DNA of 64,000 nucleotides from NCBI GenBank assembly GCA_023053545.1, contig JAKZAN010000078.1, positions 1 to 64,000 on the forward strand, written 5' to 3'. The stretch is from Lepidurus packardi. Its lineage: Eukaryota > Arthropoda > Branchiopoda > Notostraca > Triopsidae. The notes under the pieces are model-generated. The model was given only the letters and a program-made list of their open reading frames with translations. It ran no database searches and was not told the DNA's origin. Shown here piece by piece: positions 1 through 64,000 of this stretch. Position numbers and translations under genes: made by a program. Numbering within the stretch: position 1 is the stretch's first letter; the number at the start of each line of letters is the position of its first letter.

Positions 1-162
1 TTTGCGGGTCTTTCGTATATTTTGAATATCGTTGACGCCAATGTGGATGCACACCTGATGCAGTTCAATGTTAATGACAAACTGACAATCGGGCCTGAAA
101 TTTATCAAAATGATTTCAATTACAAACCCAATATGGGACTGACAATAAATTATAAATTCTAA
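1..162 (+). CDS. DUF5683 domain protein, C-terminal end only
   Basis: The window opens inside a reading frame that stays open from base 1 to a TAA at 160-162. It encodes about 53 residues ending in PNMGLTINYKF. The segment NIVDANVDAHLMQFNVND is characteristic of the C-terminus of DUF5683 proteins, small membrane proteins of unknown function that in flavobacteria lie between parB and dapB. The stop overlaps the dapB start by one base (TAATG), so the two are almost certainly cotranscribed and translationally coupled. The N-terminus lies outside the window. The family call rests on the short tail plus gene order. Confidence 0.7.
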   Translation, partial: FAGLSYILNIVDANVDAHLMQFNVNDKLTIGPEIYQNDFNYKPNMGLTINYKF

Positions 163-860
163 TGAAAATAGCTTTATTAGGGTATGGAAAAATGGGGAAA
201 GCAATCGAAAAAATTGCTTTGATGCATGGGCATGAAATTGTGCTTCGTAAAACTACCGAAAATTCGTTTGATGGATTAGATCGTGCAGATGTTGCAATTG
301 ATTTTAGCGTTCCCACAGCCGCTGTTACCAACATACAAACTTGTCTTACAAATGGCATTCCAGTCGTATCAGGAACAACAGGATGGTTAGTTGACTATCC
401 GTTAATGACTGCGCTTTGTGAATCACAAAACGGGGCGTTTATTTACGGATCAAACTTTAGTTTGGGCGTAAATTTATTCTTTGAACTGAATCAAAAGTTA
501 TCACAATTAATGGCAAAATTTCCGCAATATTCAGTTTCGATGCAGGAAATACACCATACACAGAAATTAGATGCGCCAAGCGGCACTGCGATTTCATTAG
601 CCAAAGACATCATTGAAAGCTCAGACTATTCAAGTTGGGCATTAGACAATGCAAAATCTGATGAAATTCTAATCGATGCACAACGCATCGAAAATGTTCC
701 CGGAACGCATTCTGTTTATTATGAGTCAACGATTGATACAATTGAAATTAAACACACAGCCCACAGCCGAGAAGGATTTGCGATAGGTGCTGTTATGGCC
801 GCAGAATGGCTTGTAGGTAAAACAGGCGTTTTCACGATGAAAGACGTTTTAGATATATAA
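162..860 (+). CDS. dapB: 4-hydroxy-tetrahydrodipicolinate reductase
   Basis: DapB reduces the DapA product to tetrahydrodipicolinate in the diaminopimelate/lysine pathway, supplying peptidoglycan cross-links. The 232-residue protein is near the normal length. It shows the N-terminal Rossmann motif GYGKMGK (about residues 7-13), the SGTTGW segment, and the substrate-binding signature EIHHTQKLDAPSGTA. The start is fixed by the one-base overlap with the upstream DUF5683 stop and by the immediate onset of the Rossmann strand. The gene is second in a same-strand run DUF5683-dapB-lepB-wbqC. Family assignment is secure. Confidence 0.97.
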   Translation: MKIALLGYGKMGKAIEKIALMHGHEIVLRKTTENSFDGLDRADVAIDFSVPTAAVTNIQTCLTNGIPVVSGTTGWLVDYPLMTALCESQNGAFIYGSNFSLGVNLFFELNQKLSQLMAKFPQYSVSMQEIHHTQKLDAPSGTAISLAKDIIESSDYSSWALDNAKSDEILIDAQRIENVPGTHSVYYESTIDTIEIKHTAHSREGFAIGAVMAAEWLVGKTGVFTMKDVLDI

Positions 861-890
861 ATATAGTTACAAAAACTCAATAATAATAGT

Positions 891-2432
891 ATGACATTAG
901 CACATTGGTTGATCTTATTTCTAATTGTTCAAGTGATTCATTTTGCAGGAACTTGGAAATTGTATGAAGCTGCAGGACGAAAACGTTGGGAAGCTATAAT
1001 TCCGATTTATAACGCAATTGTTCTGATGGACATTATTGGGCGACCAAAATGGTGGACAATCTTATTGTTTGTGCCTGTTGTCAATTTAATTATGTTCCCT
1101 GTCATATGGGTAGAAACGCTGCGCGTATTTGGTAAAAATACTACTAGCGATACGGTTTTAGGTGTAGCTACTTTTGGTTTTTATATTTACTACGTAAATT
1201 ATACGCAACCACTAAACTACGTTACAGATCGCAGTTTAACGCCCCAATCAAAATCTGGAGAAACAGTTTCATCACTGCTATTCGCCATTATTGTGGCTAC
1301 ATTGGTGCACACTTATGTGATGCAACCCTATACTATTCCAACATCATCGCTAGAAAAATCTTTACTCGTTGGTGATTTCTTGTTCGTAAGCAAGTTTAAT
1401 TACGGCGCTCGAACACCGATGACATCAGTCGCGGCGCCAATGTTTCACGACACCCTGCCTGTTGTTCATGTAAAATCATACACGAAATGGCCCCAACTGC
1501 CCTATTTTAGATTTCCAGGAATTGAAGACGTGCACCGAAATGATATCGTTGTTTTTAATTGGCCAGTAGATACTGTGTACCAATTTTTTGATCGTTCGAA
1601 CCGAAAAGCTGACAAACCAATCGATAAAAAATCGAACTATGTGAAACGCTGCGTGGGCGCACCAGGCGATACGCTATCTGTTCGGGATGGATTTGTGTAT
1701 ATAGACAGCAAGAAATTAGTACTCCCAGAACGTGCAAAACCACAATATTCCTATATTGTAACTACGGACGGGAGCGCACTTGATGGCAACTATTTAATGA
1801 CAGAATTGCAAGTAACAGACCGCATATACCAACAAGATCAAAACACCTATATTTTTTCTGCTTTAACAGAAGAATCAGCTGCTAGATTGGGTAACAATCC
1901 AATTGTAAAATCTGTTACACGAAACGTATCCAATACCGTAGACCGCACCATTTTCCCCTACTCAAAAGATTGGAACGTTGATAATTTAGGACCTATTTAC
2001 ATACCAAAAGCTGGTAGCAAAGTGGCGCTTAATGCTGAAACCATTCCCTTCTACAAAAGGGTTATTACTGAATATGAAGGAAACGAACTGCAGGTAAATG
2101 GCGATGAAATTCGCATTAACGGCAAAATCGCAAAATCTTATACGTTTCAGCAGAATTACTACTGGATGATGGGCGACAATAGACACAACTCTGAAGACAG
2201 CCGATATTGGGGTTTTGTTCCAGCAGATCACATCGTTGGAAAGCCAGTTTTTATCTGGATGAGCTGGGATTCAAATGCTAGTGGTTTCAAAAAAATTCGC
2301 TGGGAACGATTGTTTACAACGGTTGGTGGCGAAGGAAAATCAGTATCTTATTTGAATTTCTTTTTGATCGCTTTGGCTGTATATTTTGGAATTGATTTTT
2401 ATCTTAAGAAGAAAAAATCGAAAGAAAGCTAG
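891..2432 (+). CDS. lepB: Signal peptidase I with N-terminal DUF5684-like membrane region
   Basis: Type I signal peptidase (family S26) cleaves secretory signal peptides at the outer face of the inner membrane. The 513-residue protein begins with a hydrophobic multi-span segment (about residues 1-110) resembling DUF5684, then a membrane anchor at about 127-142. The nucleophile region TSSLEKSL lies at 151-158, so the catalytic serine is Ser152 or Ser153. The general-base lysine is in YVKRCVGAPGD (Lys252). The conserved box GDNRHNSEDSR is at 428-438. A long insertion between the catalytic lysine and this box makes it longer than proteobacterial enzymes, as is usual in flavobacteria. A last hydrophobic segment near 480-495 is followed by a lysine tail. 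wbqC starts on the base after its stop. Confidence 0.95.
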   Translation: MTLAHWLILFLIVQVIHFAGTWKLYEAAGRKRWEAIIPIYNAIVLMDIIGRPKWWTILLFVPVVNLIMFPVIWVETLRVFGKNTTSDTVLGVATFGFYIYYVNYTQPLNYVTDRSLTPQSKSGETVSSLLFAIIVATLVHTYVMQPYTIPTSSLEKSLLVGDFLFVSKFNYGARTPMTSVAAPMFHDTLPVVHVKSYTKWPQLPYFRFPGIEDVHRNDIVVFNWPVDTVYQFFDRSNRKADKPIDKKSNYVKRCVGAPGDTLSVRDGFVYIDSKKLVLPERAKPQYSYIVTTDGSALDGNYLMTELQVTDRIYQQDQNTYIFSALTEESAARLGNNPIVKSVTRNVSNTVDRTIFPYSKDWNVDNLGPIYIPKAGSKVALNAETIPFYKRVITEYEGNELQVNGDEIRINGKIAKSYTFQQNYYWMMGDNRHNSEDSRYWGFVPADHIVGKPVFIWMSWDSNASGFKKIRWERLFTTVGGEGKSVSYLNFFLIALAVYFGIDFYLKKKKSKES

Positions 2433-3059
2433 ATGAATACGTTAATCTTGCCCACTTATTTTCCGTCTATTAGTCATTATGTAGTACTGTCGCAAGCAGA
2501 TTTGGTTACGCTTGAGGTAGAAGATCATTTTCAGAAGCAGACCAATCGGACAAGGATGTATATTTACAGCCCTAATGGTATTCAATTGCTAAACATTCCT
2601 GTCAAACACTCGAAACAGAACCGACAAAAAGCAAAAGATGTCCGTTTGGAAACAGCATTTGACTGGCAAAAACAGCATTTTAAATCGCTTGAAGCCGCCT
2701 ATCGTTCTTCGCCATTTTTCGAATATTTTGAAGATGCTATAAGTCCCATTTTTACGAAGAAGTATACTTTCTTATTAGACTTAAATTTGGATACTATGCA
2801 AGTGGTTTCTAAATGTTTGGGAATGAAAGCAACTTGGAATGAAACATCTGAATATCTTCATTCTAATGAACTGTTGACAGATTTTAGGTATTTAGCAAAC
2901 GGTAAAAAAGACAATACACAACTTGAATCTTATACGCAAGTTTTTGGTGATAAGCATGGCTTTATTAACAATCTTAGTATACTCGACTTATTGTTTAACG
3001 AAGGTCGATATGCGACTGATTATCTAAAAAAACAACCAATTCCGCTATTCAATCAATAA
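2433..3059 (+). CDS. WbqC family protein
   Basis: A 208-residue protein of the WbqC-like family. Members are often found with polysaccharide or O-antigen genes, but the biochemical role is not established. The N-terminal segment LPTYFPSISHYVVLSQAD and the following HFQKQTNRTRMYIYSPNG match the conserved start of the family. The ATG directly abuts the lepB stop codon, so it is the last gene of the dapB-lepB-wbqC run. Its 3' end overlaps the convergent EEP-family gene by 15 bases. No signal peptide or membrane segment is visible. Confidence 0.85.
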   Translation: MNTLILPTYFPSISHYVVLSQADLVTLEVEDHFQKQTNRTRMYIYSPNGIQLLNIPVKHSKQNRQKAKDVRLETAFDWQKQHFKSLEAAYRSSPFFEYFEDAISPIFTKKYTFLLDLNLDTMQVVSKCLGMKATWNETSEYLHSNELLTDFRYLANGKKDNTQLESYTQVFGDKHGFINNLSILDLLFNEGRYATDYLKKQPIPLFNQ

Positions 3060-4091
3060 TCTGGTCATTATTGGGTAGTGATCTGATTTTTCGAACTCAG
3101 GAAAGTTCTTAAAGTGAAGCACCTTCATTTTCGCGTCTGCAAAAATATAGTCAATTCGAGCTGGATAGTACCTAAAATGATAGGTTTGTCCGAAGCCCTT
3201 TCCGCCTTCTTCAAATGTATCATTCAATTTGCCACGAATACTTCGATACACATATGAAAAAGCGCTGTTGTTCATATCACCACAGATTATTATAGGATAT
3301 GGCGACTCTTTTTTGTGATTTTTGATGATTTCAGCCTGCAATTGCTGCCGCTTGAACGCCCTGCTAATTCGGCGAAAAATCATTTCAGAACGGCGTTTAT
3401 CAATTCCATTTAGATCTTGATTTATTTCGTCAACATCCGGTGTAATCTTAATCGATTCCAAGTGCATGCTATACACACGAATAGTATCTATACCCTTCTT
3501 GATATCAGCGTAAACCACATTATTATTGGATTTTGGAAATTGCAATCGTCCTTGATCTATAATTTTAAATTTTGAAAAAATGGCATTTCCGGTTTTGATT
3601 TTATTTCCTTCCATCAAAACATGTTGAAAAGGATAAGCCTTTAAATCAATATTTGCGGCCGTAGAATATTCCTGAAGACACAAAATATCAGGATTTTCCT
3701 GATTGATAAAATCCCGTATATCGTCTGGTATGTTTTCATTTGACAGCCATTTAAAAAGGTTGAACAACCGCACGTTATAGCTCATGACCGTAAAATCCTT
3801 TTCGACTTCAGGAAAATTTGCTTCAGAAAACTTATAAAATTTATTGATAAAAGTAATTCCCATCAACAATACCACTCCTGAAAGAAGCAGCTGTTTTTTG
3901 ATTTGCAGACACCAAAAAATAAAAAACAATCCGTTTAAGATTAAAAAAAGGGGCAAAAACAGCGTCAATACCGACAAAAAAGGAAATAATTTGGGAGCCA
4001 GAAAAGGCAAGACGTATGCAATAAAGGTCAATACAGCAACTACTATATTGAAGAAGAACATTGTTTTATTGAACCAGGACAATTGTTTCAT
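3045..4091 (-). CDS. Endonuclease/exonuclease/phosphatase family protein
   Basis: A 348-residue membrane-anchored metal-dependent hydrolase. About 90 N-terminal residues contain three hydrophobic segments, followed by the EEP (DNase I-like) domain. Catalytic motifs are visible in order: MSYNVRLFN, the metal-binding Glu in CLQEYS, Asp/Asn in ICGDMNNSAF, ARIDYIF, and the C-terminal His in KSDHYPIM. The true substrate (nucleic acid, sugar phosphate or lipid phosphate) cannot be read from sequence. The gene lies 3 bases downstream of the first rhomboid gene on the same strand and forms the end of the mutL-rhomboid-rhomboid-EEP run. Its 3' end overlaps wbqC. Confidence 0.9.
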   Translation of the reverse strand: MKQLSWFNKTMFFFNIVVAVLTFIAYVLPFLAPKLFPFLSVLTLFLPLFLILNGLFFIFWCLQIKKQLLLSGVVLLMGITFINKFYKFSEANFPEVEKDFTVMSYNVRLFNLFKWLSNENIPDDIRDFINQENPDILCLQEYSTAANIDLKAYPFQHVLMEGNKIKTGNAIFSKFKIIDQGRLQFPKSNNNVVYADIKKGIDTIRVYSMHLESIKITPDVDEINQDLNGIDKRRSEMIFRRISRAFKRQQLQAEIIKNHKKESPYPIIICGDMNNSAFSYVYRSIRGKLNDTFEEGGKGFGQTYHFRYYPARIDYIFADAKMKVLHFKNFPEFEKSDHYPIMTRLLIE

Positions 4092-4094
4092 AGT

Positions 4095-4958
4095 TTATTC
4101 TTTGCCTGCTCTGAATAGAAAATCTTTCTCTTCTTTGCTTAGGCTTTCGTATCCAGAACGTCCAATTTTATCTAAAATTTCATCAATTTGTTGTTGTTGC
4201 TTGCTTTTGGTAACAATTTTTGAAATACGTGTTGTTTTTGGAATGGTCGTTTTGTGTACAGTTCGTAGGGATGATTTTTTTTGAAATGTAATATTAGAAA
4301 AATAATCTGAAATTGAAGTAATAATACGACTAAAATCTTTTCCCTGCTTAAGCGATTTTACATACATAAATCCAAACAAAGCGCCGGCCAAATGTGCAAT
4401 GTGTCCACCTGTGTTTTCGGCTAAAATGTATAGTAGGTCTAATAAAATAACAACTGCGGCAAAATGCCACAAGCGCACATTGCCCACCAGCAAAAGCCTG
4501 ATATTCATATTTGGCGCAAAAGTAGCAGTAGCAAATAGAACGGCCATAATTGCGCCAGAAGCCCCTACTATTTTGGATGAAAGTCCCAAAATATAGTAGC
4601 CCCCAACGAAAGCCAATCCTGCAAAAATAGCTGCTAAAACATACATCCCAAATAACTGCTTCTGCGTAAAAAAAGTCAGAAATAACCGTCCTGAAAAATT
4701 AAGAACAATCATATTAAACAACAAATGCAGAAACCCTGAATGCATAAAAGAATACGACAAAAGCGTCCAAGGCCTAAAAGCAAGAATTTGAACTTCAGAC
4801 GATAAGACTAAATAGTCTGGAAGCAAAAATTGTCCGAAGCGAAAATTATAAAAGAAAATTATCGACACGAAAAAAGCGCCCACATTCGCATAGATCAACC
4901 GTGCCGTGACATCACTTGATTGCAATTGGTATTTAATATCGTTAATAATATTTCCCAT
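4095..4958 (-). CDS. Rhomboid family intramembrane serine protease with C-terminal extension
   Basis: A 287-residue rhomboid. Rhomboids cut transmembrane segments of membrane proteins using a Ser-His dyad inside the bilayer. The serine is in GASGAIMAVLFA and the histidine in HIAHLAGALFG, with several hydrophobic segments before and between them. After the membrane core there is a basic, glutamine-rich linker and a short C-terminal module (DEILDKIGRSGYESLSKEE) resembling the DUF6576 domain seen behind rhomboids in flavobacteria. It lies 6 bases downstream of a second rhomboid gene, so the two are a tandem paralogous pair in one transcription unit. Substrates are unknown. Confidence 0.93.
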   Translation of the reverse strand: MGNIINDIKYQLQSSDVTARLIYANVGAFFVSIIFFYNFRFGQFLLPDYLVLSSEVQILAFRPWTLLSYSFMHSGFLHLLFNMIVLNFSGRLFLTFFTQKQLFGMYVLAAIFAGLAFVGGYYILGLSSKIVGASGAIMAVLFATATFAPNMNIRLLLVGNVRLWHFAAVVILLDLLYILAENTGGHIAHLAGALFGFMYVKSLKQGKDFSRIITSISDYFSNITFQKKSSLRTVHKTTIPKTTRISKIVTKSKQQQQIDEILDKIGRSGYESLSKEEKDFLFRAGKE

Positions 4959-4964
4959 AAATAA

Positions 4965-5777
4965 TTAATTCCAACGGTTTGATTTGAATTGATTGTTCTT
5001 CCAAATCCACATCATTATAAACCCTACAATTGCACCTCCAATATGCGCAAAATGCGCAACACCTGAACTTCCTCCAAAAATAGATTTTCCTGAAACCCCT
5101 AAAAATAAATCGATTAGCAACAAACCAGGTACAAAATATTTGGCCTTAATGGGAACAGGTACAAAAATAAGCATTAGTCCTAGATTTGGAAACATAAAAG
5201 CAAAAGCCACTAACAACCCATATATTGCTCCAGAAGCACCAAGCATTGGCACTTGAATGTCTTGAGCTGCTCGAAACAATGCATTGAAATTTTGTTCGGT
5301 TAGCAAACCCACCTTATTACTAGCACGCAGCAAAGGTTCTATTTCTTTACCAAAAAGATCTTGTCGGTAATACGTCCCATCTGAAATAGTTGCGTTTAGA
5401 ATTTGATGCAATACGTCGGAAGGCAAGTTTAAAGTAGCTGCTGATTGAAGTGTTTGCTGCACTTCCCAGTAATTTATTCCCATTTGTAGCGCTGCGGCAC
5501 CAAGTCCGCAGGACACATAGAAAAACAAGAATTTTGAACCGCCCCACATTTGCTCCAATGCTGAACCAAAAGAATACAAAGCAAACATATTAAAGGCAAG
5601 ATGCATAATGCCACCGTGCATAAACATATGGGAAATGGGCTGCCAGGCTCGAAAGTAATTACTTTGAAACGAATACAAAGCAAAATATTCCAATGCTTGC
5701 GGCACTACTTGAGTACCGATAAAAAACAACACATTAATTATCAATAACTGCTTAACAGTTGGCGTGATATTCATCAT
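4965..5777 (-). CDS. Rhomboid family intramembrane serine protease
   Basis: A second rhomboid, 270 residues, with the serine motif GASGAIYGLLVAF and the histidine motif HFAHIGGAIVGF. The early HMFMHGGIMHLAFNM segment is the classic loop-helix of the family. An insertion of about 60 residues between the first membrane segments and the serine motif is soluble in character. The start overlaps the mutL stop by 4 bases (ATGA), which indicates translational coupling. Two adjacent methionines begin the frame and either could be used. The pairing of two rhomboids behind mutL is common in flavobacteria but no functional link is known. Confidence 0.93.
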   Translation of the reverse strand: MMNITPTVKQLLIINVLFFIGTQVVPQALEYFALYSFQSNYFRAWQPISHMFMHGGIMHLAFNMFALYSFGSALEQMWGGSKFLFFYVSCGLGAAALQMGINYWEVQQTLQSAATLNLPSDVLHQILNATISDGTYYRQDLFGKEIEPLLRASNKVGLLTEQNFNALFRAAQDIQVPMLGASGAIYGLLVAFAFMFPNLGLMLIFVPVPIKAKYFVPGLLLIDLFLGVSGKSIFGGSSGVAHFAHIGGAIVGFIMMWIWKNNQFKSNRWN

Positions 5778-7630
5778 AAGGCAAACTTTTTATCTAAATC
5801 TTCAACCCGCATCGTAATAAAAGTTGGTTTTTGAAATGGTGAAACATTTGGTTCTTTGCATGCAAAAAGGCCGTTCACGAGATTTTCCTGTTCCTTTTCC
5901 GTTAGGTAGGTACCTGTTTTCACGGCTAAGCTTCGGGCCATCGACTTGGCAATTAAGTCGTTTTGACTCCAGCTTGATTCTGGAATACCTTTATCGAGGT
6001 CGTTTATTAGCTCTTCCAGCAATATCGAAACTTCACTTTCGGTTACGTTTACCGGCACGCCAGAAATCACGACATGCTGCTGTGGTGCATCATCAAAAAC
6101 AAAACCAACTGTTGAAAGGCTTGGCTTTAGTTCATTGATTAATGCAATTTCCTGTGACGAATAATATAGATTTAAGGGAAATAGTAATTGCTGGCTGGCA
6201 GCTTGCTGAACTGTCATGCCTGTTAAAAACCCTTCATATAAAACGCGTTGGTGAGCCCTTTGCTGATCGACGATAACCATTCCGCTTTTGATTGGGCTGA
6301 CAATGTATTTTTTATGAATTTGATAGGTTCTGGTAACCGATTCAATTTCATCTGCATCATCAAAAAGCGCCGACGTAACAGCTTCATTTTCGAAGCGATG
6401 ATCGGTCATGACCGATTCCGTATCTTGTTTGAGTCCGACATATAATCCTTCCCAAGAATTATTTTCAGTACGGCGATCATAATGCCCAGAGAATCCTGCT
6501 GGAACACGCGGTTTCTGCTCGCTTGCAAACGGATTATAGGTTTGATCGAACTCTATCGTAGGGATTTCTGCTGCCACATCTTTATATGCATATGGCGTAT
6601 CTAGATTGGGATCCCGTTCGAAATCCAAGACTGGGGCGACGTTAAACTGGCCAAGGCTGTGCTTGACCGAAGCGCGCAAGATTGCATAGAGCGCATGTTC
6701 ATCGTCAAATTTGATTTCTGTCTTTGTGGGATGTATGTTAATATCGATTGTATGCGGCGGTACTTCAAGGTAAATAAAGTATGCCGGTTGACAGCCATCT
6801 TTCAACAAGCCTTCATAGGCTGCCATAATTGCGTGGTGCAAATAGCCGCTTTTGATGAATCGGTTGTTGACAAAAAAGAATTGTTCGCCACGGTTTTTCT
6901 TGGCAAATTCTGGTTTGGTGACAAATCCCTGAATCGATACAATTTCAGTATCTTCTTGAATGGGCACCAATTTCTCGTTGGTTTTTCCCGCAAATAGGTT
7001 TACAATTCGTTGGCGTTGGTTTGACTGTGGCAAATTAAACGTTTCGCTTCCGTTGTGATACATCGTAAAGTGAATGTTTGGATGTGCCAAAGCAATCCTT
7101 TGGAATTCGTCGATAATGTGGCGCAGTTCTACTATTTCCGATTTCAAAAAATTACGGCGCGCTGGTATGTTAAAAAAGAGATTTTTGATTGCGAACGACG
7201 TGCCCTTTGGCAATACTGCTACTTCCTGCGAAGTAAATTTACTGCCTTCCACAATGATGTGCGTACCCAATTCTTCTTGGTCTTGTCTTGTTTTGAGTTC
7301 GACATGTGCTATTGCTGCTATGGATGCTAATGCTTCTCCCCGAAAACCTTTGGTGCTCAGTGCAAACAAATCTTCTGCTTGTCTGATCTTAGAAGTTGCA
7401 TGCCTAGCGAAACACAATCTTGCATCTGTGACCGACATTCCTTGTCCGTTGTCGATGACTTGCACGAGCGATTTCCCGGCGTCTTTAATGATTAATTTTA
7501 TATCGGTGGCTTTTGCATCGACGGCGTTCTCCATTAGTTCTTTGACAACAGAAGCGGGTCGTTGCACTACTTCGCCTGCAGCTATTTGGTTGGCAACGTG
7601 GTCTGGAAGTAGTTGGATTATGCTGGACAT
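5774..7630 (-). CDS. mutL: DNA mismatch repair protein MutL
   Basis: MutL couples mismatch recognition by MutS to strand excision. The N-terminal GHKL ATPase domain is complete: LPDHVANQIAAGEV, DNGQGM and TKGFRGEAL are all present. A low-complexity linker separates it from the C-terminal dimerisation domain. I place the start at 7630 because family members begin MSSIIQLLPDHV; an in-frame ATG 33 bases upstream (7663) adds only non-conserved residues. This gives 618 residues. The endonuclease box of many MutL proteins (DQHA..E....E) reads DQQRAHQRVLYE here, so the usual His and first Glu are replaced. The gene overlaps the downstream rhomboid by 4 bases. Confidence 0.96.
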   Translation of the reverse strand: MSSIIQLLPDHVANQIAAGEVVQRPASVVKELMENAVDAKATDIKLIIKDAGKSLVQVIDNGQGMSVTDARLCFARHATSKIRQAEDLFALSTKGFRGEALASIAAIAHVELKTRQDQEELGTHIIVEGSKFTSQEVAVLPKGTSFAIKNLFFNIPARRNFLKSEIVELRHIIDEFQRIALAHPNIHFTMYHNGSETFNLPQSNQRQRIVNLFAGKTNEKLVPIQEDTEIVSIQGFVTKPEFAKKNRGEQFFFVNNRFIKSGYLHHAIMAAYEGLLKDGCQPAYFIYLEVPPHTIDINIHPTKTEIKFDDEHALYAILRASVKHSLGQFNVAPVLDFERDPNLDTPYAYKDVAAEIPTIEFDQTYNPFASEQKPRVPAGFSGHYDRRTENNSWEGLYVGLKQDTESVMTDHRFENEAVTSALFDDADEIESVTRTYQIHKKYIVSPIKSGMVIVDQQRAHQRVLYEGFLTGMTVQQAASQQLLFPLNLYYSSQEIALINELKPSLSTVGFVFDDAPQQHVVISGVPVNVTESEVSILLEELINDLDKGIPESSWSQNDLIAKSMARSLAVKTGTYLTEKEQENLVNGLFACKEPNVSPFQKPTFITMRVEDLDKKFAL

Positions 7631-7761
7631 TTGTGATTTTGATTGACTTTCAAAGTTACGCAATTTAATAAGAAACTGCGAACCCGAAAAAGGGGAAAAT
7701 ATTACAATTTATCTACACTTGATTTTCACTTTTATGGCTGAATTTAGTGCAGCGGTTTGAG

Positions 7762-7850
7762 TTAGGGATTGCAGTGGAAATCCTTTTTGCGACCTTTTGG
7801 GAGCAAAAAGATTGAAACGAAAAGCCCGACCCGCCTTTTTTTGGCGGGGA
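7762..7850 (+). repeat. Dispersed palindromic intergenic repeat, copy 1
   Basis: The mutL-ribH gap (7631-7855, where the two minus-strand genes are separated) holds copy 1 of a repeat found eight times in this window. Pattern: AGGGATTGCAGTGGAAATCC, then TTTTTGC...GCAAAAA as an inverted repeat, then GATTGAAACGAAAAGCCCG and a GC-rich tail that itself forms a small hairpin (CCGCC/GGCGG). Nothing else is apparent in this gap. Confidence 0.8.
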
Positions 7851-7855
7851 ACTCC

Positions 7856-8347
7856 CTAATTTGTTTTCTTGCGCAGGTTTGCCATTAGGATTGCGGCTAT
7901 TGCGGCTTCAGTGCCTTTGTTGCCGTGTTTACCGCCGCTTCGGTCGATTGATTGCTGCTCGTTGTTATCTGTTAAGAGGCAGAAAATTACAGGGACGTCG
8001 CCTTTAACGTTTAGGTCTTTGATGCCTTGTGTGACGCCTTCGCAGACATATTCGAAGTGCATGGTTTCGCCTTTAATGACGCAGCCGAGTGTGATTACTG
8101 CATCGACATTTTGGGTCTGGCTCATTTTTTTTGCGCCGTAAATAAGCTCAAAGCTTCCGGGAACGTCCCAGCGAATGATATTTTCGGGCAGGGCTCCGCA
8201 ATCTGTTAGCGCTGCGAAAGCGCCAGAAAAAAGGCCGTTCGTGATGTGGTCATTCCATGCAGAAACAACAATCCCAAACCGAAATTGCTTCGCGTTTGGG
8301 ATTGTTGTTTTATCGTATTCCGATAGATTCTTGTTAGCTGTAGCCAT
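7856..8347 (-). CDS. ribH: 6,7-dimethyl-8-ribityllumazine synthase
   Basis: RibH condenses 5-amino-6-ribitylamino-uracil with dihydroxybutanone phosphate in the penultimate step of riboflavin synthesis. It usually assembles into an icosahedral or pentameric particle. The 163-residue length is normal. Family motifs are VSAWNDHIT, WDVPGSFEL, the loop TLGCVIKGETMHFEYV containing the catalytic histidine, and the C-terminal GTEAAIAAILMANL. It lies 47 bases downstream of a TPR-protein gene on the same strand and is probably cotranscribed with it. I see no FMN riboswitch in front of it. Confidence 0.97.
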   Translation of the reverse strand: MATANKNLSEYDKTTIPNAKQFRFGIVVSAWNDHITNGLFSGAFAALTDCGALPENIIRWDVPGSFELIYGAKKMSQTQNVDAVITLGCVIKGETMHFEYVCEGVTQGIKDLNVKGDVPVIFCLLTDNNEQQSIDRSGGKHGNKGTEAAIAAILMANLRKKTN

Positions 8348-8394
8348 ACAATTCAGTACTTTATTTGGATTGCAAGTTGCCTTGCGTTTACTGA

Positions 8395-9177
8395 TTATTT
8401 CGCCGCAAGACCGATTAGCGCGTCGATGTTCATTGCCTCTGGCGCTGTTTCGTATTTGTCTTTAATTTCAGTGAAATATTTAGCTGCCTCTTCTTTTTGA
8501 CCTAATGCCAATGCAACTTGTCCTGCTTTTAGCAAGAAACGTGGCGATGTGAATTCGTTTTCGTTTGCTGAAGCTGCTTTTGTATAGTGCTCCAAAGCTT
8601 CTTTCAATTGATTTTTCTGTGCATAGCTGTCGCCGATTGCGCCGATTGCCAATACGCTTAAGAAAGTATCTTTTGAGTTGAATTTTTCCAAATGCGAGAT
8701 TGCGTCGTCAAATTTTCCGGTGTTTAGAAGTGAAATTCCTGCGTAGTAATGTGCAAGATTTCCAGCGTCTGTTCCTGAATATTCGTCGGCTATTTTTAGG
8801 AAACCAAACTTTCCTTCAGCACCATTCAGCGCAAGGTTGAAAAGTGAGTCACTTTTTACACCATCAACTGCTTGTTGAAAATTTTGTTGTGCGACAAACA
8901 TTTCGTCTGCAGCTTCGTTTTCTTTAGGCTCTACGATAAACCTTTGGTAAAGCAGGTATGCTACAGTTACTAACGCAATTGCAGAAAGTATGCCGATTAT
9001 ATATTTTTGATTTCTGGCTACCCATTCTTCCGTTTTAGAAGCACTCTCGTCCAATGAAGAAAAAACGCCTGCTGTTGTGCTGTCTTTTTCATCTACGTTG
9101 ATTGTGTCATCGATGAAATCTACATTTTCTTCTTTTTCCTTTGGAGTTCTATAACCTCTTTTATTGTACGTTGCCAT
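8395..9177 (-). CDS. Tetratricopeptide repeat membrane protein (YfgM-like)
   Basis: A 260-residue protein with a charged cytoplasmic N-terminus of about 58 residues, one membrane segment (IIGILSAIALVTVAYLLY, about 60-77) and a periplasmic region made of TPR-like helical pairs (LFNLALNGAEGKF, LAHYYAGISLLNTGKFDDA, GAIGDSYAQKNQLKEALEHY, LLKAGQVALALGQKEEAAKY). The layout resembles YfgM, an ancillary protein of the Sec translocon, but the function here is inference. It is the first gene of the pair with ribH. A -7 element lies at 9199-9206. Confidence 0.85.
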   Translation of the reverse strand: MATYNKRGYRTPKEKEENVDFIDDTINVDEKDSTTAGVFSSLDESASKTEEWVARNQKYIIGILSAIALVTVAYLLYQRFIVEPKENEAADEMFVAQQNFQQAVDGVKSDSLFNLALNGAEGKFGFLKIADEYSGTDAGNLAHYYAGISLLNTGKFDDAISHLEKFNSKDTFLSVLAIGAIGDSYAQKNQLKEALEHYTKAASANENEFTSPRFLLKAGQVALALGQKEEAAKYFTEIKDKYETAPEAMNIDALIGLAAK

Positions 9178-9198
9178 TTATTATAAATTAGTGAGCCG

Positions 9199-9206
9199 CA
9201 AAAATA
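9199..9206 (-). promoter_or_regulatory. -7 promoter element for the TPR-ribH unit
   Basis: Read on the minus strand this is TATTTTTG, a match to the Bacteroidota -7 consensus TAnnTTTG, 21 bases upstream of the TPR gene start. I see no clear -33 TTG at the usual distance, so the assignment is moderate. Confidence 0.45.
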
Positions 9207-9330
9207 AAATTTTTATTCATATCTAAAAGCCATTTTCCGCTATTTTTTCAATAATTTGCACCCGCTTTGAAATTGTACGGCATTAGCTTGCTAAAAAACC
9301 CCAAAGTTCTCAAAATCATAGGTCTTTCCG

Positions 9331-10410
9331 ATGTATTTAAAAAAGATTTCCCTTTTCAATTATAAGAATATTTCCGAGGCAAGTTTCGACTTCGACGACA
9401 AAATCAATTGTTTTGTGGGTCGCAACGGCATTGGCAAGACGAATATTTTAGACGCAATCTATAATTTGGCCAACGGAAAAAGTTATTTTAATCCTCTTGC
9501 TGTTCAGAACATCAGGCATGGCGAAGATTTTTTTGTAATTGATGGCCAGTTCACGAAAGATGGCAGGCAAGAAGAGATTGTTTGCAGTCTCAAAAAGGGC
9601 CAAAAGAAAATTTTGAAGCGAAATGGATCTGCTTATGATAAGTTTTCTGACCATGTTGGTTTTATACCGTTGGTGATTATTTCGCCGTCGGATCGTGACT
9701 TGATTACGGATGGCAGTGAAACCCGCCGAAGGTTTATTGACACTGTTATTTCGCAACTTGATGCTTTCTATTTGCAAGATTTGATTCAGTATCAAAAAGT
9801 GATTAGCCAGCGGAATGCTTTGTTGAAGTATTTTGCTGTGAACCGCACTTTTGATAAAGAAACACTCGAAATATACAATGAACAATTAGCCGCTTTGGGG
9901 CAGCCCATATTTGAAAAGCGAAAAAAATTCTTGGCCGATTTTGTGCCTATTTTTCACAAGCACCATCATGCAATTACTGATTCGGTTGAAGCCGTTGGCA
10001 TTCAGTATGAGTCGGATTTAAACACCGCTTCGTTGCCAGATTTATTACTGAAGAGTTTGGAGCGCGATAAAATCATGCAGTACACCACTGTTGGGATTCA
10101 TAAAGACGATCTGCTTTTCGAAATTGCCGGCTTTCCAATTAAAAAATTTGGCAGCCAAGGGCAACAAAAATCTTTTTTAATAGCCTTGAAACTGGCACAA
10201 TTTGAATTTGTGAAAAAGGGCAGCGGACAAAAACCGATTTTGCTTTTTGATGATATTTTTGATAAGCTGGACGAATTTCGCGTTTCGAAAATTGTTGAGA
10301 TGGTGAACAACGACGCTTTTGGGCAGTTGTTTATTTCGGATACGCATCCCGAACGAACAGAGCAAATTGTGAAATCGACCCACCAGACCTATAAAATATT
10401 TAACTTGTAA
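9331..10410 (+). CDS. recF: DNA replication/repair protein RecF
   Basis: RecF is an SMC-like ATPase that, with RecO and RecR, loads RecA at single-strand gaps. The 359-residue protein begins with the typical [14 protein letters not shown] and carries Walker [16 protein letters not shown] (about residues 31-45), the ABC-type signature [18 protein letters not shown] and Walker [14 protein letters not shown]. It is divergent from the TPR-ribH unit. The start is set by the conserved N-terminus. Family assignment is secure. Confidence 0.97.
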
Positions 10411-10443
10411 TTCCGTAAATTAGCGGTTCTAAATCCGATAAAA

Positions 10444-11136
10444 ATGAAACCTAAAATATCATTCTTGCTTTTTATTTCGCTACTGTTTATTGCTTGTGAG
10501 GCACAAACAAAAGGCGTTGAAACAATTGCGCCACAAGAATATGCAGCTAAATTGAAGCAAACGCCAAATGCACAACTTTTAGATGTTCGCACACCAGAAG
10601 AATTTGCCAGTGAGCATTTGGACAATGCCACAAACGTAAACTGGAATGGCGCCGATTTTGAGGCAAAAGCGAATACATACGACCGTTCGAAACCTATTTT
10701 TGTATACTGCAAGGTGGGCGGCAGAAGCCAGTCGGCAGGAGAAAAATTGCAGCAAATGGGCTTTAAGGAAGTGTATAATTTGCAAGGCGGAATCATGAAA
10801 TGGACCGCGGCTGGATTTGCTGAACCGGCAAAGAAAGGAATTGGGATGAGCATGGCAGATTATACCAAAATGATCAATTCAGAATCGAAAGTATTGGTTA
10901 ATTTTTATGCCGAATGGTGCGCACCATGTAAAAAAATGTCGCCCTATTTAACGAAGATGTCGCAAGATAAAACAGGAATTAAGTTGCTTCGTTTGAACGC
11001 AGATGAACACAAATCTTTGGTTTCAGAACTAAAAATTGATGAACTGCCTCGCATGATGGTTTATGAAAACGGCAAAGTTATCTGGCAGCACAACGGCTAC
11101 ATTAGTGAACAAGATCTTAAAAAACAATTGAAATGA
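10444..11136 (+). CDS. Rhodanese and thioredoxin domain lipoprotein
   Basis: A 230-residue exported protein. The N-terminus MKPKISFLLFISLLFIAC is a lipoprotein signal with the lipobox cysteine at residue 18. A rhodanese domain follows (about 30-125) with the active-site loop YCKVGGRSQSA, where the cysteine would carry persulfide. A thioredoxin domain (about 135-230) contains FYAEWCAPCKKMSPYL with the redox pair CAPC. The fusion suggests a periplasmic thiol or sulfur-handling enzyme, but the substrate is unknown. The last codon and stop overlap the downstream DUF2461 gene by 4 bases (ATGA). Confidence 0.9.
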   Translation: MKPKISFLLFISLLFIACEAQTKGVETIAPQEYAAKLKQTPNAQLLDVRTPEEFASEHLDNATNVNWNGADFEAKANTYDRSKPIFVYCKVGGRSQSAGEKLQQMGFKEVYNLQGGIMKWTAAGFAEPAKKGIGMSMADYTKMINSESKVLVNFYAEWCAPCKKMSPYLTKMSQDKTGIKLLRLNADEHKSLVSELKIDELPRMMVYENGKVIWQHNGYISEQDLKKQLK

Positions 11137-11804
11137 TTTCGGACGAATGTTTACAATTTCTGGAAGATTTAAAACAAAACAACAACCGGGAATGGTTTCA
11201 GGCGAACAAAAAGCGTTATGAAGCCTTCAAAAAAGAATACCACGCTTTGATTGCTGCTTTTTTAGAAGCCATGATTGTGCATGACCCAAGTCTGAAAAAC
11301 CTGGAAATTAAGGATTGCGCGTTCCGAATTAACCGTGACATTCGTTTCACGAAAGACAAAACGCCCTATAAAACCCACATGCCCATTTGGATGTCGGCTG
11401 GACATAAAAAAACGAACCTTGCTGGGTATTACATTCATTTTGAAAAAGGTTCGAGTTTTATAGCTGGTGGCGTTCATTGGCCAGATGTAGCGGACTTGAA
11501 GAAAATCAGAAAAGAAATCGAATTTTTCCATGAGGATTTAGACGCGATTGTTGAGAATCCAGCGTTCAAAAAAACTTTTGGTGCGCTCGACCGCGATGCC
11601 AATATTGCACTAAAAACAGCCCCAAAAGGCTACGAAAAAGACCATCCTGCAATTGCATTTCTGCAGCTAAAATGTATTACGGCGACCTCTAAAGTAGCGG
11701 ACAAGATGCTTTCTAATCAAAATATGGTGCAAGATTTGGCAGCCAAACTTTCCTTATTGAAACCTTTAAATGAATTCATAAACCGCGGCCTTCAAACAGA
11801 ATAA
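11133..11804 (+). CDS. DUF2461 domain-containing protein
   Basis: A 223-residue cytoplasmic protein of the DUF2461 (TIGR02453) family, function unknown. The conserved opening FLEDLKQNNNREWFQANKKR and the segment FRINRDIRFTKDKTPYKTHM identify the family. No signal peptide or membrane segment is present. It is translationally coupled to the rhodanese-thioredoxin gene by a 4-base overlap and is followed after 1 base by murB, so the three form one unit downstream of recF. Confidence 0.88.
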   Translation: MISDECLQFLEDLKQNNNREWFQANKKRYEAFKKEYHALIAAFLEAMIVHDPSLKNLEIKDCAFRINRDIRFTKDKTPYKTHMPIWMSAGHKKTNLAGYYIHFEKGSSFIAGGVHWPDVADLKKIRKEIEFFHEDLDAIVENPAFKKTFGALDRDANIALKTAPKGYEKDHPAIAFLQLKCITATSKVADKMLSNQNMVQDLAAKLSLLKPLNEFINRGLQTE

Positions 11805-11805
11805 T

Positions 11806-12821
11806 ATGACAGTCCAAGATAACTTCTCGCTAAAAAATTACAACACATTCGGAATTGAAGCCAAGGCTCGGCAGTTTGTATCGGTTCAATCGGTTGGTGA
11901 ATTGAAAGCCATTTTGTCACAATTCCCAACTGAAAAGAAATTTTTGTTGGGTGGCGGCAGCAACATGCTTCTGACGAAAGACATCGAGACGCTTTGGTTA
12001 TCCATCTGGACTTGAAAGGCAAGAAAACAATTGCAGAAAATGAAGAATTTGTTTGGGTTGAAGCACAAGCCGGCGAAAATTGGCACGAGTTCGTATTATT
12101 CACGATTGCGAATGATTTCGGTGGATTGGAAAATATGTCTTTAATTCCAGGAAATGTTGGCACTACCCCAATTCAGAATATCGGCGCATACGGCACCGAA
12201 ATCAAAGATACATTTGTGAGTTGCAGTGCAGTTGAGATTGCCACGCTGCAAGAACGGACTTTCGATTTGGAGACGTGCCAGTTTGGCTATCGCGAAAGCA
12301 TATTCAAAAACGACCTAAAAGACCAATACATTATTACGTCGGTGGTTTTTAAGCTGACGAAAAAAAACCATAAAATCAACACGTCATACGGCGACATATT
12401 GGCTGAATTGGCCAAGCAAAATATTACGGCGCCTACTCTAAAAGATGTAAGCAACGCTGTCATCGCGATCCGCCAAAGCAAGCTACCAGACCCGAAAGAA
12501 TTGGGCAATAGCGGCAGCTTTTTTAAGAACCCCATTATATCGAAAGCGGCTTTTGCACCCATTCACGCGAAATTCCCAGACATGAAGTATTTCGAAGTCT
12601 CTGAAACAGAGGTAAAAGTACCAGCTGGCTGGCTGATTGAACAAGCGGGATTTAAAGGGAAACGTTTTGGTGACGCGGGAATTCATAAGAATCAAGCCTT
12701 GGTATTGGTGAACTACGGCGCAGCAACAGGCTCCGAAATATTGGCTGTTTCTCGGGACATTCAGCAAACCATATTTGCACAATTCGGGATTCAAATAGAA
12801 GCTGAAGTGAATATCATTTAA
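11806..12821 (+). pseudogene. murB: UDP-N-acetylmuramate dehydrogenase, frameshifted
   Basis: MurB makes UDP-N-acetylmuramate, an essential precursor of peptidoglycan. The gene is split between two frames. Bases 11806 to about 11993 encode the FAD-domain start (NYNTFGIEAKA, LGGGSNMLLT), and 11994-12821 encode the rest (GLENMSLIPGNVGTTPIQN, SNSGSFFKNP-like GNSGSFFKNPI, PAGWLIEQAGFKG). The break is at ACGCTTTGGTTATC (11989-12002). Removing two bases there restores TLVIHLDLKG and a 337-residue protein, the expected length; adding one base also restores the frame. Because the enzyme is essential and everything else is conserved, a sequencing indel is more likely than loss. The frame after the break starts with TTG, so it is not an independent gene. 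Confidence 0.9.
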
Positions 12822-12850
12822 CCCAAAATACAGCGCTAAAAAACACGAAA

Positions 12851-12886
12851 TTGAGCAGGATTTTTCGTTATTAAAAAGTATATTTG
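12851..12886 (+). promoter_or_regulatory. Promoter for the glycosyltransferase gene
   Basis: TATATTTG at 12879-12886 matches the -7 consensus TAnnTTTG. A TTG at 12851 could serve as the -33 element, although the 25-base spacing is longer than usual. Transcription would begin near 12892, downstream of an in-frame ATG at 12884, so translation must start at the next ATG, 12917. Confidence 0.55.
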
Positions 12887-12916
12887 CACACGCTTTTAAA
12901 AAAGAAAATCGCCCCT

Positions 12917-14011
12917 ATGTTGACTGTTATCTTATACATTTTTATCGCCGTTATTGCCATCCAGATTTTCTATTATTTGGGCATTTTTGGAAAGTTTTCA
13001 TTCGCTAAAATTACCGCACAGAATCCGAAGAGAATTCCTGTTTCGGTTATTGTTTGCGCTAAAAATGAAGCTGAGAACGTTTCGAAATTTATACCGTTAA
13101 TTGCGCAGCAAAATTATCCAGATTTTGAAATTGTCCTGATTGATGACGCATCGTCGGATGATACGCTTGAAATATTTGAAGCTTTCGAAAAGCAATACAA
13201 CAACGTCCGGCTGGTTAAAGTTGAAAATAACGAGGCCTTTTGGGGCAATAAAAAATTCGCTTTAACATTGGGTATCAAAGCTGCTAAAAACCCCTATTTG
13301 CTGTTCACCGACGCCAATTGCTATCCTACCTCAACTGATTGGATTAAGGAAATGACTGCAAACTTTACGCTAAAAAAGACGATCGTTCTCGGACACAATT
13401 CCTATACGAAGGATACAAAATCATTTTTGAACAAACTCATCCGTTTTGAAAATATGTTGGCCAGTCTGCAAAATCTTGCGTGGGCAAAAGCAGGAAAGCC
13501 ATTTCGCGGTGTTGGCTTAAATTTAGCCTATAAGAAAGATGAATTTTTTAAGGTTCGTGGTTATATGGATCACATGAAAATTCGAGTGGGCGACGATGAT
13601 TTGTTCGTCAATCAGGCGGCAACAGCTGAAAACACCACCATTTGCTTTTCACCCGTAAGTTTTACAATTGGAGAGCCTGCCAAAACATTAAAATCTTGGA
13701 TTGCTGCTAAAAAACTTCAGAAGAGCACGGCCTCAAATTATAAGACTTTCGACAAAGTTCAGCTGGCACTATTTTTTCTATCTCAGGTCTTATTCTTAAT
13801 ACTACCGATCGTGCTTTTAGCGTTTCAATTTCAATGGATTGTTGTCACCAGCCTTATTGCGTTCCGGTACATTTTTACTTGGATTACGCTTGGTTTCGCA
13901 GCTGGGAAATTGAAAGAAAAAGACGTGATGTACTGGTTTCCCTTTCTTGAAATTGCTTTGATTGTTTCGCAACTAAACTTTTACTTTTCAAAATCTGCTA
14001 CTTGGAAATAA
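12917..14011 (+). CDS. Glycosyltransferase family 2 membrane protein
   Basis: An inverting GT2 enzyme of 364 residues, placed in the inner membrane. An N-terminal membrane segment (LTVILYIFIAVIAIQIFYYLG) precedes the GT-A domain with ISVIVCAKNEAENV, the IVLIDDASSDDT nucleotide-sugar motif, and LLFTDANCYP, equivalent to the metal-binding DxD region. Two or three C-terminal hydrophobic segments follow. The start at 12917 is preferred over 12884 because the -7 promoter element ends at 12886. The acceptor cannot be read from sequence. The 3' end overlaps the sigma-factor start by 10 bases. Confidence 0.88.
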   Translation: MLTVILYIFIAVIAIQIFYYLGIFGKFSFAKITAQNPKRIPVSVIVCAKNEAENVSKFIPLIAQQNYPDFEIVLIDDASSDDTLEIFEAFEKQYNNVRLVKVENNEAFWGNKKFALTLGIKAAKNPYLLFTDANCYPTSTDWIKEMTANFTLKKTIVLGHNSYTKDTKSFLNKLIRFENMLASLQNLAWAKAGKPFRGVGLNLAYKKDEFFKVRGYMDHMKIRVGDDDLFVNQAATAENTTICFSPVSFTIGEPAKTLKSWIAAKKLQKSTASNYKTFDKVQLALFFLSQVLFLILPIVLLAFQFQWIVVTSLIAFRYIFTWITLGFAAGKLKEKDVMYWFPFLEIALIVSQLNFYFSKSATWK

Positions 14012-14562
14012 ACAAACATATAGCAAAAGCTCAAAATGGCGATCAAGTGGCATTCACCTTTTTGCTGGATCATTATTGGGCTGAAGTGTTTGGGTTTATT
14101 TTAAATCGCACGGAAAACGAAACAGATGCGGAAGACATTGCAATTGAAACTTTCGCAAAGGCATTCGACAAAATCGCAACTTACAATTCGGAATACCAGT
14201 TTAACACATGGCTAATCGCAATCGCGAAAAATGTGCACATTGACCTTTTGCGCAAGCGTAAAACAAGCGTTTTCGTCGAAATGAAGAATGCCGAAGAACA
14301 TCCTGCTTATGACATAGCCGACTCTACCCTATCGGCCGAAGATGAACTCATTCGCAAGCAGAATTTGGCCAGTCTGCTGAATTGCGTCAAACAGCTTAAA
14401 CCCAAATACCAAGAAGTGATCCAACTGCGGTACTTTCAAGAAATGAGCTACCAAGAAATCGCAGATGAACTGCAAGAACCATTGGGTAACGTGAAAATTA
14501 AACTGCTTAGGGCTAAAAATTTACTAGCTGAAATAATTGGTTTGATGTCGTCGAGGGCTTAA
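14002..14562 (+). CDS. RNA polymerase sigma factor, sigma-70/ECF family
   Basis: A 186-residue sigma factor of the ECF type. Region 2 is at about residues 10-85 (AFTFLLDHYWAEVFGF, DAEDIAIETFAKAFDKIATYN, NTWLIAIAKNVHIDLLRKR). Region 4 is at about 125-180 (YQEVIQLRYFQEMSYQEIADEL then a recognition helix). The start is TTG at 14002: there is no ATG in frame before the middle of the gene, and this start keeps all of region 2 and overlaps the glycosyltransferase stop by 10 bases. No anti-sigma gene is adjacent. Its last 324 bases, from 14239, are repeated at 23408-23731 on the far side of the RiPP island. Confidence 0.88.
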   Translation: MEINKHIAKAQNGDQVAFTFLLDHYWAEVFGFILNRTENETDAEDIAIETFAKAFDKIATYNSEYQFNTWLIAIAKNVHIDLLRKRKTSVFVEMKNAEEHPAYDIADSTLSAEDELIRKQNLASLLNCVKQLKPKYQEVIQLRYFQEMSYQEIADELQEPLGNVKIKLLRAKNLLAEIIGLMSSRA

Positions 14563-14608
14563 AGTCTTAAAGTCGTAATGTCATAATGTCTTAAAGTCCT
14601 GAAGTCAG
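14239..14608 (+). repeat. Left copy of the ~370-bp direct repeat flanking the island
   Basis: From ATTGACCTTTTGCGCAAGCG at 14239 the sequence matches 23408 onward. I count 8 mismatches over the 324 coding bases: six in the first ~110 bases and two near the stop. The match continues into the 8-bp-period AAAGTC array after the stop. The left copy is joined to an intact 5' half of the sigma gene. The right copy is not. Confidence 0.93.
14561..14608 (+). repeat. 8-bp-period AAAGTCNT array, copy 1
   Basis: Six consecutive 8-base units: AAAGTCTT, AAAGTCGT, AATGTCAT, AATGTCTT, AAAGTCCT, GAAGTCAG. The array starts in the sigma-factor stop codon. Similar arrays lie at 23730-23777 and 35813-35844. Confidence 0.85.
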
Positions 14609-14631
14609 ACAAGACAAGAAAACACTAAAAG

Positions 14632-15915
14632 TTACCTTTTAAAAACATCACGAAATTGATATAACAAACGCTCAATTAAACGTAAATCCTCTGTTACTAT
14701 GTCAGCAGTCCCAGACATTTCTTGCTGAAAAGATATTTGTTTTTTATACGAAGTATTTAACCCATCGGGTAAGGAAACATTAATCAATAAATTACCGTCT
14801 TTGTCAGGTGTTAAAGAAATTGCATTTATAGTACCTTTAATTATTCCAAATTCTCTGTCAGGATAATTTGCCAATCTAATATTAACCGTTTGCCCAATTT
14901 TTATTTTACCAGAATTTTGAGCAGGAGCTTTTACTTTACCAATATAATCGCTTTCATTTGTGGGAATTATGGCAAATACATTGTCGCCAGCATTTACGGT
15001 TTGATTTTCTGCCCACAGTTGTAAAAAACTAACTTTCCCATCAATCGACGAACGTAAAACATAGTTTAACTCCCAATCTTTAATCGCTTTTTTAAGCCCG
15101 TAAAAAGATTGAATCACATTGCGTTCTAAGTTTGCGTTCTCTTTATTTTCGTTTATTTGGGTAGTTTTGCTATTTTTATTGAGTTCGTTTAATGATGATT
15201 TTAAAGTAGAAATGGTACTCAACAAACCCTTATAATTTCGTTCAACTTGAAGATAGGTAAGTTTGTGTTTTTCTAATTCCTGAGCTGCAATAATGCCTTT
15301 TTTGAACAATCCATCATATCGTTCTAAATCACCTTTCTGCAAAGCCAATTCACTTTGATTATTACTCTTTTGTGATTCTAACAAACTTAATCGTTCTTTC
15401 AGTTGCGTGGCTTCATAACTTTGTGCCGTTCCTTCCACTTGATACGGTTGTAATTTAGAATTTAAATCATCGGCTATACTTTCTTTTTGAAACACAGCAA
15501 AGAAACTTTCTATTTCTCCCAATTGGGCCGATTTTAATTTATCAAACGGGAACTTTTTTTTATCAATATCAATGCTATCTACGATGCTTTTCAATATAAA
15601 AACATCTTTATAATTGGCAGAATTTTCAATAACCGCGAGCGGTGTGTTTTTAGAAATAAGCATTCTATCTTTTACTAAAATTGCTTCAATTTTACCAGGT
15701 ACTTTTGCAACTAATTTTTCTGGCGGAATATGGGTTGTAATCACAATTTGTGTGGTAATTACATCGGGATATTTTATAAACCATGAAATTAAAAGCAACA
15801 CTACAATAAAACCAAATAATATGGTATTACCCCATCTTAATATAGCTTTTGGTGGGTCGGATAAAATATCTCTAACTTCATCACTATAAATTTTTATTTC
15901 GCAAAATTCTTCCAT
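14632..15915 (-). CDS. HlyD-family periplasmic adaptor of the peptide exporter
   Basis: A 427-residue membrane-fusion protein that would link the inner-membrane peptidase-ABC exporter to a TolC-type outer-membrane channel. It has a short cytoplasmic N-terminus, one membrane segment (about 32-47, ILFGFIVVLLLISWFI), a long helical hairpin (about 130-265, including ESQKSNNQSELALQKGDLER) and the biotinyl-lipoyl/beta-barrel half (DGKVSFLQLWAENQTV). It is the last gene of the minus-strand island operon, 47 bases after the exporter gene. No TolC homologue is in the island, so the channel must come from elsewhere in the genome. Confidence 0.92.
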   Translation of the reverse strand: MEEFCEIKIYSDEVRDILSDPPKAILRWGNTILFGFIVVLLLISWFIKYPDVITTQIVITTHIPPEKLVAKVPGKIEAILVKDRMLISKNTPLAVIENSANYKDVFILKSIVDSIDIDKKKFPFDKLKSAQLGEIESFFAVFQKESIADDLNSKLQPYQVEGTAQSYEATQLKERLSLLESQKSNNQSELALQKGDLERYDGLFKKGIIAAQELEKHKLTYLQVERNYKGLLSTISTLKSSLNELNKNSKTTQINENKENANLERNVIQSFYGLKKAIKDWELNYVLRSSIDGKVSFLQLWAENQTVNAGDNVFAIIPTNESDYIGKVKAPAQNSGKIKIGQTVNIRLANYPDREFGIIKGTINAISLTPDKDGNLLINVSLPDGLNTSYKKQISFQQEMSGTADIVTEDLRLIERLLYQFRDVFKR

Positions 15916-15962
15916 GGTAGTATATAAATTCTGTACTGTAAAATAAAATTTTATTTAAGTTA

Positions 15963-18155
15963 TTAGTTACCAAGTTCCAATTGATTCTTTACTAACTGAT
16001 AATACTTACCTCTAATCTTTGTTAATTCTTCATGATTTCCTTGTTCGACAATTTCTCCATTTTCCAGAACTATAATATTATCTGCATTTTTTACTGTTGA
16101 TAAACGATGCGCTACAATTATCGCTGTTTTATGTTTTATAAATGAATTTAAGTTATCCATAATCACTTTTTCGTTATTTGCATCAAGAGCAGAAGTTGCT
16201 TCATCAAAAAAAACATAGAAAGGATTTTTGTAAACTGCTCTTGCAATCATTATACGTTGCTCTTGTCCACCACTAAGTCTTATCCCTGATGTACCTAATT
16301 CCGTATTGTATTTATTTGGTAGTTTTTCAATAAATTCATCCATATTGGAAACAAAGGATGCGTCTTTTAATTTTTGTCTATCTATTATTTCGTTTTGTTC
16401 GGATTCAGAAATATTTCCTGCTATAGTATCATTAAAAATGAAAGTGTCTTGCATAACAGCACCACAGTTCATTCTCCAAAAATCATTGTTGATGTTATTT
16501 AAATCAATTGAGCCAATAGCGATTGAACCTTTAGTTGGTTCATAAAATTTCAACAACAACTTTAGCAATGTAGTTTTACCACTTCCGCTAGCACCGACAA
16601 TGGCTGTGGTTTTTCCTTGTGGTAGCGTACAGTTAATGTTTTTTAGAACAAAAGGCGTAGATTTTCCACCATATCTAAAGGATAAATCTTTTAACACAAT
16701 AGTTTTATCTTCTGAAATCTCTTTTACTTTATTGGATTTTAATTCGTCTTCATCTTCTCTTTCATGAACTTGTGACAACCGTTCTAAACTTATTTTTGCA
16801 TCTTGCCAAGTTTGTATAAATGCCACAAAGTTTCCTAAAGGTAAATTTAACTGGCCTACAATATATTGAATAGATGTCATCATCCCTAATGTCAAATTAC
16901 CATCAACGACAGCCGTTGCAGACAAAAAGATAATAATAATATTTTTTAGTTCATTAATAAAGCTAGCACCTGTTGTTTGATACTGTGCTAATTTTAATGT
17001 GCTTAAAGAGGTTTTAAATAAACTGATTTGAGTATATTCCCACTTCCAACGATTCTTTCTTTGAGAATTATTTATTTTAATTTCTTTAACTCCATTAATT
17101 ATTTGAACTAAATTAGTTTGACTTTGCGATTGTTCATCAAATCGTTTATAATCAAGTTCAGCTCTTTTTTTCAAAAAGAAAAAAGTCCAACCAACATAAA
17201 ATATAGCAGAAATTATAAATACTAAAAAAATCTTAAAATTGTAATAAGCTAAAATCCCATTAAAAACCACAAATGTTATTAATGAAAAAATCATGTTCAA
17301 CGATGAAGATGAAACAAAGTTTTGAATTCTTATATGGTCATTAACCCTTTGTAAATGTTCTCCTGTATTTCTAGTTTCAAAATAAGATATAGGTAGCTTA
17401 AGCATTTTAAGCAAAAAATCAGAAACCATTTTTATGTTAAAACGGCTGGTTATATGTATTAATAGCCAATCTCTAAAAATACCAACTAAAGTTTGAGAAA
17501 ATATCAAAACTAACTGCGATATTAATATCAAATAGATGAAAGGTATGTCGCGATTATTTACCCCAACATCAACCACAGTTTGCATCAAAAAAGGTAGGAT
17601 AAATTGAATAATACTTGCAACAATTAACCCAATAAAGACTTGTCTAATTAATTTAGAGTACGGTTTAAAATAAGGTATCAAAAATTTAAAACCTTTTCTT
17701 CTGGATTTATCTTCTTCTAAGAAAAAAAACTTGCTGTTCGGTTCTAAAATAAGCACAAAACCCGTTCCATCATCAGTATTTGTCCAAGCATTATGAAAAT
17801 CTTCATGGGAATAGCTTAACAATCCTTGTGCAGGATCAGCAACATAAATCTTCGTATTAGTAGTTTTATAAACTACTACAAAATGTTTTTGTCTCCAAGG
17901 CACTATAAAAGGTGTTGGTGCTTCATTCACTAAACTTTCCAATCCAACCCGCATCCCTAAAGTACGCATTTCGATAGCTTCTGCGGCTTCAGCAATACCA
18001 GCCATTGTGACGCCTGTCTTAGTAATACTTGCCTTATCTCTTAAAAACTCTCTTGAAAAAGTTTTACCATAATGCTTTGCTATCATCCTTAAACAAGTTG
18101 GACCACAATCTCTGTGGTCCAATTTTCTGTAGTGCGGGAAATCTTCTTTTAACAT
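15963..18155 (-). CDS. C39 peptidase-containing ABC transporter (PCAT) for a double-glycine peptide
   Basis: A 730-residue exporter that cleaves double-glycine leaders and exports the peptide. The N-terminal C39 cysteine-protease domain has all three catalytic residues: Cys17 in HRDCGPTCLRM, His91 in KHFVVVYK and Asp107 in VADPAQG. A membrane domain with about six segments covers roughly 160-430. The nucleotide-binding domain has Walker A GASGSGKT at 521-528, signature LSGGQ at 627-631, DEATSALD at 651-658 and the switch His683. Both the protease and the ATPase therefore look active. It fits the leader of the small precursor at 22454-22618, which ends in Gly-Gly. It starts 3 bases after the amidohydrolase gene. 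Confidence 0.95.
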   Translation of the reverse strand: MLKEDFPHYRKLDHRDCGPTCLRMIAKHYGKTFSREFLRDKASITKTGVTMAGIAEAAEAIEMRTLGMRVGLESLVNEAPTPFIVPWRQKHFVVVYKTTNTKIYVADPAQGLLSYSHEDFHNAWTNTDDGTGFVLILEPNSKFFFLEEDKSRRKGFKFLIPYFKPYSKLIRQVFIGLIVASIIQFILPFLMQTVVDVGVNNRDIPFIYLILISQLVLIFSQTLVGIFRDWLLIHITSRFNIKMVSDFLLKMLKLPISYFETRNTGEHLQRVNDHIRIQNFVSSSSLNMIFSLITFVVFNGILAYYNFKIFLVFIISAIFYVGWTFFFLKKRAELDYKRFDEQSQSQTNLVQIINGVKEIKINNSQRKNRWKWEYTQISLFKTSLSTLKLAQYQTTGASFINELKNIIIIFLSATAVVDGNLTLGMMTSIQYIVGQLNLPLGNFVAFIQTWQDAKISLERLSQVHEREDEDELKSNKVKEISEDKTIVLKDLSFRYGGKSTPFVLKNINCTLPQGKTTAIVGASGSGKTTLLKLLLKFYEPTKGSIAIGSIDLNNINNDFWRMNCGAVMQDTFIFNDTIAGNISESEQNEIIDRQKLKDASFVSNMDEFIEKLPNKYNTELGTSGIRLSGGQEQRIMIARAVYKNPFYVFFDEATSALDANNEKVIMDNLNSFIKHKTAIIVAHRLSTVKNADNIIVLENGEIVEQGNHEELTKIRGKYYQLVKNQLELGN

Positions 18156-18158
18156 ACG

Positions 18159-19463
18159 TTAATTTTTTTTCAATAAAATAGAAGCTGTTAAATCATTTAA
18201 CTTCTTTTTATCTAAATAATTATTGTTGTAAAATATACCTTCTATTTTTTCTAAAGTTTCAATTTTTTCTAGCGGGTTTTCGGTAACTATTAAAAAATCA
18301 GCTTTTTTGCCAACTTCAATACTGCCTATTGTTGTATCATTGAAATAATTTGCAAAATTTACTGTACCAGCTTTTAGGATATCATAATTAGACAATCCTG
18401 CTTTTTTATACAACTTTATTTCATCCATCATACCAAATCCTGGTATTATAAATTTTGAACTACTATCAGGACTTAATAATAACTTAACACCATCTTTATT
18501 TAGTCTATTTATTACCAATAATCTTTCGTCAATTTCTTTTGCATAAAAATCAATTTCTTCCTTCAATGCTTTTTCACCCATTTTCTCTCTATATTTCACC
18601 GTTTTATCGACCCATTCAGTAACAATTTTGGAATCAATATACTCGATCCCTTTTTGCTTTTGAATGGTTTTTATATCAAATTGTCCATATGCAATTTCGT
18701 ACCATCTTAAAGTTGGACATGAAAAAATATTTTTATCTTTCATTAATCTAATCCTAGACTCGAAAGTAGTCGGATCACCAACTAAACCACCTAGATGTTC
18801 TATTGAGTTTAAATTTGAATTAAAAATAATGTCATCTGCAATAACTAGCCCTTTTGGATCGCTTGGGAAATGCCCAGCCATTTTTATATTATTTTCTTTG
18901 CATAGTTTATCAAGCTGTATAAATACGTTTTGATTTTTCACACTTAAAACTTTGATAAAATCAAAGCTACTTTCTTTAAAATGCTTTACATATTCTGACA
19001 ATTGCTCATTTGTAACATCTTGACTTCGATGAATTGGTGTTGCTGATAAATACATTTTTGGAAATAAACTTGTTGCAGTATTGTATTTCCTTCTCCATTC
19101 AAGATGATTATCATCTCCTCGCATAGAACGCAGTTTTGTTACACCACTAATGAGATTTAGGATTAAATATTTTTCCAAATCTTTTTCTTCATCAGGTAAA
19201 TGTACATGAGCATCACCTAAAGCAGGTAAAATAAATTTTCCTTTACAATCTATTATTTTTGTAGCTGCAAAACTCCCTTTTTTTGAATCAACAACATCAA
19301 TAATTTTACCATCTTTAATGGCAATGTCTTTGTTCTTTAATATAATATCGGTTTTCATAGAGACAATAGCAACATTTGTCATTAAATAGTCAATTACTTT
19401 TTTTTGTGAGAATAAAAATTGTGTTGATAATAATCCAACAAATAATAAAAAATATTTTTTCAT
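18159..19463 (-). CDS. Exported amidohydrolase-superfamily protein
   Basis: A 434-residue metal-dependent hydrolase of the amidohydrolase superfamily. It opens with a signal peptide (KKYFLLFVGLLSTQFLFSQ), so it should act outside the cytoplasm. Metal-binding positions are visible: DAHVHL, AGHFPSD, SIEHLGG and the aspartate in LLSPDSSS. The C-terminal strand IGSIEVGKKADFLIVTENP is typical of the superfamily. It sits 5 bases after the HExxH-like gene and 3 bases before the exporter, so it belongs to the operon. Possible roles are trimming or ring-opening of the exported peptide, or self-protection; none can be told from sequence. Bottromycin clusters also contain an amidohydrolase, but a cytoplasmic one. 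Confidence 0.85.
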   Translation of the reverse strand: MKKYFLLFVGLLSTQFLFSQKKVIDYLMTNVAIVSMKTDIILKNKDIAIKDGKIIDVVDSKKGSFAATKIIDCKGKFILPALGDAHVHLPDEEKDLEKYLILNLISGVTKLRSMRGDDNHLEWRRKYNTATSLFPKMYLSATPIHRSQDVTNEQLSEYVKHFKESSFDFIKVLSVKNQNVFIQLDKLCKENNIKMAGHFPSDPKGLVIADDIIFNSNLNSIEHLGGLVGDPTTFESRIRLMKDKNIFSCPTLRWYEIAYGQFDIKTIQKQKGIEYIDSKIVTEWVDKTVKYREKMGEKALKEEIDFYAKEIDERLLVINRLNKDGVKLLLSPDSSSKFIIPGFGMMDEIKLYKKAGLSNYDILKAGTVNFANYFNDTTIGSIEVGKKADFLIVTENPLEKIETLEKIEGIFYNNNYLDKKKLNDLTASILLKKN

Positions 19464-19468
19464 AGTGT

Positions 19469-20602
19469 TTAAAATTTAAAAAATCCTTGTTGGTCTTTTT
19501 TATAAAATTCTTCAATAGGGTTTAAAACGCAAAAATCATCATATCTAAAATCTAAATCAACACTACTAATATCAAAAAATGTTAATAATTTCTTATATTT
19601 AATTAAAATGATTGCGCATTTCGTGTCTAATTCTTTATAAAATTTTTTACCCTTTTCAGTAAAAACTTCATCAAAATTTAATAATTCAAGTCCTGATCTA
19701 AATCGACCAAACTGATCAGTCATACGTCCTAGTAGCTCGTGTTTTTCTTTTCCAGAAAAAACGTTTTTTGATAAAAGAATATCAAAACATTCAACTCTCT
19801 TAGTTACGGTATATAAGCCATGATATGCCCCATAAATATTTCTATAATCCCATTCTTGGCTTGTGTAATCTTTCATAATAAGATTGTCAACGTCTATTTT
19901 AAAATAATCTTTTCGATTGTGTATTACATAATAGAAAAAATTATGTGAACCCTGATGTATTAATTCTTCTAAAAAGTAAATGACATTATTTTCTCCTAAA
20001 ACATAAAAATAAAGCATTCCAAGTGTTTCAATAGAAGTGAAATTTAATATTTTAGGATTGTCATGTAAGTATATTTTCCTGTTTGCAAAACTTAAATCAT
20101 TATAAAAATTCGGAAGATGCTTTTTTATAATATCAATTGTATTCGAGAGCTCTTTATAATTTGCTTTCCAAACGGATTGATGTTTTGGAAATTCATCCAC
20201 AACTTGACCTTTATAATATTCTTGGAAGTATCGTTCAAGTACTGGATGAATTTCTTTTACTATTTCAAATCTATCGATTTTTAAAATTGTATCGTGTTGA
20301 ATTGAGTATCCTTTTTTAAAATAACCAATATTTGGCAAATAAGCTATTTCATTTTTATTATATGAAAAGTCGAAAACAAACTTTTGTTTTTCCATAAAAT
20401 ACCCTTGAAGTATTTCTACGAGTATATTAGAAGAAAATAAATTATCTTTTTTTGAATTAAAATAGGCAAATACTAAAGGTTCTAAAAAAACAACATCATC
20501 TTCAAAATCTATATTTTCGAATAAAGATGGATTCTCCTTATAGATTAGTAATTTTATTGTGTTTATTACTTCAATTTGATTTGTACTAATTATATTTTGC
20601 AT
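19469..20602 (-). CDS. HExxH-type peptide hydroxylase-like protein (variant HQGSH)
   Basis: A 377-residue cytoplasmic protein that I cannot place with certainty. Residues 185-270 resemble the alpha-ketoglutarate HExxH-type peptide beta-hydroxylase family. A segment NFTSIETLGMLYFYVLG precedes LEELIHQGSH, where HQGSH (216-220) occupies the HExxH position. Then WDYRNIYGAYHGLYTVTKRV (251-270) matches the later Arg/Gly/His/Arg-Val block of that family. If right, it would hydroxylate a core residue such as Asp, Asn or His. The usual Glu is Gln here. Its start overlaps the ThiF gene by 13 bases, which ties it to the same product. The N-terminal 150 residues match nothing I know. The family call is inference. 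Confidence 0.5.
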   Translation of the reverse strand: MQNIISTNQIEVINTIKLLIYKENPSLFENIDFEDDVVFLEPLVFAYFNSKKDNLFSSNILVEILQGYFMEKQKFVFDFSYNKNEIAYLPNIGYFKKGYSIQHDTILKIDRFEIVKEIHPVLERYFQEYYKGQVVDEFPKHQSVWKANYKELSNTIDIIKKHLPNFYNDLSFANRKIYLHDNPKILNFTSIETLGMLYFYVLGENNVIYFLEELIHQGSHNFFYYVIHNRKDYFKIDVDNLIMKDYTSQEWDYRNIYGAYHGLYTVTKRVECFDILLSKNVFSGKEKHELLGRMTDQFGRFRSGLELLNFDEVFTEKGKKFYKELDTKCAIILIKYKKLLTFFDISSVDLDFRYDDFCVLNPIEEFYKKDQQGFFKF

Positions 20603-21600
20603 ACTCCACAGTCGTCATTACATTTAATTAATAAATTTTCAGTTGTTAATGTTAGTGGATTTAAAACTATCATTCTTCCAATTGTTTGACAATATTGAAA
20701 TTGTTCTAAAAGAAAAAAAAGTATTTCTTTAAAGATTAAAGATGACAAAATATTGATATTAAATGAAATTGATGGATGAAAAATATATTCCCCAAAAATT
20801 CTTTCAAAATGCTCTATTTTATAGTGCTCTCCATACATATTCTTTGCGTAATTTGATAAAAATTCATTACATGAAGTTATTGTTGGAACATATAGAGGTC
20901 CTATTTTTATCATTTCATAGGAATAAGCCATCATGATGTAAGGTATTTTATTTCTAAAGCATATCTCGTTTAAATTTGTTAAGAACAATCCTTTTGGATC
21001 ACAGGCTTTAACAATAAAGTCAGGTTTTATCTTTGTAATTATGCTTTTTAATTCCTCTTTCTTTAATAAGTTATCATTGTGGATATCAATGTTTATAGAA
21101 AAATTCTGTTTTACTTTCCTTTTCAAAGATTCTATTTTTTTATAGCCAATATCAGATTTGTCAAAAGTCATAACCCTAAATAAATCGGTTTCTTCTACAT
21201 CGTCAAAATCAACTACATGTATGTTCTTAAATCCAAATTGAGCCAAAAGATATATCAATGTGCTTCCTCCAGCTCCAGCTCCAAATATTAATATTTTCTT
21301 TTCTTTTGCAATATCACTATTGTCAACTCCTAATAAATAGTTCAAATACAGTTCACTTCTCACTTTAGATGAAATGTTAAGATTTTCAATGAATCCTCTT
21401 TCGTTTAATTCATTGAAGGGATATTTCCCTAAATCCTCTCTAAAAAGTCCATTCCTTAGCATTTTTTCTAAAAGAATGTAATTTTCTGAATTATTTTCAA
21501 TTTCTAAATATTTATCTTCATTACCTACAAAGCCAATACATATCTTGTTTAATGCTTTGTATATTGTGATATATTTTTTGAAATAATATTTATTTTCCAT
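20590..21600 (-). CDS. ThiF/E1-like adenylyltransferase with RRE-like N-terminus
   Basis: A 336-residue enzyme of the ThiF/MoeB/E1 superfamily, which adenylates carboxylates using ATP. The nucleotide-binding loop is FGAGAGGST (106-114), followed by VVDFDDVEETDLFR (129-142), with Asp132 and the family arginine Arg142, and ACDPKG carrying a later aspartate. The first ~95 residues look like three strands plus helices with an acidic loop (IGFVGNEDKYLEIE), the layout of a RiPP recognition element that binds leader peptides. The C-terminus has Cys327, Cys331 and Cys334, half of a possible zinc site. No YcaO partner is present. Stand-alone E1-like enzymes are known from microcin C7 (MccB) and pantocin A (PaaA). 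It overlaps both neighbours. Confidence 0.85.
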   Translation of the reverse strand: MENKYYFKKYITIYKALNKICIGFVGNEDKYLEIENNSENYILLEKMLRNGLFREDLGKYPFNELNERGFIENLNISSKVRSELYLNYLLGVDNSDIAKEKKILIFGAGAGGSTLIYLLAQFGFKNIHVVDFDDVEETDLFRVMTFDKSDIGYKKIESLKRKVKQNFSINIDIHNDNLLKKEELKSIITKIKPDFIVKACDPKGLFLTNLNEICFRNKIPYIMMAYSYEMIKIGPLYVPTITSCNEFLSNYAKNMYGEHYKIEHFERIFGEYIFHPSISFNINILSSLIFKEILFFLLEQFQYCQTIGRMIVLNPLTLTTENLLIKCNDDCGVCKI

Positions 21601-22396
21601 TTAAAAACAAATTAACTTTTTGTTTATAGTAATCTAAATTGTTTGTACCATTTAATATACTTAAATGATTGCCCTCATATACTGCTAAACTCCTTTTTAT
21701 ATTATTCTGTATTACAATGTTTTGTGCATCATCAATGTTAGTAATATCATCTTTGTTCGCAACAAAAATTAAGATTTTGGCTTTAATAAAACTCCACTTT
21801 TTCGGTAAATCATATTTTTTATTTACAATTACTACTTTCTTCTTTATATCTTTTAGTCTTTCTACAATGTCAAGTATATTATAAACACAACCTTCAGCTA
21901 TTATGTATTCAACTTTTTCTTGTTGTACAGCAATTGTGGTTAAAATAGTTCCCATAGATAGAGAAACAATTCCAATCTTTTTTACTTTTAATTCTTTTGT
22001 GCAATAAGTAATTATGTTCTCCAAGTCTACAGCAAATTCATCATAAAAAAGCATGTTTTGATTAATTGAAAATGGCGAGCTTTTCCCAAAGCCTCTATAA
22101 TCAAAGGAAACAACTCTAAACCCAAGTTTTGTGTAAAAATCAATATACGGTAAATAATAAGACATATTACCATAATCTCCGTACGCAAGTATAATTGTTT
22201 TATGTTTTTTACTATTAGATAAGTTTACTTTAGGTTGAGAAATCCAAACACATATTTCTGCACTGCCAGTTTTTATAATTTTTTCCTGATACTCAATATC
22301 ATATTCTTTTGGTGTTGATATGTAGTCTTTTTTTGGATTAATTCCAAAACAAGACACCTTATATAAAATAAATACTAAAACTAATTTCACTTTCAT
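21590..22396 (-). CDS. Exported alpha/beta hydrolase
   Basis: A 268-residue serine hydrolase-like protein with an N-terminal signal-like segment (MKVKLVLVFILYKVSCFG). The lipobox is poor, so a plain signal peptide is the better reading. The fold is visible as TIILAYGDYGNMSYYLPYID, VVSFDYRGFGKS, the nucleophile elbow SLSMG (the first glycine of GxSxG is Ser), the acid in NKDD and the histidine in YEGNHLS. It is the first enzyme gene after the precursor and terminator and overlaps the ThiF gene by 11 bases. Role unknown: it could process the exported peptide or confer immunity. Confidence 0.8.
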   Translation of the reverse strand: MKVKLVLVFILYKVSCFGINPKKDYISTPKEYDIEYQEKIIKTGSAEICVWISQPKVNLSNSKKHKTIILAYGDYGNMSYYLPYIDFYTKLGFRVVSFDYRGFGKSSPFSINQNMLFYDEFAVDLENIITYCTKELKVKKIGIVSLSMGTILTTIAVQQEKVEYIIAEGCVYNILDIVERLKDIKKKVVIVNKKYDLPKKWSFIKAKILIFVANKDDITNIDDAQNIVIQNNIKRSLAVYEGNHLSILNGTNNLDYYKQKVNLFLNGK

Positions 22397-22407
22397 ATTT
22401 AAAGTGT

Positions 22408-22446
22408 AAAAAAAATACTGTCCAGAAAGTAATTTCCGAACAGTAT
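22408..22446 (-). terminator. Intrinsic terminator/attenuator between precursor and enzyme genes
   Basis: On the minus strand ATACTGT (22446-22440) pairs with ACAGTAT (22421-22415), extended by GGAAA/TTTC inside the loop, and is followed by a run of about eight T. It lies 7 bases after the precursor stop and ends before the hydrolase start at 22396. Partial read-through would give more precursor mRNA than enzyme mRNA. Confidence 0.75.
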
Positions 22447-22453
22447 CTAAAAA

Positions 22454-22618
22454 TTATATATTATCACAAATGATAATACGTACATCTTTCGGAGGGTTAC
22501 AATACTTGTCATGACAAGCAGCTTCTAAACCGCCTGAAATTGTTCCCAATAGCTCTTCTGAAGCAATTGCTTGTGCTCTTTCTTTTAGGGCATCTAAACT
22601 TAATTTTTCTGTTTTCAT
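22454..22618 (-). CDS. RiPP precursor peptide with double-glycine leader
   Basis: A 54-codon frame. It starts with MKTEKLSLDALKERAQ, a polar helical leader, and runs to EELLGTISGG at residue 30, a canonical double-glycine cleavage site for C39 peptidases. The 24-residue core begins LEAACHDKYC and continues NPPKDVRIIICDNI to the stop. It has three cysteines (core positions 5, 10 and 21), two prolines and four acidic residues. The adjacent C39 exporter supports its export. The odd cysteine number and the lack of a lanthipeptide synthetase argue against a lanthipeptide. It is the first gene of the minus-strand operon, 84 bases downstream of a good promoter and followed by a terminator. I found no obvious second copy. 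Confidence 0.85.
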   Translation of the reverse strand: MKTEKLSLDALKERAQAIASEELLGTISGGLEAACHDKYCNPPKDVRIIICDNI

Positions 22619-22701
22619 CGTTTAATTTTTTAGATGATTAATAAAATTCTTGTTACTCAAAAAACATTCTCATTAAAGTTTTATAAATTACGTGCACACA
22701 A

Positions 22702-22735
22702 CAAATATAACAATAGTAAGAATATTTCTACAAAA
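22702..22735 (-). promoter_or_regulatory. Promoter of the RiPP operon
   Basis: On the minus strand TTTTG (22735-22731), a 21-base spacer, then TATATTTG (22709-22702), an excellent match to the Bacteroidota -33/-7 consensus. Transcription would start near 22695, giving a leader of about 77 bases before the precursor ATG. Confidence 0.7.
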
Positions 22736-22801
22736 CCAAAACTAATTAACCTAAGTGTAAAACCCCTCCAATTTCTATGCGATATTTAGGCGATTTATTG
22801 C

Positions 22802-22839
22802 GCTTAAACATGCTTAAATGTGCTTTAAATTATGCTTTG
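22802..22839 (+). promoter_or_regulatory. Phased direct repeats, likely operator of the XRE regulator
   Basis: GCTTAAA at 22802 and 22812, GCTTTAAA at 22822 and GCTTTG at 22834: four related half-sites about one helical turn apart. They lie immediately upstream of the -7 element of the XRE gene. Same-face phasing suggests cooperative binding of a regulator, most simply the XRE protein itself. Confidence 0.5.
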
Positions 22840-22853
22840 CGTTTATTTTATAG

Positions 22854-22861
22854 TATCTTTG
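22854..22861 (+). promoter_or_regulatory. -7 promoter element of the XRE regulator
   Basis: TATCTTTG matches TAnnTTTG, 20 bases upstream of the XRE start codon. The expected -33 region falls inside the phased repeats at 22802-22839, so binding there would block the promoter. Confidence 0.6.
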
Positions 22862-22881
22862 CATCTTAAAGACATTTACTT

Positions 22882-23256
22882 ATGCACGAAAAATTAAAAG
22901 AAGCTAGGGTCTCGAAAGGGTATTCACAGGGAAGATTTTCAGAGGCAATTGCCATGGAACAGACTACCTATTCAAGAAAAGAAAGAGGAAAGTCTTCTAT
23001 AACAGAAGATGAATGGGAAAGATTTGCAAAGGTTCTTGAAGTGCCTAAAGATGAGATAAAAGAAGAAAAGCAACTGAGTGCAAAGAACGAAAACTGCTCG
23101 TTTTCAGACCAAGCAGTTGGCATTCAGTTTGTAAACATTCAACAATCTGTTCTTGATACAGTATTAAAATACAATCAAAAATTAGAAGAAGAAAATGTTT
23201 TTCAAAAACAAGAGATAGCACGGTTAAATAAGGAAATGACGTCGCTCAAAGGTTAG
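22882..23256 (+). CDS. XRE-family helix-turn-helix regulator
   Basis: A 124-residue protein. The N-terminal 65 residues form a Cro/CI-type helix-turn-helix (LKEARVSKGYSQGRFSEAIAMEQTTYSRKERGKSSI). The C-terminal part, about 85-120, is a predicted coiled coil (LDTVLKYNQKLEEENVFQKQEIARLNKEM), probably for dimerisation. It is divergent from the RiPP operon, with a 263-base shared regulatory region. This suggests control of the cluster, its own gene, or both. Codon use is as AT-rich as the island. Downstream, 23257-23407 holds no gene that I can support. Confidence 0.88.
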   Translation: MHEKLKEARVSKGYSQGRFSEAIAMEQTTYSRKERGKSSITEDEWERFAKVLEVPKDEIKEEKQLSAKNENCSFSDQAVGIQFVNIQQSVLDTVLKYNQKLEEENVFQKQEIARLNKEMTSLKG

Positions 23257-23323
23257 TTCAACACAAGCGGTTTACTAAAGCGCAAAGACCCAAGAAGGAA
23301 GTCTTTTTCCTAATCGCACAGCT

Positions 23324-23340
23324 ATGACTTTAAGACTTTA
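23324..23340 (-). repeat. Inverted two-unit AAAGTC array near the island's right edge
   Basis: On the minus strand the sequence reads TAAAGTCTTAAAGTCAT, two units of the 8-bp AAAGTCNT repeat found after both copies of the sigma 3' end, in opposite orientation to them. It lies 68 bases before the right direct repeat and may mark the junction. Confidence 0.55.
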
Positions 23341-23407
23341 CACCATATTTACGACGTCCACGCTTTGCCTATTACCTAATGGCTTTTACCTCTGACATAA
23401 ACAACAA

Positions 23408-23731
23408 ATTGACCTTTTGCGCAAGCGTAAAAGAAGCGTTTTCGTCGAAATGAAGAATGCCGAAGAACATCGTGCTTATGACGTAGCCGACACGACGCTA
23501 TCGGCCGAAGATGAACTCATTCGCAAGCAGAATTTGGCCAGTCTGCTGAATTGCGTCAAACAGCTTAAACCCAAATACCAAGAAGTGATCCAACTGCGGT
23601 ACTTTCAAGAAATGAGCTACCAAGAAATCGCAGATGAACTGCAAGAACCATTGGGTAACGTGAAAATTAAACTGCTTAGGGCTAAAAATTTACTGGCTGA
23701 GATAATTGGTTTGATGTCGTCGAGGGCTTAA
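23408..23731 (+). pseudogene. 3' remnant of the sigma-factor gene
   Basis: This encodes the last ~107 residues of the sigma factor at 14002-14562, from IDLLRKRKR through region 4 to LMSSRA and the stop. It lacks the first 79 residues, hence nearly all of region 2, and has no credible start; the TTG at 23417 is internal. It is nearly identical to the intact copy, with 8 mismatches, clustered at the 5' end. The reading frame is still open, so the duplication is recent or maintained by gene conversion. It cannot encode a working sigma factor. Confidence 0.92.
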
Positions 23732-23777
23732 AGTCGTAACGTCATAAAGTCGTAATGTCGTAAAGTCCTGAATGCAG
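23730..23777 (+). repeat. 8-bp-period AAAGTCNT array, copy 2
   Basis: Six units after the sigma remnant stop: AAAGTCGT, AACGTCAT, AAAGTCGT, AATGTCGT, AAAGTCCT, GAATGCAG. The unit order differs from copy 1 although the flanking coding DNA is almost identical, so the array changes faster than its surroundings. Confidence 0.85.
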
Positions 23778-23796
23778 AAAAGACTTTACGAACAAT

Positions 23797-24006
23797 TTAT
23801 GCTTTCTTTACAAATTCTGTGCGCAAAACCATTGCAGTTTTATTGACACGGCAATCAATCTCGGCTGGGTCATCGGTCAGGCGGATGTTCTTTACCATCG
23901 TGCCACGTTTAATTACATCTGATGAACCGCGCACTTTTAGATCTTTAATCACTGTTACTGAATCGCCTTCGGATAGAATGTTTCCGTTGCTGTCTCTTAC
24001 TTCCAT
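23797..24006 (-). CDS. PhnA-type (alkylphosphonate utilization) C-terminal domain protein
   Basis: A 69-residue protein equal to the C-terminal domain of PhnA/YjdM: VRDSNGNILSEGDSVTVIKD, then LKVRGSSDVIKRGTMVKNIR. The N-terminal zinc ribbon of longer PhnA proteins is absent; only one cysteine remains. The start at 24006 begins with the conserved domain. Upstream in-frame codons (to 24213) run through a copy of the intergenic repeat and are not coding. Despite the name, a role in phosphonate use is not established for this family. In relatives I recall this gene lying between the sigma factor and lipA, which makes the right side the ancestral flank. Confidence 0.85.
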   Translation of the reverse strand: MEVRDSNGNILSEGDSVTVIKDLKVRGSSDVIKRGTMVKNIRLTDDPAEIDCRVNKTAMVLRTEFVKKA

Positions 24007-24111
24007 TTTGTTTGTTATTGGTTGGTGCTTCAAAAATACGAAGATTTTGGGACGGCAGCGGATTTTAAATAAAAGTCTTCTGATTTTTGAACAAATTTCC
24101 GGAAAGTGCGC

Positions 24112-24208
24112 GGCCCTAGCCCGGATAGTAGGGGAAATCCTTTTTTGATAGGAGCTGAATTTGGCGGTTAATTCCTTTAAAAAAGATTGAACCGATAGCC
24201 GGAATAGC
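24112..24208 (+). repeat. Dispersed palindromic intergenic repeat, copy 2 (diverged)
   Basis: A degenerate copy: GGGGAAATCCTTTTTT, a longer inner segment, then AAAAAAGATTGAACCGATAG with GCCGG. It occupies most of the PhnA-lipA gap (24007-24293); the rest of that gap is the lipA promoter. Confidence 0.65.
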
Positions 24209-24245
24209 TTCAAAAAAAGACGGTGAAAACCTTTGGAATTAACAA

Positions 24246-24274
24246 TTGTCCATTGTCATTTATCGTTATCTTTG
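24246..24274 (+). promoter_or_regulatory. lipA promoter
   Basis: TTG at 24246, an 18-base spacer, then TATCTTTG at 24267-24274, a good -33/-7 pair. The transcript would start near 24281, which rules out the in-frame ATG at 24246 and fixes the lipA start at 24294. Confidence 0.7.
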
Positions 24275-24293
24275 TAGACCTAAAAATTCCAAA

Positions 24294-25163
24294 ATGGAAA
24301 GCATCTTAGACAATAATACGACTGTGGCTAAGCCGAAATGGCTGAAAGTGAAACTGCCGATTGGACAGAAATATACTGAACTTCGCGGTTTGGTGGACAA
24401 ATATAAATTGAACACGATTTGCACCTCTGGCAGCTGTCCGAATATGGGCGAATGCTGGGGCGAAGGCACTGCGACTTTCATGATTTTGGGTAACATTTGC
24501 ACGCGTTCATGTGGTTTTTGTGGCGTAAAAACTGGTCGGCCAGAAACGGTGGATTGGGATGAGCCGGAAAAAGTGGCGCGTTCGATTAAGATTATGAACA
24601 TCAAGCATGCTGTTGTGACGAGCGTTGACCGTGATGATTTGAAGGATATGGGTTCGATTATTTGGATTGAAACCGTGAAGGCGATTAGAAGAATGAATCC
24701 GGAAACGACTTTGGAAACTTTGATTCCTGACTTTCAAGGAATTGAACGTCATTTGGATCGCATAGTGGAAGCCAATCCTGAAGTAGTTTCGCACAATATG
24801 GAAACCGTTCGAAGGTTGACGCGTGAAGTGCGAATTCAAGCAAAATATGACCGCAGTTTAGCTGTTTTGAAATACTTAAAAGACAAAGGCATTAACCGAA
24901 CAAAATCTGGTATCATGCTTGGATTGGGCGAAACGGAAGAAGAAGTAATCCAAACCATGCGCGATTTGCGGGATGCGAACGTTGATGTTGTGACGATTGG
25001 GCAGTACTTGCAACCAAGTAAAAAACACTTGCCGGTGAAGGAGTTTATCACGCCAGATCAGTTCAAAAAATATGAAACAATCGGACTCGAAATGGGTTTC
25101 AGACATGTTGAAAGTGGTGCTTTAGTGCGCAGTTCATATAAAGCACAAAAACACATTTTATAA
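24294..25163 (+). CDS. lipA: Lipoyl synthase
   Basis: LipA is a radical-SAM enzyme that inserts two sulfurs into octanoyl groups on E2 and GcvH proteins. In the 289-residue protein the auxiliary cluster ligands are Cys43, Cys48 and Cys54 ([13 protein letters not shown]), and the radical-SAM ligands are Cys69, Cys73 and Cys76 (CTRSCGFC). Later motifs include [24 protein letters not shown] and the C-terminal ALVRSSYKA, which supplies the serine ligand. Translation from 24294 gives the normal family N-terminus. gap follows after 19 bases. Confidence 0.97.
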
Positions 25164-25182
25164 ATTTTCGGTTCGTTTTTAG

Positions 25183-26184
25183 ATGACAAAAACAAGAATA
25201 GCTCTTAATGGTTTTGGGCGTATCGGACGCAATTTATTTCGGCTTTTGCTGGATCATCCTGCGATCGAAGTTGTGGCAATTAACGATGTTGCTGATAACA
25301 AAACAATGGCACATTTGCTGAAATATGACAGCATTCATGGGGTTCTACCTTCGACTTGTGCCTTTGACGATCAACACCTGATCATTGGCAGTCGTCTTGT
25401 TCCATTTTACCACGAAAAACAACTTGAGCATTTGAATTGGGCTGCACACCATGTTGACGTTGTGGTGGATTGCACAGGGAAATTTAAAACTTACGAAGAA
25501 TTAGAGCTGCATATTAAGGCTGGTGCTCAAAAAGTTATATTGTCTGCTCCTTCAGAAACCGACCAAATCAAGACCATTGTTTTGGGTGTCAACGAGCATT
25601 TGTTGGACGGTACTGAAACGATTGTATCAAATGCCTCCTGCACAACGAACAATGCAGCACCAATGATTAAGATCATCAATGAATTGTGCGGCATCGAACA
25701 AGCTTATATTACAACCGTTCACTCTTATACTACAGACCAAAGCTTGCACGATCAACCACACAAAGACTTGAGACGTGCTCGCGCTGCTGGACAATCGATT
25801 GTACCAACGACGACAGGCGCTGCCAAAGCTTTGAATGCTATTTTTCCTGAAATGAATGGAAAAATTGGCGGAAGCGGCATTCGCGTTCCTGTGCCAGATG
25901 GCTCTCTGACCGACATTACTTGTTATGTGAAACGAGAAGTTTCGATTGCAGAGATTAATGCTGCTTTTGAAAGCGCTGCTGCAACAAATTTGAAAGGAAT
26001 ATTGGCGTATACTGACGATCCAATTGTTTCAGTTGATATTATTGGGAATACAAATTCTTGTGTTTTCGATGCACAACTCACTTCCGTTATCGATAAGATG
26101 GTGAAAGTGGTGGGTTGGTATGATAACGAGATTGGATATTCTTCGCGTATTATTGATCTTATAGCTTTAATTAATCGGAAATAA
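25183..26184 (+). CDS. gap: Glyceraldehyde-3-phosphate dehydrogenase, type I
   Basis: This enzyme catalyses NAD-dependent oxidation of glyceraldehyde 3-phosphate in glycolysis/gluconeogenesis. The 333-residue protein has the Rossmann motif NGFGRIGRN, Asp35 in AINDVAD (which favours NAD over NADP), the catalytic Cys153 in SNASCTTN and His180 in TTVHSYT. The C-terminal WYDNEIGYS is also present. Flavobacteria often have two gap genes and this may not be the main glycolytic copy. It is likely cotranscribed with lipA. Confidence 0.95.
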   Translation: MTKTRIALNGFGRIGRNLFRLLLDHPAIEVVAINDVADNKTMAHLLKYDSIHGVLPSTCAFDDQHLIIGSRLVPFYHEKQLEHLNWAAHHVDVVVDCTGKFKTYEELELHIKAGAQKVILSAPSETDQIKTIVLGVNEHLLDGTETIVSNASCTTNNAAPMIKIINELCGIEQAYITTVHSYTTDQSLHDQPHKDLRRARAAGQSIVPTTTGAAKALNAIFPEMNGKIGGSGIRVPVPDGSLTDITCYVKREVSIAEINAAFESAAATNLKGILAYTDDPIVSVDIIGNTNSCVFDAQLTSVIDKMVKVVGWYDNEIGYSSRIIDLIALINRK

Positions 26185-26233
26185 ATAGCTACCTTTAAGT
26201 TAGTATAATGTATTTATTTGCCAAAGCGATTCG

Positions 26234-28387
26234 ATGAAGCGTGTCTACCTATTTATAATTTTGGCCGTTCATTTGTCCTTTTCTCAAAAAAAATTGGAGA
26301 AAATGGATAGCGTTGGCTATTACCTGCAAGTTGGGAAATTTAGTAGCGCTCAGAACAAATACCGAGATGCTCTATCTTATATGCACAAAGCAGTTTCTTA
26401 TGCGCACCAGCACAAAAACCCTTTGAAGGAAGCCGAGGCATCTGCTGCGTTGGGAAAATTATATTTCGATCTGAGAAAACATGACGATGCCATTTTACAT
26501 TTCAGGCATAGTTTGCGGCTCTACGAAAACGAAAAACCATCTAATAATCAGGCTTTTGCTTACTACAATTTGGGATTGTGTTTTATGGAACAAGGCAAAT
26601 ATTCGCAAGCAGAAATCAGTTTTAACCAATCGGCGGCGGTCTACGAAAAGTTAGCAATTCCGCAAGTTCAGGATTTGTTGAATTTGCAAAAAGGTATTGT
26701 TTATAAAACAAAAGGAAAGCTGGATTTAGCCACGCAGATCTTCAGTAGAATTATTGCAAATCCAGAAGACCCATATGCCATTAAAGCCAAGACCTTGTAT
26801 GAGTTGGCTGCGATGGAACTACAACGCAATCGCAATAATTTAGCCTTAAACTATCTGGACAGGGCCTTGAATATGAGTTCGAGCGACGACTTAGAGTTGC
26901 GCGCAAAAATTTATCAGGATATGAGCCAAGCTTACGAGCGCATGGCCAAGCGAGAAAGCGCGTTCGAAGCTTTGAAATCCTATGTTGCACTTCAACATCA
27001 AATAGAAAAATTAAACCAAGCGCGATCAGGGTCTGACGATTATAATAAATTTAAAGAGGAAGAGAAACTGCGGACAATTGCCCAGATGAACCATGAAAAC
27101 ATCCAGCAGAAAGAGGCCAATAGGGTTTCAAAACTGATTAGTGTTATGTCTGTTTCATTGCTTTTTATTTTGTCATTGCTTTCTATTTCGCTCTATAGAA
27201 ACAACATTATAAGAACCCAAGCGAATTTGATGTTGAAGGCCAAAAATAGTGAGTTGCAAATCGCAAAGGACAAAGCAGAAAAGGCGTCGAAAGCGCGAGC
27301 TGAATTTCTGTCGACTGTTAGTCATGAGTTGCGCACCCCGCTAAATGCCATTAATGGGATTACGCATCTTTTGCTAGAAGAAAATCCAAAAGCAAGTCAG
27401 TTGGAGTATCTAAATTCATTGAAATTTTCCGGGAATTATTTGTTAACCTACATTAATGAAATACTGGAAATGAACCGTTTGGAATCAGACACTGTCCAAA
27501 CTGAAAACATCAATTTTGATTTGCGTTTGCTGTTAGACAACATCCAACATTCCTTTTTTGAATTGGCGCACCGCAATAACAACAAATATACTACGAGTAT
27601 TGATTCGCAAATCCCCAGCAACTTATTGGGTGATCCTACAAAATTGTCGCAGGTGTTTATCAATCTCATTAACAACGCGTTGAAATTCACAAAAGATGGT
27701 GCAGTTCGCGTAACCGCAACGCTAGTTAATTCGCAACAATCTCACGTGGCAATTAATTTTCGGATACAAGACACCGGCATTGGCATACCTGAAGACAAAC
27801 AGTCCAGTATTTTTGATAGTTTTTCGCAGGGGTCCATCGAAATAAACCGCAAATATGGTGGAACTGGTCTAGGATTAAATATTGTCAAGAAATTAATCCG
27901 GATTTTGGGTGGTGAAATTCAGTTGGAAAGCAAAATTGGACAAGGGTCAACATTTTCGTTTACACTAAATTTTCAGATTGGTGCTACAAATTTAGCAGGC
28001 GACGCAGCCTCTTTTAACGATCAGATTTTTTACAATAAAAAGGTTTTGCTGGTTGAAGACAACAAAATCAACCAGATGATTACCAAAAAAATGCTCGAGA
28101 ACAAGAAAATCCTTTGTCATATAATAGACAATGGTGAAGATGCTATTCATGCTGTAAAAAATAATTATTATGATTTGGTTTTAATGGACGTCCATTTACC
28201 AGGCATCAGTGGAACCGCAGCAACCCAAACAATTCGCAATTTCGACAAGCAAATTCATATTATCGGATTAACAGCAATCTCGTTGGAAGAAAACCGCGAC
28301 CAACTTTTGTCGAGTGGTATGAATGACGTTATTACAAAGCCATTTGAACCCGAAAACTTTTACCAAGTAATCGCTGAAAACATCTAA
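26234..28387 (+). CDS. TPR-containing hybrid sensor histidine kinase/response regulator
   Basis: A 717-residue membrane hybrid kinase. A signal peptide (VYLFIILAVHLSFSQ) precedes a periplasmic sensor of about six TPR-like repeats (30-250). One membrane segment lies at 301-321, then a short coiled coil, HisKA with phospho-acceptor His364 (FLSTVSHELRTPLNAI), and HATPase_c with NLINNALKFT, DTGIGIPED and GGTGLGLNIV. A C-terminal receiver domain has phospho-acceptor Asp652 (LVLMDVHLP) and Lys702 (ITKPF). There is no HPt or DNA-binding domain, so a separate phosphotransfer partner or intramolecular regulation is expected. The signal sensed is unknown. Confidence 0.92.
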   Translation: MKRVYLFIILAVHLSFSQKKLEKMDSVGYYLQVGKFSSAQNKYRDALSYMHKAVSYAHQHKNPLKEAEASAALGKLYFDLRKHDDAILHFRHSLRLYENEKPSNNQAFAYYNLGLCFMEQGKYSQAEISFNQSAAVYEKLAIPQVQDLLNLQKGIVYKTKGKLDLATQIFSRIIANPEDPYAIKAKTLYELAAMELQRNRNNLALNYLDRALNMSSSDDLELRAKIYQDMSQAYERMAKRESAFEALKSYVALQHQIEKLNQARSGSDDYNKFKEEEKLRTIAQMNHENIQQKEANRVSKLISVMSVSLLFILSLLSISLYRNNIIRTQANLMLKAKNSELQIAKDKAEKASKARAEFLSTVSHELRTPLNAINGITHLLLEENPKASQLEYLNSLKFSGNYLLTYINEILEMNRLESDTVQTENINFDLRLLLDNIQHSFFELAHRNNNKYTTSIDSQIPSNLLGDPTKLSQVFINLINNALKFTKDGAVRVTATLVNSQQSHVAINFRIQDTGIGIPEDKQSSIFDSFSQGSIEINRKYGGTGLGLNIVKKLIRILGGEIQLESKIGQGSTFSFTLNFQIGATNLAGDAASFNDQIFYNKKVLLVEDNKINQMITKKMLENKKILCHIIDNGEDAIHAVKNNYYDLVLMDVHLPGISGTAATQTIRNFDKQIHIIGLTAISLEENRDQLLSSGMNDVITKPFEPENFYQVIAENI

Positions 28388-28398
28388 TTTTCAGCAAG

Positions 28399-29400
28399 CT
28401 ATAGAAAAGACATTATCAATTCATCAAAATGATCCTTGCGCGACAAAAACGCTGTCTTTATTGGCAGAAAATACAATTGATTGGCAGGGATTTTACCTTT
28501 TAGTCGGACAAAATCTTTTTCGGTAGTGATAATTTTGTGCTTTTCAGCCAAATTGTTTAATCGCAGCAGTTCGGATTCAGAAAAGTTGTGGTGATCTGGA
28601 AAGGCAAGCAACACATCCGCTTCTTTCATCAAATATTTAAAGAAAGGTTCTGGTTTTGCGATTCCTGCAACTAGAACTTTAGAGTCATTTGCGATCGATG
28701 TAACCAAAATTTCACCCAGATCTGAATACACTTTTTCATCATAACCAATTGTTGTAAAAAACAATTCTTGATTGTCCTGAAGATTCAGTTTAGTTTGGAT
28801 TTGCAGTTGCTCTTCCTTCGATAAACTTGCTGGACATTTCGTGACAATTACAATATTCGCCCGCTTCATACCCAAAGCACTTTCCCTAAGATTGCCTGCC
28901 GGCAGCACAAAATCGTCTACAAACAAGTCGCCATATGCCGTTAGCAAAATATAGCAAGATGCCTTTACCTTTCTGTGCTGAAAAGCATCGTCTAGCAAAA
29001 TTATATCGGGATTCTTCAGCTTTTGCAAATGCACAATTCCGTTCGAGCGGTCCGCATCGACGGCAACGGCAATTTCTGGAAATTTACTGTAAATTTGGAA
29101 AGGCTCATCGCCAAGTAGTTCTGCGGTAGTTTGCGAATTGGCCAAAACAAAACCCTTGGATTTTCGTTTGTAACCTCTGCTTAAAACAGCGACCTTATAT
29201 TTTGGACTAAGTAGCCTAACGAGATATTCAATTTGCGGTGATTTTCCGGTTCCGCCTACACTTAAATTTCCAACGGCAATTATTGGGATATCAAACGATC
29301 TCGAAGGTTTTATTCCATAATCGAATAATAAATTTCGCAATCGCGTGATGCTATCGTATAAAACTGCAAAAGGGAATAGTATTTTTCGGAATGAAATCAT
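28399..29400 (-). CDS. lpxK: Tetraacyldisaccharide 4'-kinase
   Basis: LpxK phosphorylates the 4' position of the lipid A disaccharide at the inner membrane. The 333-residue protein carries the Walker-A-like P-loop AVGNLSVGGTGKSP, SRGYKRKSKGFV, the GDEPF segment, ILLDDAFQHRK (Walker B and catalytic-base region) and PAGNLRES. It is convergent with the hybrid kinase gene (12-base gap) and divergent from the Nif3-like gene. Its presence confirms a lipid A-containing Gram-negative outer membrane. Confidence 0.96.
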   Translation of the reverse strand: MISFRKILFPFAVLYDSITRLRNLLFDYGIKPSRSFDIPIIAVGNLSVGGTGKSPQIEYLVRLLSPKYKVAVLSRGYKRKSKGFVLANSQTTAELLGDEPFQIYSKFPEIAVAVDADRSNGIVHLQKLKNPDIILLDDAFQHRKVKASCYILLTAYGDLFVDDFVLPAGNLRESALGMKRANIVIVTKCPASLSKEEQLQIQTKLNLQDNQELFFTTIGYDEKVYSDLGEILVTSIANDSKVLVAGIAKPEPFFKYLMKEADVLLAFPDHHNFSESELLRLNNLAEKHKIITTEKDFVRLKGKIPANQLYFLPIKTAFLSRKDHFDELIMSFL

Positions 29401-29401
29401 A

Positions 29402-29428
29402 TTGCGAAAGTATAATATTTTACCTTTG
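29402..29428 (+). promoter_or_regulatory. Promoter of the Nif3-like operon
   Basis: TTG at 29402 and TACCTTTG at 29421-29428, a good -7 element with slightly short spacing (16 bases). Transcription would start near 29435, about 55 bases before the ATG at 29489. Confidence 0.55.
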
Positions 29429-29488
29429 ATCGATTAAAAAAACCTCCAATTTCAATCTGATTGATTTGGGGCAAAAGATACATTACCT

Positions 29489-30583
29489 ATGAAAGTAAAA
29501 GAAATAACAACAATTCTTGAGTCGATGGCTCCTTTAGCTTATGCGGAAGATTTTGACAATGTCGGATTATTGACCGGCAATTCAGAAATGAATATCACTG
29601 GAATTATAGTGTGTCATGATGCCTTGGAGGCGGTGATAAATGAAGCCATTATCAAGGAATGTAATTTCGTTGTATGTTTTCATCCGATCATTTTCAGCGG
29701 CATAAAGTCGATTACTGGCAAGAATTATGTGGAGCGCGCTGTCATCAAAGCCATCAAAAATGACATCGCAATTTATGCCGTTCACACTGCCTTGGACAAC
29801 CATATTGATGGCGTTAATAAGATTTTTTGTGATGCTTTGGGATTAATCAATAACAAAATACTTATACCGAAAAAGCATTTCATCCATAAATTAGTAACGT
29901 ATACCGTGCCAGAAAATGCCGAAAAGGTTCGGCATGCACTTTTTGAAGCAGGCGCCGGCACGATTGGTAATTATGACCATTGCAGTTTCAATTCTAATGG
30001 ATTTAGCACCTATCGCGGAAACGAGCACAGCAATCCGGTTATTGGCACCAAAGGCGAATTGACAATTGGAAATGAAATTCGGATTGAAATTACGTTTGAG
30101 AAACACCTGAAAAACCAAATCTTAAATGCGCTATTCACCAGCCATATTTATGAGGAGGTTGCCTATGAAATTTACGAACTCGAAAATGAGCACCAACATA
30201 TTGGATTGGGCATGATTGGCGAATTTGAGACGCCCATTCCCGAGCTCGATTTTTTGCAAATGGTTAAAGACAAAATGGGTTGCAGCGGCATCAGGCACTC
30301 TGCCTTTACAAGCAAACACATCAAGAAAGTTGCAGTTTTGGGTGGTTCAGGCAGTTATGCAATTAAAAATGCAATTAGAGCCGGCGCAGATGCCTATTTG
30401 ACCGCTGATTTAAAATACCACGATTATTATCAAGCAGAACATAAATTGCTTTTGGCAGATATTGGACATTTCGAGAGCGAACGCTACACAAAAAACTACA
30501 TTGTTGATTATCTTAGGAAAAAAATCCTTAATTTTGCCATCATTTTATCAGAAGAAAATACAAACCCGGTTAAGTACTTATAA
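29489..30583 (+). CDS. Nif3-like dinuclear metal center protein
   Basis: A 364-residue member of the Nif3/YbgI (DUF34) family: hexameric proteins that bind two metal ions and are annotated in places as GTP cyclohydrolase 1 type 2-like, with no settled function. Metal-binding segments are visible: VCHDALEAV, CFHPIIFSG, VHTALDNHIDGVN and, near the C-terminus, DIGHFESE. The central ~120-residue insertion (residues about 130-240) is the CutA/PII-like domain of longer members. It is followed after 2 bases by the coiled-coil zinc-ribbon homologue, a conserved pair in Bacteroidota. Confidence 0.92.
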   Translation: MKVKEITTILESMAPLAYAEDFDNVGLLTGNSEMNITGIIVCHDALEAVINEAIIKECNFVVCFHPIIFSGIKSITGKNYVERAVIKAIKNDIAIYAVHTALDNHIDGVNKIFCDALGLINNKILIPKKHFIHKLVTYTVPENAEKVRHALFEAGAGTIGNYDHCSFNSNGFSTYRGNEHSNPVIGTKGELTIGNEIRIEITFEKHLKNQILNALFTSHIYEEVAYEIYELENEHQHIGLGMIGEFETPIPELDFLQMVKDKMGCSGIRHSAFTSKHIKKVAVLGGSGSYAIKNAIRAGADAYLTADLKYHDYYQAEHKLLLADIGHFESERYTKNYIVDYLRKKILNFAIILSEENTNPVKYL

Positions 30584-30585
30584 AT

Positions 30586-31365
30586 ATGGCGAATACAAAA
30601 GAATTGAGTGTTGAAGACAAATTAAGAGCATTATATGATTTGCAACTTATAGACACACGAATTGATGAAATCAGGAATGTACGCGGTGAACTTCCGTTGG
30701 AAGTAGAAGATCTTGAAGATGAAGTGGCTGGATTGACTACTAGATTAGACAAGCTAAAAAGCGATTTGGAAGTTATCGAAGAAGGAATAAAAATAAAGAA
30801 AAATGCCATCGACGAACACAAAGAAGGCATCAAAAAATATACAAAGCAGCAAGAATCAGTTCGCAACAATCGTGAATTTAATTCGCTTACTAAAGAAGTA
30901 GAATTCCAAGAATTGGAAATTCAACTAGCTGAAAAGCAAATTAGAGAAATGAAAGCGAACATCGATCACAAAAAGGCTGTCATTACTGAATCAAAAGAAA
31001 GACTTGAAAGTAAATCTTCTCACTTAAAACATAAGAAAGCAGAATTAGACGCTATTATGTCTGAAACAGCTAAAGAAGAGGCTTTCCTTACGCAAAAATC
31101 TGATGAATTTAGAGCAATGATCGAAACCCGATTATTAGCTGCTTACGACCGAATCAGAACTAGTGTTCGCAACGGATTGGCAGTTGTTTCTATCGAAAGA
31201 GGCGCATCTGCAGGTTCATTTTTCACAATTCCACCACAAACACAAGTGGAAATTGCAGCAAGAAAGAAAATCATCACAGATGAGCATTCTGGCAGAATCC
31301 TAGTCGACAGTTCGCTTGCCGACGAGGAAAGAGAGAAAATGGATGAGTTGTTTTCGAACATCTAA
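30586..31365 (+). CDS. Coiled-coil protein of the zinc-ribbon (CT398-like) family, cysteines lost
   Basis: A 259-residue protein. Residues about 20-175 form a long charged helical hairpin (EDLEDEVAGLTTRLDKLKSDLE through LKHKKAELDAIMSE; quoted in parts: DEVAGLTTRLDKLKSDLE, HKKAELDAIMSE). The C-terminal ~60 residues (GSFFTIPPQTQVEI, ITDEHSGRILVDSSL) align with the zinc ribbon of the family, but the usual CxxC pairs are absent: GASAGS and TDEHSG stand where the knuckles would be. It therefore cannot bind zinc in the normal way. The function of the family is unknown. It is operonic with the Nif3-like gene and followed by a terminator. Confidence 0.85.
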   Translation: MANTKELSVEDKLRALYDLQLIDTRIDEIRNVRGELPLEVEDLEDEVAGLTTRLDKLKSDLEVIEEGIKIKKNAIDEHKEGIKKYTKQQESVRNNREFNSLTKEVEFQELEIQLAEKQIREMKANIDHKKAVITESKERLESKSSHLKHKKAELDAIMSETAKEEAFLTQKSDEFRAMIETRLLAAYDRIRTSVRNGLAVVSIERGASAGSFFTIPPQTQVEIAARKKIITDEHSGRILVDSSLADEEREKMDELFSNI

Positions 31366-31372
31366 AATTAGT

Positions 31373-31399
31373 AAGCCTCCATTTTGGAGGCTTTTTTTA
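31373..31399 (+). terminator. Intrinsic terminator after the Nif3 operon
   Basis: AAGCCTCC-ATTT-TGGAGGCTT followed by a T-run. A perfect stem directly downstream of the coiled-coil gene, ending just before the next ATG at 31401. Confidence 0.85.
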
Positions 31400-31400
31400 T

Positions 31401-32249
31401 ATGAAAAAGTTGCGCTATTTTTTGCTAACCAAGTCGATCGGATTATACATCAATCTGCTCAGCTACGTGCGTCCCAAAAAAGCATCGTTACTCGCATACA
31501 AACTTTTCAGTGAGCCAAGGCTAGGCCGAATATCTGAAAGCAAGATACCAACGTCACTGCAAGATACCCTTTCCGCAACATTTAGCTTTAAAAATCAAAC
31601 CTTCCAATCATACACCTGGGCGGGCGACCAAAACGTAATCCTGCTCATTCACGGATGGGAAAGCAACGCCTCAAGATGGGAGAAATTATTGCCCTATTTG
31701 CAAAAAACTGGCTCAACAGTAATTGCAATCGATGCGCCAGCGCACGGACTTTCATCTGGCACAGAATTCAATGTGCCAACTTACGCAGAATTCATTCACA
31801 TCGCCGTGCAGCATTATAAACCAACCTCCTTAATTGGACATTCAATTGGTGGCGCGGCTTGCGTTTATTACCAATACAAGTACCAAAACGATGGTTTAAA
31901 AAAAATCGTACTACTAGGCGCGCCTTCAGATTTAGCAGTGCTGATTGCCAATTACACGCAGCTACTGAGCTTAAACGCCAAAATGTTCGACTTACTCGAG
32001 CAGCACTTTTGGGAAAAATTCCGATTTAGATTTGATGAATTTTCAGGGAAAATTTTTGCAGAAAAACTGAATCTAAAAGGCTTAATTGTTCACGATATCG
32101 ACGACAAAATTGTGAAGTTCGAAGAAGGCCAGAAAATTGCAGCTTCATGGCCAAATGCCACTTTGGTAGAAACAAAAGGACTTGGACACAGCTTGCATGA
32201 CCAAGGCTTGTATGAAAAAGTAGTTGATTTTATTTTAGGAGCAGAATAA
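31401..32249 (+). CDS. Alpha/beta hydrolase family protein
   Basis: A 282-residue cytoplasmic hydrolase with no signal peptide. The oxyanion-hole region is LLIHGWESNASRWEKLL. The nucleophile elbow is GHSIGG, the acid is probably in HDIDDKIV and the histidine is in GLGHSLHD. The first ~60 residues precede the fold and are basic. The substrate is unknown. Its start codon abuts the terminator of the preceding operon, so it must be expressed either by read-through or from a promoter inside the upstream gene; I see no clear -7 element close by. Confidence 0.88.
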   Translation: MKKLRYFLLTKSIGLYINLLSYVRPKKASLLAYKLFSEPRLGRISESKIPTSLQDTLSATFSFKNQTFQSYTWAGDQNVILLIHGWESNASRWEKLLPYLQKTGSTVIAIDAPAHGLSSGTEFNVPTYAEFIHIAVQHYKPTSLIGHSIGGAACVYYQYKYQNDGLKKIVLLGAPSDLAVLIANYTQLLSLNAKMFDLLEQHFWEKFRFRFDEFSGKIFAEKLNLKGLIVHDIDDKIVKFEEGQKIAASWPNATLVETKGLGHSLHDQGLYEKVVDFILGAE

Positions 32250-32270
32250 TCCATTTTCAATTCAACTTCA

Positions 32271-32336
32271 CTCCCGCTCTATGCTCTATCTTTTTTGAGA
32301 AAAACAAAAAAGGATGCCGCGGCGATCGGGGCTAAA
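32271..32336 (-). repeat. Dispersed palindromic intergenic repeat, copy 3
   Basis: Minus-strand orientation: AGCCCCGATCGCCGCGGCATCC, then TTTTTTG...CAAAAAAG-like inverted stem (quoted in parts), then GATAGAGCATAGAGCGGG. It fills the first half of the gap between the hydrolase and rluF. Confidence 0.7.
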
Positions 32337-32418
32337 TCAGAAACTTCATTTTTCAATTCGACAACGCCACCCAAAATCCGATGCTAAATATTAACTTTCA
32401 CCAAACAACAGAAAAAAG

Positions 32419-32426
32419 TACCTTTG
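32419..32426 (+). promoter_or_regulatory. -7 element next to the rluF start
   Basis: TACCTTTG lies only 4 bases before the rluF ATG at 32431. With initiation 5-7 bases downstream of the -7 box, the mRNA would be leaderless or nearly so. Confidence 0.6.
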
Positions 32427-32430
32427 CAAG

Positions 32431-33246
32431 ATGGAAGAAAGTTTAAAACGGTTAAATAAATTTATTGGCGAATCAGGATTCTGTTCCCGACGCGAAGCTG
32501 ATAAATTAATCGAAGAAGGTCGCGTCACCATTAATGGTGTAAAACCAGAATTGGGCACGAAAGTTTCACAGGATGATGAAGTCCGTGTCGACGGAAAATT
32601 AATCCGCGAACCACGAGACAAACCTGTTTACTTGGCTTTCAACAAACCCGTCGGCATTGAATGTACCACAAACTTAGACGTACAAAACAACATTGTTGAT
32701 TACATCAATTATCCAAAAAGAATATTCCCAATTGGCCGATTAGACAAAGCCAGCGAAGGCTTAATTTTCATGACCAATGACGGCGACATTGTCAATAAGA
32801 TTTTACGTGCCAGAAACAACCACGAAAAAGAATATACCGTAACTGTCGACCGACCCATAACCGACCGTTTTATAGAACGAATGGGTAACGGCATCCCGAT
32901 TTTAGACACCATTACCCGCAAATGTAAAGTGGAACAAATCAGCCGAAATACCTTCAAAATCATTCTAACACAAGGCTTGAACCGGCAAATTAGACGCATG
33001 TGCGAGTATTTGGGCTACGAAGTTACAGCACTAAAGAGAATCCGAATCATTAATATTTCATTGGATATTCCCGTGGGTCGTTACCGCGAGTTAACATCAG
33101 CCGAAATAGCTGAATTGAACCAACTCATCGAACCATCAAGCAAGACAGAGGAAGCATCGTTGCCAAAGCAAGAATCAGCACCCAAACGTCGGGCGGAGTT
33201 CATCAAAAAGGATGATCCAAGGTTTCGCGATAAGGATCAATATTAA
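32431..33246 (+). CDS. rluF: 23S rRNA pseudouridine synthase RluF
   Basis: RsuA/RluB-family pseudouridine synthase. The sequence follows RluF closely, which modifies U2604 of 23S rRNA. The 271-residue protein has an N-terminal S4 RNA-binding domain (about 7-60, [20 protein letters not shown]; exactly 20 residues) and a catalytic domain with the aspartate in [34 protein letters not shown] and [18 protein letters not shown] are conserved with the E. coli protein. The C-terminal ~35 residues are a basic, disordered-looking tail. Confidence 0.9.
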
Positions 33247-33280
33247 AATACTGTTTTTGCTGTCGCAAAAACATTTCATA

Positions 33281-33312
33281 AAAAAAGCCTGTGATTAATT
33301 TTCACAGGCTTC
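33281..33312 (-). terminator. Intrinsic terminator of folD (bidirectional position)
   Basis: AAGCCTGTGA (33285-33294) pairs with TCACAGGCTT (33302-33311). On the minus strand the stem is followed directly by seven T, ideal for folD. On the plus strand the T-run is interrupted, so termination of rluF is weaker. Confidence 0.85.
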
Positions 33313-33319
33313 AATTTTT

Positions 33320-34207
33320 CTATTTCATTCGTTCGCGCTGTTGGTCTCGCGCTAGTAAAGTATTTTTCAGTAGCATCGCAATTGTCATCGGTCCTACCCC
33401 GCCTGGAACAGGCGTAATATATGATGCTTTTTTGCTTACGTTTTCAAAATCAACATCTCCGGTGATCACGTATCCTTTTTCATGATTTTTGTCTTCAACG
33501 CGCGTGATGCCCACATCAATAATTACGGCATCATCCTTAATCATTTCTGCTTTTAAGTAATTCGGTACGCCCAATGCAGAAATAACAATATCTGCTTGTG
33601 TTGTGATCTGCGCAATGTTTTTGGTGTAGCTGTGTGTTACCGTTACGGTTGAGTTTCCAGGAAATCCTTTGCGACCCATTAAAATGCTCATTGGCCTGCC
33701 CACAATGTGGCTTCTGCCAATTACAACCGTATGCTTTCCTTTAGTTTCGACGCCGTATCGCTCCAATAATTCTAAAATTCCGAATGGTGTTGCAGGAATA
33801 AAAGTAGACATATCCAAAGCCATTTTCCCGAAATTTTCTGGGTGAAAACCATCCACATCTTTGTGAGGTGCTACCGCCATGATCACTTTTTGTGTGTTAA
33901 TTTGCTCTGGCAAAGGCAACTGCACAATAAAACCATCAATATTATCGTCTTCGTTTAATTGTTTGATCTTCTTTAATAATTCGGCTTCCGAAGTCGTGCT
34001 TGGCATTTTGATCAAAGATGATTCAAAACCTACGCGTTCACAAGCTTTTACTTTGCTGCCCACATAAGTCAAGCTCGCGCCGTCGTTGCCCACGATAATG
34101 GCAGCCAAATGTGGCACTTTTTCGCCGTTTTTGAGCATCAAGTCAACTTCAGCTCTGATTTCGTTTTTAATGTCTTCGGCAACTTTCTTTCCGTCTAATA
34201 ATTGCAT
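33320..34207 (-). CDS. folD: Bifunctional methylenetetrahydrofolate dehydrogenase/cyclohydrolase
   Basis: FolD interconverts 5,10-methylene-, methenyl- and 10-formyl-tetrahydrofolate for purine and formyl-methionine synthesis. The 295-residue protein shows YVGSKVKACERVGF with the catalytic lysine, GFIVQLPLP, the NADP-binding GRSHIVGRPMSILM and ITPVPGGVGPMTIAML. The length is normal. It lies 72 bases downstream of ffh on the same strand and is followed by a strong terminator. Confidence 0.97.
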   Translation of the reverse strand: MQLLDGKKVAEDIKNEIRAEVDLMLKNGEKVPHLAAIIVGNDGASLTYVGSKVKACERVGFESSLIKMPSTTSEAELLKKIKQLNEDDNIDGFIVQLPLPEQINTQKVIMAVAPHKDVDGFHPENFGKMALDMSTFIPATPFGILELLERYGVETKGKHTVVIGRSHIVGRPMSILMGRKGFPGNSTVTVTHSYTKNIAQITTQADIVISALGVPNYLKAEMIKDDAVIIDVGITRVEDKNHEKGYVITGDVDFENVSKKASYITPVPGGVGPMTIAMLLKNTLLARDQQRERMK

Positions 34208-34279
34208 TGTAGTTGTAGTTTGTAGTTATTATAAACAAAAAAAGGTTCAAAGTTTTGACGCTTTAAACCCCTTGAATTT

Positions 34280-35617
34280 CTATCTCATTCCTTTCATGCC
34301 GCCCATCATTTTCATCAGGTTTTTTCCGCCTGGGCCTTGCATCATTTTCATCATTTTGCTCATCTGGTCGAACTGCTTCATCAATTGATTGACTTGCTCG
34401 ATTTTTGTTCCTGAACCCTTCGCGATTCGGTTTTTTCTTTTCACGTCGATCACAGCCGGTTTGCTTCTTTCTTGCGGCGTCATGGAGTGGATGATTGCTT
34501 CAATGTGTTTGAACGCATCATCTTCAATTTCGACATCTTTCATGGCTTTTGAAGCTCCTGGAATCATGCCGACTAAATCTTTCATGTTCCCCATTTTTTT
34601 TACTTGCTGAATTTGCGCTAAAAAATCATCGAATCCGAATTCATTTTTAGCAATTTTCTTCTGCAATTTGCGCGCTTCTTCTTCGTCGAATTGTTCTTGC
34701 GCGCGTTCTACCAAAGATACAACGTCGCCCATTCCCAAGATTCGCTCAGCCATACGAACAGGATAGAAAACGTCGATTGCGTCCATCTTCTCGCCTGTAC
34801 CAACAAATTTAATTGGTTTGTTTACGACACTTTTAATTGAAAGCGCTGCACCACCGCGTGTGTCACCGTCTAATTTTGTGAGGATTACACCATCAAAATT
34901 GAGTCGGTCGTTGAAAGCTTTTGCCGTATTGACTGCGTCCTGACCTGTCATTGAGTCGACCACGAACAAAGTTTCGTGCGGCTGAATGGCTTTGTGGACA
35001 TTTGCAATTTCGTTCATCATTTCCTCATCGACTGCCAAACGACCGGCGGTATCGACAATTACGACATTGAATCCGTTTGATTTTGCGTGTTTAATCGCAT
35101 TTTCGGCGATTGAAACTGGGTTTTTATTTTCTGGCTCAGAATATACTTGAACACCAATTTGATCCCCAACCACATGTAGTTGGTTGATCGCTGCTGGTCT
35201 GTATACGTCACAAGCTACTAATAATACTTTTTTATTTTTTTTAGTTTGCAGGAAGTTGGCCAATTTTCCAGAAAAAGTTGTTTTTCCAGAACCTTGAAGA
35301 CCTGACATCAAAATAACGGTTGGTGCGCCAGACAAGTTGATTCCTGCCACATCGCCGCCCATCAATTCAGTTAATTCGTCTTTCACCAATTTCACCAAGA
35401 GTTGGCCTGGTTGTAATGTGGTTAATACGTTTTGTCCGATTGCTTTTTCTTTTACTTTAGTTGTAAAATCTTTTGCAATCTTGAAATTTACGTCGGCGTC
35501 TAAAAGCGCGCGGCGCACTTCCTTTAAAGTATCTGCTACGTTTACTTCGGTAATTTTTCCGTGGCCTTTTAGTATGTGGAACGCTTTGTCGAGCTTGTCG
35601 CTTAAATTATCAAACAT
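34280..35617 (-). CDS. ffh: Signal recognition particle protein Ffh
   Basis: Ffh binds 4.5S RNA and signal sequences and targets nascent membrane proteins to FtsY. The 445-residue protein has the N domain (residues 1-95), the G domain with GLQGSGKTTFSGKLA, DTAGRLAVDEEMM and TKLDGDTRGGAAL, and the methionine-rich M domain ending in KNLMKMMGGMKGMR. The start is the conserved MFDNLSDKLDKAF. The -7 element lies at 35649-35656. It heads the ffh-folD pair. Confidence 0.97.
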   Translation of the reverse strand: MFDNLSDKLDKAFHILKGHGKITEVNVADTLKEVRRALLDADVNFKIAKDFTTKVKEKAIGQNVLTTLQPGQLLVKLVKDELTELMGGDVAGINLSGAPTVILMSGLQGSGKTTFSGKLANFLQTKKNKKVLLVACDVYRPAAINQLHVVGDQIGVQVYSEPENKNPVSIAENAIKHAKSNGFNVVIVDTAGRLAVDEEMMNEIANVHKAIQPHETLFVVDSMTGQDAVNTAKAFNDRLNFDGVILTKLDGDTRGGAALSIKSVVNKPIKFVGTGEKMDAIDVFYPVRMAERILGMGDVVSLVERAQEQFDEEEARKLQKKIAKNEFGFDDFLAQIQQVKKMGNMKDLVGMIPGASKAMKDVEIEDDAFKHIEAIIHSMTPQERSKPAVIDVKRKNRIAKGSGTKIEQVNQLMKQFDQMSKMMKMMQGPGGKNLMKMMGGMKGMR

Positions 35618-35648
35618 GATGCAATCGGTTTATTCAATTTATGAGCTG

Positions 35649-35656
35649 CAAATTTA
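35649..35656 (-). promoter_or_regulatory. -7 promoter element of ffh
   Basis: Minus-strand TAAATTTG (TAnnTTTG) 31 bases upstream of the ffh start. No clear -33 TTG at the normal distance. Confidence 0.5.
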
Positions 35657-35734
35657 ATGATTCTGCGCTGAAATTGGATGATTTTAATTCGACTTTATTG
35701 TTTTGAATACAAAAGTTTTTGACACCGAAATGCG

Positions 35735-35810
35735 CGTTAGGGATTGTCGCGGAAATCCTTTTTGTAGCGCAGCGGAAAAAAGATTGCAGCAAAAGCCCGC
35801 TCGAACGCCC
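35735..35810 (+). repeat. Dispersed palindromic intergenic repeat, copy 4
   Basis: A well-preserved copy: AGGGATTGTCGCGGAAATCC, TTTTTGTAGCGCAGCGGAAAAA as loop and stem (quoted in parts), then AGATTGCAGCAAAAGCCCG. It lies in the ffh-argS gap (35618-35865), which otherwise holds the ffh -7 element and an AAAGTC array. Confidence 0.8.
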
Positions 35811-35812
35811 TT

Positions 35813-35844
35813 ATAGTCGTAATGTCGTAATGTCTTAAAGTCCT
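35813..35844 (+). repeat. 8-bp-period AAAGTCNT array, copy 3
   Basis: Four units: ATAGTCGT, AATGTCGT, AATGTCTT, AAAGTCCT, directly after the dispersed repeat and before the 3' end of argS. Same orientation as the two arrays flanking the island. Confidence 0.8.
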
Positions 35845-35865
35845 ATGTCAAGCCTTGCTAAAAAC

Positions 35866-37647
35866 CTACATGCGTTCTGGAACGTTGATTCCCAGTAGCG
35901 AAAATGCCGATTTTATGGTTAGTGCCACTTTGTTTGAGAGCAGCACGCGGAATTGTTTGATATTTGCGTCGTCTTCGCCCAAAATGGTTACGGATTGGTA
36001 GAAAGAATTGTATTCCTTAACCAAATCGTATGTGTAATTCGCGATTACGGCCGGACTGTGCGTGTTAGCTGCCAGTTGAATTGTGGCTGGAAATAATTCC
36101 AATTGCTTGATTAGTTCCTTTTCTTTTGGATGCAATTCGGCTACGGCAACAAGATTTGACAAATTGGTTGCTGCTTTGCGCAAAATTGACTGAATTCTGG
36201 CGTATGTGTATTGGATGAAAGGCCCTGTGTTTCCTGCAAAATCGACAGATTCTTCAGGATTAAACAAGATGCGTTTTTTGGGATCGACTTTTAGAATGTA
36301 ATATTTCAGTGCGCCCATTCCTATTGTTTGGTATAAGGCATTTTTTTCGTCGTCTGAATAGCCGTCTAATTTGCCCAATTCTTCTGAAATTTGCTTTGCT
36401 GTTTGCGTCATTTCGGTCATCAAATCGTCTGCATCGACCACTGTTCCTTCACGGCTTTTCATTTTTCCAGAAGGCAAATCGACCATTCCGTATGACAAGT
36501 GAAATAAGTTTTCAGCCCAGTTGAAGCCGAGCTTTTTCAATATCAAAAACAACACTTTGAAGTGGTAATCCTGCTCGTTTCCAACGGTGTAGACCATACC
36601 CGAAACATCAGGATAATCTTTTACGCGTTGAATGGCAGTTCCGATGTCTTGCGTCATGTAGACCGCAGTTCCGTCTGAACGGAGTACAATTTTACGATCT
36701 AGGCCTTCGTCTGTTAAATCGATCCAAACCGATCCGTCTGCTTCTTTTTCGAAAACGCCTTTTTCCAGTCCAATCTGCACGACATCTTTTCCCAACAAAT
36801 AGGTTTGACTTTCGTAATAATATTGATCGAAGTCGACGCCCATTTGTGCGTATGTTGCTTCAAAACCGTTGTATACCCATTGGTTCATGGTGCGCCACAG
36901 CTGCATAACTTCGGCATCGCCCGCTTCCCATTTCTGTAACATTTCTTGCGCTTGCAATAAGATTGGCGCCGATTTTTTAGCTTCGTCTTCAGAAAGACCT
37001 GACGCAATTAGGCCATTAATTTCTTCTTTGTAGGCTTTGTCAAACGCAACGTAGAAATTGCCCACTAGCTTATCGCCTTTCAGTCCCGTTGATTCAGGAG
37101 TTTGTCCGTTTCCGAACAATTGCCAAGCCAACATCGACTTGCAAATGTGAATGCCACGATCGTTGATGATTTGGGTTTTGTAGACTTTTTTGCCGGAAGC
37201 TTTCAGGATTTCGGCTACGGAATATCCCAATAAATTATTGCGAACATGCCCCAAGTGGAGCGGTTTATTTGTGTTTGGTGATGAATATTCAACCATTACG
37301 GCTGGTGTGCCAACCTCTGGTTTAGCAAAGCCATAATGATCTGCTTGCATGGCGCCATTGAACAAATTGATATAATAATCATCTGCAACGACTAGATTTA
37401 AAAAACCAGCCACCACATTGAATGAGCTTACAAATTGTTGCCCAACGAGATATTGCCCTATCGTGTTACCGATTTCGGCCGGAGTCGACTTAATCACTTT
37501 TAATAACGGAAACAGAACTGCCGTGATATCGCCTTCGAAATCTTTCCTTGTGGCTTGAAATTCTATTTTATCGACAGTTACAGAAAAAGCTTCTGCAATT
37601 GCATTTTTGATTTGAATGGATAATTGCTCAGTAATTGTAGTAGACAT
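35866..37647 (-). CDS. argS: Arginine--tRNA ligase
   Basis: Class I aminoacyl-tRNA synthetase charging tRNA-Arg. The 593-residue protein has the N-terminal Arg-tRNA-binding domain (1-110), VEYSSPNTNKPLHLGHVRN with the HIGH-equivalent HLGH, the KMSK-equivalent region KMKSREGTVV, and the C-terminal anticodon-binding helices ending in INVPERM. The -7 element is at 37665-37672. Confidence 0.97.
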   Translation of the reverse strand: MSTTITEQLSIQIKNAIAEAFSVTVDKIEFQATRKDFEGDITAVLFPLLKVIKSTPAEIGNTIGQYLVGQQFVSSFNVVAGFLNLVVADDYYINLFNGAMQADHYGFAKPEVGTPAVMVEYSSPNTNKPLHLGHVRNNLLGYSVAEILKASGKKVYKTQIINDRGIHICKSMLAWQLFGNGQTPESTGLKGDKLVGNFYVAFDKAYKEEINGLIASGLSEDEAKKSAPILLQAQEMLQKWEAGDAEVMQLWRTMNQWVYNGFEATYAQMGVDFDQYYYESQTYLLGKDVVQIGLEKGVFEKEADGSVWIDLTDEGLDRKIVLRSDGTAVYMTQDIGTAIQRVKDYPDVSGMVYTVGNEQDYHFKVLFLILKKLGFNWAENLFHLSYGMVDLPSGKMKSREGTVVDADDLMTEMTQTAKQISEELGKLDGYSDDEKNALYQTIGMGALKYYILKVDPKKRILFNPEESVDFAGNTGPFIQYTYARIQSILRKAATNLSNLVAVAELHPKEKELIKQLELFPATIQLAANTHSPAVIANYTYDLVKEYNSFYQSVTILGEDDANIKQFRVLLSNKVALTIKSAFSLLGINVPERM

Positions 37648-37664
37648 TGTTATGATTTAAAGCG

Positions 37665-37672
37665 CAAATATA
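37665..37672 (-). promoter_or_regulatory. -7 promoter element of argS
   Basis: Minus-strand TATATTTG, 18 bases upstream of the argS start codon; a perfect TAnnTTTG match. Confidence 0.6.
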
Positions 37673-37834
37673 AGCCAATTGCTGGCAGTAAGAAAATATG
37701 TCGCGGATGAGAATTTAATTAAAACAAAAAAAACAGCAGGCTGTTGTAACATTTTTGATTTGAATAGTCTATTACAAAGAAGGAAAAATAATCATTCATC
37801 AATCAAATCAATTACGAACTACCAAAATTACCAA

Positions 37835-40195
37835 ATGAAATCAATCTATCTATTTTTGTGCGTATCAGTCTTTATAGGCGCTTATAGTCAAAATGTTGCA
37901 ACAGGAAAAATTGTCGACCAAGTTTCGGGATCAGCCATTCCGTATGCCTCTGTCGTAGTAAAGCAAGACGGAAAAGCCGTTAGCGGTTCGCTATCGAGTG
38001 AAGACGGCACTTTTGAAATTAAGAATTTAGCCCCAAAAAAATACGAGTTGGAAATTGTGTTTATGGGCTACAAAACGTTTTCGGAAGCTTTAGACTTCAG
38101 CACCGGAAAAAAATCCGTTGCATTAGGAACAATCAAGCTTATCGAAGACGGCATCCAACTAAAAGAAGTAAACGTCGTTGCAGAACGCTCAACGATTGAG
38201 CAAAAAATCGATCGAAAAGTAATCAATGTGGGCAAAGACCTCACCACGGCAGGCGCAACAGCAGCCGACATTATGAACAACATCCCGACAGTGAACGTTG
38301 ACCAGGACGGTAAACTATCCTTGCGCGGCAATGAAAACGTGCGGGTTTTGGTTGATGGAAGGCCCACTAATATGGATGCGGCGACTTTACTGAAGCAAAT
38401 ACCATCAGCCTCTATCAAGAAAATTGAATTAATCACCAACCCAAGCGCCAAATACAACCCAGAAGGAATGTCCGGCATCATCAACATTGTGCTCTACAAA
38501 AATTCCAATAATGGTTTCAATGGCAATATCAATTCAAGCGCTACATTTGCGGTTACTCCAAAAATAAACAACTCGTTAAACATGAACTACCGAAAAGGAA
38601 AACTTAACTTTTTTGGTACATACGGAAACGATTTTGCGAAGCGATTCAACGAAGGCTTCATCAAGCGATACGACCAAAACAGCGAACAAATTATTGATAT
38701 TGTGAACGATGACAATTCCCATTTGGCTAAATTTGGAATGGATTATTACATCGACGACCGCAATACCATTTCGGCCTACACGAATCAAAATAGAGCACAT
38801 GGCGTGGGCGATTTCGACCTTTTTGCGAATTACCCGTTAGAGGACAGAAACTTCTATCAAAACTCAATCTACCGGTCAAAATCCAGAAACGGCGCCTATA
38901 ATTTGGCTTACAAACACCTGTTTACAAAAGAAAACCACACATTGGATTTTGAGGCCAATTATAACGACTCAAAAGAAAACCAGCGCGGCTATTTCAACAC
39001 GGCATTCGGCAACAACAATCCGAATGCGATTTATACCGATTATTTCCTTGATACGCGAAAAAACACAACTTTAAATCTGGATTATTCCAACCCAATTAAC
39101 GACAAAAGCAATTTAGAACTTGGTGCCGAATCCCGCTTGGTTCGCACAGATGACAGCTACAAAACCACAGCTATCGGCGGAACAAATTTGGGATACCAGT
39201 ACAATCTCGACATCTATTCTGCATACGCAACCTTCGGGCAACGATTCGATAAAATCAGCTACCAGTTGGGCGCACGATTTGAAAGTTATAAAGTTGAAGC
39301 CACAATCGACGGCGCATCTGCCTACAAAGACGATTATTTAACGGTCTATCCTTCAGCGTCTTTCGTATACAAAGCAAACGATAAAAACCAATACCAATTA
39401 AGCTACAGCCGCCGTGTCGACAGACCAAGTCTGGAACAAACCACGCCAATCAGAGAATTCAGTACGCCATTATTAAAATCACTTGGAAATGCCGAATTGG
39501 ATCCGCAGTTCACCAACTCGATCGAGTTCAATTACGTCCGAAATCTGGAAAAAGGATCAGTAACAGCCGGTGTTTTTGTGCGCCAAATCCAAAACGAAAT
39601 CACAAGGCTCATCTACCCAGATCCAGACAATGCAGATGGACAAATTATGACCTTCGAAAATTTCAAAAGCAATACAGCATACGGCTTCGAAGCGTCGGCA
39701 AATTATAAAATCACAAGTTGGTGGGACATCCAGCCTTCAATCGACTTTTCAAGCATCAGGCAACGTGGCAGCGTTTTCAGCAGCGCCGCAAACGCCATGA
39801 TCGAACGTGTGGTCGACGTGCAAGCACTGAACGGCAGGATGAATAACAATTTCAAAGCCAACAAACATTTGCGTTTCTTGCTGTTTGGTTTCTACAGAAG
39901 CGGTGTCGAACGCGTCCAAAACATCAGCAAAGACATGTACAAAATCGATGCCGGTGGCCGCTACACCTTCCTGCGCGACAAAGCCACGCTCAGCGTCCGG
40001 TTTAACGACATTTTCAACACCATGCGATTCGCTTTCGACAGCGATTATCCATCGCCAAACTCTGGCCAATTCCGTTGGGAAAGTCACTCACTTTTGGTCA
40101 GTCTGAATTACAATTTTGGCGGCAGTAAAAATAAAGAATTACAGCGAAAACAACGCGAAAACAATACCCAGCAAGGCGGTGGCGGGTTATTCTAA
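37835..40195 (+). CDS. TonB-dependent receptor-like outer membrane beta-barrel protein
   Basis: A 786-residue outer-membrane protein. After a signal peptide (KSIYLFLCVSVFIGAYSQ) comes a carboxypeptidase-regulatory-like domain (about 20-105, GKIVDQVSGSAIPYASVVV). A plug-like domain follows (GATAADIMNNIPTVNVDQDG, VRVLVDGRPTN) and a large barrel of the outer membrane beta-barrel family (PF14905 type). The C-terminus is Gln-rich. There is no SusD partner, so it is not a canonical polysaccharide-utilization pair and the ligand is unknown. The start at 37835 begins with the signal peptide; the upstream open frame from 37679 has no coding character. Confidence 0.88.
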   Translation: MKSIYLFLCVSVFIGAYSQNVATGKIVDQVSGSAIPYASVVVKQDGKAVSGSLSSEDGTFEIKNLAPKKYELEIVFMGYKTFSEALDFSTGKKSVALGTIKLIEDGIQLKEVNVVAERSTIEQKIDRKVINVGKDLTTAGATAADIMNNIPTVNVDQDGKLSLRGNENVRVLVDGRPTNMDAATLLKQIPSASIKKIELITNPSAKYNPEGMSGIINIVLYKNSNNGFNGNINSSATFAVTPKINNSLNMNYRKGKLNFFGTYGNDFAKRFNEGFIKRYDQNSEQIIDIVNDDNSHLAKFGMDYYIDDRNTISAYTNQNRAHGVGDFDLFANYPLEDRNFYQNSIYRSKSRNGAYNLAYKHLFTKENHTLDFEANYNDSKENQRGYFNTAFGNNNPNAIYTDYFLDTRKNTTLNLDYSNPINDKSNLELGAESRLVRTDDSYKTTAIGGTNLGYQYNLDIYSAYATFGQRFDKISYQLGARFESYKVEATIDGASAYKDDYLTVYPSASFVYKANDKNQYQLSYSRRVDRPSLEQTTPIREFSTPLLKSLGNAELDPQFTNSIEFNYVRNLEKGSVTAGVFVRQIQNEITRLIYPDPDNADGQIMTFENFKSNTAYGFEASANYKITSWWDIQPSIDFSSIRQRGSVFSSAANAMIERVVDVQALNGRMNNNFKANKHLRFLLFGFYRSGVERVQNISKDMYKIDAGGRYTFLRDKATLSVRFNDIFNTMRFAFDSDYPSPNSGQFRWESHSLLVSLNYNFGGSKNKELQRKQRENNTQQGGGGLF

Positions 40196-40217
40196 AATAA
40201 TTTTATAAGAAATCTAT

Positions 40218-40314
40218 TGGGCGTTTCCCGCCAAAAAAAGGCGGGGCGGGCTTTCGCTGCAATCTTTTTTTTCGCTGCGCTGCAAAAAAGGATTTCCGCT
40301 TCAATCCCTAACGC
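40218..40314 (-). repeat. Dispersed palindromic intergenic repeat, copy 5
   Basis: Minus orientation, a near-consensus copy. Reading the minus strand: AGGGATTGAAGCGGAAATCC, TTTTTTGCAGCGCAGCGA, AAAAAAGATTGCAGCGAAAG, then CCCGCCCCGCC with a CCGCC/GGCGG hairpin. The remainder of the gap (40315-40430) is AT-rich with overlapping AAATTCC/GGAATTT-like repeats and no gene. Confidence 0.8.
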
Positions 40315-40430
40315 ACATTCCCAATTTGGAAAAACTTTGAAGCTCAAATTTCAAATTCCAAATTCCAGATTGGAATAAATTGTGTGGAACATCAATACGC
40401 ATAACAACAAGATTTCAGACCGGAAGATTC

Positions 40431-40469
40431 AAAAAAAAAATAAGCCCTTAATCGGGCTTATTTTTTTTT
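40431..40469 (-). terminator. Intrinsic terminator of fabH (bidirectional)
   Basis: AATAAGCCC-TTAATC-GGGCTTATT flanked by A10 on the left and T9 on the right, so it works on both strands. It lies directly after the fabH stop. Confidence 0.85.
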
Positions 40470-41477
40470 CTACCATTTGATGATAACACTTCCCCACGTG
40501 AAGCCGCTTCCAAAAGCAGCCAACACCACAGTATCACCAGGTTTTATTTTCCCAGCTTCCCACGCCTCCGTCAGCGCAATCGGAACAGACGCCGCTGTCG
40601 TGTTGCCATATTTCTGAATGTTATTATACACTTGGTCATCGGTAAGCTTAAACTTCTGCTGAATAAACTGCGAAATCCGCAAGTTTGCTTGGTGCGGAAT
40701 CAACATGTCAATATCAGAAACAGACAAGTTGTTCGCCAGTAAACCTTCCATAATCACTTCGCTAAATCGCACAACTGCATTCTTAAACACAAACTGGCCA
40801 TTCATATACGGCAAATAGCTTTCGTCGTCAGGATCGTTGTCACGTAAAATATCGGTCACCCATCGGCCGCCCATGCCAGGCGCTTTCACAATCAATTCTT
40901 CGGCGTGCTGCCCTTCTGAATGCAAATGTGTCGATAGAATTCCCTTTGTGAGATCTTCTTCCCGACTCATGACAGCCGCTCCGGCGCCATCTCCAAAAAT
41001 AACAGAAACGCCACGACCTCTTGTAGTCATATCCAATCCTTGCGAATGTACTTCAGATCCAATAACCAAAATGTTTTTATACATACCCGTTTTGATGTAC
41101 TGATCTGCAATTGAAACCGCATACACAAAACCAGAACATTGGTTCCGAATATCGAGCGCGCCTACCGTTCTCAACCCCAAATCGCGTTGCACCAAAACAC
41201 CTGGTCCTGGAAAATAATAATCGGGACTTAAGGTGGCAAAAATCACAAAATCGATATCGTTTGGCTCCAAACCAGAGCGCTCCATTGCGATTTTCGCTGC
41301 TTTGACACCCATCGAAGTGGTTGTGTCTTCGCCCTTAATGATGTGACGGCGTTCTTTAATGCCCGTTCGTTCTTGAATCCACTCATCATTGGTCTCGATT
41401 ATTTTTGATAAATCGTCGTTTGTAACCACGTTATCAGGGACATAAAACCCCAGTCCTGCTATTTTTGAATGAAACAT
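40470..41477 (-). CDS. fabH: 3-oxoacyl-ACP synthase III family protein
   Basis: Ketoacyl synthase III condenses an acyl-CoA starter with malonyl-ACP. The 335-residue protein has the catalytic triad: Cys in DIRNQCSGFVYAV, His in LIPHQANLRI and Asn in KYGNTTAASVP. The C-terminal GSGFTWGSVIIKW is normal. Flavobacteria carry more than one KASIII paralogue. This one lies downstream of TetR/AarF/ABC genes rather than with plsX, so it may be a paralogue with a special starter and not the housekeeping FabH. Confidence 0.85.
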   Translation of the reverse strand: MFHSKIAGLGFYVPDNVVTNDDLSKIIETNDEWIQERTGIKERRHIIKGEDTTTSMGVKAAKIAMERSGLEPNDIDFVIFATLSPDYYFPGPGVLVQRDLGLRTVGALDIRNQCSGFVYAVSIADQYIKTGMYKNILVIGSEVHSQGLDMTTRGRGVSVIFGDGAGAAVMSREEDLTKGILSTHLHSEGQHAEELIVKAPGMGGRWVTDILRDNDPDDESYLPYMNGQFVFKNAVVRFSEVIMEGLLANNLSVSDIDMLIPHQANLRISQFIQQKFKLTDDQVYNNIQKYGNTTAASVPIALTEAWEAGKIKPGDTVVLAAFGSGFTWGSVIIKW

Positions 41478-41504
41478 ATTTTGTTATTTATTAATTTCAA
41501 TTTG

Positions 41505-42482
41505 TTAATCTTTAATAATATGCCTTTGATTTGCATTTTTGATATTTGCCTGAAGACGCACCGAAAGGCCTTTATCAATAGCAATATCGTTGTGAAAATA
41601 CACAATTGTGTGTTCAAACCTGCCTTCAATTAAATAAAATGTGCCTTGGTAATAATTCGCTTGTACCTCAACCTCAAACAATCCAGCTTCTGAAACGGCA
41701 AGTTCATGCGGATATACGATGATATTCCCAGTTTGCAACGTAGCCATAATTAATGAAATGGGCAATAAATTTACATCGCCAAAAAGGGATGCCGCGTACG
41801 CATTCGGCGGATTTTCAATCAAGTTTTTGGGTGATTCGAGTGCCATTCCAGCACCATTTTTCATAACCAAAACCGCGTCAGAAAATGCGAGAACATCCTG
41901 ATGGTTATGCGTGGCTACGATACATGAAATGGACTTTTCTTTGAAATATCGGAACACCCGCCTGCGAAGTTTATTGGTTCTAAAAACATCTATTTGACTG
42001 AAAGGTTCGTCAAGCAATAACAACTCTGGCTCTAAGGCCAAAACCCTTGCTATTGCTACACGCTGTTGCTGGCCGCCGCTCAAATTTTTAGGCTTAACGT
42101 TCGCAAAATCTGCCATTTCAACCATCTCAAGCAATTCAGAAATACGCGCTCGTTTCGCCTCTGGATTCGTATTCGACAAAAAAGCACCCACATTTTCCGC
42201 AACAGTCGTGTAGGGCATTAAGCCAAAATCTTGGGCGAGGTATTTTATATTTGGCAAGCCTGGAATAAGATTGTGCTTGGGTCCAGGAACAGTAACGCCG
42301 TTAAAAACAATGGCGCCTTCATCCAAATCATAAATGCCGTAAATTAGCTTAAGCAGCGTACTTTTCCCGCAGCCGCTTTCGCCAATAACTGACAAATGCG
42401 TTCCTTTTTCTAGCGAAAAAGAAACGCACTCTATAGCCTTTGAATTAATATAAGAGAAAGAAATGTTTTGTACTTCAAGCAT
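41505..42482 (-). CDS. ABC transporter ATP-binding protein
   Basis: A 325-residue ABC ATPase. Walker A is GESGCGKSTLLKL (about 34-46), signature LSGGQQQRVAIARVLA, Walker B LLLLDEPFSQID and H-loop ATHNHQD. After the ATPase (about 225 residues) a TOBE-like C-terminal domain follows, as in importer ATPases of the sugar/ion/polyamine kind. No permease gene is adjacent, so the partner must be elsewhere or the protein acts without one. It is in a same-strand run TetR-AarF-ABC-fabH with gaps of 11, 34 and 27 bases. Confidence 0.9.
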   Translation of the reverse strand: MLEVQNISFSYINSKAIECVSFSLEKGTHLSVIGESGCGKSTLLKLIYGIYDLDEGAIVFNGVTVPGPKHNLIPGLPNIKYLAQDFGLMPYTTVAENVGAFLSNTNPEAKRARISELLEMVEMADFANVKPKNLSGGQQQRVAIARVLALEPELLLLDEPFSQIDVFRTNKLRRRVFRYFKEKSISCIVATHNHQDVLAFSDAVLVMKNGAGMALESPKNLIENPPNAYAASLFGDVNLLPISLIMATLQTGNIIVYPHELAVSEAGLFEVEVQANYYQGTFYLIEGRFEHTIVYFHNDIAIDKGLSVRLQANIKNANQRHIIKD

Positions 42483-42516
42483 GCGACAAATTTAGACATT
42501 CGATGCAAGTAGTAGC

Positions 42517-43824
42517 TTACATGTACTGTAAATAATTTTGAGTTTGAACACGTGCTTTCAAATCGTGCATCAAATTATACAAACCAAAAAATGTTCTATT
42601 AATATATAAAAAATGTTTTGACCCTCGGTTGCCGTTCATTTTCCGAAGCTGCGTGTCTTTCGTAAATTCTTCGCCCATTGTTGCAATCGCACCAAAAAAC
42701 TCAGTATCTGAAAAATCAAATGATTCGCCATGGAATGGTTTTGTAAACAAGCTCAGAAGGTCATGGAACAATTTAGTAAAATAGATGACTTCCTGTACAG
42801 AATCGTCTGAACGCAAAATTTCAAGTTCGTATAGCTTCTCTTCAAACAAAGCAGGGTTGTTAATGACTTCTGGCCGTGCCAATTCGAAATATGGAATGTA
42901 AAATTCTTCTGGGACGTGCTTGATACAACCAAAATCGATTGCTACTAAGTTGCCTTGTTCATCCACTAAAAAATTCCCCGGATGCGGATCCGCATGCACT
43001 TGCCGAAGACCGTGAATTTGGAACATGTAGAAATCCCATAGCGTTTGCCCAACTTTATCGCCTGCTTCCGGATCTTGATTAGCTGCCGCAAATTCTGAAA
43101 GATGCAGCCCGCTCATCCAATCCATTGTTAGGATTTTATCAGATGACAGTTCTTTATAATAATCTGGAAACTTCAAATTTGGAATAGCTGCGCATGCCTT
43201 AGCCATAAATTGACTCTGTTCCAGTTCGAGCACGTAATTTGTTTCTTCTAATAGTTTATTTTCAACTTCCTTAAAATACTTTTCAGAATCATTACCTTTC
43301 AAATTAAACATCCTAACAGCAAATGGCTTGACCAGCGCTAAATCAGAGCTAATGCTATCGGCTACGCCTGGATATTGAATTTTTACTGCCAGTGCTTTCC
43401 CATTCTTTTGTGCTTTATGGACTTGGCCGATACTCGCTGCATTCACCGAATCTGGTGTGAAAAAATCGTAGACCTCTTCCGGATATTTCCCGAAATTATT
43501 TTTAAACGTCTTTCGAACCAAAGGCGCTGAAAGGGGCGGAACAGAAAATTGCGACAAAGAAAACTTATCGACATAAGCCTGAGGCATAATGCTTTTGTCC
43601 ATGCTGAGCATCTGCGCGACTTTTAAAGCACTGCCTTTTAGATTTTTCAGGCCATCATAAATATCCTCTGCATTGTTTTCATTCAATTTTTCGCGTGTCA
43701 ATTCCGGATTAACAATTTTCTCGCCGTAATAAGCGATGTAATTTGAGCCAACTTTTAAGCCGGTTTTAACCAATTGTCCAGCGCGTTCAATTTTTCCTGT
43801 AGGAATTCTGTCTAGTGTTTTCAT
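42517..43824 (-). CDS. AarF/UbiB (ABC1) family kinase-like protein
   Basis: A 435-residue atypical kinase-like protein of the AarF/UbiB/ADCK family; members act in quinone or lipid homeostasis. The KxGQ-type motif reads LKGSALKVAQMLSMD. The alanine-rich nucleotide loop region, KALAVKIQYPGV (catalytic lysine), VHADPHPGNFLVDEQG (catalytic-loop equivalent) and LVAIDFG (DFG equivalent) are all present. There is no C-terminal membrane segment. It lies 11 bases downstream of the TetR-like gene. Confidence 0.9.
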   Translation of the reverse strand: MKTLDRIPTGKIERAGQLVKTGLKVGSNYIAYYGEKIVNPELTREKLNENNAEDIYDGLKNLKGSALKVAQMLSMDKSIMPQAYVDKFSLSQFSVPPLSAPLVRKTFKNNFGKYPEEVYDFFTPDSVNAASIGQVHKAQKNGKALAVKIQYPGVADSISSDLALVKPFAVRMFNLKGNDSEKYFKEVENKLLEETNYVLELEQSQFMAKACAAIPNLKFPDYYKELSSDKILTMDWMSGLHLSEFAAANQDPEAGDKVGQTLWDFYMFQIHGLRQVHADPHPGNFLVDEQGNLVAIDFGCIKHVPEEFYIPYFELARPEVINNPALFEEKLYELEILRSDDSVQEVIYFTKLFHDLLSLFTKPFHGESFDFSDTEFFGAIATMGEEFTKDTQLRKMNGNRGSKHFLYINRTFFGLYNLMHDLKARVQTQNYLQYM

Positions 43825-43835
43825 GTAGTTGCGGC

Positions 43836-44504
43836 TTAGCGCATTTTATTTTCTTTCCAAAGAAATTTCCCCAAATCAATTAAATTTTCAAGCGGCTTGC
43901 TGTCTAGCAGGTCAACAACAGTACTCACGGATTTCTCGATCATAATATCGGTTTTTTCAAAGCCCTTAGAGGAATCATTCATCCAGAACCGAAGTATAAA
44001 TAAGAATTGTAGCCAAGCACCTTCTGCATAAACAGGTTCTTTGATTTTACTAATTCGCTCTGAAATCGGATTTGGTTCACCTTTTAGCAATCCACCAACA
44101 TATTCTTTAAATGCAACCCGAAGATCCTTTAGTTCAAGCAGGTTTTTCAATCCCGCTTCATTTTCTTTCAAAGCATACATTACATAACTTCTGTTCATCG
44201 TCATTAATTCAAACAGAACGAAATAGAGCGACAAAAGTTTATTTTTATTAGGATAAGAAGCATATGAGGTATCTTTTTCAACTGTTTCTAATGCATTTTC
44301 AAAGAATTTTGTCCAGATGCGCTGCCGCACCAATTCTAACGAATTAAAATGTGCGTAAAATTCGACTTCTTCAATGTGATTGTGCTTGCAAAACAAATAG
44401 ACATTTTTTGGTGGTTCATTAGCCTCCAAAACACTATTCATATACAAACTAATAATTCTCATTTCATCAATTTCAGGAGCATCGATGTGTTTTGAAGTAT
44501 CCAT
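43836..44504 (-). CDS. TetR family regulator-like protein
   Basis: A 222-residue, mostly helical protein. The N-terminal ~50 residues (IISLYMNSVLEANEPPKNVY, FCKHNHIEEVEFYAHFNSLE) resemble a TetR helix-turn-helix with weak conservation. The rest (LFELMTMNRSYVMYALKEN, FILRFWMNDSSKGFEKTDI) matches the TetR C-terminal domain that precedes AarF genes in flavobacteria. It heads the TetR-AarF-ABC-fabH run and probably regulates it. DNA binding is inferred. Confidence 0.75.
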   Translation of the reverse strand: MDTSKHIDAPEIDEMRIISLYMNSVLEANEPPKNVYLFCKHNHIEEVEFYAHFNSLELVRQRIWTKFFENALETVEKDTSYASYPNKNKLLSLYFVLFELMTMNRSYVMYALKENEAGLKNLLELKDLRVAFKEYVGGLLKGEPNPISERISKIKEPVYAEGAWLQFLFILRFWMNDSSKGFEKTDIMIEKSVSTVVDLLDSKPLENLIDLGKFLWKENKMR

Positions 44505-44606
44505 GGATTTTTTAATTTATTAAATTTTTAATTTAAAACTGTAAACTTGTCTATCAACATCTATTCCCAAAAAGCGAGTTATACCTTTTAAAACAATAAA
44601 AAAACA

Positions 44607-44641
44607 ATAAGAGCGCACTCCACGGCGGACTGCGCTCTTAT
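44607..44641 (-). terminator. Hairpin with T-run in the TetR leader
   Basis: ATAAGAGCGCA (44607-44617) pairs with TGCGCTCTTAT (44631-44641), an 11-bp perfect stem. On the minus strand it is followed by TTGTTTTTTTATTG, typical of an intrinsic terminator. It lies inside the 317-base gap 44505-44821, 100 bases upstream of the TetR gene. It either backs up the OmpA terminator or attenuates the TetR leader. Confidence 0.75.
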
Positions 44642-44765
44642 CAACCTAACCAATAAACAAACTTACTTTTAAAACATATTGAGCAGTCATAACCCAACCT
44701 TTTTACTTTGCTAAATTATGACTAAAGATCCTATAAAATAGTTCAACAAAAGTTAAATTAATTCC

Positions 44766-44800
44766 AAAAAAAAGGCCGCCATTTCGGGCAGCCTTTTTTT
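44766..44800 (-). terminator. Intrinsic terminator of the OmpA gene
   Basis: Minus strand: AAAAAAAGGCTGCCCGAAAT then GGCGGCCTTTTTTT. The stem uses a U-G pair on the minus strand where the plus strand would have a C-A mismatch, so it favours the minus-strand transcript from the OmpA gene, whose stop is 22 bases away. Confidence 0.8.
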
Positions 44801-44821
44801 ATATGTCAAAGTATAATAGTG

Positions 44822-45520
44822 CTATTTTTTAGCGGCTTCTTGCTCTGCTGCTTGTTTCATCTTTTCATTTGCGGTAATAGCAAACTCAACGCGGCGGTTT
44901 TGGCTTCTGCCTTCAATTGTTTCGTTGCTCGCAATTGGGTCGGCTATACCTAAACCAGAAATAGAAAATCTATTTGAAGCTAAGCCCTTTGCAATTAGGT
45001 ATGTTCTTACTGAAGATGCACGTTCTTGTGACAATTTCAAGTTATATTCAGCACTTCCAGTACTATCAGTATATCCAAAAATTTTGATGTCTGTATCTGA
45101 GTATTCTTTGAAAACCGGCACTAATTTATCCAAATTTGCTTGAGCTGTAGCCGTTAATGATGACTTATTGGTATCGAAACGCACTGCATTTTCTTTAAGT
45201 GTAAGTTTAATTCCTTCACCTACCCTTTCAACTTCTGCTCCTGGCAACGCATTGTCTATTTCACGCGCTTGCTTATCCATTTTGTTACCGATAATGCCCC
45301 CTGTAACACCACCAACAACACCGCCTATTATGGCGCCCATTGCACCTTTTCCACCTTTGCCGGCATTGTTTCCTAAAACACCACCTAATACGGCACCACT
45401 TGCTGCACCTATGGCAACACCACGTTGCGTATTGTTCGTGTTTTTGACTGCTTCACAACTGGTGAAAATCATCCCTGAAAGCGTGACGATTGATAACATT
45501 AAAATCTTTAAATTTTTCAT
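44822..45520 (-). CDS. OmpA family lipoprotein with glycine-zipper
   Basis: A 232-residue outer-membrane lipoprotein. Signal MKNLKILMLSIVTLSGMIFTSC with the lipobox at Cys22. A glycine-zipper segment (about 35-80, AIGAASGAVLGGVLGNNAG, AIIGGVVGGVTGGIIGNKM) may insert in the membrane. The C-terminal OmpA domain (about 105-220) contains the peptidoglycan-binding signature GYTDSTGSAEYNLKLSQERA and ends in GRSQNRRVEFAI. It is 18 bases downstream of the lipocalin gene, with a terminator after it. Confidence 0.92.
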   Translation of the reverse strand: MKNLKILMLSIVTLSGMIFTSCEAVKNTNNTQRGVAIGAASGAVLGGVLGNNAGKGGKGAMGAIIGGVVGGVTGGIIGNKMDKQAREIDNALPGAEVERVGEGIKLTLKENAVRFDTNKSSLTATAQANLDKLVPVFKEYSDTDIKIFGYTDSTGSAEYNLKLSQERASSVRTYLIAKGLASNRFSISGLGIADPIASNETIEGRSQNRRVEFAITANEKMKQAAEQEAAKK

Positions 45521-45538
45521 TTTCTATTTTGGTTTTTA

Positions 45539-46018
45539 TTATTGTTTAGTAAAGTGGTAGACTACTTGCGATTTGCTTCCACCCAAATCGACAGTTTCTG
45601 TTAAGTCAAAAGATGCTGCAGTCTGATTGGCAACATTCAATAGATACCCACTGCGAATCTTTCTTGGTTTTGCACCCTCATTTACAATTTTCAATACGAA
45701 TTGGCGGTCCTTATTAACATACCAAGAAATTGGCGATGTGAATGCTGGGCATCCTGCTCCTGCGTTCGATATTGTCATTTGTCCTTTGTAATTATTCGAA
45801 ACCAACTTCCATTGGCTTCCTTCAAGGCATTTTGCGTCTGCAAGTTCAAACGATGTTACCTTAAAATAATCTGAACCTGGATTTGTTACTGACGTAATTG
45901 TCCAATTACCATTCATTAGTGCAGCTGACTTGTTGTCTAAGCTTGTTTCTGCTGCTGATTTCGACTTACAGCTAATTCCTACAAAAGCTATAATACTCAT
46001 TATCAATATTTTCTTCAT
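45539..46018 (-). CDS. Lipocalin-family lipoprotein
   Basis: A 159-residue lipoprotein (signal MKKILIMSIIAFVGISC). The body begins LMNGNWTITSV, the G-x-W start of the lipocalin fold, and runs as a series of short strands (KGQMTISNAGAGCPAFTSPI, SFDLTETVDLGGSKSQVVYH). Two cysteines in the mature part could form a disulfide. It is located with an OmpA lipoprotein in one unit, as is common in flavobacteria. The ligand is unknown. A -7 element is at 46050-46057. Confidence 0.82.
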   Translation of the reverse strand: MKKILIMSIIAFVGISCKSKSAAETSLDNKSAALMNGNWTITSVTNPGSDYFKVTSFELADAKCLEGSQWKLVSNNYKGQMTISNAGAGCPAFTSPISWYVNKDRQFVLKIVNEGAKPRKIRSGYLLNVANQTAASFDLTETVDLGGSKSQVVYHFTKQ

Positions 46019-46049
46019 TTTCCTGTCATTTTATTACTTATTTCACTTA

Positions 46050-46057
46050 CAAATATA
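46050..46057 (-). promoter_or_regulatory. -7 promoter element of the lipocalin-OmpA unit
   Basis: Minus-strand TATATTTG, 32 bases upstream of the lipocalin start; a perfect TAnnTTTG match without an obvious -33 TTG. Confidence 0.55.
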
Positions 46058-46123
46058 CTTATAGAACACGTTTTAAATTCGATTTATCTGCAATTATTAA
46101 TCAAAAATTAACACCCCGACATT

Positions 46124-46156
46124 TTGTCACCTCATCATTGTTTGGTCTTACTTTTG
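46124..46156 (+). promoter_or_regulatory. htpG promoter
   Basis: TTG at 46124 (in TTTTG), a 22-base spacer and TACTTTTG at 46149-46156. It places the transcript start near 46163, so the in-frame ATG at 46138 is not translated and htpG starts at 46195. Confidence 0.65.
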
Positions 46157-46194
46157 AAATAGCGATGCAAAACATAAACCAAAATCAAATTAAT

Positions 46195-48081
46195 ATGACT
46201 ACAGGAAAAATTAATGTATCTGTTGAGAACATCTTTCCCCTCATCAAAAAATTTCTTTATAGCGACCACGAAATCTTTCTTCGTGAGTTGGTTTCGAATG
46301 CCACTGATGCCACATTAAAATTGAAGCATTTGGTTAGCATCGGAGAAGCCAAAACTGACTACGGCAATCCGATTATTGAGATTAAAGTAGACAAAGACAA
46401 CAAAAAAATTCACATCATCGATCAGGGTTTGGGCATGACTGCGGCCGAGGTCGAGCAATACATTAACCAAATCGCGTTTTCTGGCGCCGAAGAGTTTTTG
46501 GATAAATACAAAGACTCTGCCAAAGACAGCGGCATCATCGGACATTTTGGTCTGGGCTTCTATTCTGCATTTATGGTTGCAGAGAAAGTCGAGCTTATCA
46601 CTAAGTCCTATAAAGATGAACCTGCTGCAAGATGGACTTGCGACGGCAGTCCTGAATTTACATTAGAACCTGCTGAAAAAACAGATCGCGGAACAGAAAT
46701 TATTTTGCATGTTGCAGAAGACTCTTTGGAATTTTTAGAATCTTCCAAAATTCGCGAATTGCTGAATAAATACAACAAGTTCATGCCAATTCCAGTTAAG
46801 TTTGGAACCAAAAAAGAAACGCTTCCAAAACCAGAAGACGCCCCGGAAGACTACCAATTAGAATCTGTCGATGTTGACAACATCATCAACAACCCAAATC
46901 CAGCCTGGACAAAGCAACCAGCAGATTTGTCTGATGAAGATTATAAGTCATTCTACAGAGAATTGTATCCAATGCAATTTGAAGAACCTTTGTTTAATAT
47001 CCACCTGAATGTTGATTATCCATTTAACTTAACTGGTATTTTGTATTTCCCACGATTGGGCAGCGACATGCAAATTCAGAAAGACAAAATTCAATTGTAT
47101 CAGAATCAAGTCTACGTTACAGACAATGTGGAAGGAATCGTCCCAGAATTTTTAACGATGTTGAAAGGTGTAATTGATTCACCAGACATTCCACTAAATG
47201 TTTCTCGTTCGTACTTGCAAGCTGATGGAAACGTAAAAAAGATTTCGAACTACATCACCCGTAAAGTAGCTGATAAACTAAAATCATTATTCACAGAAAA
47301 CCGAGCAGATTTCGAGCAAAAATGGAACGACATTAAAATTGTTTTGGAATACGGAATGTTATCCGAGCCAAAGTTCTATGAAAAAGCAGGGTCTTTCGTG
47401 ATTTATCCGACTGTTGATGACAAGTATTTTACGCTTGACGAATTGAAAGAAGCCATTAAAGACAAGCAAACTGACAAAGATGGAAAGTTGATTGTTCTAT
47501 ATGCCGGAAATAAAGAAAGCCAGCACAGCTATATCGAAGCAGCAAAAGAAAAAGGCTATGAAGTATTGCTATTGGATTCGCCAATAATTAGTCACTTAAT
47601 CCAGAAATTAGAGTCAGATAACGAGAATTTGGCTTTTGTTCGAGTAGATTCTGACCACGTTGAAAACCTCATTAAAAAAGAGGAAACTGCGATTTCAAAA
47701 TTATCTGATGAGCAAAAAGAAAGTTTAAAAAATGTGGTAGAAGCGATTGTACCCAAAACAACTTATTCAGTTCAATTAGAAGCGCTAGACAGCAACACGT
47801 CTCCTTTTATCATTACGCAGCCTGAATTTATGCGACGCATGAAAGAGATGAGTCAGAGCGGCGGCGGTGGTATGTTTGGAATGGGCAACCTTCCAGAGAT
47901 GTATAATTTAGTTGTCAATACCAATTCAGAATTGGCCACAAACATCCTCAACACAACCGATGCGAGTCACCAAGAACATTTAGTAAAGCAAGCGCTAGAT
48001 TTGGCCAGATTGTCACAAAATCTGCTAAAAGGCGAAGAACTTACCGCCTTTGTGAAACGAAGCTTTGAACTGATTAAGTAA
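46195..48081 (+). CDS. htpG: Molecular chaperone HtpG (Hsp90)
   Basis: ATP-dependent cytoplasmic Hsp90. From the conserved start MTTGKINVSVENIFPLIKKF the protein has 628 residues, normal for Bacteroidota. ATP-binding GHKL motifs are present: FLRELVSNATDA, IDQGLGMT, GHFGLGFYSAFM and DRGTEIILH. The middle-domain catalytic arginine region is DIPLNVSRSYLQ. Upstream in-frame codons from 46138 overlap the promoter. A bidirectional terminator follows. Confidence 0.97.
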   Translation: MTTGKINVSVENIFPLIKKFLYSDHEIFLRELVSNATDATLKLKHLVSIGEAKTDYGNPIIEIKVDKDNKKIHIIDQGLGMTAAEVEQYINQIAFSGAEEFLDKYKDSAKDSGIIGHFGLGFYSAFMVAEKVELITKSYKDEPAARWTCDGSPEFTLEPAEKTDRGTEIILHVAEDSLEFLESSKIRELLNKYNKFMPIPVKFGTKKETLPKPEDAPEDYQLESVDVDNIINNPNPAWTKQPADLSDEDYKSFYRELYPMQFEEPLFNIHLNVDYPFNLTGILYFPRLGSDMQIQKDKIQLYQNQVYVTDNVEGIVPEFLTMLKGVIDSPDIPLNVSRSYLQADGNVKKISNYITRKVADKLKSLFTENRADFEQKWNDIKIVLEYGMLSEPKFYEKAGSFVIYPTVDDKYFTLDELKEAIKDKQTDKDGKLIVLYAGNKESQHSYIEAAKEKGYEVLLLDSPIISHLIQKLESDNENLAFVRVDSDHVENLIKKEETAISKLSDEQKESLKNVVEAIVPKTTYSVQLEALDSNTSPFIITQPEFMRRMKEMSQSGGGGMFGMGNLPEMYNLVVNTNSELATNILNTTDASHQEHLVKQALDLARLSQNLLKGEELTAFVKRSFELIK

Positions 48082-48084
48082 TAC

Positions 48085-48124
48085 AAAAAAAAATGCCCAG
48101 CTAATTAGCCGGGCATTTTTTTTT
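48085..48124 (+). terminator. Intrinsic terminator after htpG (bidirectional)
   Basis: AATGCCCAGCTAATTAGCCG then GGCATT: a long stem (ATGCCC-GCTAATTAGC-GGGCAT) with A9 before and T9 after. It serves htpG and the convergent YflT-like gene. Confidence 0.85.
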
Positions 48125-48671
48125 ATCTGTAAATGTGTTCGCCACGATTTGAACGCCAATTTTCTTCCAAATAGCTAGCATCGTCGTCATTGCGCGGATG
48201 AACGCCCAAAACCACATTACCATTTTTGACACCCTCTTCATAATGTTTGGCGCGGTCTTCCGGTATTCCAGCACCCACTAGAGCACCAATCAAACCACCT
48301 GCGATTCCTCCGGCGCCTGCACCCGCTAACCCAGCTGCTATTGGCCCAGCAATCAACAAGCCCAAACCTGGAATCGCGACCGTTGTTCCAATCGCCGCAA
48401 TTACGCCAGCAATTGCCCCTATAGTTCCGCCAATTGCCGATCCCTTTCCTGCACTTTCCGCAGCTTTTGACCCTAAATCGGAATCGTCATGCTGGTCATT
48501 GTAGTGCCTTTTTCTAGTTTCGTCAGACATAATAAGACTTATTTCGTCCTTACTATAGCCGCGCTCTTGCAATGTTTCATATGCTCTTTGCGTGCTGTCT
48601 CGGTCTGAAAACATTCCTGTGAGCATGTTTCTTTGATGACCGTGTTCCCCATTGTTGTGATTATTGTCCAT
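48123..48671 (-). CDS. General stress protein YflT-like with glycine-rich membrane segment
   Basis: A 182-residue protein. The N-terminus is His/Asn-rich, then GMFSDRDSTQRAYETLQERG and YSKDEISLIMSDET match the heat-induced stress protein YflT (general stress protein 17M) domain. A glycine/alanine zipper-like hydrophobic stretch follows (about 80-135, GTIGAIAGVIAAIGTTVA, AAGLAGAGAGGIAGGLIG). The C-terminal module (GIPEDRAKHYEEGVKNGNVV) is shared with proteins annotated as low-temperature-induced. Function unknown; a stress role is inference. Confidence 0.8.
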   Translation of the reverse strand: MDNNHNNGEHGHQRNMLTGMFSDRDSTQRAYETLQERGYSKDEISLIMSDETRKRHYNDQHDDSDLGSKAAESAGKGSAIGGTIGAIAGVIAAIGTTVAIPGLGLLIAGPIAAGLAGAGAGGIAGGLIGALVGAGIPEDRAKHYEEGVKNGNVVLGVHPRNDDDASYLEENWRSNRGEHIYR

Positions 48672-48859
48672 AATATCTAAGGTTTAAAAAATTAAATGCT
48701 TTACAAAGCTGCAATTTATTCATGCCAAAAGCATTACAGATTTAAAGCAAACTTTTACAAGACTGTCACGAATCCATAATCGAACAGAAAATAGGTCACA
48801 AACATTTCAAAACTTTTCAACAATGCTGCTAATAGCCAAATAAACTCCGCAATAGATAC

Positions 48860-48867
48860 TATATTTG
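48860..48867 (+). promoter_or_regulatory. -7 promoter element of the hydrolase gene
   Basis: TATATTTG, 51 bases upstream of the ATG at 48919. The gap 48672-48918 shows nothing else. Confidence 0.5.
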
Positions 48868-48918
48868 AACTGAATTTAGCAGGTCAATTTTATCCCGTAC
48901 AAAAACCCATCAGAAAGC

Positions 48919-49815
48919 ATGAACACACCGCGATTTTTCCAAATCATCGGAATTCTTTTAATCACATTTTCGAGTTGTAAAAAAGCTACAGACGAAAAAT
49001 TAGTGATTAAGCGGGATAACGTCATCATTGATTATACTGATTCTGGCGACGGAGGCACTACACTTGTTTTTGTGCATGGTGAATGCACAGATAAGCAGAT
49101 TTGGACGAACCAAGTGGCATACTTTAGCCCTGATTATCGGGTGGTAACTGTAGATTTAGCAGGACATGGAAATTCTGGTAATGAACGAAAAACGTGGACT
49201 ATTCATGGATTTTCTCGTGATTTATATTCGGTCATAAACCGACTAAAACTAAAAAATGTAATTTTAATTGGCCATTCATTAGGTGCAGATGTCAATTTAA
49301 TAGAAGCGACTTATAGACCTAAAAACATTATTGGTTTCATTGCTATTGAAGGCTTTAAAGATGTTAGCAAGAAAAAATCACAAAAGACAAGACGCCAAAT
49401 AAAAAGTTATATTCAAAAATATGAAGATAATTTTGCGGCTACCAACAGGGAATACGCAGAAAACTTCCTGATAGCAAACAATACGCCGCCTGAAATTGCC
49501 ACGAAAATCACCAATATCTATCACAATGCGTTCGCTCCGATGGGGAAACAGATCATGCCACAACTATTAGAAGCATACAAAACCGAACGCAGATTATTGC
49601 CAAAGTTGAATCTTAAATTACACCTCATTAATGTCGATTATAGCCCAACAAATGAAAAAGCACTGAAAAGAGTTGTGCATAATGGCTATACTTTATTACA
49701 AATGAAAGGGAGCACTCATTTCCCGATGTTTGAAAATACGCAACAACTCAATGGCCTTTTGCGCCAATCAATCGAGGAAATTTCACGAGAAAACGACGAA
49801 ATACATATAAAATAG
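48919..49815 (+). CDS. Alpha/beta hydrolase lipoprotein
   Basis: A 298-residue predicted lipoprotein (signal MNTPRFFQIIGILLITFSSC, lipobox Cys20) with an alpha/beta hydrolase fold. The oxyanion-hole strand is LVFVHGECTDKQIWTNQV, VVTVDLAGHGNSG follows, the nucleophile elbow is GHSLGA, the acid is probably in NVDYSPT and the histidine is in GSTHFPMFE. The substrate is unknown. It is expressed from its own promoter. Confidence 0.88.
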   Translation: MNTPRFFQIIGILLITFSSCKKATDEKLVIKRDNVIIDYTDSGDGGTTLVFVHGECTDKQIWTNQVAYFSPDYRVVTVDLAGHGNSGNERKTWTIHGFSRDLYSVINRLKLKNVILIGHSLGADVNLIEATYRPKNIIGFIAIEGFKDVSKKKSQKTRRQIKSYIQKYEDNFAATNREYAENFLIANNTPPEIATKITNIYHNAFAPMGKQIMPQLLEAYKTERRLLPKLNLKLHLINVDYSPTNEKALKRVVHNGYTLLQMKGSTHFPMFENTQQLNGLLRQSIEEISRENDEIHIK

Positions 49816-49947
49816 GTTCAACAACCCTTAATTCTATAAACTTTCTTGAAAATTCTGTAAGACGTACGGCAGCCATGTCCTTGATATTTGTCGAACGTTG
49901 TTGGACTTTCATTTATACCAGCGTATACAGTTCCTAAATTCAACATC

Positions 49948-50352
49948 ATGCCTTCTTCAAAACAATATTGGATTATCATCGCCGAAGATGACTGCGACGA
50001 CGCCGAATTGGTCAAAAACAGCTTCGTCAAAAATCCCGCATTCGAAAAAATAGACCTCGTTAAAAACGGCCGCGAATTAATCGATTTTTTAAAAAGCGAT
50101 AACAAGGCCTTGCCTGATGTTATTCTAACAGACATCAACATGCCTATTCTCAGTGGCATTGAAGCTCTGGTGGAAATAAAAAGCAATCCTACACTACAAG
50201 TCATTCCCACTTTTGTCTATTCAACAACCATTAACCCAACATACGAAGCCCTAAGCTTAGAACTGGGCACAAAAGGATTTCTAATCAAACCATACGACTT
50301 GAAAGGTTTCGACGAAATTCCCGTTAAAATACTGGAATTAATCGGAGCGTAA
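49948..50352 (+). CDS. Single-domain response regulator
   Basis: A 134-residue receiver-only protein. The acidic pocket is in IIIAEDDCDDAELV, the phospho-acceptor Asp in VILTDINMP, the switch Thr/Ser in FVYSTT and the lysine in GFLIKPYD. The start at 49948 begins right at the domain; the in-frame ATG at 49888 adds residues with no conservation. It has no output domain and no adjacent kinase. Such Rcp1-like regulators usually act in phosphorelays with phytochrome-type or hybrid kinases. Confidence 0.9.
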   Translation: MPSSKQYWIIIAEDDCDDAELVKNSFVKNPAFEKIDLVKNGRELIDFLKSDNKALPDVILTDINMPILSGIEALVEIKSNPTLQVIPTFVYSTTINPTYEALSLELGTKGFLIKPYDLKGFDEIPVKILELIGA

Positions 50353-50389
50353 AGCTGAGAATATATATCTTAGCCGCCTTTTCAAAAGG

Positions 50390-51322
50390 ATGAATATGAC
50401 ACAGGGAAACAAGATCAAGGGCGTTATTTTGGTAGGATTGGGCGCAACCAGCTATGGCATGCTCGCCACTTTCGTAAAGCTTGCTTATAACGACAATGGC
50501 ATATACGGAAAATTTACACCCGCAGAAGTTACCGGTTCGCAATTCGCTCTGGGAATTCTTGCCGTTCTACTGCTCAATTTGTTTCAACGTGGCAATAACG
50601 AGCCGCCTGCTAAACCCACAACCGCTAATATTAGAAATCTTATGCTTACGGGCACTAGTATGGGCCTAACCAGCATCTTCTATTATATCGCTATCCTCTA
50701 TATTCCTGTTTCAATCGCAATTGTTCTGCTCATGCAGACGGTTTGGATGGGCGTAATTCTAGAATGGATACTAGACAAAAAAAGACCGTCAGCACTCACA
50801 ATTTTCGCAATACTAATAGTGCTTTTGGGCACAGCGATGGCAACCGATATTTTCAAAAACGGCCTGTCGATCGATTGGCGCGGAACGGTTTTGGGCCTGT
50901 TATCAGCGGCCTCCTTCACCGCTACAATGTTTGCGTCTAATCGTGTGGCAACACAACTCACTTCTACAAAAAGAAGTCTATACATGCTATTGGGCGGCGG
51001 AATCGTTGTGGCCATTTTTGCACTGGCAACGCAAAATACGCCATTCAACTATGATATTCTATACAAATGGGGAATTGCTCTGGCGCTGTTTGGCACCGTG
51101 ATTCCGCCAATATTAATGAATCACGGATTTCCACTCACGGGCTTGGGACTGGGAAGTATCGTGGCAACACTTGAGCTGCCCGTTTCAGTCCTAATGGCTT
51201 ACTTCCTCCTGAGCGAGCCTGTTGTCTCAGTGCAATGGCTCGGTATTGTGCTAATTGTGGCTGCTATTATAATCATGAACATCGATTTCAAAAAAAAAGT
51301 CAACACAAAAATCATATCGTAA
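50390..51322 (+). CDS. EamA/DMT family transporter
   Basis: A 310-residue inner-membrane protein with about ten hydrophobic segments in two EamA halves (GVILVGLGATSYGMLATFVK begins the first, GTVLGLLSAASFTATMFASN the second). The internal repeat LPVSVLMAYFLLSEPV resembles the end of each EamA unit. Drug/metabolite transporters export amino acids, nucleosides or drugs; the substrate here is unknown. The sterol desaturase-like gene follows after 32 bases. Confidence 0.92.
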   Translation: MNMTQGNKIKGVILVGLGATSYGMLATFVKLAYNDNGIYGKFTPAEVTGSQFALGILAVLLLNLFQRGNNEPPAKPTTANIRNLMLTGTSMGLTSIFYYIAILYIPVSIAIVLLMQTVWMGVILEWILDKKRPSALTIFAILIVLLGTAMATDIFKNGLSIDWRGTVLGLLSAASFTATMFASNRVATQLTSTKRSLYMLLGGGIVVAIFALATQNTPFNYDILYKWGIALALFGTVIPPILMNHGFPLTGLGLGSIVATLELPVSVLMAYFLLSEPVVSVQWLGIVLIVAAIIIMNIDFKKKVNTKIIS

Positions 51323-51354
51323 AATAACATATTTTTGATTTCAAATAAAAGATA

Positions 51355-52173
51355 ATGGAATCAATAATAAGCTATTTTTCAACTATCCCCGCTTCACATC
51401 GCGGTCTCATCTTGGCCGGGGGCATCGCCTTCTTTTGGCTAATTGAAGGCATCAAACCACTAGTCAAATTCAAGTACAGCAAAACAAAACACGCCGCAAT
51501 CAATATCTTTTTCACCTTCACAACAATTGTTGTCAATTTTGCAATGGCAGTTTTGCTATTAAAAACCGCAAATTGGACAATCAAAAACCATTTCGGAGTC
51601 CTGCAATGGCTACCCGCAATGAATCCTTGGTTTTACGCCATTATTGGACTACTGCTATTGGACTTCATCGGGGCTTATTTCGCACATTGGATCCAGCATA
51701 GAACACCTTTAATGTGGCGTTTTCACCTCATTCACCATTCAGATACTTGGGTCGATACCACCACCGCAAACCGACACCATCCAGGCGAAAGCATAATCCG
51801 TTTTGCCTTCACAACCATTGGCGTATTGCTGGTGGGAACCCCAATGTGGCTCGTGTTTTTATACCAGTCGCTCTCCGTTGTGTTCTCGCAATTTAATCAT
51901 GCAAACCTCTCAATACCACCAAAACTCGACAAACTTCTCAGCTATATAATTGTTTCCCCAGACATGCACAAAGTACACCACCATTACGTTCTTCCGTACA
52001 CCGACAGCAATTACGGAAATATATTTTCGGTGTGGGACCGGCTTTTTGGAACCTTCAAATCGATGCCAAACGACCAAATCATATACGGAATCGACACCCA
52101 CATGCAGCCAGAAATCAACAATAAAATAAGCAATTTACTACAAGTGCCTTTTCAGTCAAAAAAAATTAAATAA
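51355..52173 (+). CDS. Sterol desaturase/fatty acid hydroxylase family protein
   Basis: A 272-residue integral membrane di-iron oxygenase. The histidine boxes are HWIQH, HLIHH, NRHHPGE, FNHAN and VHHHY, in the expected order, within four membrane segments. Bacterial members hydroxylate lipids or carotenoids; the substrate cannot be told. It lies 32 bases downstream of the EamA gene and is likely cotranscribed. Confidence 0.92.
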   Translation: MESIISYFSTIPASHRGLILAGGIAFFWLIEGIKPLVKFKYSKTKHAAINIFFTFTTIVVNFAMAVLLLKTANWTIKNHFGVLQWLPAMNPWFYAIIGLLLLDFIGAYFAHWIQHRTPLMWRFHLIHHSDTWVDTTTANRHHPGESIIRFAFTTIGVLLVGTPMWLVFLYQSLSVVFSQFNHANLSIPPKLDKLLSYIIVSPDMHKVHHHYVLPYTDSNYGNIFSVWDRLFGTFKSMPNDQIIYGIDTHMQPEINNKISNLLQVPFQSKKIK

Positions 52174-52271
52174 TAGCCCAAAAAAAATTAAATCCAACTG
52201 AAAAAGTAATCATAATTTTTCCTAATATTGAATAAGAGATTAAAACATTGTTTCCCTGTTAACTAGCAGTA

Positions 52272-52547
52272 ATGAAGAAAAGCATTCAAACCGCACTCAC
52301 ATACGACCAACTCGAAAGGCTTGTTAGTATGGCTTTGGAAGAACGAAAACCTTTCGAAGTGATTAAAGCAGAATTCGGAATTCCCGAAAAAGAAGTAATT
52401 GAAATTATGCGCAAAAGACTCGCAAAAGACAAATTTGAATTCTGGCGACAAAAAGCAAGCGCAAGCAAACCCAAACCCAAACCCGTTGTCGACGACGATT
52501 TTGAAGATCTAAACGGGAAATATTACATCAAAAATAAAATGGACTAA
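52272..52547 (+). CDS. TIGR03643/DUF2805 family protein
   Basis: A 91-residue basic protein. TYDQLERLVSMALEERKPFE, then IKAEFGIPEKEVIEIMRKRL, is a helix-turn-helix-like core typical of the DUF2805/TIGR03643 family, whose function is unknown. The tail is rich in Lys and Pro (SKPKPKPVVDDDFEDLNGKY). A terminator follows. Confidence 0.85.
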   Translation: MKKSIQTALTYDQLERLVSMALEERKPFEVIKAEFGIPEKEVIEIMRKRLAKDKFEFWRQKASASKPKPKPVVDDDFEDLNGKYYIKNKMD

Positions 52548-52553
52548 AACACA

Positions 52554-52581
52554 AACTCCTGACTCTAACAGGAGTTTTTTT
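52554..52581 (+). terminator. Intrinsic terminator after the DUF2805 gene
   Basis: AAACTCCTG-ACTCTAA-CAGGAGTTT followed by T-rich sequence; a perfect 9-bp stem. Confidence 0.85.
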
Positions 52582-52589
52582 ATTTGAAG

Positions 52590-52689
52590 CTATTTCCCGC
52601 TTTCCGTTGCAATCTTTTTGGCTACAAAACACCCATTTGAAACAATATTGTCTAAGCCAAAAAGGATTTTCACTGCAATCGGGGCTAGG
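52590..52689 (-). repeat. Dispersed palindromic intergenic repeat, copy 6
   Basis: Minus orientation: AGCCCCGATTGCAGTGAAAA, TCCTTTTTGGCTTAGAC..., GCCAAAAAGATTGCAACGGA, AAGCGGG. The loop is ~30 bases longer than in other copies, but the stem GGCTTAGAC/..AGCC is kept. It lies between the DUF2805 terminator and the M61 promoter. Confidence 0.75.
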
Positions 52690-52705
52690 CATTCCCAATA
52701 AAAAG

Positions 52706-52713
52706 TACATTTG
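52706..52713 (+). promoter_or_regulatory. -7 promoter element of the M61 peptidase gene
   Basis: TACATTTG (TAnnTTTG), 48 bases upstream of the ATG at 52761, right after the repeat copy. Confidence 0.6.
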
Positions 52714-52760
52714 TAACAAACAACAAACACATACGTCTAAAACAAATAATCAATCTATAA

Positions 52761-54593
52761 ATGAAAAACATAATTTTAGGGCTATACATCGCCGCTGCAT
52801 CTCTCGGATTAACAGCAAACGCTCAAAAAACCCAAGCAATTAAAGTCGCAATCGACCTTAAAAACATAAAGAACGATAAAGTATTGGTAACGGTAACGCC
52901 GCCAAAAATCAAAACCGATAAAATAACCTACCACATCCCGAAGATCATCCCAGGCACTTATTCAGCAGATGATTATGGAAAATTCATCGAAAACGTTCAA
53001 GCTTACGATCAAGCAGGCAAAAAACTTGCCGTATCAAAAGCCGATGACAATTCATGGACCGTGAGCAAAGCAAAAGGTCTTGCAAAACTGACCTATACGG
53101 TTAACGATACTTACGATGTCGAATCAACACACACCATTTTTTCGCCAGCAGGAACAAACATCCTCGAAAATATAAATTTCATGGTCAACACCCATGGCTT
53201 TGTGGGCTATTTCACAGACTATATCACTACGCCATACCAGCTAACGATCACGCACCCTGAAAATTTATGGGGCGCAACATCACTAACCGATAATGACCCA
53301 TCAAACGCAACCGATCTATTTTTTGCGTCGCGATATGCTGACCTGATCGACAACCCAATTATGTACGCCAAACCAGATTACACAACGTTTTCAATAGGCG
53401 GAATGGACATAACCTTAAGCGTATATTCGCCAACTGGTGTTTACAAAGCAGCCGACTTAACATCGGAAATCGAAAAAATGATGGTGGCACAAAAAACCTT
53501 TCTTGGAGACATCAACAACAACAAAAAATATACGATCTTACTGTACCTTTCGGACATGAAAAAAGCCGATGCAAAAGGATTTGGAGCGTTGGAGCACAAC
53601 ACATCTACAACTGTTTTGTTCCCTGAAATGATGCCAAAAGATGCACTGATCAAGAGCCTAATCGACGTGGTTTCGCACGAATTTTTCCATATCGTAACGC
53701 CATTGGGCGTACACTCAAAAGAGATCCACGATTTCGATTTCAATAATCCAAAAATGTCCCAGCACTTGTGGATGTATGAAGGCGTAACCGAATATTTCGC
53801 AAACCTTTTTCAAGTAAATCAAGGCCTAATCACTGAAGATGAATTCTACACCCGTATGAAGGGCAAAATGGACAATGCTGCAAACATGAACGACACCATG
53901 TCATTCACGGAAATGAGCGCCAATGTGCTTCAGGAACCATACAAATCACAATATCTCAATGTTTATGAAAAAGGCGCGCTAATTGGCATGTGTCTAGACA
54001 TTATCATCAGAGAAAAAAGCGATGGCAAAAAAGGCATTCTAAATCTAATGAAAGATTTAACAAACGAATTTGGACCTGCAAAACCATTCAATGATAGCGA
54101 ACTGTTCGACCGCGTTGTGGCACTAACATACCCAGAAGTTGGTGAATTTTTAAGAACGCACGTCGCAGGCCAAACGCCAATAAAATATGACGCATATCTT
54201 GCAAAAATGGGGGTCAAACAAACCAAAAAGCAAGTTGCCAGTAACTTGTTTCTGAAAGGACAAACGCCATACATTACAATCAAACCAAACACAAAAGACA
54301 TCGTAATTCTAAATAAAGCACCATTAAGCGACTTCCTGAAAGGCCTTGGCTTTAAGGGCGGAGACGTTATCAAATCAATTAACGGTGTTGCATACAATCT
54401 GGACAACATTTATGACATGATCATGGGAAGTCAGGATTGGAAAGACGGCTCTGACATTACGGTTAACGTGGATCGTGACGGGAAAGATGTTGTTTTAAAA
54501 GGAAAAGTAAAACATGAAATGGAAGAAGCAGAAGGCTATATGGCTGCAGATGCCTCGAAGTCAAAATTGAAAGAATCATGGCTAAAAGGATAA
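52761..54593 (+). CDS. M61 family metallopeptidase with PDZ domain
   Basis: A 610-residue exported peptidase (signal KNIILGLYIAAASLGLTANA). Gluzincin family M61 (glycyl aminopeptidase type): zinc motif HEFFH at 306-310, and the third ligand in LWMYEGVTEYFA around 340. An N-terminal M61 domain covers about 25-200. A C-terminal PDZ domain (about 500-590, GLGFKGGDVIKSINGVAYN) probably binds substrate C-termini. It is expected in the periplasm. It is in its own transcription unit. Confidence 0.93.
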   Translation: MKNIILGLYIAAASLGLTANAQKTQAIKVAIDLKNIKNDKVLVTVTPPKIKTDKITYHIPKIIPGTYSADDYGKFIENVQAYDQAGKKLAVSKADDNSWTVSKAKGLAKLTYTVNDTYDVESTHTIFSPAGTNILENINFMVNTHGFVGYFTDYITTPYQLTITHPENLWGATSLTDNDPSNATDLFFASRYADLIDNPIMYAKPDYTTFSIGGMDITLSVYSPTGVYKAADLTSEIEKMMVAQKTFLGDINNNKKYTILLYLSDMKKADAKGFGALEHNTSTTVLFPEMMPKDALIKSLIDVVSHEFFHIVTPLGVHSKEIHDFDFNNPKMSQHLWMYEGVTEYFANLFQVNQGLITEDEFYTRMKGKMDNAANMNDTMSFTEMSANVLQEPYKSQYLNVYEKGALIGMCLDIIIREKSDGKKGILNLMKDLTNEFGPAKPFNDSELFDRVVALTYPEVGEFLRTHVAGQTPIKYDAYLAKMGVKQTKKQVASNLFLKGQTPYITIKPNTKDIVILNKAPLSDFLKGLGFKGGDVIKSINGVAYNLDNIYDMIMGSQDWKDGSDITVNVDRDGKDVVLKGKVKHEMEEAEGYMAADASKSKLKESWLKG

Positions 54594-54705
54594 TGTAAAT
54601 TCCCTGTTTTAAAAATTCCCAATTTGTCTACGAGTCGGGGATTTTTCTTTATTTTGCACTACAAAATTTTAGACACAAATCGTGTTTTAACCAAACCTAC
54701 TAACT

Positions 54706-55419
54706 ATGAAAAATGCAATTATCGCATTTGCTTTCCTGCTAATATTAGTGTCATGCAAGAAAGAACAACCTGCTGGAAATCTACACATTACAGGAAACGT
54801 AAAAGGATTAAAAAGCGGAAAACTATACATAAGTCATCTTTCCAATGGTCAATTAGTGCCATTAGACTCCATAACAATTAGTGGCAATTCCACCTTCGAA
54901 AGCCACATGACTATCGATTCTCCTGAAATGTTCTACTTGTCTTTAGACCGCGGCACCACAACCAGCATGGACGATAATCTAGAATTTTTCGCAGAACCAG
55001 GCACCATCACAATCGAAACCACGTTGGAGCAATTCTATGCCCAAGCAGCAATTAAAGGCTCAAAAAATCATGAGCTATACGCACAATACAAAGCCATTGC
55101 GAGCAGGTTTTCAAATGACCAACTCGAACTAACAGCAGCACGGCTAATGGCTCTAAAGGACAAGAAACCATTCTCGGAACAAACATACAGCGAGAAGTCG
55201 GAAAGTATTTTAAAGCGAAAATACCTATACAGCATTAATTTCGCGATTAATAACAAAGACTATGAAGTTGCGCCATATATTGCGATGTCTCAAATTAGCG
55301 ACGCAAACATTAAATTTCTAGATACGATTCAGAATTCAATGACACCGAAAGTAGCCAAATCAAAATACGGCAAGATGCTAACCAGCTTTATAACCGACCG
55401 AAAAAAATCTGGGGAATAA
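54706..55419 (+). CDS. DUF4369 domain lipoprotein
   Basis: A 237-residue lipoprotein (signal MKNAIIAFAFLLILVSC). Residues about 25-120 form a DUF4369 domain (LHITGNVKGLKSGKLYI, LDSITISGNSTFESHM). In many Bacteroidota proteins this domain precedes a thioredoxin-like AhpC/TSA domain; here that domain is absent and the C-terminal ~110 residues are helical. There is a weak AAAATTCCC/GGGGATTTTT hairpin between the M61 gene and this one. Function unknown. Confidence 0.85.
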   Translation: MKNAIIAFAFLLILVSCKKEQPAGNLHITGNVKGLKSGKLYISHLSNGQLVPLDSITISGNSTFESHMTIDSPEMFYLSLDRGTTTSMDDNLEFFAEPGTITIETTLEQFYAQAAIKGSKNHELYAQYKAIASRFSNDQLELTAARLMALKDKKPFSEQTYSEKSESILKRKYLYSINFAINNKDYEVAPYIAMSQISDANIKFLDTIQNSMTPKVAKSKYGKMLTSFITDRKKSGE

Positions 55420-55481
55420 GCAAATTATTGATAGCGAAGCTGGAGATATGTCAGTCATAAACAAAGCGTCTAGCCATATTT

Positions 55482-55573
55482 CTTGAAGCTTTTTCCAGCT
55501 TTCCGCTACAATCTTTTGTGCTTTCGCTCGCGCTTCAGCACAAAAGGATTTCCACTTCAATCTGGGCTACGGC
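55482..55573 (-). repeat. Dispersed palindromic intergenic repeat, copy 7
   Basis: Minus orientation: AGCCCAGATTGAAGTGGAAA, TCCTTTTGTGCTGAAGCGCG, AGCGAAAGCACAAAAGATTG, TAGCGGAAAGCTGG. The 11-base arms TTTTGTGCTGA/..AGCACAAAA are a near-perfect palindrome. It lies in the gap after the DUF4369 gene; 55574-55670 holds nothing else that I can support. Confidence 0.8.
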
Positions 55574-55670
55574 TCTTATAAATATCATCAACAAACAAAT
55601 GATATTCTACAATTCACCCCAAATGCCATTTCGCAACAGAACTGCGTTTATCAATCAGCAAGAGCTAAAT

Positions 55671-56025
55671 TTATACCTTCTTACAACAATTATCCAGCTT
55701 TTTGTAACGCTCAGAACTTGCCTTGACCTCATCTGCATCATAGCCATTCGGCGATGCGTTGCTTTATAGTAGATAAATCGGTTTTGCGCCCATTGTAGAA
55801 CACTGTAATCGTCATCTTCTTTTCATCCAACTCAAACATACGGACACCATTAATTTTCATTAACGTGCTCTGGAAATTTTTTCCGCAGGTTTCACACATC
55901 TTGCAATGATCACAATAGATCTGCGTTTTGATTACTGCCTTCTGGTTCTTGCTCTGCGCAGTTCCATAATGGGAAAATCCAAAAACCAAAAACACCATTA
56001 GGATGAGCTTTATTACTTTTTTCAT
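55671..56025 (-). pseudogene. Heavy-metal-associated domain protein, frameshifted near the C-terminus
   Basis: An exported HMA-like protein. A signal peptide (MKKVIKLILMVFLVFGFSHY) is followed by YCDHCKMCETCGKNFQ, a Cys-rich metal site, and a ferredoxin-like fold (KINGVRMFELDEKKMTITVF). The frame ends at TGA 55738 after RIAEWL. The next frame continues with GYDADEVKASSERYKKLDNC, CKKV and a stop at 55671, exactly the C-terminus expected for this family. The join is at CGCCGAATGGCTATG (about 55742-55756): one base inserted or two lost. With the conserved tail, the protein would have about 117 residues and a second CC metal site. A sequencing error is plausible. Confidence 0.78.
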
Positions 56026-56095
56026 AGCTTAAGACATTAATTAAAATTAGCTGCAAAATCATGTCAACATTTCTGCTGCCAAAGCAACATAAAAC

Positions 56096-56129
56096 AAAAA
56101 ACCATCCAAGAATTTGGATGGTTTTTTTT
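56096..56129 (-). terminator. Intrinsic terminator of tRNA-Thr (bidirectional)
   Basis: AAAACCATCCAAGAATTTGG then ATGGTTTT: an 8-9-bp stem flanked by A and T runs, directly downstream of the tRNA. Confidence 0.85.
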
Positions 56130-56130
56130 G

Positions 56131-56204
56131 AGCCGATAGAGGGACTCGAACCCACGACCTGCTGATTACAAATCAGCTGCTCTAGCCAGCTGAGCTACAT
56201 CGGC
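56131..56204 (-). tRNA. tRNA-Thr (anticodon TGT)
   Basis: Minus strand, 74 bases without encoded CCA. The acceptor stem is GCCGATG with TATCGGC, the D-arm is AGCTCAGCTGGCTAGAGC, the anticodon arm is GCTGA-TTTGTAA-TCAGC with anticodon TGT (34-36), and the T-arm is GTGGGTTCGAGTCC. All four stems pair. A strong promoter lies upstream and a terminator downstream, so it is a single-tRNA transcription unit. Confidence 0.95.
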
Positions 56205-56220
56205 GTCATTATTTCGTGTG

Positions 56221-56250
56221 CAAATATAGAAGCGATTTTTTAATTTCCAA
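56221..56250 (-). promoter_or_regulatory. tRNA-Thr promoter
   Basis: Minus strand: TTG (56250-56248), a 19-base spacer, then TATATTTG (56228-56221), the best -33/-7 pair in the window. It ends 16 bases before the tRNA 5' end. Confidence 0.8.
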
Positions 56251-56280
56251 AATTAAATTTCACTTTTTGCAGTGAAATTA

Positions 56281-56547
56281 TTAAAGATTATTGATTTTTT
56301 CAACAAGCCTGTGTGCAGCATCCTCAAGCTCAGCGTTTACCTGCTTGAAATGCGCTTTTTTATTTTCAACATTTTTTGCATTTACTTTCGTAATTAACGC
56401 ATCGAAGGTAGCAATTGCCTCATCTATTAAGCCGTTTGAAGTCTCAGTTGGTTTGCCAGTAGTCGACATTTCCCATAAATAAACTGCTTCAATAATATCC
56501 CCTAGTACGTAGTTGATGTCTTTCTTTAAATTTTTAACGTTAGCCAT
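56281..56547 (-). CDS. Conserved small helical protein, function unknown
   Basis: An 88-residue protein starting MANVKNLKKDINYVLGDIIE. It is predicted to be all helix and acidic overall, with no cysteines and no signal. Similar hypothetical proteins occur in flavobacteria next to a tRNA or manA. The start at 56547 is chosen over 56592 because the -7 element (minus-strand TACTTTTG at 56570-56577) lies between them. I do not recognise a function. Confidence 0.8.
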   Translation of the reverse strand: MANVKNLKKDINYVLGDIIEAVYLWEMSTTGKPTETSNGLIDEAIATFDALITKVNAKNVENKKAHFKQVNAELEDAAHRLVEKINNL

Positions 56548-56569
56548 TTTAAATATTTTTAATTCTGTG

Positions 56570-56577
56570 CAAAAGTA
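56570..56577 (-). promoter_or_regulatory. -7 promoter element of the 88-residue protein gene
   Basis: Minus-strand TACTTTTG (TAnnTTTG), 22 bases upstream of the start at 56547. Confidence 0.55.
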
Positions 56578-56602
56578 CAACGAATAAACCAATTTCGATT
56601 GC

Positions 56603-57566
56603 CTATATATAAATTTCTAGTAATGAAGCATTCCCATTTGCTCTAAGCGAGCCCATTTGTGCGGGAATCAAGATTGTTTCGCCTAATGAAATGGCGGTCA
56701 TTTCCGAATCGAATTCTAATTCACAAGCACCCGAAACACACATATAAACAACAAAAGAATCGGCGCGTCTGTTGAGTTCAATCGAATTTTCTACTGCGAT
56801 AATATTAGTCGTAAAATAAGGACAAGATACTAATGCAGCAGATTTGCTGATTTGCTTTTCATATTCAATTTTCGCGTCGACCACACCGTAATTCATCGCT
56901 TCTATTGCTAAGTCAACATGCAACTCGCGCGATTTTCCGTTGTCGTCCACGCGATCCCAATCGTAAATGCGGTATGTGATATCTGATGTCTGCTGAATTT
57001 CTGCGAGCAGCACTCCGGCGCCAATTGCGTGAATAGTTCCGGTTTCTATGAAAAAAAACTTCTCCTGGCTTGGCTTCCACTTCATTGAGTAGCTCCGGCA
57101 ATGATTTGCTATTAAAGTGCTGCAAGTATTCCGCAGGCGTTATGGGGTTTTTGAACCCTACAATTATTTTTGAACCTTCATTTGCTTGCATCACATACCA
57201 CATCTCGGTTTTCCCGAATGAATTATGGCGTTCCTGGCCCAATTTGTCATTGGGATGCACTTGAATAGACAAGTCTTCTTTAGCGTCAATAAACTTAAAT
57301 AAAAGCGGAAATTGCGTGCCAAATTGCCCAAAAACTTTCGATCCCACGAGTTCTGCGCCATACTCTGCAATTAGGTCTGTGAGCGATCTTCCGTAAAACA
57401 ATCCATTCGAAACGATACTGATATCTTCGCCAACGGCCGCGATTTCCCAGCTTTCTCCGGTTTGACTCGGACTGCTTTTTTTAAGAATCGTATTTAATTT
57501 ATCGCCGCCCCAAATTCTGTTCTTTAAAATAGGACTAAATTTTAATGGGTATAATTTAATGTTCAT
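56603..57566 (-). pseudogene. manA: Mannose-6-phosphate isomerase, class I, frameshifted
   Basis: ManA interconverts mannose 6-phosphate and fructose 6-phosphate, feeding GDP-sugar synthesis. Two frames share the gene. From 57566 the N-terminal part has NRIWGGDKLN, IQVHPND (zinc His) and FGKTEMWYVM (zinc Glu). The rest, to 56603, contains GTIHAIGAGVLLAEIQQ, ITYRIYDWDR and a C-terminal cupin. The break is the run of eight A at 57051-57058 (T on the coding strand); with seven, GEVFF joins IETGTIHAIG and a 320-residue enzyme of normal length results. A homopolymer indel is the likely cause, either a sequencing error or a slippage site. Confidence 0.9.
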
Positions 57567-57567
57567 A

Positions 57568-57979
57568 TTAGTCTCCTTTATAACTCACGAAATTTCGAGG
57601 AGTTTCATATAACACCACCTCAATGTCTTTTGCTACATCAATTTTTGCGCGCATTTTTGTTCCAAATTACCACCACAATATTTTCCGCAGTCGGGTTCAG
57701 ATGCTCAAATTCGGGAACGTCTAAATTTAGATTTTTATGGTCGAATGCTACCTCAACTTCAGACTCGATCAGATCTGCTAATGTTTTAATATCCATAACA
57801 TAACCCGTTTCAGGATCGATTTGACCCGTCACACTCACTATTAGTTCGTAATTGTGCCCGTGAAAATTAGGGTTGTTGCATTTCCCGAAAACAGCTTGAT
57901 TTTTTTCGTTTGTCCAATCTTTTCGATACAAGCGGTGGGCTGCGTTGAAGTGGGCTTTTCTGCTGATGGTTACTTTCAT
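57568..57979 (-). pseudogene. queD: 6-carboxytetrahydropterin synthase, frameshifted
   Basis: QueD makes 6-carboxy-tetrahydropterin, a queuosine precursor. The N-terminal part shows zinc-binding histidines in HFNAAHRL and FHGHNYEL and catalytic AFDHKNLN. After NPTAENIVVVIWNK the frame stops early at TGA 57638. The next frame continues MRAKIDVAKDIEVVLYETPR, NFVSYKGD and a stop at 57568, which is the normal C-terminus. The break is a run of five T at 57654-57658; with four the reading is continuous and the protein has about 136 residues. manA begins 1 base after the restored stop, which supports the longer reading. Confidence 0.9.
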
Positions 57980-57982
57980 TTG

Positions 57983-58507
57983 CTATATTTGATGGTCTTC
58001 TAGATAATGGTAGAATTCGTCGAAAATAATTTTGAACCAGATTGTGTATATATCTGGATTAACAGCCATATCGTTTTTTACAGCTTCGATAGACATCCAC
58101 TTCCAATCAGCTACTTCTTCAGGATTAATATTGGGCTGTCCATCATAAGTGCCAATCATGACATGATCGAGTTCATGCTCCGTCAAGCCATTATCAAATG
58201 GCGCCTTGTATATAAAATGAAACAGTTCGCTTAGCGGCGCTTCAAAACCCATTTCTTCAAAAAGGCGTCGGCTTCCCGCTTGCAAATTAGTTTCGCCGTC
58301 GCGCTGGTGGCTGCAACACGTATTGGTCCAAAGCAATGGGCTGTGGTATTTGTGTGCGGCTCGTTGCTGCAACATAATTTCTTTTTTGTCATTCAGTATA
58401 AATACAGAAAAAGCACGGTGCAAAACCGCTTTTTCATGTGCCTCCAATTTAGGCATTAGCCCAATTTGTTCATCTTGTTCGTTGACAAGGATTACATTTT
58501 CTTCCAT
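57983..58507 (-). CDS. idi: Isopentenyl-diphosphate delta-isomerase, type 1
   Basis: Idi interconverts IPP and DMAPP in isoprenoid synthesis. The 174-residue Nudix-fold protein has the active-site cysteine and metal histidine in LLWTNTCCSHQ, the Nudix-like helix GSRRLFEEMGFEA and the acidic segment EHELDHVM. WKWMSIEAV and the C-terminal WFKIIFDEF are conserved. It is followed after 3 bases by queD, so idi-queD-manA form one transcription unit. A -7 element (minus-strand TATTTTTG) lies at 58524-58531, 17 bases upstream. Confidence 0.95.
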   Translation of the reverse strand: MEENVILVNEQDEQIGLMPKLEAHEKAVLHRAFSVFILNDKKEIMLQQRAAHKYHSPLLWTNTCCSHQRDGETNLQAGSRRLFEEMGFEAPLSELFHFIYKAPFDNGLTEHELDHVMIGTYDGQPNINPEEVADWKWMSIEAVKNDMAVNPDIYTIWFKIIFDEFYHYLEDHQI

Positions 58508-58606
58508 ACAAAAACTTAGTGCTCAAAAATACTAAAAATCAACCGCAAACATATCTATTTTATATTAGTTTAACGGCTTTATATTCGATTTTGGTATAGA
58601 GAATAT

Positions 58607-60172
58607 TTATCGGTGTGCTAGCGCTTCTGCAATTTTCTGCGCACATTTTTCGCCGTCAATTGCCGCTGATATGATGCCGCCTGCATATCCTGCTCCTTCA
58701 CCACAGGGATACAGTCCTTTAATTTGGAGGTGTTCTAGCGAAATTGGATCACGCGGAATGCGCACTGGTGATGATGTTCTCGACTCTGGCGCGTGCAAAA
58801 TAGCATCTTTAGTGAGGTATCCTTTCATGGATTTGCCAAACTCTTTGAAGCCTTCGCGCAATATTTGTGTTAGAAATCCAGGGAAAACTTCGCCCATTTC
58901 CACAGATGTTGTGCCTGGCACGTATGATGTTTTTGGGATATCGGCTGATACTTTTTGTTGCGTAAAGTCGGTCATTCTTTGGGCAGGCACTTTTTGTGTG
59001 CCACCGGCTAATCGCCAAGCATTTTGCTCGATGCTTTTTTGCAACTCCATTCCAGCCAAAGCGCCAAACTTTTGAAAAGGCTTGAAATCTTCTAATTTCA
59101 GTTCGATTACAATTCCGGAATTTGCGGTAGCTTGATCTCTTTTCGACGGTGACCAACCATTTGTGACCACTTCGCCAGGGGATGTTGCGCAAGGTGCAAT
59201 GACCCCACCTGGACACATGCAAAACGAATACATCCCACGGCCATTGACTTGCTTCACGATCGAATAAGGTGCAGGTGGCAAATGTTCGCCGCGGTAATCG
59301 CATGAATATTGAATCTGGTCGATGAGCTGTTGCGGGTGTTCGGCACGCACACCTAATGCGAAAGGTTTCGCTTCGATGAATATTTTTTTGCGGTCTAACA
59401 GCTCGAAGATATCGCGAGCAGAATGTCCTGTTGCCAGAATTATTTTGCTTGCGTGAATTTTGTCGCCTGATTGCGTGACCACGCCTTGAACTTGGTTGTC
59501 CTTAATAAGTATGTCTATTACGCGGGTTTCGAAAAGTACTTCTCCTCCAAATTCACGAATTTTATCGCGCATGTCGCTAATAATTTTCGGTAATTTATTG
59601 GTTCCGATGTGCGGATGTGCTTCTACTAAAATATCGCCGGATGCGCCGTAGGCAACAAACAACTGCAATATTCTGTCGACGTCGCCGCGTTTTTTTGATC
59701 GTGTGTATAGCTTTCCGTCTGAATAAGTTCCAGCTCCGCCTTCACCAAAACAATAATTTGAATCTTCGTTCACGATGTGCTCCAAATTGATTGCTTTGAG
59801 GTCGCGTCTTCTGCCGCGAACATCTTTACCGCGTTCAATTAGAATTGGTTTTACCCCCAATTCTATTAATTGCAAAGCTGCGAACAAACCTGCAGGACCA
59901 GCACCAATTATGATTACTTCTTGTGCATTTGAAACATCTTTGTAAGCTGGTAGCTCAATTTGCGATGGACTAAACGTTTCATTTTTTGTGTAGACGTTTA
60001 ATTTCAGATTGATTTTGATGGCCTTTTGCCGTGCATCGATTGATCGTTTGAGAATTACGATTTTTTGGATATCGGCGCTTGGCATGCGTTCCAGTTTGGA
60101 AACATGTTCGTGCAATAATGCTTCGTTGGCAGCAATTTCTGGGTTTACTTGTATGAGCAGTTCTTTGGGCAT
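58607..60172 (-). CDS. NAD(P)/FAD-dependent oxidoreductase
   Basis: A 521-residue flavoprotein. It has an N-terminal ~85-residue domain typical of this family (annotated as FAD-dependent protein, DUF-type N-terminus), then the FAD-binding Rossmann motif IIGAGPAGLFAALQLIELG with ERGKDVRGRRRD. Further conserved parts are GEGGAGTYSDGKLYTRSK, ATGHSARDIFELL and the C-terminal GLYPCGEGAGYAGGI that closes the FAD site. The reaction is unknown. A -7 element (minus-strand TACCTTTG) at 60177-60184 ends 5 bases before the start codon, implying a very short or absent 5' leader. Confidence 0.9.
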   Translation of the reverse strand: MPKELLIQVNPEIAANEALLHEHVSKLERMPSADIQKIVILKRSIDARQKAIKINLKLNVYTKNETFSPSQIELPAYKDVSNAQEVIIIGAGPAGLFAALQLIELGVKPILIERGKDVRGRRRDLKAINLEHIVNEDSNYCFGEGGAGTYSDGKLYTRSKKRGDVDRILQLFVAYGASGDILVEAHPHIGTNKLPKIISDMRDKIREFGGEVLFETRVIDILIKDNQVQGVVTQSGDKIHASKIILATGHSARDIFELLDRKKIFIEAKPFALGVRAEHPQQLIDQIQYSCDYRGEHLPPAPYSIVKQVNGRGMYSFCMCPGGVIAPCATSPGEVVTNGWSPSKRDQATANSGIVIELKLEDFKPFQKFGALAGMELQKSIEQNAWRLAGGTQKVPAQRMTDFTQQKVSADIPKTSYVPGTTSVEMGEVFPGFLTQILREGFKEFGKSMKGYLTKDAILHAPESRTSSPVRIPRDPISLEHLQIKGLYPCGEGAGYAGGIISAAIDGEKCAQKIAEALAHR

Positions 60173-60176
60173 GTGG

Positions 60177-60184
60177 CAAAGGTA
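60177..60184 (-). promoter_or_regulatory. -7 element next to the FAD-oxidoreductase start
   Basis: Minus-strand TACCTTTG directly upstream of the start codon at 60172, as seen for rluF. Confidence 0.55.
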
Positions 60185-60207
60185 GAAAATTCAATTGAAC
60201 CTGAAAG

Positions 60208-60284
60208 CGCGACAGGGATTGAAGCGGCATCCTTTTGTGGAACGCAGTGCAACAAAAGATATAGCGGAAAGCCCGGCCGTTCGC
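60208..60284 (+). repeat. Dispersed palindromic intergenic repeat, copy 8
   Basis: A near-consensus copy: AGGGATTGAAGCGGCATCC, TTTTGTGGAACGCAGTGCAA, CAAAAGATATAGCGGAAAGC, CCGG. TTTTGTGG...CAAAA forms the stem. It lies between the divergent FAD-oxidoreductase and the 77-residue gene. Confidence 0.8.
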
Positions 60285-60316
60285 CAAAAAAAATTATAGA
60301 TTTGGTGAAAAGGTTG

Positions 60317-60324
60317 TAATTTTG
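60317..60324 (+). promoter_or_regulatory. -7 promoter element of the 77-residue protein gene
   Basis: TAATTTTG (TAnnTTTG), 18 bases upstream of the ATG at 60342. Confidence 0.55.
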
Positions 60325-60341
60325 GCTGCAAATAAATAGCG

Positions 60342-60575
60342 ATGCGAAAGATTAAATTAATTTGGGATTTCCGCGGGCCAGCTGCTGAAAAAACGGCAGA
60401 GCATCATGAAATTCACTTGAAAGAATATATTGCGGCCGAAAAATTACCATTCAATATCACTGGTTTTCAGTCGATTGACGATATGTATGCAATTGCTTTT
60501 ATGGTGGTTACGGATGAGCACATGATTTTAGTTCGGGATGCATTGAAGCCGCATCGTGGTGAATTATATGTATAA
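60342..60575 (+). CDS. Conserved small protein, function unknown
   Basis: A 77-residue protein starting MRKIKLIWDFRGPAAEKTAE, then HHEIHLKEYIAAEKLPFN and YAIAFMVVTDEHMILVRDAL. The alternation of helices and strands, ending PHRGELYV, suggests a small ferredoxin-like alpha/beta fold. Similar hypothetical proteins occur in flavobacteria. It has its own -7 element and its own terminator, so it is a real monocistronic gene. I do not recognise a function. Confidence 0.8.
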   Translation: MRKIKLIWDFRGPAAEKTAEHHEIHLKEYIAAEKLPFNITGFQSIDDMYAIAFMVVTDEHMILVRDALKPHRGELYV

Positions 60576-60604
60576 AAAAAACCACCAAATTGGTGGTTTT
60601 ATAT
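60574..60604 (+). terminator. Intrinsic terminator between the 77-residue gene and recQ (bidirectional)
   Basis: AAAACCACCAAATTGGTGGT then TTT: a perfect stem with A-run before and short T-run after, where the two convergent genes meet. Confidence 0.8.
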
Positions 60605-62799
60605 TAGTTTGCAACTTCGCTTATGAATTTGATGCGCATTAGTCGGAGTTCGTCTATATCGTAATCGCCTTCAAATTCTTTGAGGGCATCTTCTATTTTG
60701 TCGCTTTCGGATTCCATGAAATAATCATAGATTTCTTCTTGTTGTTCATCGTCTAGCAGCTCATCTACCCAGTATTTGATGTTGAGTTTTGTGCCGGAAT
60801 AGACAATTTGCTCCATCTCCTTTATAAGCGTATCCATATTCATGCCTTTTGCGGAGGCGATATCATCGAGCGATAATTTTCGGTCGATGTTTTGGATGAT
60901 GTATAGTTTGTTGCTGGAATTCGCTCCTGTTGACTTGACAACTAAATCATCTGGGCGGATAATTTCGTTATCATCGACGTATTTTTTGATTAGGCTTATG
61001 AATTCTTTACCATATTTTTTGGCTTTTCCCTCACCCACTCCGTGAACGTTGCTTAGTTCTTCTAGCGATATTGGGTATTTTAGTGCCATGTCTTCTAGCG
61101 AAGGATCTTGGAACACGACGAAAGGCGGTACGTTCAATTTTTTAGCGACCGACTTGCGCAAATCTCGTAGAAATCCCATAAGAACTTCGTCGGCAGTTGC
61201 CGTTGACTTTGCAGCCGTTACGATTGCTTCGTCTTCACTTTCGTTATATTCATGATCTTCTGACATCATGAATGATGATGGATTGTCTAGGTATTGATAG
61301 CCTTTCTCGGTTACTTTAAGGATTCCATAGGTTTCTATGTCTTTTGAAAGATAGCCGGCCACTAATACTTGGCGGATTAATGCCATCCAGTGTTTTTCTT
61401 CTAGGTGCTGGCCTATTCCGAAGAACTGCTGTGAGTCTGTTCTGTGCGCTTTGATGATTGCGTTTACCTTGCCTGTGAGTGTGAAAATAATTTCTCTTGG
61501 TTTGTATAGGTGCTTTGTGTCTCGCACAACTTGCAATAATTTCACGACTTCGTTTTGCGCTTCTTTTTTGGTCTTTGGATTGCGCACGTTGTCGTCCATG
61601 TTGGCGCCATCTCCTGTTTCGGCATCAAATTCTTCTCCGAAATAGTGCAGTAAAAATTGGCGACGGGAAATAGATGTTTCTGCGTATCCCACCACTTCTT
61701 GCAAGAGTGCATAGCCAATTTCTTGCTCTGCCACTGGCTTCCCGGACATGAATTTTTCGAGTTTTTCGACGTCTTTATAGGAATAATATGCGAGACAATG
61801 GCCTTCGCCACCATCGCGACCTGCTCTTCCTGTTTCTTGATAATAGCTTTCGAGTGATTTTGGAATATCGTGGTGGATTACGAATCGGACATCCGGCTTG
61901 TCGATTCCCATTCCAAATGCAATTGTTGCAACAACCACGTCGACATCTTCCATTAGAAACATGTCCTGGTGTTTGGCTCGTGTTTTAGCATCGAGACCTG
62001 CATGATATGGCACTGCGCTGATGCCGTTTACTTGTAATACATGCGCAACTTCCTCAACTTTTTTGCGGCTTAAGCAGTAAATAATTCCTGATTTTCCTTT
62101 AAATTGCTTTATAAAACGAATTATATCGGACTCGACATTTTTTGTTTTGGTGCGCACTTCGTAGAATAAATTTGGTCTATTGAACGACGCCTTGAACGTT
62201 GTGGCATTGGGCATATCGAGGTTTTTCAGAATATCTTCCTGCACTTTTGGCGTTGCAGTAGCTGTTAATCCGATTACAGGAACATTGCCCAATTCCTTTA
62301 TTATGTGTCTTAAGTTTCTATATTCTGGTCTGAAATCGTGCCCCCATTCTGAAATACAATGCGCTTCATCAATTGCGACAAAAGAAATTTTGACGTTTTT
62401 TAGGAACTGAACGTACTCATCTTTTGATAGCGATTCTGGTGCGACATACAATAACTTTGTTAATCCAGATGTTATATCTGCTTTGACTTGGTTGATTTCA
62501 GTTTTGGTGAGCGAGGAATTTAGTACGTGTGCAATTCCTGCTTCAGAAGACAGACTTCGAATTGCATCTACCTGATTTTTCATCAAAGCAATTAGGGGCG
62601 AAACAACAATTGCTGTTCCGCTTTGCGCCAAAGCTGGCAATTGATAACAAAGCGATTTGCCGCCGCCCGTTGGCATGATAACAAAGGTGTTTTTTTTAGC
62701 AAGAATACTCTTGATCACAGGCTCTTGCAAGCCTTTAAACTGGCTAAACCCGAAATGTTTTTTTAATTCTTGATGTATGTCAATTTCGTTCGAATTCAT
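60604..62799 (-). CDS. recQ: ATP-dependent DNA helicase RecQ
   Basis: RecQ is a 3'-5' helicase in recombination and repair. From MNSNEIDIHQELKKHFGF the protein has 731 residues. The helicase core has the Q-motif region, Walker A MPTGGGKSLCYQLPA, the DEAH box VAIDEAHCISEWGHDF, and motifs V-VI (GMGIDKPDVRFVIHHDIP, YYQETGRAGRDG). An RQC winged helix and an HRDC domain follow (LNVPPFVVFQDPSLEDMA). A further C-terminal extension (~120 residues) is usual in Bacteroidota. The four-cysteine zinc site is not evident. The in-frame ATG at 62868 is not used, because it would run into the divergent promoter. Confidence 0.95.
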   Translation of the reverse strand: MNSNEIDIHQELKKHFGFSQFKGLQEPVIKSILAKKNTFVIMPTGGGKSLCYQLPALAQSGTAIVVSPLIALMKNQVDAIRSLSSEAGIAHVLNSSLTKTEINQVKADITSGLTKLLYVAPESLSKDEYVQFLKNVKISFVAIDEAHCISEWGHDFRPEYRNLRHIIKELGNVPVIGLTATATPKVQEDILKNLDMPNATTFKASFNRPNLFYEVRTKTKNVESDIIRFIKQFKGKSGIIYCLSRKKVEEVAHVLQVNGISAVPYHAGLDAKTRAKHQDMFLMEDVDVVVATIAFGMGIDKPDVRFVIHHDIPKSLESYYQETGRAGRDGGEGHCLAYYSYKDVEKLEKFMSGKPVAEQEIGYALLQEVVGYAETSISRRQFLLHYFGEEFDAETGDGANMDDNVRNPKTKKEAQNEVVKLLQVVRDTKHLYKPREIIFTLTGKVNAIIKAHRTDSQQFFGIGQHLEEKHWMALIRQVLVAGYLSKDIETYGILKVTEKGYQYLDNPSSFMMSEDHEYNESEDEAIVTAAKSTATADEVLMGFLRDLRKSVAKKLNVPPFVVFQDPSLEDMALKYPISLEELSNVHGVGEGKAKKYGKEFISLIKKYVDDNEIIRPDDLVVKSTGANSSNKLYIIQNIDRKLSLDDIASAKGMNMDTLIKEMEQIVYSGTKLNIKYWVDELLDDEQQEEIYDYFMESESDKIEDALKEFEGDYDIDELRLMRIKFISEVAN

Positions 62800-62823
62800 T
62801 CGATTAATAATGGGATTTTTATA

Positions 62824-62831
62824 TAAATTTG
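62824..62831 (+). promoter_or_regulatory. -7 promoter element of the sugar-phosphate isomerase gene
   Basis: TAAATTTG (TAnnTTTG), in the recQ divergent gap. It would start transcription near 62838, about 50 bases before the TTG start at 62888. Confidence 0.5.
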
Positions 62832-62887
62832 CAACATCTAAATATACAATTTTCTTTAACACCAACAAATTTTATAAAATTTCTACT

Positions 62888-63853
62888 TTGACGACAAAAG
62901 AACAGATTTTAGTTACTGCAAAAAACACGATAATAGCTGAAAGTCAATCGATTACATCTTTAGTAGACTTGCTAACTGACGACTTTGCGGAAGCCGTTCA
63001 ATTAATTTACGAAAGTAAAAGCCGTCTTGTAGTTACCGGAATCGGCAAAAGCGCCATCATTGCACAAAAAATTGTAGCCACGATGAATTCCACCGGTACC
63101 CCTGCAATGTTCTTGCATGCATCAGAGGCTATTCATGGGGATTTGGGCATGGTTCAGCCCGGCGATATTGTGATTTGCATTTCGAAAAGCGGCAATAGTC
63201 CTGAAATTAAAGTACTTGTTCCGATTATAAAAAGGTTTGGTAATCCGCTCATTGCCATTACTGGAAATGTCACTTCATTTCTGGCCAAAGGCGCTGATTA
63301 TATTTTGAACACAACGGTTACAGCTGAAGCAGATCCAATTAACCTAGCGCCAACTAACAGTACGACTGCGCAGCTTGTAATGGGCGATGCACTTTCAGTA
63401 TGTTTGATGTCGCTTCGCAATTTCACGGCCAATGATTTCGCAAAATATCACCCTGGTGGTGCATTGGGTAAAAAATTGTTGCTGCGTGTGGGCGATATGC
63501 TCGATCAGACACATAGGCCTAGCGTTGCGCCAAATGCCAACATCAAGCAAGTAATATTTGAAATTTCGCAAAAAAGATTGGGTGTAACTGCGGTCGTTTC
63601 GGAAGAGAAAGTAATTGGAATTATAACCGATGGTGATATTCGGAGAATGTTGAACGAACGAGATTCTTTTGGCGATTTGTGCGCAAAAGACATTATGACG
63701 AAAAATCCGAAAATGATTAATCTTAATGATATGGTGGTAGATGCTTTAAATATTTTGGAAGATTTCTCAATAACGCAATTGGTCGTCGTGGACGGCGGCG
63801 AGTATAAAGGCGTCTTGCACCTTCATGACATATTGAAAGAAGGGGTAATTTAA
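62888..63853 (+). CDS. kdsD: KpsF/GutQ family sugar-phosphate isomerase (arabinose-5-phosphate isomerase)
   Basis: The family interconverts ribulose 5-phosphate and arabinose 5-phosphate, the first step to Kdo for the LPS core. From the TTG at 62888 (family N-terminus TTKEQILVTAKN) the protein has 321 residues. It has an N-terminal SIS domain (RLVVTGIGKSAIIAQKIVAT, CISKSGNSPEIK) and two C-terminal CBS domains (about 205-320, LGVTAVVSEEKVIGIITDGD). Upstream in-frame codons from 62777 overlap recQ and the promoter. The TAA overlaps the tatC ATG by one base. The symbol is by activity; no kps cluster is nearby. Confidence 0.88.
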   Translation: MTTKEQILVTAKNTIIAESQSITSLVDLLTDDFAEAVQLIYESKSRLVVTGIGKSAIIAQKIVATMNSTGTPAMFLHASEAIHGDLGMVQPGDIVICISKSGNSPEIKVLVPIIKRFGNPLIAITGNVTSFLAKGADYILNTTVTAEADPINLAPTNSTTAQLVMGDALSVCLMSLRNFTANDFAKYHPGGALGKKLLLRVGDMLDQTHRPSVAPNANIKQVIFEISQKRLGVTAVVSEEKVIGIITDGDIRRMLNERDSFGDLCAKDIMTKNPKMINLNDMVVDALNILEDFSITQLVVVDGGEYKGVLHLHDILKEGVI

Positions 63854-64000
63854 TGGCAAGCGTAAAAAAAAGTCCGAATGAAATGACGTTTCTTGACCAT
63901 CTGGAAGAATTGAGATGGTTATTAGTGAGAAGTTGCATTGCTATATTGATTGTTGCGACAGCAGCCATATTTGTGAGCGACTATATTTTTGACGAAATAA
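63853..64000 (+). CDS. tatC: Sec-independent translocase TatC, N-terminal part only
   Basis: The last 148 bases encode about 49 residues beginning MASVKKSPNEMTFLDHLEEL. The motif FLDHLEELRWLL followed by a membrane segment (CIAILIVATAAIFV) is the conserved start of TatC, the receptor of the twin-arginine translocon. It overlaps the isomerase stop (TAATG), so the two are cotranscribed. The gene runs off the window end. Confidence 0.9.
   Translation, partial: MASVKKSPNEMTFLDHLEELRWLLVRSCIAILIVATAAIFVSDYIFDEI

Follow-up and report, generated by a model that had tools for sequence, protein, structure and literature searches.

The window analysed here, a 64,000-nucleotide stretch of contig JAKZAN010000078.1 from the Lepidurus packardi assembly GCA_023053545.1, carries on its minus strand, from position 14632 to 22618, a Flavobacterium-type cluster of seven genes, all of which had been listed at this span in the preliminary description. 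These encode a 54-aa precursor peptide (an ORF at 22454..22618), an alpha/beta hydrolase (21590..22396; Pfam Hydrolase_4, 1.6e-8), a ThiF/E1-like adenylating enzyme (20590..21600; Pfam ThiF PF00899, 3.6e-26), a 377-aa HQxxH protein assigned by fold match to the aKG-HExxH type (19469..20602), an amidohydrolase (18159..19463; Pfam Amidohydro_1, 2.6e-12), a C39 peptidase-ABC exporter (15963..18155; Pfam Peptidase_C39, 4.8e-31) and a HlyD-type adaptor (14632..15915; Pfam HlyD_3, 1.5e-15). According to the ORF coordinates, successive genes are separated by gaps of 57, 5, 3 and 47 bases or overlap by 11 and 13 bases, in agreement with the spacing of at most about 60 bases reported before. Family searches also bore out the reported absence of YcaO, radical SAM and lanthipeptide synthetase enzymes among the seven proteins. 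The cluster is flanked by two copies of a direct repeat, identical at 360 of 377 bases: the left copy (14239..14615, plus strand) comprises the 3' end of an ECF sigma-70 gene, itself intact (14002-14562), and a tail, and the right copy (23408..23784, plus strand) contains a partial sigma-factor ORF only. A radical SAM gene with a match to the lipoyl synthase N-terminal family below its cut-off is located outside the repeats (24246-25163). Additionally, a divergent XRE-type regulator gene adjoins the precursor (22882..23256, plus strand), and, counting the window, 6 of the 26 precursor-bearing loci have a similar divergent regulator no more than 2.5 kb from the precursor.

The precursor consists of a leader ending in ISGG (residues 1-30) and a core (residues 31-54), LEAACHDKYCNPPKDVRIIICDNI, with a Cys35-His36 site near its start and the C-terminal tail Cys51-Asp-Asn-Ile54 (CDNI). 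It has no match in Pfam and only a chance-level match in NCBIfam. A profile built from eight peptides, all with Cys-His (CH) and three ending in CDNI, yielded 612 matches in total. CH is present in 120/120 of the precursor matches listed (120 of the 612) and in 34/34 peptides, counts that are not independent of the profile, since all of its seeds carry CH. Cys precedes every listed tail ending in DNI or DNV (21/21), and Cys35 is retained also in loci without ThiF. A precursor with a GG leader and a CH site was found in 26 of 30 oxygenase loci, at a distance of about 2.9 kb from the oxygenase in G089; the search gave none in G392, G320, G100 and G176, even after G320 and G100 were re-examined, and these four are outside the 26. 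The G392 locus is on a short contig and reaches the contig end. The C39 peptidase-ABC exporter is expected from its sequence to cleave after GG, and its relatives occur in 23/30 oxygenase loci; two of the seven misses (G338, G295) are on short contigs. The window cluster combines a short conserved precursor bearing a GG site with a C39-ABC gene, and precursor and enzymes recur together elsewhere, which supports the RiPP-type assignment made initially. As the trio of precursor and both enzymes is found in other genomes, the small ORF is conserved beside the enzymes and the three genes are grouped beyond chance.

The 377-aa protein had been described as HExxH-hydroxylase-like, a designation that holds for the kind of enzyme and fails for the motif. 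In structure comparisons, its predicted fold matched aKG-HExxH proteins (the ChlB HExxH domain, 8s5f, and SjiH, 22ob) over most of the chain, and 5/36 family members gave a weak TIGR04267 match (E <= 0.05), the best of them at 7.1e-4 and 19.6 bits where the cut-off is 40. The window protein has the motif HQGSH, with Gln in place of Glu; it has no match to TIGR04267 and none at E <= 1 in Pfam or NCBIfam, and the HExxH structures were missed when the PDB was searched with a sequence profile. By the features that define aKG-HExxH hydroxylases, the window protein has the fold and lacks both the HExxH motif and a TIGR04267 score above the cut-off. Its conserved residues are H216-Q217-x-x-H220 and H261. 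Conservation, and not the model, points to these three His as the putative metal ligands, with 33-34 of 36 sequences retaining them. A search for relatives gave 272 matches, of which 120 were listed; almost every relative examined has Gln where HExxH has Glu, and over the 30 loci the motif reads HQxxH in 27 and HExxH in two (G089, G176), the remaining gene being a motif-less fragment of 178 aa (G295). G521 has a split oxygenase gene, and G397, G576 and G656 contain a second copy without any HxxxH. A correspondence between two CH sites and two oxygenase copies, seen in G576 and G656, was rejected, as these second copies have no HxxxH and G397 combines two copies with single-CH precursors.

For the ThiF protein, the MccB/PaaA-like assignment is confirmed by the PF00899 match and by MccB and PaaA as the closest folds. 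The predicted fold is MccB-like along the whole length, and from residue 3 onwards it can be aligned with both MccB and PaaA. The N-terminus described earlier as RRE-like shows a strand-helix order; residues 1-90 alone have no Pfam match. R142, K155 and D201 align with R157, K170 and D214 of MccB, and among relatives Gly107, Gly109, Gly112, K155 and D201, as well as Arg or Lys at position 142, are present in 47/47. AclA of Tenacibaculum (9egb), for which no paper was traced, is a further ThiF-type structure that was matched. Neither ThiF nor the 377-aa protein showed a strong match to an unrelated non-peptide family. The two hydrolases are both probably exported, judged by eye from their hydrophobic N-termini. 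The alpha/beta hydrolase has the nucleophile elbow SLSMG and is present in 3/3 ThiF loci and, among loci that lack ThiF, in G320, and the amidohydrolase, with an HxH motif at residues 86-88, has relatives in 9/30 loci, 7 of which have no cluster ThiF. The suggested parallel to bottromycin clusters is unhelpful because the amidohydrolase occurs in ThiF-less clusters too, and a bottromycin-like set was rejected on this count and on the absence of YcaO from the seven proteins.

The distribution of the two enzymes had not been noticed before: each tracks its own conserved peptide site. The oxygenase is the core of the family (29 genomes), and ThiF is an add-on tied to the C-terminal CDNI motif. 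A cluster ThiF is present in only 3/30 oxygenase loci, and no further ThiF-bearing genome loci were found, so that the fixed ThiF/HExxH pair of the preliminary description does not hold; whole-genome searches, which score best candidates only, gave ThiF in 2/398 genomes at genus level (E <= 1e-30) and 1/395 at order level (E <= 1e-25), and the oxygenase (E <= 1e-10) in 21/398 genomes of the genus and 9/397 of the family. The 26 precursor-bearing loci form a natural comparison of three with and 23 without ThiF, in which the tail tracks ThiF. One locus (L051, genome G742; cluster at 3351-9566) has a ThiF-profile match of 54.8 bits at 16543-17001, about 7 kb beyond the precursor, where the ThiF protein of F. 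soyae reaches about 490 bits, and was scored as lacking a cluster ThiF; scored as a ThiF locus instead, it gives CDNI tails in 3/4 versus 0/22 (p 0.0015). Contigs of 46194 bases are listed for one ThiF, one CDNI precursor and one non-CDNI precursor, and two CDNI precursors are on contigs sized like that of an oxygenase, without a listed ThiF. Viral contigs contained one distant oxygenase relative; in plasmids, ThiF matches were partial (all <60% identity, none reaching 80% coverage) and no oxygenase was found.

From the observed gene content, folds, conserved residues and pairing of enzymes with peptide sites, we infer which reactions take place and in what order, which bond is formed and what role the product has. 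Our preferred reading, in which we have about even confidence, is a double-glycine RiPP whose precursor would be modified in the cytoplasm at opposite ends of the core, by the oxygenase at Cys35-His36 and by ThiF closing a Cys51-Ile54 thiolactone, followed by C39 export and trimming outside. The HQxxH protein would be a mononuclear iron, alpha-ketoglutarate-dependent oxygenase, and beta-hydroxylation of His36 its most likely reaction. That it alters the Cys instead, through a Cys-His cross-link, Cys oxidation or PflC-like oxidative backbone cleavage, is quite possible: 34/34 peptides have both residues, and PMC12636437 describes backbone cleavage by PflC/PosC, enzymes of the same kind, and cites in its introduction a Cys-Tyr cross-link made by an alpha-ketoglutarate enzyme, although the reactions it names for the fold, besides cleavage, are Asp/His beta-hydroxylation and Gln hydroxylation. 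An oxygenase joining Cys to His would, if true, make a new cross-link as well.

At the C-terminus, the preferred reading has the MccB-like ThiF adenylating the Ile54 carboxylate with ATP, whereupon Cys51, which precedes it by three residues, would attack the adenylate through its thiol to form a Cys-Asp-Asn-Ile thiolactone of 13 ring atoms (hand count); instead of Cys51, the partner could be Asp52, Asn53 or Cys35. The calculated monoisotopic masses of the 24-residue core are 2742.329 when linear, 2724.319 as thiolactone (-18.011), 2758.324 when hydroxylated (+15.995) and 2740.313 with both changes, the last being identical to the mass of a disulfide (-2.016). Closest folds in MccB and PaaA and a conserved tail that includes Asp52 and Asn53 would also suit a different ThiF product, such as a microcin C-like nucleotide adduct, a pantocin-like Asp/Asn cyclisation, an amide or a large ring via Cys35. 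We consider this less likely than the thiolactone, as MccB acts on a C-terminal Asn (PMC12150305), which here is penultimate with Ile last, Cys stands before all 21 listed DNI or DNV tails, and Cys35 occurs in ThiF-less loci as well. For the remaining steps of the thiolactone pathway, the C39 exporter and HlyD adaptor would cut after Gly30 and secrete the product, which the amidohydrolase and alpha/beta hydrolase would trim or turn over outside; a thiolactone next to an exported hydrolase may be short-lived. It is improbable that the HQxxH protein is an inactive relative that hands the precursor over to other enzymes, with ThiF responsible for most of the modification here and the peptide left largely unaltered elsewhere: the Gln, the second copies without HxxxH in three loci and the split gene of G521 would fit, but the three His are kept, loss of a protease-type Glu is compatible with an oxygenase, and in L043 and L051 the ORFs listed between precursor and exporter are only the oxygenase and an amidohydrolase. 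An ordinary bacteriocin of class II type, or a signal, with the enzymes serving another pathway, would account for the GG leader and C39 exporter, but is highly improbable given the recurrence of leader and CH site with the enzyme and a tail that tracks ThiF.

Among known systems, aKG-HExxH hydroxylases (TIGR04267; ChlB, SjiH, PflC/PosC) share the fold, a two-His-plus-distant-His pattern and an adjoining RiPP precursor; they differ from the window protein in its HQxxH motif, its place below the TIGR04267 cut-off and its substrate motif, Cys-His after GG, and the seven proteins include no radical SAM or MNIO partner. MccB of microcin C7 corresponds in fold, N-terminal domain included, and its ATP-site Lys and Asp and C-terminal Cys motif are kept; unlike in its system, the precursor here has a 54-aa GG-leader form, and the cluster has a C39 exporter and an oxygenase partner. 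PaaA (pantocin A), unlike the proposed ThiF, works on the side chains of Glu residues in an internal motif and is not known to have an oxygenase partner. Staphylococcal autoinducing peptides (AgrD/AgrB) carry a thiolactone between a Cys and the C-terminal carboxylate, in the same sense as proposed here; the window ring, if the proposal is right, would be made by an ATP-using E1-like enzyme. PMC12250964 gives their ring as five residues, against four in the proposed CDNI ring. The microcin C7 precursor, a heptapeptide according to the abstract of PMC6495379, ends in Asn and the window precursor in Ile, which sets it apart from microcin C. According to PMC12150305 and PMC12250964, IndF and EnfB are streptococcal and enterococcal ThiF-like RiPP cyclases acting on a C-terminal Ile, and the i to i+3 ring of IndF, compared by description, has the Cys51-Ile54 spacing; their nucleophile is a Trp indole or backbone N instead of the Cys thiol proposed here, and phylum, leader and cluster all differ. 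GrcB of the GRC RiPPs, according to PMC12250964, is ThiF-like, thiolactone-making and has an N-terminal RRE, but links Glu35 to Cys39, with Cys last and radical SAM partners, unlike the window cluster. More speculatively, and in our view doubtfully, the product could be a secreted signal under XRE control, a Gram-negative counterpart of the staphylococcal peptides with an E1-built CDNI thiolactone and an HQxxH-oxidised Cys-His.

In a literature search mostly excluding subscription papers, no precedent was found for this combination of two different enzymes that appear to act at two conserved sites of one secreted peptide, and no paper on HExxH, ThiF and RiPP together or on this cluster. ThiF-like ligases and HExxH-type oxygenases, both still being worked out in RiPPs, here meet on one peptide. 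Since 612 precursor and 272 oxygenase relatives are available and the window members are virtually unmatched in Pfam and NCBIfam, the family could be mined as a set. Each enzyme has a separate conserved peptide site, and the comparison of three loci with 23 predicts where each of them acts.

The cluster at 14632..22618 comprises seven tightly spaced minus-strand genes, whose positions agree with the preliminary description, and domain searches bore out the ThiF, C39-ABC, HlyD, amidohydrolase and alpha/beta hydrolase identities proposed there. The precursor reads MKTEKLSLDALKERAQAIASEELLGTISGG / LEAACHDKYCNPPKDVRIIICDNI; neither it nor the 377-aa HQxxH protein, referred to here as the oxygenase, matched any family in the Pfam search. 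The alpha/beta hydrolase passed the Pfam cut-off of Acyl_transf_2, and its best NCBIfam matches, homoserine lactonase and LuxD, both fell far below cut-off.

Several features of the surrounding sequence may bear on the origin and regulation of these genes. The GC content of the cluster is 28.4%, compared to 39.8% in the remainder of the window, and the cluster is flanked by direct repeats (14239-14615 and 23408-23784) of 377 bp each, 360 bases of which are identical. The repeat unit corresponds to the 3'-terminal portion of an ECF sigma-70 gene that is intact on the left and partial on the right. The cluster looks like a recently acquired islet, and the flanking repeats suggest insertion via a duplication or a circular intermediate. 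The assembly that holds the window amounts to 108.6 Mb in 344 contigs and a search note on it mentions introns and exons, so that the window appears to be a bacterial contig, derived from a contaminant or an associate, inside a eukaryote assembly; no relatives of this assembly were found in the prokaryote collection. A divergent XRE-type regulator (22882-23256) lies beside the precursor, and five other loci of 26 have a similar divergent regulator no more than 2.5 kb from their precursor. On its upstream side, the precursor ATG is preceded at a distance of 91 bases by the promoter-like box TATATTTG (22702-22709, minus strand; window coordinates derived by hand), which resembles the flavobacterial -7 promoter box, which has the consensus TAnnTTTG.

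The oxygenase was found in 21 of the 398 sampled genus genomes and in 9/397 family genomes, which yields 29 genomes in total (one is common to both samples), and ThiF was detected in two of the 398 genus genomes. One locus per oxygenase genome was combined with the window into a set of 30 loci. A precursor with a GG leader end is found within the stretch in 26 of them, window included, and mostly adjoins the oxygenase gene. C39 relatives are present in 23/30 loci, amidohydrolase relatives in nine, alpha/beta hydrolase relatives in four and a ThiF within the cluster in three, while CAAX-type proteases, TPR proteins or aspartyl-protease-like proteins replace window genes in some loci. In L057 (genome G320), the oxygenase gene is overlapped by an alpha/beta hydrolase relative, and ThiF and precursor were not found at this locus. 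Tandem oxygenase copies are present in L052 (G397), L063 (G576) and L064 (G656); one copy per pair is devoid of HxxxH, and these copies could possibly represent catalytic plus non-catalytic pairs.

Two sites of the precursor were compared with the enzymes encoded nearby. The CH site (Cys35-His36 in the window) is found in 34/34 locus peptides with its Cys 5 to 10 residues past GG, a count that is not independent of the precursor profile, as all eight peptides used to build it contain CH (three end in CDNI). The C-terminal CDNI (Cys51 to Ile54 in the window) is the precursor tail in all three loci with a cluster ThiF, i.e. the window, F. soyae (L001/L071) and L048 (G338), and in none of the 23 precursor-bearing loci that have no cluster ThiF (Fisher p 0.0004; 0.0015 if a distant ThiF match in G742 is counted). 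A different small GG-containing peptide with a KGG site is encoded near the F. soyae cluster (L001:4509-4673, minus strand). Among the 120 database precursors listed, 22 have a CDNI, CDNV or CYNI tail. Indirect genome matching paired each of four database ThiF proteins with a CDNI precursor among those listed, one of them also matching a non-CDNI precursor, and paired two CDNI precursors with an oxygenase but with no listed ThiF. In Tenacibaculum mesophilum, the names of ThiF (BACY1_15440) and oxygenase (BACY1_15450) are consecutive, so the two genes are probably neighbors. Taken together, CH tracks the oxygenase in these comparisons, and CDNI tracks ThiF.

One study describes that ThiF-like RiPP enzymes adenylate a carboxylate, which is then attacked by a nucleophile, and that IndF joins a Trp three residues upstream to the C-terminal Ile (PMC12150305). 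Whereas the nucleophile of IndF is Trp, the residue three positions before the C-terminal Ile of the window precursor is Cys51, and a Cys occupies this position in 21/21 of the DNI- or DNV-ending tails among those listed. Because of this IndF-like spacing and conservation, it is proposed that ThiF would generate a four-residue C-terminal thiolactone from Cys51 to Ile54; that the alpha/beta hydrolase acts on this thiolactone is speculation. For the oxygenase, the main rival reading assumes Cys chemistry instead of a reaction at His36. Characterized relatives are reported to hydroxylate Asp and His (PMC12636437), and His36 is considered the likeliest target.

Both enzyme kinds are already known in RiPPs. 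As far as listings and selected passages show, none of the papers that came up in the literature searches describes the combination of ThiF and oxygenase, the HQxxH variant or the paired CH/CDNI sites. Another recurrent tail, VKDNIPTWP..., is present in P0233, P0252, P0277 and similar precursors, none of which carries CDNI. Like the ThiF-type tail, it contains DNI, and it may be the signature of a further accessory enzyme.
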